This document shows, piece after piece, positions 1 through 33,435 of a DNA stretch of 33,435 bases; position 1 is the stretch's first letter, and each line of letters opens with the position of its first letter. A program made the position numbers and the translations under genes. The notes beneath the pieces were generated by a model. That model saw only the letters and a program-made list of their open reading frames with translations. It was not told the origin of the DNA and ran no database searches. Origin of the DNA: an uncultured Luminiphilus sp. (GTDB taxonomy: Bacteria; Pseudomonadota; Gammaproteobacteria; Pseudomonadales; Halieaceae); contig CALKNZ010000103.1 in the NCBI GenBank assembly GCA_938091995.1, forward strand, positions 1-33,435, written 5' to 3'.

Positions 1-165
1 ATTGCCGAAAAATCGTCCTAGACTGTTAACGGCCGAGAAGGTGCAGCCTCTACGCCCTAGGAAATATCCGGGCTATCTCCAGAAACTGCTAGCAACCCTG
101 GCAGGCAGGTAACAAACACGGGGGCATATTCAGGGCATAAAACAAGACTCAAACTCTGAGTGAGT

Positions 166-1137
166 TCAGACCGCGATCATTCCCGCCAACCGGTCGGCGA
201 TGATTCTTTCGGCATCCCCAACAACATTGCGTACCAATTCCTCACAGCTGGGAATATCGTCGATCAGCCCGCCACTCATACCCACGGTGACCATCCCTGC
301 ATCAATATCGCCGGTACTCCAGGCTTTTTCCTGATTAGCCCCCGAAACCAAATGATGTACCTGACCAAATTCGCCACCTGCCGCTTCGATGGAGGCAACC
401 TCGTCTGCCACCACATTGCGATACACCCTTGCAGTGTTCTTGTAAGAGCGAAAGATCAAGCGGGTCTGGTTTTCATCCATTTCCACGACTTTCTGCTTAA
501 TTCCCTGGTGAATAGGCGCCTCCTGGGTGACCATGAATCGGGTTCCCATGTTGATACCCTCGCAGCCCAGAGCCAGAGCGGCGGCCAAACCGCGACCATC
601 GGCAATGCCCCCCGACGCGACGACAGGAATCGTCAATGCCTGAGCAGCGGCCGGAAATAGCACAAGCCCGCCTACGTCCTGCTCTCCCGGGTGACCCGCA
701 CACTCAAAGCCATCAATACTGACCACATCAACTCCAATCCGCTCTGCCTTCAACGCATGGCGCACCGCCACGCACTTGTGAATAACCTTAATACCGGCCT
801 CTTTAAAGCGGTCCATAAATGGCTCGGGGCTGCGGCCGGCTGTTTCAACGATCTTCACGCCGCTGTTGATAATCACATCGACGTAGTCGTCGTAATTGAT
901 TTCACTGGCCACCACGCCCACGGTCAAATTCACGCCAAAGGGTTTATCGGTCATGGCGGCACAACGCGCGATTTCCGCTTCAAGGCCTTCAGCGGTGGGT
1001 TGTGTCAGGGCCGTCATCACACCGAGCGCACCGGCGTTGGAGGCAGCAGCGGCGAGATCCGCTGTACCCACGCGCATCATGCCGCCACAAATAATTGGCG
1101 CTTCAATATTAAGCAGTTCAGTCACTCGGGTTTTCAT
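166..1137 (-). CDS. Nitronate monooxygenase / 2-nitropropane dioxygenase-like FMN protein
   Basis: A 323-residue TIM-barrel flavoprotein of the nitronate monooxygenase family, a usual length for it. What is seen: an N-terminal barrel strand with GGMM (residues 18-21), the His-bearing motif GFECAGHPG (143-151, His149 at the family's catalytic position), the phosphate-binding loop ASGGIADGRG (174-183) and MGTRF (197-201), all expected around FMN. Members oxidise alkyl nitronates, but many in acyl-CoA clusters (such as IpdC of actinobacterial steroid degradation) are FMN oxidoreductases acting on CoA thioesters. Given the acyl-CoA genes around it, the second role is at least as likely; this is inference. 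The start has an AGGGAG ribosome site about 8 bases upstream. It stands alone, with 188 bases to the next gene. Probably cytoplasmic, as no signal peptide is seen. Confidence 0.88.
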   Translation of the reverse strand: MKTRVTELLNIEAPIICGGMMRVGTADLAAAASNAGALGVMTALTQPTAEGLEAEIARCAAMTDKPFGVNLTVGVVASEINYDDYVDVIINSGVKIVETAGRSPEPFMDRFKEAGIKVIHKCVAVRHALKAERIGVDVVSIDGFECAGHPGEQDVGGLVLFPAAAQALTIPVVASGGIADGRGLAAALALGCEGINMGTRFMVTQEAPIHQGIKQKVVEMDENQTRLIFRSYKNTARVYRNVVADEVASIEAAGGEFGQVHHLVSGANQEKAWSTGDIDAGMVTVGMSGGLIDDIPSCEELVRNVVGDAERIIADRLAGMIAV

Positions 1138-1325
1138 TACACCAACTCCCTGATTATTTCGTTATGGCGTCCGAACAGTATAGATATGGCAGTTTTTATG
1201 TCAATTTATGGAATTAGGCGTTAATAACCGAGAAGTTTTATTTAGGGCCGACGCCATCAACAACAGTTGAAATTGCACGCAATGGTAATAGACCAGATCG
1301 ACCTAAAATCGAGAATTTTGCGCCA

Positions 1326-2120
1326 TCAATTTCCCTTAAACACTGGCTGCCGTTTCTCAGCAAATGCCGAGAGTGCCTCCTCGCAATCCTCACTCACCTG
1401 CATACATTGCTTTTCCCTTAACAGACCGTAATCAAGAGTTGCATCGACCGCCTGCCGCAACAAACAGTTTAGTGTTTGCTTGGTACCCTCAATGGCCATC
1501 CTAGGTCCTGTGGCAAGCCTTTCAGCCTTCGCATGAGCCACTTTAAGCAGGTCAGCTGCCTGCACAACATGGCGAATAAGACCGAGCTCCTTAGCTTCTT
1601 CCGCCGTCAGACGATCACCAGTCATCAGGAACTCCTTGGCGTTGTGCATGCCTACAAGCAGAGGCCAAATCGCGGCGCCACCGTCTCCTGCAACATATCC
1701 CGCAATAACGTGGGTGTCGGCAAACACAGCCTCCTCGGCAGCCACAACAATATCGGAGAACAGCGCTAGAGTAGCGCCAAGTCCCATTGCATAACCATTC
1801 ACTGCCGCAATAATAGGCTGGGGGACTTCGAGGATATCGAGGATTATCTTTCTGCCCTCCTCGACCATCGCATCAGTCTGCTGTGTATTCATCGAGAGCC
1901 CGTGTTTGAGGTCACCCCCCGCGCAGAAAGCCTTACCCGCACCGGTCAAAACCACGGCCCGAGTCTCTTTATCTCGAGCGATATCCGCGAATACCCAGGA
2001 TAGCTCCCGGTGGAGCAGTTCGTCAGTGGCATTAAGTGCCTCCGGACGATTGAATGTCACCGTCAGCACGCCGCCCGAACGCTCAAAAGCAATATGCCGA
2101 TACTTTTCGTAAGCTGTCAT
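1326..2120 (-). CDS. Enoyl-CoA hydratase/isomerase family protein
   Basis: A crotonase-fold protein of 264 residues. The frame stays open for another 61 codons upstream, but the ATG at 2120 is preceded by a strong GGAGGAG site and gives the standard N-terminus. Oxyanion-hole segments are visible: AFCAGGDL near residue 67 and NGYAMGLGATLALFSDI near residue 110. The segment that normally carries the first catalytic Glu (QPEI before the GxGG turn) reads ADTHVIAG, so that Glu appears replaced; the second, in AKEFLMTG, is kept. It may therefore be an isomerase or another crotonase type rather than a standard hydratase. It most likely handles an enoyl-CoA in the same catabolic programme as its neighbours. 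It diverges from the flavoprotein gene at 2350. Confidence 0.88.
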   Translation of the reverse strand: MTAYEKYRHIAFERSGGVLTVTFNRPEALNATDELLHRELSWVFADIARDKETRAVVLTGAGKAFCAGGDLKHGLSMNTQQTDAMVEEGRKIILDILEVPQPIIAAVNGYAMGLGATLALFSDIVVAAEEAVFADTHVIAGYVAGDGGAAIWPLLVGMHNAKEFLMTGDRLTAEEAKELGLIRHVVQAADLLKVAHAKAERLATGPRMAIEGTKQTLNCLLRQAVDATLDYGLLREKQCMQVSEDCEEALSAFAEKRQPVFKGN

Positions 2121-2307
2121 GCCGCTCCTCCAAAACAATGCACTCAACTTTCGCCTATGATGCCCGACACCCCCATGTCTTGTTGAGTATTGCTGCGGTC
2201 TAAATCGCATGCCGTGCAGGCCTTCGTGCGGCCGATAGCCTGCGCAGATTGCCTTCAAAACGCCTACTGATGTTCTGCCTAAATTAACACCCCAGAAGTG
2301 CAACCGG

Positions 2308-2322
2308 ACTCTAGACTAGAGT
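2308..2322. promoter_or_regulatory. Inverted repeat in divergent promoter region
   Basis: ACTCTAG-A-CTAGAGT is a perfect inverted repeat with 7-base arms and one central base. It lies 28 bases before the start of the flavoprotein gene at 2350 and in the region shared with the divergent enoyl-CoA hydratase gene. The position fits an operator for either gene, but no regulator can be assigned. It is followed directly by TCAGGCT, a string that recurs in similar form beside the repeat upstream of the TonB receptor. Confidence 0.3.
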
Positions 2323-2349
2323 TCAGGCTACAAAATCAAGGTCGGCGCG

Positions 2350-3495
2350 ATGCATACAGAGTTCTGTGATGAGGTAGGCAATGAAGTACCTATCTTCGCT
2401 TTTACACACTGCCGTGATGTTGTCGTGGCTGTTAGTAAGGCGGGAGGGATGGGCGTTTTGGGCGCTGGATTCATGGATGTTAACCAGCTGCGCGAAGAAC
2501 TTGACTGGATTGACGCTCACATTGGTGATTACGCCTATGGCGTGGACGTCGTCATCCCACAGAACTATGTGGGCCGCGATGAAGACGAACTAACCGAACT
2601 GGAGCTGGAAGAAAAACTATGGGCGATGGTACCGGGAGAACATCTGGCCATGGCCCAAAAGCTGCTGGATGACCACGGTGTACCCCCATGGCCCGAGACC
2701 GGTCGCCCGAAAATATTTGGGTGGACGCTGCAAACGGTTATGCCCTGCCTCGAGGAGGCACTCTGTAGGCCCAAGTGCCGACTCATCGTCAATGCTCTAG
2801 GCACGCCGCCCGCTGATGTCATAAACCGAGTTAAAAGCAGCGGACGGCTCATCGGTGCGCTGTGTGGCAAGCGCAAACAAGCCGTTCAACATCGCGACGC
2901 GGGACTGGATTTTGTCGTAGCACAAGGAACGGAAGGTGGTGGACACACGGGCGAAATCGGCAGCGTAGTGCTGTGGCCGGATATTATTGATGCTGTCAGC
3001 CCTCTACCAGTTCTGGCGGCAGGTGGGATTGGAAACGGCCGGCAAATGCTGGCCGCCATGGCAATGGGCGCGGCCGGGGTTTGGACGGGCTCCCTTTGGC
3101 TAACCGCGGAGGAAGCCGACGCCCAGCCCGCCCAAAAAGAAAGCTTTTTGAACGCTGCTGTAGACGATACGGTTCGCACCAAGGCATGGACGGGCAAACC
3201 GGCTCGGGTGCTGCGCAATGCGTGGACTGAGGCATGGGATCGATCAGATACGCCAGACCCCCTACCCATGCCGCTGCATGGACTGGTCACCGCAGACGCC
3301 ATGCGGCGCAGCGAAGCCTACGCGTCGTCGGGCAGGACACAGCAAGTAGCCATGAATATTTGCGGACAGGTAATAGGTCAAATTAATGACATCGAATCTT
3401 GTCGCAGCATCATTTACAGGATGATCACTGAATACCTTGATGGACTTGAGGCGCTGAATCACCTAATGCCGCCAGAACTGCGGGAAGACCCGTAG
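2350..3495 (+). CDS. Nitronate monooxygenase-like FMN oxidoreductase, long form
   Basis: A second nitronate-monooxygenase-family protein, 381 residues. Seen: the signature QGTEGGGHTG (residues 192-201, His199 at the catalytic position), AAGGIGNGRQ (223-232) as phosphate loop, and GVWTGSLW (243-250). Compared with the 323-residue neighbour it carries an extra charged segment at about residues 74-125, rich in Asp and Glu and in the place of part of the N-terminal half-barrel, and it starts further into the fold. The ATG is preceded by AAGGT at suitable spacing. Family members in steroid or isoprenoid catabolism reduce or oxidise CoA-bound intermediates with FMN; nitronate oxidation is the textbook role. 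The substrate is not readable. It converges with the aminotransferase gene across about 150 bases with no clear terminator. Confidence 0.82.
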   Translation: MHTEFCDEVGNEVPIFAFTHCRDVVVAVSKAGGMGVLGAGFMDVNQLREELDWIDAHIGDYAYGVDVVIPQNYVGRDEDELTELELEEKLWAMVPGEHLAMAQKLLDDHGVPPWPETGRPKIFGWTLQTVMPCLEEALCRPKCRLIVNALGTPPADVINRVKSSGRLIGALCGKRKQAVQHRDAGLDFVVAQGTEGGGHTGEIGSVVLWPDIIDAVSPLPVLAAGGIGNGRQMLAAMAMGAAGVWTGSLWLTAEEADAQPAQKESFLNAAVDDTVRTKAWTGKPARVLRNAWTEAWDRSDTPDPLPMPLHGLVTADAMRRSEAYASSGRTQQVAMNICGQVIGQINDIESCRSIIYRMITEYLDGLEALNHLMPPELREDP

Positions 3496-3648
3496 CATAG
3501 CGTTGCTGTTGCTGTTGCTGCCGCGTGAGCGAAAAGTTCGGCAATACAACAGTTACTGGTCTTCCTGATGAGTTAACTCGCCACAATAAACACGATAGCT
3601 ATTGCGAGACGCTGCCTCGAAAGACGGTACAAACGGGCCTTGCCCCTA

Positions 3649-4833
3649 CTAAGCGCACCGCTCGCCAAGTAAGACGCCCAAACGCCTTATACCCTCAGTA
3701 ATCTTATCCTCCGTCATCTGCGAATAACTTAGACGCAGCGTATCAACCCTAGGATCAGTAGCATAAAATGATTCACCAGGCACATAGGCGACGCCAATAT
3801 CGTTCATCGCATACACCACCGTCTCCGTTGCGTTTACGCCAGGCGCCTCAACCCAAATGAAGTAGCCGCCAGAAGGTCGTGTATGAGTAACGCCCGATGG
3901 GAAGTATTGGCCAATCGCGGTGAGCGCGGCGTCTCGCCGGGCCCTGTAAACTTCTCGCGACTTGCCCAAATGCTGATCGAGGGGGTGGTCCTGAAGGAAA
4001 GTTAATGCCTGATACTGCGCGACAGTGCCCGCCTGAAAATCGGTGGCCTCTTTCAGTACACGGTATCGCTCGATTAGCCTGTCGTCTGCAATCACCCAGC
4101 CCAGTCGAATACCGGGACAGAGTGTCTTTGAGAAAGAGCCGAGATAGATGACCCGGCCGCAATCGTCAAAACTCTTGATTGCAGGAGGGAAAGCCCCATC
4201 AAAGCGAATCTCGAAGTAGGGACTGTCTTCAATGATCATGACGTCATAACGATCTGCCAGTTGAACCATTTGGCGACGGCGATCCGTCGCCAGCGTGATT
4301 CCAGTGGGATTTTGGAAATCGGGAACCGTATAGATCAACTTCGCCTCGGGGTGCCGCCTCAGCGCATCCTCCAGCGCATCCATGCGCATACCGTGGTCAT
4401 CGATTGCCACTGAAACATACTTCGCAGACAAAGCACCGAAGGTATTCAAGGCGCCGAGGTATGAGGGATGCTCGACAATAACCGTATCCCCTTCGTCCAG
4501 ATACAACCTTGCCGCATAGTCTATGCCCTGCTGGGAGCCGCTGAGAATGAGAACATTATCTGCGCTGACGCTGATCCCGGCGCGAGGCATCCACTGTGTT
4601 GCAATGAAATCACGCAGCTGCGCCACACCGTAAGCACCGTCATAGGCCATTACAGTGCGACCATAAAGATCAAAAGCCTTATCAGAGGCCGACCTGAAGG
4701 CATCCAATGGATACAACTCAGGAGCAGGAGCGCCTCCGGCGAAGGAAATCATTTCTGGATTTCGCGCCGCGGCAAACATTTCCTTAATAAAATCTGAGCC
4801 ATAGCCTTGCATTCGTTTCGCTTCAGCGACCAT
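3649..4833 (-). CDS. PLP-dependent aminotransferase, class I/II (2-aminoadipate/aromatic aminotransferase type)
   Basis: A 394-residue fold-type I aminotransferase without the N-terminal winged helix of MocR regulators. Visible cofactor residues: PDFQNPTG (171-178), EDSPYFEIRF (202-211) and the Schiff-base lysine in GSFSKTLCPGIRLGW (Lys236), with Arg243 for phosphate binding. The closest type is LysN/Aro8-like, which transaminates 2-aminoadipate, aromatic or branched amino acids to 2-oxoacids. It is the last gene of the minus-strand run after the paired acyl-CoA dehydrogenases, 23 bases downstream of them, with a clear GGGGGAG ribosome site. Its 2-oxoacid product could feed the indolepyruvate-oxidoreductase-family enzyme at 12979, which would give an acyl- or arylacyl-CoA. 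That link is inferred from proximity only. Confidence 0.88.
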   Translation of the reverse strand: MVAEAKRMQGYGSDFIKEMFAAARNPEMISFAGGAPAPELYPLDAFRSASDKAFDLYGRTVMAYDGAYGVAQLRDFIATQWMPRAGISVSADNVLILSGSQQGIDYAARLYLDEGDTVIVEHPSYLGALNTFGALSAKYVSVAIDDHGMRMDALEDALRRHPEAKLIYTVPDFQNPTGITLATDRRRQMVQLADRYDVMIIEDSPYFEIRFDGAFPPAIKSFDDCGRVIYLGSFSKTLCPGIRLGWVIADDRLIERYRVLKEATDFQAGTVAQYQALTFLQDHPLDQHLGKSREVYRARRDAALTAIGQYFPSGVTHTRPSGGYFIWVEAPGVNATETVVYAMNDIGVAYVPGESFYATDPRVDTLRLSYSQMTEDKITEGIRRLGVLLGERCA

Positions 4834-4856
4834 TTAATCTCCCCCTGCTGTGGTTT

Positions 4857-6029
4857 TCAGTAAGACCTAGGTAGGCCAAGTACATGCTGACCGATAAAAT
4901 TTAGCGTCATCTGCTGCGTCAAAGGCGCCAGCCTGAACAGCTGCACCTCACGCCACCAGCGCTCCTGATGATATTCCCTCGCGTAACCCGCGCCACCATG
5001 AGCCTGTAAACTGTGATAACAGGCATCGATCGCCGCCTCTACGGCGACGTACTTCGCGGTATTTGCGAGCGCGGTGGCGTGCGCCGATTGATCACCCTGA
5101 TCCTCCATCGCGGCAGCCTGTCTTACTGTGCACCATGCGGACTCCAGTCGGGCATGGGCAGCAGCGAGAGGGTGCTGCACCGCCTGATGGGCACCTATCG
5201 GAACATCAAAAACCACACGTTCACTGGCGTAGAGAACCGCGCTGGACAACGCTAGCCGGGCCAGGCCAATAGCGCCGGCAGCGACCAGTAATCGCTCTGC
5301 ATTGAGCGTTGGCGCCAAGCTTGCAAACCCCTTGCCCAAGGTACCCACCAATGCCGACTCCGGAACAAAGAGGTCCTCGATAAACAACTGATTTGACTTG
5401 TAATAATTGAATCCGTGCTTGGGTATGGGGGTGTAGTTCAGGCTTTCATTGGGCAAATCGATAAGAAAAAGACTAAGCGATCCCGATTTGGCTGCTTCTT
5501 TACCAGATGGCGCTGTCTTAGCGACAAGCAGCAGGGCGTCAGAATTATCGATATTAGTGATAAACCATTTATTCCCGTTGATACGGAAACCGCCACCCTC
5601 AGCCACGGCGGTCGTTTTAATGTTGAAGGAGTTAGTACCCGCATCGGGCTCCGATAACGCGAATGCGCAGATCTTCTCGCCACGCGCAAAGGGCGCCAAA
5701 TATTGGTCGGACTGTAGCGTGCTTGCGCTCTTTACTAGGGTCAATGTTCCCAACAAGCCAAAGAGATAGCCCAACGCCGGACCTCCACCCCCACCACCAC
5801 GACACAAGGCCTCCATGGCGAGACATAACTCCGTCATGCCTTGACCCGAGCCGCCCATCGTCTCTGGAACCGCCAGCCCAAAGAACCCTTGCGCACCCAA
5901 CTCGTCAACAAATTCCGCCGGATAAATTTCATTTTCGTCGCATTTTCGCCAGTACTCAGGACCAAAAGCTTTCGCAACTTTCTCAGCGGTCTCGATGATC
6001 ATTTGTTGTGTATCAGTAATAATTAACAT
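4857..6029 (-). CDS. Acyl-CoA dehydrogenase, subunit-like partner lacking the usual EGT motif
   Basis: An acyl-CoA dehydrogenase of 390 residues with the FAD/substrate signature ALSEPDAGT (124-132) and the KWFITN strand (154-159). The C-terminus reads RLAPLTQQM and ends LGLPRSY, so the catalytic-Glu motif YEGT/TEGT common in this family is absent at that site. A run of six glycines (78-83) is unusual. The start codon overlaps the stop of the next dehydrogenase gene by one base (TGATG), so the two are translated in tandem. Steroid-degrading actinobacteria use alpha2beta2 dehydrogenases (ChsE1-ChsE2) built from two such genes with one catalytic Glu between them. The arrangement here matches that, but a separate homo-oligomer using a Glu elsewhere in the chain cannot be excluded. 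Confidence 0.9.
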   Translation of the reverse strand: MLIITDTQQMIIETAEKVAKAFGPEYWRKCDENEIYPAEFVDELGAQGFFGLAVPETMGGSGQGMTELCLAMEALCRGGGGGGPALGYLFGLLGTLTLVKSASTLQSDQYLAPFARGEKICAFALSEPDAGTNSFNIKTTAVAEGGGFRINGNKWFITNIDNSDALLLVAKTAPSGKEAAKSGSLSLFLIDLPNESLNYTPIPKHGFNYYKSNQLFIEDLFVPESALVGTLGKGFASLAPTLNAERLLVAAGAIGLARLALSSAVLYASERVVFDVPIGAHQAVQHPLAAAHARLESAWCTVRQAAAMEDQGDQSAHATALANTAKYVAVEAAIDACYHSLQAHGGAGYAREYHQERWWREVQLFRLAPLTQQMTLNFIGQHVLGLPRSY

Positions 6030-7183
6030 CAGCTTCCACCAAAGGCATCAATACCTGTTAACGCCCTACCTATCGAGAGTTTTTGTATCTCATTGGTGCC
6101 TTCGGTCACCATAAAAGGTCGAACCGCTCTATACATATATTCAATGGGGAACTCCTGTGTGATGCCATTGCCACCATGAATCTGCATGGCGCTAGCAACT
6201 ATTTCGCAGGCAACATCCGTGCTGTACCACTTACACATAGCCGCATCTACATCTGAGCGATATCCGCGATCAATCGCATCGAGGGCTTTGAAGGACAATA
6301 ATTTTCCAGCTTCCAACTTGGTTGCCATCTCACCCAGCATCGCGGAAATCAACTGATGCCCGGCAATGGGCTTGCCAAATTGATGTCTGTCCACCGAATA
6401 TTTCGTGGCCTCATCGAGAGCAGCCTGCGCGACACCCAAAGCCATTAGAGCAACAATAGGCCGAGAGCCCGCTAGTGAAACAAACAGCGTTTTCATGGCC
6501 TCACCAGGAGCCACCATCAAATTTGTTTTAGGAACCCGGATATCTTCAAAGATCACCTGTGCCGTGGACTGGCTGTTCAGCCCCATTTTTCCGATCTCTA
6601 CTGTTTTATACCCATGCTCTCGGTCTACTAAGATTAACCCTAAACCACCCACAGGATCGTCATTGAAACGCGCCAACAAAAAGATGAAGTCAGAGTAACC
6701 ACCGCTGGATATCCACAATTTTTCGCCGGAGATAATAAAGTCATCACCCGACTCCCGCGCCCTGCAGGCCACTGCAGTCACCTGAGAGCCGGCGCCTGGC
6801 TCAGACATACCAACACAGCCCAACTTCTCAGCACTGAGCACAGCTTTGGCATAGTCATCACGCAGATGATCAGGCACATATGGCAGTAGCTTTCCTACAA
6901 TCATTTGGATTAGTGCGGTAACAGCTATATCCGGCGATACTCTGGCCAGTTCAAACTGCAGCAGTCCAACCGTAAAAGTATCAAGTCCGAGTCCACCCAG
7001 CTCTTCGGCCACAACCCCAGCACCCACCCCAAAAGGCAACATCTCGCTTTGCAAGCGAAGCGCAAGCTCCCGAGGAATTAGCCGATCACGATACTCATCG
7101 GCTACGGGTTTTAACTCCTTATCCGCAAATCGACGAAATGTATCCACCAGCAACTGCTGCTCTTCAGTGAGAGAAAAATCCAT
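6029..7183 (-). CDS. Acyl-CoA dehydrogenase with canonical catalytic glutamate
   Basis: A 384-residue FAD-dependent acyl-CoA dehydrogenase. The N-terminus MDFSLTEEQ, the signature VGMSEPGAGS (124-133), KLWISSG, and the C-terminal TEGTNEIQ with the catalytic base near Glu361 are all seen. It would introduce the alpha,beta double bond into an acyl-CoA and pass electrons to an electron-transfer flavoprotein not encoded here. A GAGGA ribosome site sits in the end of the upstream small ORF, whose TAA overlaps this ATG (TAATG). The gene is in turn coupled to the second dehydrogenase downstream. The tight packing suggests a fixed stoichiometry of both dehydrogenases, perhaps one complex. Confidence 0.93.
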   Translation of the reverse strand: MDFSLTEEQQLLVDTFRRFADKELKPVADEYRDRLIPRELALRLQSEMLPFGVGAGVVAEELGGLGLDTFTVGLLQFELARVSPDIAVTALIQMIVGKLLPYVPDHLRDDYAKAVLSAEKLGCVGMSEPGAGSQVTAVACRARESGDDFIISGEKLWISSGGYSDFIFLLARFNDDPVGGLGLILVDREHGYKTVEIGKMGLNSQSTAQVIFEDIRVPKTNLMVAPGEAMKTLFVSLAGSRPIVALMALGVAQAALDEATKYSVDRHQFGKPIAGHQLISAMLGEMATKLEAGKLLSFKALDAIDRGYRSDVDAAMCKWYSTDVACEIVASAMQIHGGNGITQEFPIEYMYRAVRPFMVTEGTNEIQKLSIGRALTGIDAFGGS

Positions 7184-7329
7184 TAGGCGTTGTCCTCAAA
7201 AAAACGTCTTTTTTTAGCGCACAAAATTAACCAACGGCTAGGCATATCAAACTTCCAGCGGCGCGCCACATCAGTGAAATCCGGCCCATCACAGGTAGTC
7301 TCGGTAAACAAAGATGGGTAAATTTCCAT
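7183..7329 (-). CDS. Small ORF of 48 codons, coupled to both neighbours
   Basis: This small frame fills the whole gap between the CocE-type hydrolase and the dehydrogenase. Its ATG overlaps the hydrolase stop (TGATG) and its TAA overlaps the dehydrogenase start (TAATG). The translation begins MEIYPSLFTETTCDGPDF and ends KKRRFFEDNA. It has two cysteines, three tryptophan/arginine clusters and a basic patch near the end, and no signal peptide or membrane segment. I recognise no family. The exact junctions on both sides are what support a real gene. It could instead be a remnant of a longer C-terminus of the hydrolase or a chance open leader that couples translation. The function is unknown. Confidence 0.5.
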   Translation of the reverse strand: MEIYPSLFTETTCDGPDFTDVARRWKFDMPSRWLILCAKKRRFFEDNA

Positions 7330-9140
7330 CAAAGCATGCCCTCATTTTTTACCGGCAATTGCAGCGAGGATCTAAACCCCTCCCGCTGATAAATCTCCAG
7401 GGGTATCGGATTTCCCCCACCCTTGTTCGAGGGCTTTATCGCCGTAACCATCAGTGTCAAAGTACTGCCAGCTGAGAGGCGCACCGCTACAGGCTGCAAA
7501 TCTACCTCTACCAATATGGGGTCCGATGCCTCCTGTGAGGAAGCAAAGTTACTCTGGTTTAGCCAAGGCAGGCCGAGGTAATTTACCGGCGGCTTTGACT
7601 GCCAGCGATGGGATACTTTTAACATTGCGCCACTAACATAGCGCTGCTGCCCATCGTTCAAATCGACAGCCAGAACAATCGATATCTCCACATCACTACT
7701 CAGTGGTGATAGCCAAAGTGATGCCAAGGGATGACCTGTGACCTCAAGATCCTGACTCAGGGGCAGCGAAAATCTCTGGGTTGCGCCATTTATGGGCAAT
7801 CCCATGTCTGTTAGGTATGGAGAGGCATAGCATTCAGCAGGGGCAGCAACGCTGTCTCCACAAAGGCCCTGTCGGAATGTCCCGTTATTACGCTGGAGAA
7901 AGTGATGATTCAGCGACATTGAGCTGCTCACAGATCCATGCTTTATCTCTACCGAACTGCCAGTCGGCAGCATTTCTGCGCCCAAGTAAAGTTCCAAAGC
8001 TTTACCGCCCATAGCTGTCCACGTTTCAGCTTGCTCCCACCCAACCCCCACTCGGTAGTAGCGGATAGGCGGCTCATTCATGATTCCGTTATCCATGCCT
8101 ACTAACCAATAATCAAACCAGCGCAACGCTTCACCAATCAGGTCAACGCCAAAGGTCTCGCCATGGAAATAAGGCCCCACGTGCAACTTTTGGGGTCCTC
8201 CAAAGTTTGTGTAGGCCAGCAGTTGGTCTTTAGCATAAGCATCCCACCACCCTGCAACGTGATAGACCGCCACTGATTGATCTTCGAGGGTCAATCTATG
8301 GGACCAGACACTGTTTTCTAAATGCAATGACTGCCCTGTTTCTGTATCGAGGGTATCTCTAAACAGTAGAGGCCGGATTTGCGCACCTAACGGTGTGTTC
8401 GCCCGATGGTCTGCTCTCGCTGCTCGCAACTGGACCACACCCGTCTCACCATCAACTGCAGCGACCCCAGCACCATCGGCGCCAAAATCAACTCGCTCTC
8501 GAATGGTTTGCCATGCCAGCTCGAGGTCAGGACGATAAATACCATTATCAAAAAAGGTGGCGTAGTGGTCATATTGGGCTTTGCCAACAAACAGTGCCTT
8601 CAAGTAAGGCGAAGCTTCCACCAACGCCCAATATTGTACTGAGCCCAACCAAGAGCTACCGATCATGCCAATGTGGCCATTACTCCAGCTCTGAACACCA
8701 AGCCAATCGACGATATCCCGGACATCAAGTGCATCCTGAAATCCCAGCCAAGTCGACCGACTACCAAATGAGGCACCATAACCTCTGGCATCTGCGATGC
8801 AGACTGTGTAGCCACGCTGAGTGAAGCGCCGTAATGGTTTCGATCCGTTCAGCCCAACGCCCACCTGCGGCAACTGGGAGGGCTTCGTCGCAGCAAAGCG
8901 GCGACCGTAAGGTGAGAAGCGGAGCACCACCGGGTGGCGGCGCTCCAGCTCCGCGCCGCCAACACCACGATCGGGGATGGGGATATAACAATCCAGCGCG
9001 ATTTTTGTCCCATCCCTGACCGGGACGTACTGGCTAAATCTTGACCAACCACCCGATTGCTCGGTCGAAGCTGTTAGACATGCGGCGAAGAAACCCAGCG
9101 CAGTGACTAACAATAACGGGAGGGTTGGTTTGAACAACAT
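7329..9140 (-). CDS. CocE/NonD family hydrolase, exported (X-Pro dipeptidyl-peptidase S15-like)
   Basis: A 603-residue alpha/beta hydrolase of the CocE/NonD (S15) family. A hydrophobic N-terminal signal (residues 3-20) ends in FFAAC, a possible lipobox with Cys21, so the protein is periplasmic or membrane-anchored. Seen: DARGYGAS (117-124), the nucleophile elbow GSSWLG (Ser163), GWWDAY with the likely catalytic Asp300, and a His in the LHVGPYFHG segment (320 or 326). The C-terminal half is the jelly-roll beta domain of the family. Members cleave esters or amides of small acids, or Xaa-Pro peptides. It lies between the TonB receptor and the acyl-CoA dehydrogenases, so it probably releases an acid from an imported ester or amide. 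The start lacks a well-spaced ribosome site, and no better one is seen. Confidence 0.87.
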   Translation of the reverse strand: MLFKPTLPLLLVTALGFFAACLTASTEQSGGWSRFSQYVPVRDGTKIALDCYIPIPDRGVGGAELERRHPVVLRFSPYGRRFAATKPSQLPQVGVGLNGSKPLRRFTQRGYTVCIADARGYGASFGSRSTWLGFQDALDVRDIVDWLGVQSWSNGHIGMIGSSWLGSVQYWALVEASPYLKALFVGKAQYDHYATFFDNGIYRPDLELAWQTIRERVDFGADGAGVAAVDGETGVVQLRAARADHRANTPLGAQIRPLLFRDTLDTETGQSLHLENSVWSHRLTLEDQSVAVYHVAGWWDAYAKDQLLAYTNFGGPQKLHVGPYFHGETFGVDLIGEALRWFDYWLVGMDNGIMNEPPIRYYRVGVGWEQAETWTAMGGKALELYLGAEMLPTGSSVEIKHGSVSSSMSLNHHFLQRNNGTFRQGLCGDSVAAPAECYASPYLTDMGLPINGATQRFSLPLSQDLEVTGHPLASLWLSPLSSDVEISIVLAVDLNDGQQRYVSGAMLKVSHRWQSKPPVNYLGLPWLNQSNFASSQEASDPILVEVDLQPVAVRLSAGSTLTLMVTAIKPSNKGGGNPIPLEIYQREGFRSSLQLPVKNEGML

Positions 9141-9204
9141 CCTTGGCTGGCCTGCAGCCCCAGTCAGTACTCGACCAGGGCCTCGCGATCGTAGGCTTCG
9201 CTGC

Positions 9205-11469
9205 TCAGCCGCCGAAATTTAGTGTCGCCCTGATGAAAATCGTTCTAGGCGGCTCTAAGTACCCAAGAAAGTAGGTACCAAACCCCTGCGAACTCCCTAA
9301 AATTTCCTCCTCCGTCAGGTTCTTACCGATCAGAGAAACACTCCACATATCGTTTCGTCCGGCAATACCAATATGAGCATCAACGCGAGTATAAGAGTCC
9401 TGCATCATTAAGGGGTCGATGGTGCCTTCAGTCAGATAATCATCGCTGTAGGCAATCGTGAACCCTCCGGTCAGATCCATGCCGGCAAATAAAGGCGCGC
9501 GCAGATCGCCAAAGAACGTCGCCTGCATATCAGGGGCATAAGGCAAGGATTGGCCGCTAAGATCACAGACTCCTGTTGGAGATGTGATTGCACTGTTGCA
9601 GTTACCCTCTGTAAAGTTATCGTACTCCGCATCGAGCAAGCCGACAGATGCGCCTAAAGTCAGCCACTCCGCTGCTGACCAGCGGGCATCCGCCTCAATC
9701 CCTTGAGAAATTGCCTCAGCGGCGTTGGTAATTCTGGGTCGAGTAGAAACAACACCATCAACGATCTCCACGTCAAAGGAATTGACTTGTAAGTCATCAA
9801 ATTCCGTCCTGAAAATCGATAGGTTCCATTCAAAGCTGCCGTCAGACGACCGTGCTTTGATTCCAGCCTCGAGACCCAGGGCACTCTCATCGTCATATTC
9901 CAGTTGGCCACGCTGTGCGCTGGTAGAGCTAGAGAACCCTCCCGCCTTGGCACTATCGCTCGCCTTGGCGTACAACATCGTCGATTCGCCAAGGTCCCAC
10001 TGGGCCGCCAATTCCCACATGAAATTACTGGAGCTACGACTATCTCTATAGCCATCCAAGTCAGCGCTGGGACACAAGGCCGCTGCCAACGGCGGCGGTG
10101 CAGGCACCAATGTCGCAGATCCAATCAACCCCAGGTTACAGCGGGAGTCTCTGAAAACATCCTTTTCCTCATCGGAGTATCGGCCACCCCCTGACACTCT
10201 GAAAGTGTCAGAAAGATTCCAGGTCGCCTGGATAAATGGTGAAAACAATGTCGAATCAACCTCGAAAATGCCAGTAGACTCCAAGCCAACTCCGGGACCA
10301 AGAGCGCCCTCACCATAGATATTGGGCTGCGCGTTCCTGAGTGATGTATCGTGGTAGTAAATACCCGCAATGTAATCAACCGTATTGTCGCCCTGAGAGC
10401 TTATACGCGCTTCCACGCTGGTTTGCTCGTAGTCTTCATCGATACCGGCGTCGAGAATGTTGAGCGTTGTTGTATCAAGGTCGAGTGAGATGTCGTACTC
10501 AAATTCCGACCTTGCAACCAGGACGTCAATGCGATTGTTGCCCAGTTCCCATTCGAGACCCAGACTGTAGAGGTCATATTGGCTCTCTATACCGGGCTCG
10601 GAGACAGGAAGAATTCCGAAAATATCGATAGTCGACTCATCTGCAGCATGCTGCCAATTAAGGACGCCATCGTTGGGCTCAATTAGCTGTGATACGCCAC
10701 CGTAGATCTCCCCCACGCTCAAAGAAGATTCGTACTCAGAAGTCTCAAGTTTACCGGTCACTGTAACGCGGTCAGACACATTCCACACCGCGTTGAGGCG
10801 CACCAGCATGTCTTCCCGGGTGGACTCTGCACCGTTGACATTGTTAACCATAAACCCGTCATAATCCGACGCACGCACTGCAGCCCTCAACCCAAATGAG
10901 TCTGTCAACCCGCCCCCAGCCGTGGCGGTCACCCCATAACCACCATACTCAAGCTCCGTGTCCGCCATAATACTGGCCTCAAAGGGGTCGCCTCCCTCAT
11001 TGCGACGCGTCAGTACACTGATTGCACCGGCGGTTGAGTTGAGTCCGTGTACCACTGACTGCGGGCCCCGCATGATTTCCACACGCTCGATATCAAAAAA
11101 CGGGTTTCGGTATTGTCGACTTCGCGGCAGATAAACGCCGTCGATAAACATCCCCACCGATTGCTCAAAACTTCTGTCCTGCCCCGCGCCTAAGCCGCGA
11201 ATGTTTACAGACTGCGCCGTAATACCGTAGCCGATAATGACGTTGGGGACAGTGCCCGCAATATCCTGAATGTCGGTCATGTTGAACTCATCGACAAATT
11301 CACCCGAGATGGCCTGTATCGACACAGGGATATCCTGCAAGGTTTGCTCTCGCTTTGTCGCCGTGACCACCACCTCTTCCAATACAGCCATAGCGGGCGC
11401 AGCAATGCTTCCCGTCACCAAAGCCGCTACTGCGAGGCTAATCAATTTCTTGTTTTTTTCAGTCTTCAT
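9205..11469 (-). CDS. TonB-dependent outer-membrane receptor
   Basis: A 754-residue receptor of the FecA/CirA-like class. The signal peptide (charged KTEKNKK, hydrophobic core, cleavage after PAMA) is followed by the TonB-box-like LEEVVVTA and a plug domain starting KREQTLQDIPVSI. The rest is beta-barrel with the aromatic-rich C-terminus expected of an outer-membrane protein. The frame opens at 11487, but the ATG at 11469 has GGGGAG five bases before it and gives the best signal peptide. Receptors of this subtype are common in marine gammaproteobacteria and often import organic substrates rather than siderophores. It is the first gene of the run leading to hydrolase and dehydrogenases, 64 bases apart, so it probably imports their substrate. 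No siderophore gene is near. Confidence 0.93.
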   Translation of the reverse strand: MKTEKNKKLISLAVAALVTGSIAAPAMAVLEEVVVTATKREQTLQDIPVSIQAISGEFVDEFNMTDIQDIAGTVPNVIIGYGITAQSVNIRGLGAGQDRSFEQSVGMFIDGVYLPRSRQYRNPFFDIERVEIMRGPQSVVHGLNSTAGAISVLTRRNEGGDPFEASIMADTELEYGGYGVTATAGGGLTDSFGLRAAVRASDYDGFMVNNVNGAESTREDMLVRLNAVWNVSDRVTVTGKLETSEYESSLSVGEIYGGVSQLIEPNDGVLNWQHAADESTIDIFGILPVSEPGIESQYDLYSLGLEWELGNNRIDVLVARSEFEYDISLDLDTTTLNILDAGIDEDYEQTSVEARISSQGDNTVDYIAGIYYHDTSLRNAQPNIYGEGALGPGVGLESTGIFEVDSTLFSPFIQATWNLSDTFRVSGGGRYSDEEKDVFRDSRCNLGLIGSATLVPAPPPLAAALCPSADLDGYRDSRSSSNFMWELAAQWDLGESTMLYAKASDSAKAGGFSSSTSAQRGQLEYDDESALGLEAGIKARSSDGSFEWNLSIFRTEFDDLQVNSFDVEIVDGVVSTRPRITNAAEAISQGIEADARWSAAEWLTLGASVGLLDAEYDNFTEGNCNSAITSPTGVCDLSGQSLPYAPDMQATFFGDLRAPLFAGMDLTGGFTIAYSDDYLTEGTIDPLMMQDSYTRVDAHIGIAGRNDMWSVSLIGKNLTEEEILGSSQGFGTYFLGYLEPPRTIFIRATLNFGG

Positions 11470-11517
11470 CATGGCTCCCCAGATCATTTTTTGAACATAT
11501 TGGGCTACTACGGTTTC

Positions 11518-11544
11518 ACTTCAGTTCCGCTTTTAGACTGAAGT
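11518..11544. promoter_or_regulatory. Inverted repeat upstream of the TonB receptor
   Basis: ACTTCAGT and ACTGAAGT form perfect 8-base arms separated by 11 bases, about 50 bases before the receptor start. The size and spacing fit a dimeric-repressor operator or an mRNA stem-loop. TTAGGCT follows directly on the plus strand, resembling the sequence beside the repeat at 2308. No regulator can be named. Confidence 0.35.
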
Positions 11545-11647
11545 TTAGGCTCAGGCCTCTCAAAGCAACCATGTCAATTTCGGAAGACCATCCGTCACTA
11601 GGGCGCCATCAGACCGCTCAATTCTGGTCTAGCCTGAACACAAAAAT

Positions 11648-12802
11648 CTAGCTTTCTCCACTGACTCGATAGTCCTGCAGTGCCTTCAACGCGGCTTCTG
11701 GTACCCCAAGCACCCTAAGGTAGTCGCGAGCAGCGGCCCCCTCCACCGAGTCAGCAGGTTCCCATGAAGTGTCACTGAATCGAGGGGCAGGTGCGGGAAA
11801 CCATTGCCCTGACTGTTCAAAAAAGGCGTGACGAGCCTGAAATTGAGGATGGGTTCTCGCCTCACCATAGGTGAGCATAGAAGATACGCAGGCATCGCCG
11901 TCATCAAATACGGTCTCCCAGAATGCCCGTGAGTGACTCTCGAAAAGCTCCGCAATAACGGCTCTCTGCTCGCCCCAACGCGACCTTTCCCACTGATCCA
12001 GATCGCTAAAGAGGGGATGATCTGTCAACTTGAGCTGCGCCAATAGACAGGCGTAAAACTGGGGCTCAATTGCCGCAACCACCATGTAGGCCTCGTCATG
12101 AGTGCGGTAGGTGTCATTCCAAGGCGCACCACCGTCTAGCCATCCCGAGCAACGTTGATCTGTTAACTGCCCTGCTTGGTAAAAGCTTTGGGCATAGGTA
12201 GCCAAGTAATTGGTTCCCTCAGCGATAGCCCCATCAATAACCTGCCCTCGCCCATCGCGAATCGCGGGAATCAATGCGCTAGTAATACCCGAAGTCATCA
12301 GTGCAGCGCCACCCGCAGCGTCCCCTAAAAGGGTCGGAGGTGCCATGGGCGCCTCAGCAGATCTACCCGAATGAAAGAGCGCTCCGGTGGCGCCAATGTA
12401 GTTAGGGTCATGCCCCGCCCGATGGGCCCAAGGTCCGGTTTGACCCCAACCCGTCATCCGGGCATAGACTAAACTAGGATGATTATTGCAAATCACGCTG
12501 GGCCCCAGCCCCAGTCGTTCCATAACACCCGGCCTATACGACTCGAGCAAAACTTGGGACCGACCAATAATTTCACGCAGCAGCTCGACGTGTGTTGGAG
12601 ATTTTAAGTCAAGTGGTTGCCGCATCTTACCGCGCAGCAAAGGATCTACTTCATGAACATGAGCCGACGCCTCAGCAGATTGATGACCCGGTCGCTCAAT
12701 CACCAAAACACTCGCCCCCAAGTCAGCAAGCATCATTCCACACAGCGGACCCGCGCCTAGTCCGGCCATTTCTACTACTCGAATACCTTCCAAAGGGCCC
12801 AT
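11648..12802 (-). CDS. Alpha-methylacyl-CoA racemase / family III CoA-transferase
   Basis: A CaiB/BaiF-fold protein of 384 residues starting MGPLEGIRVVEMAG. The frame is open 52 codons further upstream, but the ATG at 12802 gives the family N-terminus. Motifs point to the racemase branch: GHDPNY (130-135, His131) and LLGDAAGG (Asp161), the His/Asp pair spaced exactly 30 residues as in Mycobacterium MCR (His126/Asp156), plus GQVIDGAIAEGTNYL. Racemases invert the 2-methyl centre of branched acyl-CoAs so that S-specific dehydrogenases can act, typical of isoprenoid and sterol side-chain oxidation. A CoA-transferase role is the alternative. The gene diverges from the oxidoreductase at 12979 across 176 bases of likely shared control region. 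Confidence 0.85.
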   Translation of the reverse strand: MGPLEGIRVVEMAGLGAGPLCGMMLADLGASVLVIERPGHQSAEASAHVHEVDPLLRGKMRQPLDLKSPTHVELLREIIGRSQVLLESYRPGVMERLGLGPSVICNNHPSLVYARMTGWGQTGPWAHRAGHDPNYIGATGALFHSGRSAEAPMAPPTLLGDAAGGAALMTSGITSALIPAIRDGRGQVIDGAIAEGTNYLATYAQSFYQAGQLTDQRCSGWLDGGAPWNDTYRTHDEAYMVVAAIEPQFYACLLAQLKLTDHPLFSDLDQWERSRWGEQRAVIAELFESHSRAFWETVFDDGDACVSSMLTYGEARTHPQFQARHAFFEQSGQWFPAPAPRFSDTSWEPADSVEGAAARDYLRVLGVPEAALKALQDYRVSGES

Positions 12803-12854
12803 CGATTCGATCTCTTTAATTTTGAAATTGATCCACCCATTATTGTTCTCTCTA

Positions 12855-12882
12855 TTGACAGATTCACGTGCTGATTTAAAAG
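12855..12882 (+). promoter_or_regulatory. Putative sigma-70 promoter for the oxidoreductase operon
   Basis: A perfect TTGACA (12855-12860) is followed after 16 bases by TAAAAG (12877-12882), four of six matches to the -10 consensus. Transcription would start near 12889. That suits translation starting at the ATG at 12949 or 12979 better than at the TTG at 12901. Confidence 0.4.
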
Positions 12883-12978
12883 AAAGAACGGGTTGAACAC
12901 TTGTTTGCCGATTTCGACACCCCTGAGGGTGAGCAGTTAGATACTGTGATGAGATCAAGTGCGCAAATCAAAACTAAC

Positions 12979-15900
12979 ATGACGAAACAAAAAGTCTCGC
13001 TAAATGACCGCTACACTCAACACGACGGCTTGATCCATTTACGGGGCAGTCAGGCGATGGTGCGCCTACTACTGTTGCAGCGGCAGCGAGATTTCGCTGC
13101 AGGCCTCAACACCGGGGGCTTCGTTTCGGGCTATCGCGGCTCACCGATGACAGCGATTGATGAGGAACTCTGGCGCGCCGGCGCGCTCCTCCCGGAAAAC
13201 CACATCACTTTCTGGCCAGGCACCAACGAGCATCTCGCCATGACCTCGGTCTGGGGGACCCAGCAAACGAACTACTACAATGATGGGCTCTACGACGGTG
13301 TTTTCGGCATGTGGTATGGCAAAGGACCCGGCCTCGACCAATCCATCGATGCACTCCGGCAGGGCAACTGGCACGGTGCCGATAAGCATGGTGGCGTTCT
13401 GATTTGTGTTGGCGACGACCACAACATGACATCCACCATCAACAACTACAGCTCGGAGCTTTTGTTCCAAGATCAGTTTATGCCTGTACTGTATCCCTCC
13501 GATATTCAGGAGGTCATCGAGCTCGGCTTGCTCGGCTATGCTTTGTCGCGGTTCTGCGGCGCTTGGGTGGGCTTTAAATTACTGCCAGAGACCATTGAAA
13601 CATCCGCTACCATCAGCGCTGATATTGACCGAACCCGCATTACGCTGCCCCATTTCGAATTTCCAGCTGAAGGTGTGAACGCCTTCTTGACCGACTCAGT
13701 TTACGAGCAGGAAGCCCGAATCAAACAATACCGGCTACCCGCCGCAATCGCCTTCTCCCGCGCCAATGCATTGAACTACGTCAGCCACGACTGCGAAAAT
13801 CCAAAAATCGGCATCGTATCGATGGGCAAGAGCTGGCGGGATACCTTGCAGGCGTTACAGGACCTTGGGCTCGATCAGCCTGCGATGACCGCGCTGGGCA
13901 TTAAAATCTTAAAGGTAGGCATGCCCTTCCCCTTTGATATCGATACTTACAAGGAATTTGCCCGCGGGTTAGACACAATTCTTATCGTCGAAGAGAAGCG
14001 AGACTTACTCGCTACTGGCTTCCGCGAAGCCTGCTACGACATTGCCACTGAAGAACGCCCCAAGTTGGTGGGCAGGTTAGATTGTCAGGGGCGGCCCCTA
14101 CTGCCCAATGACCAACCCATTACGACCGACCACATTACAGGTGCCCTGGCGCGTGTCATTGATTTAGGCAAAGTATCCACAGCACAATATCGGCTGAAAA
14201 AGCTGACCGATGCGGTCGGTCGCTCCAGCAAACTCGATCCGTTAGGCCTACAACGAATACCCTATTTTTGCTCGGGTTGTCCCCACAACACGTCAACAAA
14301 AATTCCCGAAGGCAGCCGTGGTCAGGGTGGCGTCGGCTGCCATTACATGGTGACCTGGATGAATCGGGAAACCTACACTTTCTGCCAAATGGGAGGTGAG
14401 GGTATCACCTGGATCGGCCAGCAACCCTTCGTAAAAACACAACATATTTTTCAGAATCTAGGCGACGGTACCTACTTCCATTCGGGGTCATTGGCGGTTA
14501 GAGCCGCCGTCAGTGCAGGTATTAATATTACCTACAAGCTTCTATTCAACGACGCCGTTGCGATGACCGGCGGCCAACCCGTCGACGGCCAGCTTCAAGT
14601 AGATCAAATTAGCCATCAAGCCTTTCACGAGGGTGTACAGCGCATTGCGGTTGTGTCCGACGAAACGGAGAAATATCGCTCGGGGTATCAATTTGCACCG
14701 GGGACAACAATCCACCATCGAAAAACACTCGACACAGTGCAGCGGGAATTCCGCGAGATCAAAGGGGTAACGCTGATCATCTATGATCAGACCTGCGCCT
14801 CGGAAAAGCGGCGTAGACGTAAACGGGGAACTCATCCAGACCCCGCCAAACGTCTAGTTATCAACCACCGCGTCTGCGAGGGCTGCGGAGACTGCGGCGT
14901 CGCCTCCAACTGTACTGCTATTCAACCTCTCGAAACGCCCTTCGGCAGAAAACGCACAATCGATCAATCTAGCTGTAACAAAGATTATTCCTGTGTAGAA
15001 GGTTTTTGCCCCAGCTTTGTCACTGTGGAGGGCGGGCAGCTTCGGGGCAAAAACCAGGCCTCAGACGATTGGGCGCAACTGCCCGATGCTATCCCGCACC
15101 CCAGTTTCGAACCGCTGCCCGACAGCAGAAGCTTTAATGTCCTCATTACGGGAGTCGGCGGAACCGGTATTGTTACCATCGGCGCTGTACTGGGAATGGC
15201 GGCACACATTGATGGCATCGCGGTCAGCGTTGTGGATCAGCTGGGCTTTGCGCAAAAGGGCGGCTCCGTCGTAACTCACATTCGCCTCGCAAAAAGCCGG
15301 GAAGATATCCACGCCCCCAGAATCAACAGCGCTGCAACCGATACCTTATTAGCCTGCGACATGCTGGTGTCCGGCCACGATAAAATCAATCCAGTTCTGG
15401 ATACACAACGCACAGCGGGTGTCGTAAACACGGCCAGCCAATTCACTGGCGACTTCACACAAAATGCCGACCTGGGCTTCCCTGTAAACACGCTAGAGTC
15501 TCGGTTGGTCAGCTCAACTAAGAAAGGAGCACTGTCGCTACTCCCCGCATCACAGCTCGCAGTGTCGATTCTCGGAGACACCCTCGCGGCCAACCTCATC
15601 GTTACGGGCTACGCGTGGCAAAAAGGCTTACTGCCCATTTCCAGAGAAGCCATACGCAATGCCATTGAGCTCAATGGCATTGCCGTCGCATGGAATCAGA
15701 AAGCCTTTGAATGGGGTCGTGCTTTGGCGCATAAACCTACACTTGTCGAAGAGTTGCTCGCTCGCGATACCTCTGCAGTTAAGTTTGTAGACGTTAACCG
15801 TGCGCAGCCTTTATCCGCGCTGTTGGCGGAAGAGCTTATTGCGTATCAGGACCAGGCCTATGCACAACGGTACACACAGTGGCTTTCCAAAATAGACCAA

Positions 15901-16452
15901 CACATTGATCAGACTATCGGGCTAAACCAAGAGCTGTCAGATGTTATTGCCCGCTCATTGTTCAAACTTATGGCCTACAAAGATGAATACGAAGTCGCAC
16001 GCCTACACAGCTCACCAAAATTTCTTAAGACCCTTGCCCAGCAATTTGACGGCGATTATCGGCTGGTTTTCAATCTGGCACCACCGCTCCTATCCAGAAT
16101 CGATAAAGCAACGGGAAGGCCCCAAAAAGTTCGGTTTGGTAGTTGGATGCTGCACGGCTTCAAGCTACTCGCCACCTGCAAGAAATTACGCAATACCCGC
16201 TTTGACCCATTTGGCTACACGGCGGAACGACGACTGGAGCGCCAGTTGATAAGCGACTATCAACACTTGATCGAAGGCTTGGTAAAAAATCTTACACCCG
16301 ATAAAAAAGACTTATTCTCACAGATTGCAGCGCTTCCACTCTCTGTACGGGGCTACGGCCATATCAAGCTAGCATCCATCGACGGTTACCAAGAACAACT
16401 TACAAACTTACTCGAAGCTTGGAGCATGCCGATTGCCAAAACCGCAGCCTAA
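12979..16452 (+). CDS. Indolepyruvate ferredoxin oxidoreductase family protein (fused alpha-beta, TPP/Fe-S)
   Basis: A large 2-oxoacid:ferredoxin oxidoreductase of 1157 residues in which all domains are fused. The order seen is an N-terminal pyrimidine-binding domain with GLNTGGFVSGYRGSP, a TPP-binding domain around residue 430 with CSGCPHNTSTK and GGVGCHYM, a cysteine cluster near 632 (CEGCGDCG, SNC, later SCVEGFCP) for an iron-sulfur centre, a gamma domain near 725 with GVGGTGIVT, and a C-terminal DUF6537-like part. It would turn an aryl- or branched 2-oxoacid plus CoA into the acyl-CoA, reducing ferredoxin. The frame opens at a TTG (12901); the ATG at 12979 puts VSLNDRYT right after the start as in relatives, but no strong ribosome site is seen, so 12949 is possible. 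It is followed closely by the molybdoenzyme gene. Confidence 0.9.
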   Translation: MTKQKVSLNDRYTQHDGLIHLRGSQAMVRLLLLQRQRDFAAGLNTGGFVSGYRGSPMTAIDEELWRAGALLPENHITFWPGTNEHLAMTSVWGTQQTNYYNDGLYDGVFGMWYGKGPGLDQSIDALRQGNWHGADKHGGVLICVGDDHNMTSTINNYSSELLFQDQFMPVLYPSDIQEVIELGLLGYALSRFCGAWVGFKLLPETIETSATISADIDRTRITLPHFEFPAEGVNAFLTDSVYEQEARIKQYRLPAAIAFSRANALNYVSHDCENPKIGIVSMGKSWRDTLQALQDLGLDQPAMTALGIKILKVGMPFPFDIDTYKEFARGLDTILIVEEKRDLLATGFREACYDIATEERPKLVGRLDCQGRPLLPNDQPITTDHITGALARVIDLGKVSTAQYRLKKLTDAVGRSSKLDPLGLQRIPYFCSGCPHNTSTKIPEGSRGQGGVGCHYMVTWMNRETYTFCQMGGEGITWIGQQPFVKTQHIFQNLGDGTYFHSGSLAVRAAVSAGINITYKLLFNDAVAMTGGQPVDGQLQVDQISHQAFHEGVQRIAVVSDETEKYRSGYQFAPGTTIHHRKTLDTVQREFREIKGVTLIIYDQTCASEKRRRRKRGTHPDPAKRLVINHRVCEGCGDCGVASNCTAIQPLETPFGRKRTIDQSSCNKDYSCVEGFCPSFVTVEGGQLRGKNQASDDWAQLPDAIPHPSFEPLPDSRSFNVLITGVGGTGIVTIGAVLGMAAHIDGIAVSVVDQLGFAQKGGSVVTHIRLAKSREDIHAPRINSAATDTLLACDMLVSGHDKINPVLDTQRTAGVVNTASQFTGDFTQNADLGFPVNTLESRLVSSTKKGALSLLPASQLAVSILGDTLAANLIVTGYAWQKGLLPISREAIRNAIELNGIAVAWNQKAFEWGRALAHKPTLVEELLARDTSAVKFVDVNRAQPLSALLAEELIAYQDQAYAQRYTQWLSKIDQHIDQTIGLNQELSDVIARSLFKLMAYKDEYEVARLHSSPKFLKTLAQQFDGDYRLVFNLAPPLLSRIDKATGRPQKVRFGSWMLHGFKLLATCKKLRNTRFDPFGYTAERRLERQLISDYQHLIEGLVKNLTPDKKDLFSQIAALPLSVRGYGHIKLASIDGYQEQLTNLLEAWSMPIAKTAA

Positions 16453-16490
16453 TTGCCGAAGCTGCTCAGGGCCTCACAGGGGATCTAAGG

Positions 16491-18863
16491 TTGAGGCGGC
16501 GCACCGTTATCACAGTGGGTGACGACATCCTTTTTCCAACCTGCTCGCACTGGGGTAACTTCCGAATCGCGACTCAAAGCGGTCAAGTGACCAAAGTATT
16601 GCCCTACAAGGTCGATGCTGAACCTTCACCCATTGGTCAATCACTACTGGATCATGCCGACCCCAAAGTGAGGGTCGCACAACCGATGATTCGCGAGGGC
16701 TACCTGAACAATCCGACTGCGGAGTCGAACGGTGCACGAGGTACCGAGCCCTTCGTCGCTGTAAGCTGGGACCAAGCCATTACCCTCGCCGCCGATCGGC
16801 TTAAGGCTTTCTGGAGAGACAGTGGTCCCAACAGTATTTATGGGGGGTCTTATGGCTGGGCCAGTGCCGGGCGTTTTCACCACGCGCAGAGTCAGATCCA
16901 CCGCTTTCTGCGCCTAGGAGGTGGTTATGTGTCATCCGTCAACTCATACTCAGCGGCCGCTGCGGAAGTTATCATCAAACATATTTTGGGCTTCCCGCTC
17001 CTTGCGCTACTTCGAGAATCCCCCTCTCCAGAGGAAATAGCGCAACACAGCAAAACCATGATTCTGTTCGGTGGAGCAGCCATAAAGAACGCCCAAATCA
17101 ATGCTGGGGGACTCGGCCGCCATTCCGCCAGAGCGCAATTACGGCAACTGCGTGATGCAGGAGTCCGTATCGTCAATGTCAGCCCGTTAAAAGATGACAC
17201 TGTGGCGGAGCTAGAAGCGCAATGGGTACCCTGCCGGCCGGGCTCAGATACTGCGATTATGCTGGGCATGGCCCACACGCTCTACATCGAAAACCGATAC
17301 GATAAACACTTCATCGATGAATACACGACCGGCTTCCAAAGGTTCGTTCCCTACCTAACAGGCGAGACGGATGGCGAGCCCAAAACAGCACGCTGGGCGA
17401 GCGAGCTGTCGGGAGTGCCAGAAGACCTTATTGTTGATCTCGCGCGAGCCGCTAGCAACGCCCCAAGCCTGATCAGTGTGAGCTGGTCACTCCAACGACA
17501 ACTATTCGGCGAGCAAACCTGGTGGATGGTCACCGTACTAGGAGCAATGCTGGGATTTATCGGCAGACCTGGAGCAGGGATCGGGTATGGATATGGCTGC
17601 ATCCACAACATGGGTTTTGGCAGCAGAAAGATTCCCAACTTCCGGATTGGCGCATTTGGCGAAGAAGTCGGAGAGCGCATCACCGCTGAAAACCACTTTA
17701 TCCCCGTAGCACGACTCGCCGATATGCTGGAAAAGCCCGGGCAGAGCTTCAACTACAATGGTCAACGATTAACCTACCCAGACATAAAGCTCATCTACTG
17801 GGCTGGCGGCAACCCCTATCACCATCACCAAGATCTTAATCGTTTGCGCCGCGCTTGGCAGAAGCCACAAACCATTATTGTTAATGAATCGTTTTGGACC
17901 GCTACTGCAAAGCACGCGGACATTGTGTTTCCGATCAGTACTTTTTTAGAGCGCAATGATGTGGGGGGTAGTGCCTACGATGAGTATCTGACTCCCATGC
18001 ATGCCGCGACCTCACCTTTTGCCAACTCTCGAAGTGATTACGCGGTGTTTTCCGCTCTTGCAGAGAAACTGGGGTTTGCGCCTTCATTTACCCAGCATCG
18101 CGACGAAATGGCCTGGGTGCGGTCTCTGTATGAGGAGACAAAAAGTAATGCGGCCGCGCAGGCGATCTCACTTCCGAACTTCGATGAATTTTGGCAAGGT
18201 GAGCAAATCAGTTTTGGAGATCAACTCCCCCGCGCTGAATTCATGCTCGAAAAATTTCGTCAGAATCCGAACGCTCACCCATTGAGAACCCCTAGCGGAA
18301 AAATCGAGATTTTTTCTGAGAAGATTGACGCCTTTCAGTATCCAGATTGCCGGGGCCACCCACGCTGGTACGATCGAGACGAATGGCTGGGGAACCCATC
18401 CCAAAGGTACCCGCTGCATCTAGTGTCAAATCAGCCCAAACACAAGCTCCACAGTCAACTCGATCATGCTCGGTCAAGCCAAGTTTCAAAAATATCTGGC
18501 CGGGAAACCCTTCGCCTCAACGCAGCGGATGCAGTGATACGCGGACTTAAGCAAGGTGATATTGTCAAAATATTCAATGCACGAGGCGCTTGTCTCGCCG
18601 GGGTGCTCATCTCAGAAGCCATTATGCCCGGCGTTATCGAGTTGCCCACAGGAGCTTGGTTTGACTCCCAAAAAATTGATGGTGAGACACTTGAGGTTCA
18701 CGGCAACCCAAATGCACTGACGCCTGACATGGGCACTTCCATGTTGGCTCAAGGTTGCTCTGCGCATACCTGTATGGTCGAGATCGAGAAATATGACGCC
18801 CCCCTACCGCACCTGAAAGCATTTGAGCCGCCCGCTACAATCACCCACCCACCAACGGCCTGA
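16491..18863 (+). CDS. Molybdopterin oxidoreductase, DMSO reductase/BisC type
   Basis: A molybdopterin-guanine-dinucleotide enzyme of about 790 residues close to biotin-sulfoxide, TMAO and DMSO reductases. Seen: CSHWGNFR near the N-terminus, GGSYGWASAGRFHHAQSQ near residue 118 (the segment that supplies the Mo-binding serine in this family), WAGGNPYHHHQDLNRL, LERNDVG, and the C-terminal dinucleotide-binding domain with LVSNQPKHKLHSQLDH. There is no N-terminal iron-sulfur Cys motif and no twin-arginine signal, so it is probably cytoplasmic like BisC. The frame extends back to a TTG at 16419 inside the preceding gene. I chose the TTG at 16491 because AGGGGA lies seven bases upstream; the GTG at 16515 is also possible. 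It is in an operon with the 2-oxoacid oxidoreductase. The substrate is unknown. Confidence 0.88.
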   Translation: MRRRTVITVGDDILFPTCSHWGNFRIATQSGQVTKVLPYKVDAEPSPIGQSLLDHADPKVRVAQPMIREGYLNNPTAESNGARGTEPFVAVSWDQAITLAADRLKAFWRDSGPNSIYGGSYGWASAGRFHHAQSQIHRFLRLGGGYVSSVNSYSAAAAEVIIKHILGFPLLALLRESPSPEEIAQHSKTMILFGGAAIKNAQINAGGLGRHSARAQLRQLRDAGVRIVNVSPLKDDTVAELEAQWVPCRPGSDTAIMLGMAHTLYIENRYDKHFIDEYTTGFQRFVPYLTGETDGEPKTARWASELSGVPEDLIVDLARAASNAPSLISVSWSLQRQLFGEQTWWMVTVLGAMLGFIGRPGAGIGYGYGCIHNMGFGSRKIPNFRIGAFGEEVGERITAENHFIPVARLADMLEKPGQSFNYNGQRLTYPDIKLIYWAGGNPYHHHQDLNRLRRAWQKPQTIIVNESFWTATAKHADIVFPISTFLERNDVGGSAYDEYLTPMHAATSPFANSRSDYAVFSALAEKLGFAPSFTQHRDEMAWVRSLYEETKSNAAAQAISLPNFDEFWQGEQISFGDQLPRAEFMLEKFRQNPNAHPLRTPSGKIEIFSEKIDAFQYPDCRGHPRWYDRDEWLGNPSQRYPLHLVSNQPKHKLHSQLDHARSSQVSKISGRETLRLNAADAVIRGLKQGDIVKIFNARGACLAGVLISEAIMPGVIELPTGAWFDSQKIDGETLEVHGNPNALTPDMGTSMLAQGCSAHTCMVEIEKYDAPLPHLKAFEPPATITHPPTA

Positions 18864-18874
18864 AAGCCTCTATT

Positions 18875-20119
18875 TCACTCGATGAGTTGTTTAGCACTCC
18901 CGAAAACAATATAAACCACTGCCCCAAACACACTCACGCTAGCAGCGAGCAACAGCACAGAGTCGTAGGAACCCGTGGTGTCCACCAACCATCCCGCCGT
19001 CGCAACTCCAATGATGCCCGGCAGCGTACCAAGTGTGTTCATCACCCCAAAAACAACACCACCAAATCGCGGCGCAATATCGAGCACATTCGGTGCAGAA
19101 CCGGAGTAAGCAAAGGCCAGCAATCCCAGTGCACCGCAAAGTGACAGTAGCGCCATCTCGGGTGTCGTCACAAAACGAGTTACGAGCAAAAAAGCCGCCG
19201 AACCCAACAGGCCAATGGTCTGCATCATCTTTCTGACGGTGGTAATGTTCCACCGTCGAGAAATCAGACCATCAGCGATCCATCCGGCAACATTCATCAT
19301 CACAAACATGGCCGCCCAGGGTGCCATGGTGTAGATCCCCGCGCTGCCAATATCGAGCCCATGAACCGAAGTAAAGTAGCTGGGCATCCACGACATGAAG
19401 ACATACAAACTCCAGCTGGTGCAAAAAAAGGTGACTAACAGCGCCCAAATAGCTGGCAAGGACCAAATGGTTTTCCAGGGAATCGGGGCGCGGTCTTCAG
19501 AAATCACACTACCCGCCAACAGAGCGCGCTCACTGGAGGATACGTTTGGATGCAAGTCGGGACTCTCATGAATAGTACGGTTGAGCCAGAGCGCATAAAT
19601 GAGGCCCGCGCCCCCAAAAACGTAAAACACTGACTGCCAGCCAAATCGCGCAACAGTAAAACCGGTCACCAACAACGCAGCGATAGTACCCGCTATCGCG
19701 GCACTAGAATAAATAGAGACCGCTCTCGATCGCTCATTTTCCGGAATCCAGCGCCCGAACAAACTGAGCACCGCTGGACTGAGAGGCGCCTCGCCAAGGC
19801 CAAGACCTATTCTGATCAGAATGAGCGCAAAAAATGAAGCCGATGCCGCAATAGGTGTCAGAATAGTAAATATTGACCACGCTACCATTGACCAAATTAA
19901 AACGCGTTTTCCGCCATACTTATCGGCCAGTACTCCTCCAAGAATTTGCGCAGCCATGTAGCCGATAAAAAAAGAGGATAATACGAAGCCTTTCTCCGTT
20001 TCACTCCAGCCCAGCGTTTCTTGCATCGCAATGGCCGCCACAGAGATGTTGACTCGATCTAAATAAGCAATGAAAAGCGCAAAAAAACTTGCCAGAACCA
20101 AACTGTGACGCGCCTGCAT
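18875..20119 (-). CDS. MFS transporter, anion:cation symporter-like
   Basis: A 414-residue major-facilitator protein with about 12 hydrophobic segments. The first begins right after the start (ARHSLVLASFFALFIAYLDR), and the family loop motif follows TM2 as GGVLADKYGGKRVLIW. The DRVNIS segment in TM1 is typical of the anion:cation symporter branch (glucarate, hexuronate, phthalate and sialate type carriers), so an organic anion is the likely cargo. The frame opens at 20146, but the ATG at 20119 has GGAGG just upstream. It converges with the molybdoenzyme gene (11 bases apart) and diverges from the metallopeptidase. It could import a carboxylate used by the neighbouring CoA pathway, which is inference. 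Confidence 0.88.
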   Translation of the reverse strand: MQARHSLVLASFFALFIAYLDRVNISVAAIAMQETLGWSETEKGFVLSSFFIGYMAAQILGGVLADKYGGKRVLIWSMVAWSIFTILTPIAASASFFALILIRIGLGLGEAPLSPAVLSLFGRWIPENERSRAVSIYSSAAIAGTIAALLVTGFTVARFGWQSVFYVFGGAGLIYALWLNRTIHESPDLHPNVSSSERALLAGSVISEDRAPIPWKTIWSLPAIWALLVTFFCTSWSLYVFMSWMPSYFTSVHGLDIGSAGIYTMAPWAAMFVMMNVAGWIADGLISRRWNITTVRKMMQTIGLLGSAAFLLVTRFVTTPEMALLSLCGALGLLAFAYSGSAPNVLDIAPRFGGVVFGVMNTLGTLPGIIGVATAGWLVDTTGSYDSVLLLAASVSVFGAVVYIVFGSAKQLIE

Positions 20120-20237
20120 ACCGCCTCCATCTGCTTTTCTTCGCACCCTACCCCGTGACCTATAGGGCTCTTTAATAGAACACTCGCATCAGCACAGGGT
20201 CAGATCATCATTTTTTTATTTTCGAAGCCTGTTTACC

Positions 20238-20265
20238 TTGACCAAATACACACTACGGGTAGATA
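20238..20265 (+). promoter_or_regulatory. Possible promoter for the M14-type peptidase gene
   Basis: TTGACC (20238-20243) and TAGATA (20260-20265) are separated by 16 bases. The -35 box is five of six to consensus; the -10 is weak. If real, the coding region must begin downstream, in agreement with the ATG at 20364. Confidence 0.25.
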
Positions 20266-20363
20266 GCAATTTCAGCAAATATCCTGTCATTCAACTTTCG
20301 GAGCTTGCTTACCTGTATGGCGACGGACATGCTAAGTGTTCACTTGCCAAGCGAATTTGCGTT

Positions 20364-21449
20364 ATGGATTCAGCGACTCTGTTTTCAAAATCCTACTCAG
20401 AGGCCCGTGAGCGCTTTCTGGACGCAGCCAATGACTGCGGCTTTAGTATCCACTCTCAGGTGCTGGACATTTCAGGCCCGGCTGGCGAAGAGCTGGCCAT
20501 GGATTTTGCAGTGGGTGGGCCGGCCGATGCCGCTACTGCATTAGTTATTGTCAGCGGCACCCATGGTCCAGAGGGCTATACCGGATCTGCCTGCCAATTG
20601 GGGTTTCTCACTTCACCCGAGTTCCGTGAGCTGTTCGCGAACCACCGCATCGTTCTGGTTCACGCCCATAATCCCTATGGCTTTGCATGGACCCGAAGAA
20701 CCACCGAAGGTAACGTGGACCTGAATCGCAACTATGTTGATTTCAATCAGCCGCTGCGAGGCAACCCAGAGTACGACGCTTTACACGATGCGTTTGTGCC
20801 GCGAGCAATCGATGACCCGGATGCCAAGAGAGTGCTCGAGGATTATCGCGAGGCGCACGGCCCAGTGGCGTACATGGCGGCGATGCTGGGCGGTCAACGG
20901 ACTCATGCCGATGGCCTGTTCTATGGTGACACCAAGCCTGCTTGGTCTCAGGAAGTCATGGTGGCTGGACTGAGGCGCTGGCTGAAGGATCAGAAAACCG
21001 TCTTGCTCATTGACATCCATACAGGGTTAGGGCCCTACGGCGTTCCTTATCTTGTTCACGGTTATCCTGAGAATGACCCGCGCTTTAGTGTCCTCAATAC
21101 CCAGTTTGGATCAGCAATGCGCTCGACAGCCGTCAAAGAAGCTTTCGATGAGGATCTCCCCGTTGATCCGGAAGGGCCTATTGTTCTAGCAATGGATTGG
21201 ATTCTGCCGGACAAAAAAACCTATGCCTTTGTCATTGAATATGGCACTTACCCTCCCGATGAGGTACTGGGCGCTCATCAACAGGATAACTGGCTTCATG
21301 CCTACGGAGATTTGCAGTCCGAACAGGGCAAGGCGATCAAAGAGGAACTGCGCCGAGTCATGTATCCGGAGTTTGATGACTGGAAGACCATGATTTGGAA
21401 CGAGGCTGAAGACGCCCTGCATAAATCAGCAAAGGTATTGAGCGGTTAG
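20364..21449 (+). CDS. M14-family zinc carboxypeptidase-like protein (DUF2817)
   Basis: A 361-residue protein of the M14/DUF2817 group. Zinc ligands are visible as GTHGPEG (His67, Glu70) and DIHTGLGPYG (His219), with DLNRNYVDF (119-127) carrying the substrate-binding Arg/Asn. No signal peptide is seen, so it is probably cytoplasmic. M14 enzymes remove C-terminal residues or cleave amide conjugates of amino acids (succinylglutamate desuccinylase and aminoacylase-like members belong here). The frame extends upstream to a TTG at 20238, but that part overlaps a possible promoter and relatives begin close to FSKSYSEARERF, hence the ATG at 20364. The stop overlaps the stop of the converging TetR gene by four bases. 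It may deconjugate an amino-acid amide, which is inference. Confidence 0.83.
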   Translation: MDSATLFSKSYSEARERFLDAANDCGFSIHSQVLDISGPAGEELAMDFAVGGPADAATALVIVSGTHGPEGYTGSACQLGFLTSPEFRELFANHRIVLVHAHNPYGFAWTRRTTEGNVDLNRNYVDFNQPLRGNPEYDALHDAFVPRAIDDPDAKRVLEDYREAHGPVAYMAAMLGGQRTHADGLFYGDTKPAWSQEVMVAGLRRWLKDQKTVLLIDIHTGLGPYGVPYLVHGYPENDPRFSVLNTQFGSAMRSTAVKEAFDEDLPVDPEGPIVLAMDWILPDKKTYAFVIEYGTYPPDEVLGAHQQDNWLHAYGDLQSEQGKAIKEELRRVMYPEFDDWKTMIWNEAEDALHKSAKVLSG

Positions 21450-22066
21450 GACGCCACACCCAAACCATGCAAAATTTGGGCTTTGGCACTTTCCGCCAGA
21501 GCCCTGCCATCGAGTGTGTCTGCAAATCGATACCACTCAAGCAACATACCGTCAGTAAGAGCCACCAAGACCGCCGCCCGTTCCTTGATCGCGACTTTGT
21601 CGTCAAACAGGCCAAGGGCCTGCCCTTCAGTCGCTATGCGGTTCATCTCCTCATGGTAGCGGTCATACATCTTACGAACATGTTCCGCTACAGCCGGCTC
21701 CTTACCCATCGCCTGAAGGGAAACCAGTATGGGGAGTACCAGCAGCTCCTGATTTTTAGCGCCGGTCTCCGCACACCAATCGACAAACATGCTCAATTGC
21801 TCTACCGGGCCCTCACGAGAAGTTCGCATTTGCTCAAAAATCTCTGCATACAAAGCTTCGGCATCGTCCAACAGTGCATGGAGCAAAGCCACTTTGCCCT
21901 TAAAATAAAAATACACTGCACCTTTGGTGAGCCCAGCTTTTGCAGCTATGGCATCGATAGTAGCGTTTTCGTAGCCCTGTGATACAAAAAGTTGCAGAGC
22001 AGCAGCCAGCACGTGCTGAACACTTTGCTCTCGTCGCTCCTCGTTACTGCGTCTGGCTGGCTGCAT
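21446..22066 (-). CDS. TetR/AcrR family transcriptional regulator
   Basis: A 206-residue regulator with an N-terminal TetR helix-turn-helix: LAAALQLFVSQGYENAT (helix 1 onward), IDAIAAKAGLTKGAVYFYF (recognition region, about residues 41-59) and a helical ligand-binding C-terminal domain. It is the last gene of the minus-strand operon that starts at 28352, three bases after the AraC gene. Regulators of this type usually repress and respond to a CoA ester or fatty acid. The only strong TetR-type inverted repeat noticed lies before the first gene of the same operon (28377-28402), so feedback control of its own operon is the simplest reading. This is an inference from position and repeat form. Confidence 0.92.
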   Translation of the reverse strand: MQPARRSNEERREQSVQHVLAAALQLFVSQGYENATIDAIAAKAGLTKGAVYFYFKGKVALLHALLDDAEALYAEIFEQMRTSREGPVEQLSMFVDWCAETGAKNQELLVLPILVSLQAMGKEPAVAEHVRKMYDRYHEEMNRIATEGQALGLFDDKVAIKERAAVLVALTDGMLLEWYRFADTLDGRALAESAKAQILHGLGVAS

Positions 22067-22069
22067 GCA

Positions 22070-23116
22070 TCAAACCCCGCCGGCGCGTCGCTCTGACGGG
22101 CAACACCCGAACCACTTCCTATAGCTACGGGCGAAGTTACTGCAGTCGCTGAAGCCCAAATGATAAGAAATTTCGTTAATCGACTTACCGGAATGGGATA
22201 CCAGCTCCGCCGCCAATTCCTGACGCGTCCTTAGAACAATCTGGTGATGACTCAGCCCCGCTTGCTGCAGTGCAACTTTGAGACGGCAATCCTCCATACC
22301 CAACCATGCGGCGATGTCCCGCCTGTCATAAGCCCCCATGGGCAAAAGCTCAAAAAGTGCCACTCGAATCTGAGTTTCGAGATCAACAGAGCCCATGAGC
22401 CGAAGATGATCGAAAACCTGGCGCTCACTTCGTCTTGCGAGCTCGGCATTACCACCCGCCAATGGCTCATCCAACACAGAAGCGTCAAAGCACAAGGCGT
22501 CAATGGCACTTCCAAACTTCAGCGGGCAGCGAAAATAGTGTTCATAATCATCCACAAAACCCAAGGGCGGCGGTGAAGAAAATTGCACTTCAACGGGAGC
22601 AAAGCCGGGCGAAGAGACCATTCTCAGCATTCGGACCCAGGTAGCCGCCCAACCCGAGAGCCGCGCAAGGCGCGCCATAGGACTGTCACCGGCCTCCTCA
22701 TGGCAGTGATAAACAAGCATCGCTCTGCCATTAACCACATCAAATGACACCGACTTGTTAGTGGTGACCCATGCATAATAACGGGCTAATCTGGTACAAA
22801 ACTGTCTAAGTGTGGGCGATGAAATAAGCATCAAACCGTAGCAGTGGTAAGTTGTGGCGTGCACATTCTCCGCAAATTTTAATCCAAACAACGGCCCCAG
22901 CTCCGAGCTCACTGCTCTAGAAATAATTTGCGATAGTGATTGGATCGGCACACGTTCAAAGCTCTGAGCCAAGGCCTCTGGAGCCACACCCGCCTCCATG
23001 AGCACGCCGTGGGTATCGACACCCAGCTTGTCGAGTGTTGTCGCAACGCCCTGAATGCTACTCATTGAGACGGATTCCCCTGCGGGAAGTGCCGCTGCCG
23101 AAATTACTTGCCTCAT
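22070..23116 (-). CDS. AraC-family transcriptional regulator (OruR type)
   Basis: A 348-residue regulator with an N-terminal arabinose-binding-like domain (about residues 20-205, with the YHCYGLMLISSPTLRQF core) and two C-terminal AraC helix-turn-helix motifs, the second in SINEISYHLGFSDCSNFARSYRKWFG near residues 314-339. Proteins of this layout activate ornithine, lipid or acyl-CoA catabolic genes. GGGGGATGAA stands directly before the ATG. It sits inside the operon, 15 bases after the MaoC-fold gene and immediately before the TetR gene, giving the operon one probable activator and one probable repressor. The ligand is unknown. Confidence 0.9.
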   Translation of the reverse strand: MRQVISAAALPAGESVSMSSIQGVATTLDKLGVDTHGVLMEAGVAPEALAQSFERVPIQSLSQIISRAVSSELGPLFGLKFAENVHATTYHCYGLMLISSPTLRQFCTRLARYYAWVTTNKSVSFDVVNGRAMLVYHCHEEAGDSPMARLARLSGWAATWVRMLRMVSSPGFAPVEVQFSSPPPLGFVDDYEHYFRCPLKFGSAIDALCFDASVLDEPLAGGNAELARRSERQVFDHLRLMGSVDLETQIRVALFELLPMGAYDRRDIAAWLGMEDCRLKVALQQAGLSHHQIVLRTRQELAAELVSHSGKSINEISYHLGFSDCSNFARSYRKWFGCCPSERRAGGV

Positions 23117-23131
23117 TTCATCCCCCTGTCT

Positions 23132-23551
23132 CTATTCTTTTATCACCTCTACCATGCAGGTCGTCGTTTGGCCTCGCTCACTTTCACACCAGAGATTCAA
23201 CAACCATTTTTCCCCTCGCTCTACTTCATCAATAGCGACAACCTTACCCCGAAATAAAAGCGTATCCCCCACCACATTGAAATTTAGCATCTTTAGCGGC
23301 CCTATTTTTTTAAATCGTATGCAAGACCCAGCCCAGTTACGCACGAGCCGCTCGAACATACCCATAAGGAAAAAGGTATTAGCGAAAGCTGCACTGGCAC
23401 CGGCCGATTGCGCCACAGCAGAATCATGGTGCATGAGTGAAAAATCTCGATTGGCCCCTGCTTCCATAACTAGCCGCTGTAAGGTAATAGGAATTTCAAT
23501 GGCAGGTAGCACGTCTCCAACCGCCGGAGCTTTGGCAAGTTTCTCGGTCAT
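23132..23551 (-). CDS. MaoC-fold hydratase subunit, ChsH1-like
   Basis: A hot-dog-fold protein of 139 residues. The hydratase motif is seen as NRDFSLMHHD (Asp36, His41/His42), matching the Asp-x4-His catalytic pair of R-specific enoyl-CoA hydratases. The stretch from RDFSLMHHD to RNWAG resembles the actinobacterial ChsH1 subunit as I remember it (RDxQDVHHD ... TDWAG). ChsH1 pairs with ChsH2 to hydrate the enoyl-CoA of a shortened sterol side chain. The start overlaps the stop of the upstream MaoC-like gene (ATGA), consistent with a heteromer of one catalytic and one acyl-binding subunit. The substrate here is unknown. Confidence 0.85.
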   Translation of the reverse strand: MTEKLAKAPAVGDVLPAIEIPITLQRLVMEAGANRDFSLMHHDSAVAQSAGASAAFANTFFLMGMFERLVRNWAGSCIRFKKIGPLKMLNFNVVGDTLLFRGKVVAIDEVERGEKWLLNLWCESERGQTTTCMVEVIKE

Positions 23552-24105
23552 TTGGTCACGCCCTGTTCCACATAGAAGCGGAAGATATCAAGATTAGCCA
23601 CCGCAATAACCTCTCCCGATTGCTTAGTATAGGTATCTTCCTGCCTAAGAAATGCGCCGGGGCCTACTTTCAGCGTTTTGCGCTGAATATCGATTAGTCT
23701 GCTAACGCATCCAACCACGTCACCCGGATACAACGGTTCGTTAAACTCGACTTCCATACTGGTGGCAAAACTTTTATTACAAGGCGCGGGCACATTAAAG
23801 ATCACCGGTATCTGTATTTGGGTGGGTTCATCGTCGATAGACTTCGAGGAATCTCCGGGTGACCAGTAAGGCGCTACACCATAGCTAAACACCATCGAAG
23901 CGGGCGCCACCAGATCTGGAAAACCGACGGCACGAGCAGCGCCGACATCGGTATGAATTGCGCAGTCAAACTCCTTGGGCTCAAGCCAACGGCGGATACT
24001 GCCCGGCTCAACAGGGTCCGGACCCCACCATTCACCAACCACCGTGTTGAGGCATGCCTCGGTCTCCTCCCAGCTGCCCCACAACCCCCAGCCGACGTCG
24101 CTCAT
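23548..24105 (-). CDS. MaoC-like N-terminal dehydratase domain protein, ChsH2 N-domain-like
   Basis: A 185-residue hot-dog-fold protein of the FAS1/MaoC N-terminal dehydratase class. It has a long entry region (VGEWWGPDPVEPGSIRRW), then GFPDLVAPASMVFSYG, where the hydration motif would lie, and a C-terminal strand pair ending FYVEQGVTK. It lacks the Asp-His pair and so is probably the acyl-binding half of a heteromeric hydratase with the gene that follows by four-base overlap. In mycobacterial ChsH2 an equivalent domain is fused to a DUF35 domain; here the DUF35 protein is the preceding gene, three bases upstream. That split is noteworthy. Assignment rests on fold features and gene order. Confidence 0.82.
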   Translation of the reverse strand: MSDVGWGLWGSWEETEACLNTVVGEWWGPDPVEPGSIRRWLEPKEFDCAIHTDVGAARAVGFPDLVAPASMVFSYGVAPYWSPGDSSKSIDDEPTQIQIPVIFNVPAPCNKSFATSMEVEFNEPLYPGDVVGCVSRLIDIQRKTLKVGPGAFLRQEDTYTKQSGEVIAVANLDIFRFYVEQGVTK

Positions 24106-24108
24106 AGA

Positions 24109-24516
24109 CTATACCGGTCTAAAAAAAGGCAGGGTGATGTCCTCGGTAATCGAGCGAAAGACCACCTCGACCTCCATCCCAATGGCGACGTCCTCAGGCT
24201 GGCATTCCACTAGATTGGTGTGCATGCGGATTCCCTCAGGCAGATCTATCCACGCCAAAATGATCGGCAAATCCTCCACAAATTTTTGCTCCACACCCTC
24301 ATAGGTTACGGAATACGTATAAACCGTCGCACGCCCGGAGGCTTTAATCCATCCCAAGTCCTGACTCCAGCACTCCGGGCAGTCGCGGCGCGGATAAAAA
24401 ATATTGGCATCACAGGCATTGCAGTGCTGTATGAGTAAAAGTCCCTTTTTGGTCCCATCCCAGAAGGGCTGGCTATAAGGCTGTATTTCGGGCAACGGCT
24501 TTTTATAGTCGCTCAT
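24109..24516 (-). CDS. DUF35 / OB-fold zinc-ribbon protein
   Basis: A 135-residue protein with a rubredoxin-like zinc ribbon (CNAC at 32-35, CPEC at 46-49) followed by an OB-fold (SGRATVYTYSVTYEG and the strands after it). This is the acyl-CoA-associated DUF35 family. Such proteins bind thiolase-like aldolases and shape the CoA-ester site; in the Ltp2-ChsH2 complex the DUF35 domain is essential for retro-aldol cleavage. The ATG overlaps the stop of the thiolase gene (ATGA), which supports a complex with it. The N-terminal YSQPFWDG segment is typical of the family. Confidence 0.92.
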   Translation of the reverse strand: MSDYKKPLPEIQPYSQPFWDGTKKGLLLIQHCNACDANIFYPRRDCPECWSQDLGWIKASGRATVYTYSVTYEGVEQKFVEDLPIILAWIDLPEGIRMHTNLVECQPEDVAIGMEVEVVFRSITEDITLPFFRPV

Positions 24517-25694
24517 CGTGGCTTCCTCCCAAAGACCGTGGTGCAGGTATTCATCACGGAACCACCGGAAGTGGTCAGAATCGCGTGTTCACATTGATCG
24601 ACCTGACGATCCCCGGCCTCGCCGCGCAATTGGCGGACGCTATCGAGGTAGAACGCCATACTGACGCCACTGCCTGTATGTCCTCTTCCAGTGGCATCGC
24701 CCATGGTCGTGCAGGGCAAGTCGCCTCCGGGACCACAACGTCCCTCCGCCCAGAGCTTTGCTCCCTGTCCGTCCTCGCAAACGCCATAACCCTCGAGCGC
24801 GCTACATTGCGTATAGGGGTAGGCGCCATAGATCTGCCTGAGGTCCATATCGTGGATTGACAGCCCAGCCTGGGACAACGCGTCGCGACTGGACTCGCGG
24901 TAAGCTTGGCGGTGAAACACATCCTCGCGAAGCATGGGTGTAGCACTCATAAAACGGGTGCCATGTCCCAATTTGTAAACCGCCTTATCACCTAACTCCC
25001 GAGCCTTTTCCCATGAGGTGACCACCATCGCTCCGCCACCATCTGCCAGCAAATTACATTCCTTAGCCTTCAATGGTGTGCTAATCAGGCGAGAGTTCAT
25101 AACGTCGTCCAAGGTTACGGTTTTACCATAAAAGATAGACAGCGGATCGAGGGCGCCCCAGGCCCGTAAAGCAACTGTCACAGAAGCTAACTCTTCCTCC
25201 GTTGCACCGGTCTCATACATGTAGCGCTGAGTAATAAGACCCATTGACCCGTTAAAACTTACGCCATACGGATATTCAAATTGCTTATCGAGGGGTGCGG
25301 TAGCAAAGAAGTTGATGAGGTCCTGAGGCGGCATATCGGACTGAACAGTGGTGTGTGGAATCAGTACGTAGTCTACCTGACCGCTGGCGATGTGCTGCTC
25401 TGCCAGCCGCAAACAGTTGGTTGTGGATGCGCCCCCCGCATTGCAAATTGCGATGTCGCGACAGCCTTTCAGGCCCATGACCTCGGGAATTTTTCCCAGC
25501 GACATATCATTTTGCATTGAGGGCTGCGCCATCGGATTATTCGAAATGACAGCACCGATAAGATTCTTGTCTATTCCCGCATCACGAATCGCTCCCATAC
25601 AGACATCCAGCAGTATGTCCCAGCGCTGACGCTCAGGATCACGGCGCGTAGGCACCTCCGCGATTCCTACAATCGCGAGACCAGATTTTGTCAT
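24513..25694 (-). CDS. Thiolase-fold protein, probable SCP-x/Ltp2-type retro-aldolase
   Basis: A 393-residue non-decarboxylating thiolase-fold protein. Seen: ICNAGGAS (Cys84 near the thiolase nucleophile position), DGGGAMVV (218-225), YGAYPYT (289-295) where ordinary thiolases have NEAF, and GRGHTGSG (336-343, His339). The loss of the NEAF motif and pairing with DUF35 point to the sterol-carrier-protein-x/Ltp2 branch, whose members cleave beta-hydroxyacyl-CoAs by retro-aldol reaction instead of thiolysis. A GAGGAGGGAG ribosome site follows a run of ten A on the coding strand. With the hydratase subunits downstream it forms a hydrate-then-cleave module. Whether Cys84 is used is open; plain thiolysis remains possible. 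Confidence 0.88.
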   Translation of the reverse strand: MTKSGLAIVGIAEVPTRRDPERQRWDILLDVCMGAIRDAGIDKNLIGAVISNNPMAQPSMQNDMSLGKIPEVMGLKGCRDIAICNAGGASTTNCLRLAEQHIASGQVDYVLIPHTTVQSDMPPQDLINFFATAPLDKQFEYPYGVSFNGSMGLITQRYMYETGATEEELASVTVALRAWGALDPLSIFYGKTVTLDDVMNSRLISTPLKAKECNLLADGGGAMVVTSWEKARELGDKAVYKLGHGTRFMSATPMLREDVFHRQAYRESSRDALSQAGLSIHDMDLRQIYGAYPYTQCSALEGYGVCEDGQGAKLWAEGRCGPGGDLPCTTMGDATGRGHTGSGVSMAFYLDSVRQLRGEAGDRQVDQCEHAILTTSGGSVMNTCTTVFGRKPR

Positions 25695-25738
25695 TGGCTC
25701 CCTCCTCTTTTTTTTTTAAGCCAGCCAGTGGTCAGGGT

Positions 25739-26590
25739 TTATGCGTAATCGGTATGGCTGTACTCCGCGCGGTCAACTAAATCGAGATTGTCGTCAACGC
25801 TGACAGCGAGGGGGCGCCTCAGAGTCACGGTGTCGGGATCTGTCGGTACCATGAACTCCCACAAAGTTGGCGGTACAGTTGCACCGCGGCACTTGCGTCG
25901 CACTGAGTCCCAGTCATCTGGGCACTCGCAACGCAGCTTCGATTGTATTTCTGTCGGCTCCAAGCCCGTTGCTTGAGCCAGCACATCGACCACATCGTCT
26001 ATAAAACCTGACCGTGCAGATTCAAGTGACGCCGCTCTAATACCTGCGTCTAAAAGCAAATCCGCTGCAGCAACATCGCCAAACCAGCGCGCTACCGTAG
26101 GCCCCCGTATGGCGAGTGACTGCCGCATGTCGTCCTGCTCTTCATCGCTAGTCGCCGTCATCCAGCCCTCGAGGCCCAACCGGTGAAAATAGAGCTCCTT
26201 GCCAAAATGCTTCACCATGCCCGATAGCGCTTTGTCGCTCCCCTCTAAAAAGGTTGAAAGTAGGCGCCATACTGCACATTCCGCCAAGAACGCAGTGACG
26301 AGGAAATCACCCCAGTTCTGTGGAGGAAGCGACAACGCCTCAAGATCATGTAATTCGCTAGGTTTGCGACCAAACTCAAGCTGGTGCTCGGGCAGTCCAA
26401 GACGATCTTCCAACAGCCGAAAAATCGCCCGTGTATGGCCCAGGCTGTCCTGCCCCATACCCGCGAATGCTGTGCAATCGGGGAGACTGCGGCCATTCAG
26501 CATCACTTTGATATACCAGTGCCCTAACACCCAGTCGGTATCGGCAATACACAGTAACTCCTGCATCAACGCCTTGTCTGTTCCAGACAT
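25739..26590 (-). CDS. PaaC-like structural subunit of a CoA-ester diiron oxygenase
   Basis: A 283-residue ferritin-like protein of the phenylacetic-acid-catabolic (PF05138-type) family, corresponding to the non-catalytic PaaC partner of PaaA. The segment GMGQDSLGHTR (45-55) lines up with the PaaC sequence NIGLDLLGQAR of E. coli, and FGKELYFHRLGLEGWM with the second helix pair. It is longer than E. coli PaaC (248) by some 35 residues, mostly an extra C-terminal tail ending DRAEYSHTDYA. The frame opens at 26653, but the ATG at 26590 has GGGAGAG upstream. PaaC forms a heterodimer with PaaA and docks PaaB. Retention of QDxxGH suggests a metal site may partly persist. Confidence 0.85.
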   Translation of the reverse strand: MSGTDKALMQELLCIADTDWVLGHWYIKVMLNGRSLPDCTAFAGMGQDSLGHTRAIFRLLEDRLGLPEHQLEFGRKPSELHDLEALSLPPQNWGDFLVTAFLAECAVWRLLSTFLEGSDKALSGMVKHFGKELYFHRLGLEGWMTATSDEEQDDMRQSLAIRGPTVARWFGDVAAADLLLDAGIRAASLESARSGFIDDVVDVLAQATGLEPTEIQSKLRCECPDDWDSVRRKCRGATVPPTLWEFMVPTDPDTVTLRRPLAVSVDDNLDLVDRAEYSHTDYA

Positions 26591-26616
26591 CTCTCTCTCC
26601 CACTCGCTGCCCCGAA

Positions 26617-26838
26617 CTACTGCCCGGGAAGTTTGTCCTGCCACTTCATCCATCCAAAAACAGCCTTACACTGATTACACTGCATACTCATTTCCGACAC
26701 CGTACCGCCAAAAGGATTCGAAACACGCGTGCTCTCCGACCCACACCAAGGGCAAGCGACGGTCGCGTCGTATTGCAACCCGAACAACTCTGTCAGGCTG
26801 CTAGAACGATCCTTGCTGCTATCGCGCCCCTCAGCCAC
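26617..26838 (-). CDS. Stand-alone PaaD C-terminal zinc-ribbon domain
   Basis: A 73-residue protein with two CxxC pairs (Cys29/Cys32 and Cys54/Cys57) in the pattern VACPWCGSESTRVSNPFGGT ... QCNQCKAVFGWMKW. This matches the C-terminal ribbon of E. coli PaaD (VRCPRCAS ... EFGST ... RCDSCREPFDYFK). In ordinary paa operons this domain is fused behind the DUF59 domain; here that domain is a separate gene at 27097. The start is the GTG at 26838, three bases after the PaaB-like stop, with a poor ribosome site, so translation may depend on coupling. Its role should be assembly of the diiron centre in the oxygenase. Confidence 0.8.
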   Translation of the reverse strand: MAEGRDSSKDRSSSLTELFGLQYDATVACPWCGSESTRVSNPFGGTVSEMSMQCNQCKAVFGWMKWQDKLPGQ

Positions 26839-26841
26839 GGC

Positions 26842-27087
26842 TTAAGCAATCCCGATCATGTCGTTAACCGAGATCACCGGTATCACCTCGGCACGAGGAC
26901 AAATACACATTTCTACCCAGGGTTTTTCCGAGTACACCATCCTTGCCTGGCCAACCGCTGCAGCCCTGTTTGGCGCACTGACAGAGCCCAAATGAAACAG
27001 GGGTCCGTCAAGCTCCTCCCGTGCAAATACCTCAAAATAGTCCCAGTCCATGGTATTGCGCGCTGTTTTTTGCGTGACTAAACCCAC
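26842..27087 (-). CDS. PaaB-like bridging subunit of the oxygenase
   Basis: An 81-residue protein matching the PaaB family in its core WDYFEVFAREELDGPLFHLGSV and AAAVGQARMVYSEKP, with WVEMCICPRAEVI in place of the PaaB SIWVVKASEI. E. coli PaaB has 95 residues and extends further at the C-terminus. PaaB bridges PaaAC dimers and is required for turnover. The GTG start at 27087 is preceded by AGGAG at a six-base spacing and was kept over the internal ATG at 27051. It lies between the two parts of the split PaaD. Confidence 0.82.
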   Translation of the reverse strand: MGLVTQKTARNTMDWDYFEVFAREELDGPLFHLGSVSAPNRAAAVGQARMVYSEKPWVEMCICPRAEVIPVISVNDMIGIA

Positions 27088-27096
27088 CTTCTGCTC

Positions 27097-27411
27097 CTAG
27101 ATGCAATAACCATGTTCACGTGCAATAAGTCGAGCCTCGGGAACGATGTCGTCCCGGCTCCATTCGTGTTGCCACTCAACGCTCACTTTGGTGGAGCGCA
27201 CCCCCGCAAGCGCGCCAACCGAACGCTTGATATCGTTTTGGATCAAATCCCAGGCCGGACAACCCACGCACGGGAACACCAACCCAACATCGACATCGCC
27301 GTCTTGTGAAACCGTAATTCTTCGGACCATGCCCATATCAGGGAGGCTAACGTTCATGTGCGGATCCATCACACCATTGAGGACCTCAGCCACGGCGCCT
27401 TCGGTTACCAC
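27097..27411 (-). CDS. Stand-alone PaaD N-terminal DUF59 (MIP18-like) domain
   Basis: A 104-residue DUF59/MIP18-family protein. It aligns by eye with the first two thirds of E. coli PaaD: MDPHMNVSLPDMGMVRRI against PDPEIPVLTITDLGMVRNV, FPCVGCPAW against TYSGCPAT, and WQHEWSRDDIVPEAR against LDPAWTTDWMTPDAR. It stops where the PaaD zinc ribbon would begin, and that ribbon is encoded separately at 26617. DUF59 proteins help build iron centres; PaaD is needed for active phenylacetyl-CoA epoxidase. The GTG start overlaps the end of the paaA-like gene by seven bases. Confidence 0.85.
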   Translation of the reverse strand: MVTEGAVAEVLNGVMDPHMNVSLPDMGMVRRITVSQDGDVDVGLVFPCVGCPAWDLIQNDIKRSVGALAGVRSTKVSVEWQHEWSRDDIVPEARLIAREHGYCI

Positions 27412-28352
27412 AACTGATCACCCCATTCTTCCCGCTGCAAACGCTCGTAGCAGGAGGGACGCATCGGCCCACCAGACTTGAACTTGCCGATAGCACGATC
27501 CCAACTGGTCTCTTCCCATTCCCAATCATGGGCTCCTGCATCAAAGGTCATTGGGTAAGGCATATCGGTAATACGATACTCACCGGTTTCTTCGTCCTTC
27601 TCTGCAGGCACCTTGAGACCGACCCGGTCAGCAAAGTCAGTCGCTGACCGGAGCCATTTATTGCGCATGGTGTCGTTACTCCACGCGCGGACCTTGTAGT
27701 TCAGCTGATCCGGGTATCCCTTTAAATCGTCCGGACGTCCGTACCAGTGGTAACCCCAGGGAAAGATCCAGCGGACGGCATCTTCAACCAGCTCTTTAGT
27801 CTCATCGTTCTGATTGAAATAGAACTCCGTCCACATCGCGCCATGACGAAAATGATAAGCCTCCTCAAAATTGACTTTTTTTAGCGTCCGCCGATAGGGC
27901 GCAAAGCTGCAATTGAGCTCGATGTCCCACGTCGTAAAACGACCAGCTCGATCCAGGAATGCCTGTGAAACCACAAACTCTGCATAATTTCTGACAGGAA
28001 ACTCCATAATGGGCAGCGACCAGTATTTTCTTGGATCCGCCTCAAAAGCGACCTTCTGCATATCAAAACCAAAGCGCTCAAAGAGCATGCCCTGTTGGTG
28101 GGCATGTCCAACTTCGTCCTGAATGGTTCCACAGATCGCGACTTTGGCCCCGATATCTGGCGCAACTCTGAACGCGGTGTAAGCCCACGTCAGCACCGTC
28201 ACTTCAGACTGCGCAGCAATCTCGAGGGTTCGCTCCAGAATTGCGCGATAGCGGGGCGTCAACTCCTGCATATCCTCGATCAATTCGCCCGCGTGTATGC
28301 GTTCTAGTAGCGCCTGCTCTTGGGGATCAACCGCTGTCATTGGCTGCGACAT
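27405..28352 (-). CDS. PaaA-like diiron catalytic subunit of a CoA-ester monooxygenase
   Basis: A 315-residue ferritin-like diiron protein homologous to PaaA (309 in E. coli), the catalytic part of phenylacetyl-CoA 1,2-epoxidase. Iron ligands are visible: AAQSE (Glu50), QDEVGH (Glu80, His83) and FEEAYH (Glu163/Glu164, His167), aligning with HSE, QDEAGH and EESFH of E. coli PaaA. The substrate-side loops differ strongly (SLPIMEFPVRNYAEF in place of SIFNYPTLSWADI), so the acyl group oxidised may not be phenylacetyl. AGGAAAAG precedes the ATG. It is the first gene of the operon behind the operator at 28377. No PaaE reductase is in the window, so electrons must come from elsewhere. Confidence 0.88.
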   Translation of the reverse strand: MSQPMTAVDPQEQALLERIHAGELIEDMQELTPRYRAILERTLEIAAQSEVTVLTWAYTAFRVAPDIGAKVAICGTIQDEVGHAHQQGMLFERFGFDMQKVAFEADPRKYWSLPIMEFPVRNYAEFVVSQAFLDRAGRFTTWDIELNCSFAPYRRTLKKVNFEEAYHFRHGAMWTEFYFNQNDETKELVEDAVRWIFPWGYHWYGRPDDLKGYPDQLNYKVRAWSNDTMRNKWLRSATDFADRVGLKVPAEKDEETGEYRITDMPYPMTFDAGAHDWEWEETSWDRAIGKFKSGGPMRPSCYERLQREEWGDQLW

Positions 28353-28376
28353 TTCTTTTCCTACCGTGGCTTTTTA

Positions 28377-28402
28377 AAACATACCTACTATACGGTATGT
28401 TT
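28377..28402. promoter_or_regulatory. Putative TetR operator overlapping the -10 box of the oxygenase operon
   Basis: AAACATACC and GGTATGTTT form perfect 9-base arms around 8 bases, 25 bases before the paaA-like start. Read on the minus strand, the centre contains TATAGT (28392 to 28387), five of six to the sigma-70 -10 box, so a bound repressor would block the promoter. The form ACATACC-N8-GGTATGT is typical of TetR-family sites. The TetR gene closing the same operon (21446-22066) is the natural candidate. No convincing -35 box was found at the ideal distance. Confidence 0.65.
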
Positions 28403-28441
28403 ATGAAGTGGATTTGTCATTTCAGGCAAATTTTCAGGGCC

Positions 28442-29965
28442 CTACCCCGCTTCAAGCCGCAGCTTAATGGCCTTTTTGTCTACTTTTCCAAGGTTGGTAA
28501 GCGGCAAAGCACTATCAAATTCAATGGACTTTGGGGTTAGCAAGGGGCCCGCACTTTGCCTCAGAAAGCCAATCAGCTCTTCCTCTGAGCACTCCCGGCC
28601 TGCTTTTAGCACCACCACCGCGTGCACCCGCTCGCCCCACTTACGATCCGGCAGTCCAACGACCGCCGCAATATCAACGCTGTCATGCGCCATCAATGCC
28701 CGCTCCACGTCATGTGAATAGATATTGAAGCCGCCGCTGATAATCATGTCCTTAAGCCTATCAACGATAAACAGAAACCCTTCTTCATCTATAAATCCCA
28801 CATCGCCGGTATGAAGCCACCCCGACCGCAGCGCTTCAGCGCTAGCCTCGGGGCGTTGCCAGTAACCCGCGAGGAGACTTGGCCCCTTAACGCATATTTC
28901 ACCCACCTCTTTCAGGGGTAAGGCGCTACCGCGAGCATCAACGACCGACACCGTCATACCGAGAGTCGCTCGCCCCACACTCTCAAGCCGCCTACTCACC
29001 GATGGATTGTGTTCCTTGTGTGTCATACACGTAATATGAATGCTCTCCGTTTGACCGTAGCACTGGTGTAAAATAGGACCGAAAAGGTGGAGGGCTTCGC
29101 GAAGCCGCTCCGGTGCGATGGGCGCCGACGCATAAATAATGTGCTCCAAGTTGCTCAGATCTCTTTGACCAACGCCAGGATGATCGAGAAGTCCGTAGAT
29201 CATACTGGGCACTAGAAAGAGTGTATTGACGCCCTGATTCTCAATACATCGAATCACCGGCTCGGGCGAGAACCTAGGCAACAGCGAAACGCGTCCGCCA
29301 AGCATCAAAACTGGCAGCACTAGAAATCCCGCAGCATGACTGATCGGTGAACACGCCAAAAAATGCGGCTGTTCGGGAAACTGCCACGCAGCTCGCGCAA
29401 TCTCAGCAGTCGCCCCCATACCTCTCTGTGTGTGCATGACCCCCTTAGGATCACCCGTGGTACCACCGGTGTAACTAACCCATGCAATATCTTCGCTATT
29501 TTGTTGATCATCCAGCCAAGGCCGATCAACTAATAAATCCCCCAGATACTCACCAAAGTTTGCCCGGGAAAGCGTGATCACGGCCAGCTTGGGGAAGGCG
29601 TCGGCTAATCGGGCACCCCACTCTGCAAATGCTGCAGAATCAATGACCAACAGCTTGGCTTGGGAATCATTGACAACAAATCGCTGCTGATCCAAAGAAC
29701 CCAGAGGATGAAGGGGCGTGTAACGAACGCCCGCGCGCAGACAGGCTGCCATAACGGCAAAAGCATCTACACAATTACTTGCAAGCTGTGCCAATCCATC
29801 GCCACGCTCTAGCCCAGAGGCTCGCAACAGACTGGCAATACCCTCAATACGCTGTCGCAACGCGTGACCGCTGTAAAACTCCCCCGTTACATCAGCGACC
29901 GCGACTGCATCACCGATATCAGCCAAAGCTTTATTCAATAAATCTGTGTAATTAGCTGATGCCAC
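28442..29965 (-). CDS. AMP-forming acyl-CoA ligase
   Basis: A 507-residue adenylate-forming enzyme. Motifs seen: YTGGTTGDPKGVMHT (P-loop), YGQTES, WLHTGDVGFIDEEGF, and DRLKDMIISGGFNIYSHDVE, with the C-terminal lysine in NLGKVDKKAIKL. It activates a carboxylic acid with ATP and CoA; motif order and length fit the fatty-acid/aryl-acid ligase class rather than PaaK-type phenylacetate ligase. It starts with GTG after GGATGG. It lies just upstream of and in line with the oxygenase operon, 89 bases before it, and would supply its CoA-ester substrate. That is inferred from position. Confidence 0.92.
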   Translation of the reverse strand: MASANYTDLLNKALADIGDAVAVADVTGEFYSGHALRQRIEGIASLLRASGLERGDGLAQLASNCVDAFAVMAACLRAGVRYTPLHPLGSLDQQRFVVNDSQAKLLVIDSAAFAEWGARLADAFPKLAVITLSRANFGEYLGDLLVDRPWLDDQQNSEDIAWVSYTGGTTGDPKGVMHTQRGMGATAEIARAAWQFPEQPHFLACSPISHAAGFLVLPVLMLGGRVSLLPRFSPEPVIRCIENQGVNTLFLVPSMIYGLLDHPGVGQRDLSNLEHIIYASAPIAPERLREALHLFGPILHQCYGQTESIHITCMTHKEHNPSVSRRLESVGRATLGMTVSVVDARGSALPLKEVGEICVKGPSLLAGYWQRPEASAEALRSGWLHTGDVGFIDEEGFLFIVDRLKDMIISGGFNIYSHDVERALMAHDSVDIAAVVGLPDRKWGERVHAVVVLKAGRECSEEELIGFLRQSAGPLLTPKSIEFDSALPLTNLGKVDKKAIKLRLEAG

Positions 29966-30055
29966 AACCCATCCGCAATTGCTCTGCTCTTATTGCCACA
30001 GCCTAAGAAGCAGTTCGTGCTGATGTCGTATCAATACCGGCAAGATTGTTGTGTT

Positions 30056-31078
30056 TTAGGATTCGTCGTTGAGTGCGACTTTAATGCGGTAGGTCATCGG
30101 TGAAAGCCCCGTCCACTTTTTAAAGGCTCTTGAAAAATTTGCAGTGTCAGAAAAGCCTGTAAGGTAAGCGATTTCGTTCACCGGTAAACCCTTTGTCAGA
30201 TAATCCTCAGCCAACAGCTTGCGAGTTTCATCCAGAACCTCACGAAAGGTAGTACCCGCCTCTTCAAGACGGTTGTATAGCGTCCTAGTACTCACGCACA
30301 GTACGCTTGCCACAGCATCTTTTCCAGATACACCAGTGGGCAGTAGTCTCACCAATTCGTTGCGAACCCGTGCTGGGAAATCAGCTTTTTCCAGCTTAGC
30401 TATATATTGTTCGGTCAGCTGGTCATAAGACTGGGCGAGCTGTGGATCTGCACCAACCAAAGGCAATTGAAGCAGTTGAGGGTCAAAAAATATCGAGGTC
30501 TCAGGCGCACCAAAAAGGACCTCGCATCCAAAGAAGTCCTCGTAGTGCGACGCCTCATCTTCAGGGAAAGGGCGCGCCAAAGACACAGTGCGGGGCCGAA
30601 ATTCGTTCTGACTTGCTATGCGAAGAATAGTTACGAAGATGGCGGCAATGCCATCTTCACGGATTGGAGGAAACGGCTCTGGATTATGCGTCGTCCAGCG
30701 CAGCGCACATTCACCGACCTCTTTCACCAGAGACATCACATCATTGGTAGTCACCACAGAGTAGTAACGCACCATTTTTTCAAGATACTCACCCATTGTG
30801 GCGCTGCAATAGGCAGCTACGCCCAAGCTGTAAAAAGTGGTGGGATGGATAAACTTCGCCAAATGTAATCCAAAGGTGCGAGCCGAGGCCTGCGCTTCAA
30901 TCGCTTGCAACAAATTTCGAAAAGCGCCGTCAGCGATCCGAGTATTAGGGTCAAGCAGCGGCCCTACCTCGATACCAGCCTCTGCGAATAAGGGCTCAGG
31001 TTCAATACCTAAATCCTCCAGCGCTTGCCAGATAACGACACCTAGGGGACCAATAGTCGAAAATTTCTGTGCGATCAT
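30056..31078 (-). CDS. AraC-family transcriptional regulator
   Basis: A 340-residue OruR-type regulator with the N-terminal arabinose-binding-like domain and a C-terminal double helix-turn-helix, the second in LPVNEIAYLTGFSDTANFSRAFKKWTG. It has the same layout as the AraC protein at 22070 but clearly differs in sequence, so it is a paralogue rather than a recent copy. It lies upstream of the ligase gene, same strand, 90 bases away, and diverges from the MaoC-fold gene at 31322. No ribosome site is seen before the ATG. Targets are probably the ligase or the divergent gene. Confidence 0.9.
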   Translation of the reverse strand: MIAQKFSTIGPLGVVIWQALEDLGIEPEPLFAEAGIEVGPLLDPNTRIADGAFRNLLQAIEAQASARTFGLHLAKFIHPTTFYSLGVAAYCSATMGEYLEKMVRYYSVVTTNDVMSLVKEVGECALRWTTHNPEPFPPIREDGIAAIFVTILRIASQNEFRPRTVSLARPFPEDEASHYEDFFGCEVLFGAPETSIFFDPQLLQLPLVGADPQLAQSYDQLTEQYIAKLEKADFPARVRNELVRLLPTGVSGKDAVASVLCVSTRTLYNRLEEAGTTFREVLDETRKLLAEDYLTKGLPVNEIAYLTGFSDTANFSRAFKKWTGLSPMTYRIKVALNDES

Positions 31079-31321
31079 AAAAAGGTTGGAATGTACTTAG
31101 CCAGTATTCGATCCCCTCATCATCCGCTTTTTGTCTGATGAATCAATCCCCGATTACCTATTGGCGTAGTTGAAGGCACACAGGATGGACCAAAAACTTT
31201 AAAAAAGACGACCTAATTGCACGCATGGACACGTGCCGCTTGGTGAGTGCACTGCTAGGCTTCCACCCTTGGGGCGACTAATGACTGATGTCGACGATAA
31301 TGGGGGTGCCAGCAGAGATTC
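31079..31321. other. Divergent intergenic region
   Basis: This 243-base stretch between two divergent genes holds no convincing ORF. A short TCATC/GATGA inverted repeat flanks a T-rich core near 31117-31140. Promoters for both genes probably lie here, but I could not pick one. Confidence 0.3.
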
Positions 31322-31777
31322 ATGAAGACAATATTGCAAACCCAAAGAGATTTCGAAAGCCGCGTTGGTAAAACTCTGTTTGAGTCACAACCTGTAATAA
31401 TCGATAGCGATCGAATCCAAGCCTACTGCAAGAGCCTCGACCAGCTTGACTGGTTCCATTTCGATGAGGACCAATGCCACGAGGCAGGGCTCACCAACAT
31501 AATCGCGCCAGGCTCGCTGACCTTTGCTTTGGTACACTCTACTTTTTTTCAACATATCGAATTAATAGATCTTAAAGCGCTTTTTGTGGGCAGTGATCGC
31601 TTTCGGGTAGTGCGCCCAGTCACGGCAAACGATTTGGTAAAGCTACGAATGGTAATCGCTACTGTCGAAAGTAGACAGGAAGGCTTCCGAGTGGCCTACC
31701 AATTTGAGTGGCAAGGGGCTAACGAGGCCGACCCAATATCCAATGGGATGTTTCTTGTTCGATACTGGCCCAGTTAG
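31322..31777 (+). CDS. Small MaoC-fold (hot-dog) protein
   Basis: A 151-residue protein with the MaoC/NodN-like layout: QPVIIDSDRIQAYCKSLDQLDWFHFDEDQCHEAGLTNIIAPGSLTFAL would match the hydratase motif and the following PG helix (positions about 24-70). At the catalytic motif the His is kept (DWFHFD) but the Asp expected five residues earlier reads Gln, so activity is doubtful. The C-terminus carries the usual antiparallel strands (VGSDRFRVVRPVTANDLVKLRM). It stands alone on the plus strand, divergent from an AraC gene, with remnants of decayed genes behind it. A stand-alone hydratase or a CoA-binding accessory is possible. Confidence 0.72.
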   Translation: MKTILQTQRDFESRVGKTLFESQPVIIDSDRIQAYCKSLDQLDWFHFDEDQCHEAGLTNIIAPGSLTFALVHSTFFQHIELIDLKALFVGSDRFRVVRPVTANDLVKLRMVIATVESRQEGFRVAYQFEWQGANEADPISNGMFLVRYWPS

Positions 31778-31865
31778 AAAAACCTTATCAAGCGGGTTTA
31801 TGGCGTGATAGGCGATAATCATTTGCACCGGCACTGCCTTCTGTTGAGATGGGCGTGGGTACGTC

Positions 31866-32247
31866 ATGCCGAAACTTGATCGCTATTTCAATATTGCAGA
31901 GCTCACAAAAGCGGCCCAAAAAAACCTCCCAGCGCCTATATTTTCATTATCTTGACGGGGGCGCTGACGACGAATGGTCCCTGCGACGAAACACCAGTGC
32001 TTTTGACCAGTGGGAGATAATTCCATCCACTCTCACCTGCATCACCAAACCCACTCTCAACACTCGGCTATTTGATCGCGATATCGCATTACCTTTTTTC
32101 CTGTCGCCCACCGGTATGTCGCAGCTTTTTCATCACGATAAGGAGCTAGCGGCTGCGCGAGCAGCGGGCAAGGCCGGTACCTTCTATGTCAATTTTATGG
32201 CCTCAGGTAGTCCGCCTGGGCTTACCCTCTTAGCACTGCACGAGTAA
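31866..32247 (+). pseudogene. Remnant of an FMN-dependent alpha-hydroxy-acid (L-lactate) dehydrogenase
   Basis: The frame from the ATG at 31866 reads MPKLDRYFNIAELTKAAQKN and LPAPIF, then stops. One base later in the reading the matching frame continues HYLDGGADDEWSLRRNTSAF, then SPTGMSQLFHHDKELAAARAAGKAGTFY, all hallmarks of the lldD/glycolate-oxidase family N-terminus. A single extra T in the run at 31941-31944 explains the shift. After AGTFY the similarity ends and the frame closes at 32247, so roughly two thirds of the about 380-residue enzyme, including the catalytic His/Arg region, are missing. The gene is doubly broken and presumably inactive. Confidence 0.78.
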
Positions 32248-32625
32248 TTGGTGCTCAAGACCAGCATAAAGGTGAACATGAATTTTTTGGTATTCTTCAC
32301 TGGATGTCGTACTCAGGAATGCCGCTACCGAAGGATATTCAACGATGGACACCACAGCCCATTTCAGCTGGCCATGACCGATCACCAGAGCACTGGTTTG
32401 GCTGCTAAAAATAACTTCACCACCCGTCTTACTAATGATCGGCACTGCTTCCGCAGCATAACGCGGGTAAGCTTACCCGCAGAGCCCTGTATCTTTGCCA
32501 TCGCTGTATTGGGGAAACTCTCTGAATTTGAGCAGATTTAGCATGGGCATAGACTCCCCTTTATCATTTTCTAACAGGGCTGCTATTTGTTCTCTTCTGG
32601 GTGGTGTTGCCACCAATTTCTCCAT
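32230..32625 (-). pseudogene. DUF1330-like gene interrupted by an in-frame stop
   Basis: Read from the ATG at 32625, the frame gives MEKLVATPPRREQIAALLEN, then MPMLNLLKFREFPQYSDGKD and TGLCG, a TAA at 32475-32473, and in the same frame AYPRYAAEAVPIISKTGGEV and so on to VSIVEYPSVAAFL and EEYQKIHVHLYAGLEHQL. This matches the DUF1330 family (dimeric alpha/beta-barrel) on both sides of the stop. The stop sits at codon 51 of 132 inside a perfect palindrome. It begins 11 bases after the stop of the beta-propeller-like gene, so it was its operon partner. Either a true nonsense mutation or, less likely, a sequencing error. Confidence 0.72.
32463..32480. repeat. Perfect 18-bp palindrome over the stop in the DUF1330-like gene
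   Basis: GCGGGTAAGCTTACCCGC is its own reverse complement. It contains the TAA that ends the DUF1330-like frame. Relatives as remembered have two residues between the Gly and the AY pair where this gene has only the stop codon, so the palindrome may mark the mutational event. Confidence 0.7.
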
Positions 32626-32636
32626 TGCTTTTAACG

Positions 32637-33435
32637 TCAGTCGAACATCTCACAGGCTGAACTCAAAGTAGTCGCTGAACTGGCCAGATCACCCGCAGCC
32701 AATCTGGTGGAACTGTGCGCCAGCAAATCACCTAGCGAGTTGGCATCAGCCTGTGTCATATCGCCCTCGTTTACGGCCTCTTCGATAGCGTTCTGGGCCT
32801 GTGTGATCAAAAACCTTATCTGGCGACTATCGGTGCTGATGGCGGCACTCTCTGCGGTTTTATCAAGCGTGCTGGCATTGGCAGCGCGCGCACCGGCAGC
32901 GCAGATAGCGTCACGAGCCAAAAGATCCAGCCGGGTTGGCTTAAAGCGCGCTATACCTCCAGTGACATCCGGCGTTAACTCGGGGTAAAGGGCTTTACCC
33001 ACGGCGCGCCGCAGCGGCGAGTGGCCGACATAAATACTGCCGTCAGCTGCAACCACGCTCATTGCCAGAGAATCCTCCCGACCTTCGCTAAAGTAGCGCA
33101 GCTTGCCCGTTTGACGGTCCAGCAGCCCCATACCCACATGCAGCATAATCGTTCTGCCTAGAATTTCTTTGCCCCCCCCTATCATCACCACCACGCCGTT
33201 AGCCGTTACCGTCGCGGTTAAGCCATTGGATTGCACATCGACATTGGCGTAGCCATCAAAGCCGTTGAGTTCTGCGGTCCAAGCCACCGCTCCAGAATCA
33301 CCATGATCAATAACCTGTAATACGTCGTTCTGGGTGACGGCATAAAGCTCGTTATTGTCGGGCGCGACGGTGATTGAGCCCACCAGTGGCTCCCCAACAT
33401 TGACTCGCCAGACCTCATTCAGTTCGGGGTCCAGT
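32637..33435 (-). CDS. C-terminal part of a PQQ-like beta-propeller protein (5' end outside window)
   Basis: The frame is open to the right edge, where it reads LDPELNEVWRVNVGEPLVGS, so the start is not in the window; 265 codons are present. Repeats such as SITVAPDNNELYAVTQND, LLDRQTGKLRY and AADGSIYVGHSPL are typical of quinoprotein-alcohol-dehydrogenase-like propeller blades. After the propeller comes a helical tail of about 100 residues (ARDAICAAGARAANAS to the end) resembling a bundle seen in envelope-associated proteins. Catalytic PQQ residues cannot be judged from this part. It is probably exported, but the signal region is outside the window. It is followed by the broken DUF1330-like gene. 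Confidence 0.75.
   Translation of the reverse strand, partial: LDPELNEVWRVNVGEPLVGSITVAPDNNELYAVTQNDVLQVIDHGDSGAVAWTAELNGFDGYANVDVQSNGLTATVTANGVVVMIGGGKEILGRTIMLHVGMGLLDRQTGKLRYFSEGREDSLAMSVVAADGSIYVGHSPLRRAVGKALYPELTPDVTGGIARFKPTRLDLLARDAICAAGARAANASTLDKTAESAAISTDSRQIRFLITQAQNAIEEAVNEGDMTQADANSLGDLLAHSSTRLAAGDLASSATTLSSACEMFD

Follow-up and report, generated by a model that had tools for sequence, protein, structure and literature searches.

In Luminiphilus (Halieaceae), a minus-strand operon at 21446-28352 of the window, the whole analysed stretch of 33,435 nucleotides, joins a Paa-type diiron oxygenase directly to a hydratase and thiolase-fold module resembling the ChsH1-ChsH2-Ltp2 enzymes. 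At not quite an even chance, the sequence may be read as encoding oxygenation of a CoA-ester, its hydration and retro-aldol removal of an acyl-CoA, possibly in that order and acting on an acid other than phenylacetate. The operon, which is also present in the HTCC2080 genome, suggests a further breakdown route for some CoA-activated acid.

In keeping with the preliminary description, eleven close-packed open reading frames were found with intergenic gaps of -37 to +44 bp, and Pfam and PDB matches agree, with PaaB weak, that genes for PaaA-, split PaaD-, PaaB- and PaaC-like proteins are followed directly by those for thiolase-fold, DUF35, ChsH2-like and ChsH1-like proteins and then by that for an AraC regulator; the gene of a TetR-type regulator comes last. 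The oxygenase genes, all on the minus strand, encode a PaaA-like catalytic diiron subunit (27405..28352; Pfam PaaA_PaaC, 118 bits), a DUF59/SufT-like protein corresponding to the N-terminal half of PaaD (27097..27411; FeS_assembly_P/DUF59, with 60.8 bits to paad_haloarch against a cut-off of 180), a PaaB-like bridging subunit (26842..27087; Pfam PaaB, a weak match of 29.9 bits with a cut-off of 27), a zinc ribbon corresponding to the C-terminal half of PaaD (26617..26838; Pfam PaaD zinc ribbon) and a PaaC-like structural subunit (25739..26653; Pfam PaaA_PaaC, 70 bits). The PaaA_PaaC domain in both large subunits, together with the weak PaaB and the PaaD parts encoded as two separate genes, places the set in the Paa-type diiron family (PF05138), and no reductase gene lies within the operon. 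The AraC-family regulator (22070..23116, minus strand) carries a Pfam Arabinose_bd domain, while the TetR-family regulator (21446..22066, minus strand) was named from reading of the sequence and has homologues at kin loci. Just beyond the operon, a gene for an AMP-forming acyl-CoA ligase (28442..29965, minus strand; best match FadD8-type at 417.7 bits, cut-off 875; PDB 8ivi) ends 89 bp upstream of the paaA-like gene, and its product probably activates the substrate acid. A scan for promoters and terminators gave sites no more numerous than in shuffled sequence.

PaaABCE forms a ring 1,2-epoxide on phenylacetyl-CoA. The window oxygenase shares with the PaaABC(D)E systems of E. coli and of contig C76 of the same genome the family of its catalytic and structural subunits, PaaB, the parts of PaaD and the six diiron ligands, here E50, E80, H83, D134, E164 and H167, in line with the diiron ligands of PaaA noted in the preliminary description and kept in 8/8 close-kin PaaA rows (7 distinct). 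Its PaaA is about 24-28% identical to PaaA of these systems, and the operon differs in the split PaaD, the adjoining CoA ligase and the lack of PaaE, PaaG and PaaZ. Against the PaaA equivalog model TIGR02156 (cut-off 280) the window PaaA scores 77.5 bits, whereas the canonical PaaA on contig C76 scores 518.3 bits. In the tree, the window PaaA falls outside a 12-row authentic-type clade in which both the C76 copy and PaaA of E. coli are placed (support 100/100, branch 2.58). Its own group is formed with rows from Natrialbaceae, Agrobacterium and an alphaproteobacterial source (support 99/100). The lysine bridge (K68, E49), K103 and F108, with roles as given in the accessible text on PaaA (PMC4498308), are kept in 12/12 authentic-type rows and replaced in all eight close-kin rows, which have T, A and M for K68, E49 and F108; in the window PaaA, T76 and A57 stand where the lysine bridge would be. 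The claim that this diiron protein is distinct from authentic PaaA is thus borne out by score, tree and pocket residues. The absence of paaK, E, G, J and Z from 21446-28352, also claimed, was confirmed, with these genes sitting on other contigs. The alternative of a PaaA within the authentic epoxidases served by paaEGJKZ elsewhere did not hold, as those genes accompany their own paaABCD in a canonical paaZ-G-I-J-A-B-C-D-E cluster plus paaK. A second, redundant phenylacetyl-CoA epoxidase would have the same fold family, subunit set and diiron ligands, but with its tree position, its lost pocket residues and the canonical set with paaK elsewhere, this role is highly improbable and was rejected.

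The two MaoC-fold subunits, both encoded on the minus strand, have ChsH1 and ChsH2 as their best PDB matches. The ChsH1-like hydratase subunit (23132..23551; Pfam MaoC 20.4 bits, below the cut-off of 27) contains the RDFSLMHHD motif described earlier and a D36-x4-H41 dyad that is present in 9/9 kin rows, while the ChsH2-like hotdog subunit (23548..24105; FAS1_DH_region, PDB match and alignment) has Phe at the place of the catalytic Asp and retains the His, making it the predicted substrate-binding partner. The Asp/His dyad is a catalytic MaoC feature and, in the accessible part of the source, ChsH2 itself is without the His (PMC11321319). The window has the arrangement of catalytic and inert MaoC subunits of ChsH1-ChsH2 and, in common with ChsH1-ChsH2-Ltp2, a DUF35 protein and a thiolase-fold protein with a Tyr base. 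The DUF35 protein (zinc ribbon and OB fold; OB_ChsH2_C 71.1 bits, zf-ChsH2 40.3 bits), a predicted aldolase partner, is by contrast the product of its own minus-strand gene (24109..24516), unfused to ChsH2. In the Shy-Sal bile-acid hydratase/aldolase, too, the aldolase uses a Tyr base and is paired with a DUF35 protein, but Shy has one hydratase subunit where the window has two.

The thiolase-fold protein (24513..25694, minus strand; Thiolase_C_1) is a predicted retro-aldolase. MAFFT alignment places Gly88 at the position of the thiolase nucleophilic Cys and Tyr289 at that of the Ltp2 Y294 and Sal Y302 base, and the YGAYPYT motif noted in the preliminary description was found, with YGAY where SCP2-type thiolases have HDCF or HDAF. 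Among 13 rows covering both places, three have Cys with His and ten, including the window protein and IpfD, have Gly with Tyr. Neither known steroid aldolase pair is complete: of Ltp2 Tyr294/Tyr344 only the first is present, with His339 in place of Tyr344 (and Ala291 in place of Ltp2 His296), and Sal Tyr302/Cys304 corresponds to Y289/A291. From the aligned residues, Tyr289 may serve as the base and His339 probably as the acid. IpfD carries the same residues as the window protein at G88, Y289 and A291 (31% identity over 242 residues) and differs in Tyr where the window protein has H339. It is unlikely that the thiolase-fold and DUF35 proteins, like BbsAB or PhlBC, have acyltransferase or thiolase activity, although the best PDB matches, 4u4e and 7yvy, are named thiolase and acetyl-CoA acetyltransferase, BbsB matches too and H339 retains the His of the thiolase GH motif. 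Against this, YGAY replaces HDAF, in all 13 rows Gly is coupled to Tyr and Cys to His, and 4u4e itself carries Gly and Tyr at the nucleophile and base places. Where the nucleophile position falls differs between alignment programs, being shifted in phmmer relative to MAFFT such that C84 comes close to it; C84 was set aside as an improbable nucleophile on the MAFFT alignments, in which it is kept in 0/10 other rows outside the close kin covering that place. The comparison with IpfD slightly raised the standing of the oxygenation, hydration and retro-aldol reading and slightly lowered that of a thiolase. AlphaFold models from shallow alignments were too poor (pLDDT 38 for the thiolase-fold protein, 48 for PaaA).

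Among 13 close-kin loci, the aldolase gene lies directly after paaC in 11, in two genera, and the recurrence of the same gene order alongside regulators that share no more than about 41-57% identity indicates that the arrangement is more than chance. Most of the relatives examined also have the ligase upstream of PaaA, L062 giving no match there. In comparison with loci L062, L073 and L074, conservation within the cluster is highest for PaaA (83-84% identity) and for the thiolase-fold protein (86-92%), the ligase, PaaB and PaaC being 49-59% identical and the MaoC pair between (63-78%). At the remaining two loci, L038 (genome G049, 100% complete) and L041, the ligase and Paa set are present and the thiolase, DUF35 and MaoC pair absent, and the G049 genome gave no thiolase match at 1e-80. 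The oxygenase can therefore work without the module, and these two loci speak against obligatory coupling of oxygenase and aldolase.

The nearest oxygenase relatives beyond the close kin (33-39% identity) are in haloarchaea, Thermus, Agrobacterium and an alphaproteobacterium, with PaaA-DUF59-PaaB-PaaC sets that have the split PaaD in common with the window; at 7/9 loci the stretch also includes a gene related to the window ligase. No homologue of the thiolase-fold protein, DUF35 or MaoC pair was detected at these nine loci (tblastn, 1e-3). Enoyl-CoA hydratase genes are annotated at 6/6 loci (five haloarchaeal, one Thermus) and an aldehyde dehydrogenase at four of the six (L049, L050, L075, L077), which suggests a different continuation there. 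A thiolase-domain gene annotated at the stretch end of L075 went unmatched, and a MaoC/PaaZ C-terminal gene is annotated at L051.

The claim that no described pathway combines these modules stands in part. No description of a Paa-type oxygenase with a ChsH/aldolase combination was found in the open-access literature, at the level of titles and abstract openings, but the ipfABDEF genes for ibuprofen breakdown of Rhizorhabdus wittichii pIBU218 (names assigned from gene order) already join a ring oxygenase, thiolase-fold protein, DUF35 protein and CoA ligase in one run. In these genes a dioxygenase with alpha and beta subunits, which we take to be of the Rieske type, replaces the diiron Paa-type enzyme and no MaoC pair is annotated; what is new here is the Paa-type diiron oxygenase in place of the ipf oxygenase, plus the MaoC pair. 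Propionyl-CoA has been ascribed to the ipfDE thiolase in the accessible text of one report (PMC9195938). A Mycolicibacterium rufum plasmid cluster also has an oxygenase, thiolase-fold, DUF35 and MaoC protein, with a CoA transferase; it differs in its Rieske-annotated oxygenases and in a single fused MaoC protein that matches both window subunits and has lost the dyad's Asp. In this cluster's thiolase-fold protein the residues aligned with G88, Y289 and H339 are likewise Gly, Tyr and His. The predicted Tyr/His pair is found in uncharacterised relatives as well.

While gene content, conservation and aligned active-site residues come from the data, we infer the substrate, reaction order, products and electron donor. 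The ligase would form the CoA ester of the substrate acid and the complex of PaaA-, PaaB- and PaaC-like proteins, with the split PaaD for its maturation, would add one oxygen next to the acyl-bearing carbon with electrons from a reductase encoded elsewhere, perhaps the PaaE of the canonical cluster. The ChsH1/ChsH2-like pair would then add water, placing a hydroxyl at the position beta to the thioester, after which the thiolase-fold protein and its DUF35 partner would release the side chain by retro-aldol cleavage. In the most specific form, a ring 1,2-epoxide would pass to an oxepin with an exocyclic ring-ylidene-acetyl-CoA double bond; a bond of this type is what ChsH1/ChsH2 hydrate in CoA esters of 17-ylidene steroids. 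Hydration and retro-aldol cleavage would give acetyl-CoA, or propionyl-CoA from a 2-methyl substrate, and would leave the ring as a lactone, or as a catechol formed through a dihydrodiol. That this amounts to a hybrid route for aromatic or cyclic acids, through an epoxide/oxepin, ChsH-type hydration and a Tyr/His retro-aldolase, with loss of acetyl- or propionyl-CoA instead of PaaG/PaaZ ring opening, is rather doubtful.

Successive oxygenation, hydration and retro-aldol cleavage is favoured by the paralogue status of PaaA with its ligands kept and pocket replaced, by the ChsH-like PDB matches and dyad, by the Gly and Tyr of the thiolase-fold protein, and by the joined and best conserved PaaA and aldolase genes. 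It is weakened by the two module-free loci, the lack of an operon reductase and of any outside locus joining the modules, by Ala291 and His339 matching neither steroid aldolase pair, by the M. rufum MaoC without Asp, by the aligner-dependent nucleophile place and by the lack of a downstream ring-cleaving enzyme among those searched: G039, a 98% complete genome with the cluster, gave no LigB or catechol 2,3-dioxygenase match and G000 (81% complete), the sole genome searched for it, no intradiol dioxygenase. As first put forward, this reading is supported in part, in that the modules are directly joined, and is qualified by those two loci and the incomplete Ltp2 and Sal pairs. An alternative that is possible, if some way from probable, is that two modules serve one substrate at different stages, with a dehydrogenase forming an enoyl-CoA, the ChsH-like pair hydrating it, the aldolase shortening the side chain and the Paa-type enzyme independently attacking the ring or the shortened acid. 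The module-free loci agree with this, as do genes found both in the window and close to the L041 Paa set for enoyl-CoA hydratases, a family III CoA-transferase (CaiB, a possible pathway member; 11648..12958, minus strand; also near the cluster in L062) and two acyl-CoA dehydrogenases. One dehydrogenase, likewise a possible pathway member, is of catalytic type (6029..7183, minus strand; TEGTNEIQ; 73% identical to its L041 homologue) and its possible partner (4857..6029, minus strand; homologue in L041) has Pro at the place of the catalytic Glu, as a heteromeric enzyme might have; heteromeric acyl-CoA dehydrogenases have steroid examples. Some 16 kb, however, separates this pair, which is outside the operon, from the ChsH1-like gene, and Paa and aldolase genes adjoin at most kin loci. 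Degradation of a steroid or bile-acid side chain, with the oxygenase acting on the steroid, has little probability, despite the MaoC pair's ChsH1/ChsH2 matches, KshA_C-type oxygenases in 6/7 genomes searched and the inclusion of OM60 genomes among predicted steroid degraders in the accessible text of PMC4810484. The aldolase is without either steroid pair, and searches for co-occurring genes make a steroid role less likely on account of one genome, G039, in which the cluster is present while KshA_C, LigB and the catechol 2,3-dioxygenase model all gave no match, the last model being unspecific with below-cut-off matches in 9/14 control genomes.

Upstream of the ligase lies a gene for a second AraC-family regulator (30056..31078, minus strand), and a further MaoC/FAS1_DH hotdog protein is encoded at 31322..31777 on the plus strand; several of the kin loci have a homologue of it close to the cluster.

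The eleven close-packed genes claimed in the preliminary description are all found on the minus strand at 21446-28352, transcribed in the order PaaA-like, DUF59, PaaB-like, zinc ribbon, PaaC-like, thiolase-fold, DUF35, ChsH2-like, ChsH1-like, AraC and TetR with intergenic gaps of -37 to +44 bp. For the proteins other than TetR, Pfam gave PaaA_PaaC, FeS_assembly_P, PaaB (weak), Zn_ribbon_PaaD and PaaA_PaaC in the Paa half, and Thiolase_C_1, zf-ChsH2 with OB_ChsH2_C, FAS1_DH_region, MaoC (below cut-off) and AraC in the rest. Judged from their domains, the two halves of PaaD are separate genes here (DUF59 and zinc ribbon), as also in NCBIfam models built for haloarchaea. A CoA ligase gene (28442-29965, minus strand) ends 89 bp before the paaA-like gene, and no reductase gene lies within the operon. 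The PaaB-like protein (26842-27087) scored 34.5 bits with NCBIfam TIGR04031 vs 21.8 bits with PaaB, both below cut-off; TIGR04031 is the Htur_1727 family, named as a candidate RiPP, while the Haloterrigena plasmid gene at the PaaB-like place is annotated PaaB; the family might be of PaaB type and not a RiPP.

The possibility that this Paa set is the PHENYLACETATE enzyme was rejected on the grounds of a separate paa run in the same genome, a low PaaA score, the tree position and replaced residues. That run, on contig C76, comprises paaZ (truncated to its 3′ part where the contig stops), paaG, paaI, paaJ, paaA, paaB, paaC, paaD and paaE, with eight of the nine above a matching curated cut-off, paaJ passing via the 3-oxoadipyl-CoA thiolase model and paaE below its own (397 vs 421). 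paaK is located on contig C88 (676.5 bits, cut-off 646.3). The window PaaA scored 77.5 on the PaaA model against a cut-off of 280. A 39-row tree (26 PaaA and 13 PaaC), which carries a long-branch warning chiefly for the PaaC rows, placed this protein outside the 12-row authentic-type PaaA clade (support 100/100), in which the E. coli and C76 copies are verified and the remaining ten labelled by tree position. It clusters instead with Natrialbaceae, Agrobacterium and G307 (a genome beyond the host) rows (99/100), with Thermus and Haloterrigena rows outside both groups and not stably ordered. paaE, paaG, paaJ, paaK and paaZ do lie elsewhere in the genome, but with paaABCD of their own on C76, and the condition that the preliminary description gave for refuting its reading does not hold.

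PMC4498308 gives the diiron ligands of E. coli PaaA as E42, E72, H75, D126, E155 and H158. All six are retained in 8/8 close-kin PaaA rows (7 distinct), while K68, E49, K103 and F108, present in 12/12 authentic-type rows, are replaced in all eight. Six more distant kin likewise have K68 and E49 replaced, one of them, from Natrialbaceae, being without E155. This pattern points to a window PaaA with an active diiron centre whose pocket and electron path would be unlike those of authentic PaaA.

Among the 13 close-kin loci with PaaA-like (window included), the thiolase gene directly follows paaC in 11 (window, L035, L036, L037, L039, L040, L042, L043, L062, L073 and L074), with all four module genes visible in eight and the contig end falling inside the module in L039, L042 and L043. 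At L038 and L041 AraC directly follows paaC and there is no module at the locus; L038 shares a contig with L063 of genome G049 (100% complete), in which no thiolase match was found at 1e-80, while for L041 the absence refers to the locus only. These Paa sets (L038/L063 and L041) form natural tests of the need for the module. Comparison of the window with L062, L073 and L074 (ligase from two loci only) gave the highest identity for the thiolase-fold protein (86-92%), PaaA (83-84%) and DUF35 (79-86%), intermediate values for ChsH2-like (72-78%), DUF59 (67-70%) and ChsH1-like (63-66%), and lower ones for zinc ribbon (57-62%), PaaC (54-59%), PaaB (52-54%), ligase (49-50%) and AraC (41-53%). None of the four module genes was found (tblastn, 1e-3) at nine loci outside the close kin, comprising eight plasmid loci from 24 listed records at 31-37% identity plus G307. 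Among these nine, enoyl-CoA hydratase genes are annotated at 6/6 haloarchaeal and Thermus loci (five and one), four also with aldehyde dehydrogenase, which by analogy would fit a PaaG/PaaZ-like continuation; in close kin the hydratase/aldolase module is in that continuation's place.

The thiolase-fold protein matches 4u4e, 7yvy, CtSal (9myr, taken as such from its YDCY motif), BbsB and TcLtp2 (6ok1). MAFFT alignments set Gly88 at the place of the nucleophilic Cys of thiolases, an assignment that is probable rather than certain because phmmer sets the N-terminal gap elsewhere; Gly at this place is described for Sal in PMC12329534. Tyr289 aligns with TcLtp2 Y294 and CtSal Y302, Ala291 with His296 and Cys304, and His339 with Tyr344 and Gln352, respectively (MAFFT). 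The 13 rows covering both nucleophile and base places divide into Cys with His (3) and Gly with Tyr (10). Putative IpfD, assigned from gene place in the ibuprofen (ipf) locus L091 of plasmid pIBU218, has Gly, Tyr and Ala as in the window protein but Tyr, not His, at the His339 place, where His is common to the Rhizobium, Rhodococcus, Sphingobium, M. rufum and 4u4e rows and the Cys-bearing thiolases. By its Tyr base and Gly for Cys, the alignments indicate that the protein is aldolase-like, with a different second residue.

Both window hotdog proteins have ChsH1/ChsH2 as their best PDB matches. ChsH2 proper has lost the dyad His (PMC11321319), whereas the ChsH2-like protein retains it and has Phe at the Asp place. 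The Asp/His dyad of the ChsH1-like protein is retained in 9/9 kin rows.

ChsH1 and ChsH2 add water to a 17-ylidene steroid CoA ester at the ring carbon, where Ltp2 then cleaves. The PaaABCE product is a ring 1,2-epoxide with an oxepin isomer that is a ring-ylidene-acetyl-CoA (PMC4498308). We infer by analogy that, if an oxepin- or ring-ylidene-acyl-CoA were hydrated and then cut in the manner of Ltp2, its side chain would leave as acyl-CoA. A precedent by analogy for such release is the ipf pathway, one run of aromatic-ring dioxygenase subunits, thiolase-fold protein, DUF35 and ligase, the ipfDE thiolase being credited with propionyl-CoA in PMC9195938. A second DUF35/thiolase-fold pair on pIBU218 (L069:4099-7717), with CaiB and enoyl-CoA hydratase genes, lies ~11 kb from the ipf run; its thiolase-fold protein has Ltp2-like YDHF and Tyr. 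A Mycolicibacterium rufum (M. rufum) plasmid cluster (L070:2021-11474), in which two Rieske-annotated oxygenases stand with a CoA transferase, a thiolase-fold protein, DUF35 and a single MaoC protein that matches both window MaoC subunits but is without the dyad Asp, is possibly a Rieske counterpart of the window operon. In keeping with the earlier statement, no described pathway joining a Paa-type oxygenase to a ChsH/aldolase module was found among the matches listed from mainly open-access literature.

A steroid substrate is made less likely by genome G039, where the cluster is present but searches for KshA_C, LigB and catechol 2,3-dioxygenase-type proteins gave no match, although KshA_C-type matches occur in 6/7 genomes searched with that model. 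Three of them lie within 18 kb on contig C4 of the window's genome (L086, G000:C4:27578-45026), pointing to an island of its own for steroids or terpenoids.

The source assembly, in which the window is contig C103, is 2.88 Mb in size and 81% complete. Loci near-identical to the window occur in Marine gamma proteobacterium HTCC2080 and one Halieaceae assembly; other kin are titled Luminiphilus or Halieaceae, with L041 and L043 titled Gammaproteobacteria only. PaaA-like was present in 9/57 genomes of the genus (identity at least 84%) and 11/140 of the family (E 1e-30; 2/28 genera). Beyond the host, G307 (39%) was the sole match at E 1e-30 or better in the drawn genomes (398 of the phylum and 337 of G307's class), and the PaaA matches of genomes G199 and G417 (28%, E 1e-21 to 1e-22) place among authentic-type PaaA.

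Locus L041 runs from a BisC-family oxidoreductase through a fused indolepyruvate:ferredoxin oxidoreductase, MaoC, AraC, ligase, the Paa set and AraC to a predicted amidohydrolase (so called on sequence grounds), CaiB, a pair of acyl-CoA dehydrogenases and enoyl-CoA hydratase, at 45-73% identity to window homologues except enoyl-CoA hydratase (39%), the second AraC (39%) and PaaA (84%). The two adjoining acyl-CoA dehydrogenases at 4857-7183 of the window, one of which carries Pro in place of the catalytic Glu, resemble a heteromeric enzyme, and L041 has a homologous pair close to its Paa set. At 12901-18863 a fused indolepyruvate:ferredoxin oxidoreductase-like gene adjoins a BisC/TorA-family molybdoenzyme, and both have homologues close to the Paa set at L041, L062 and L063.
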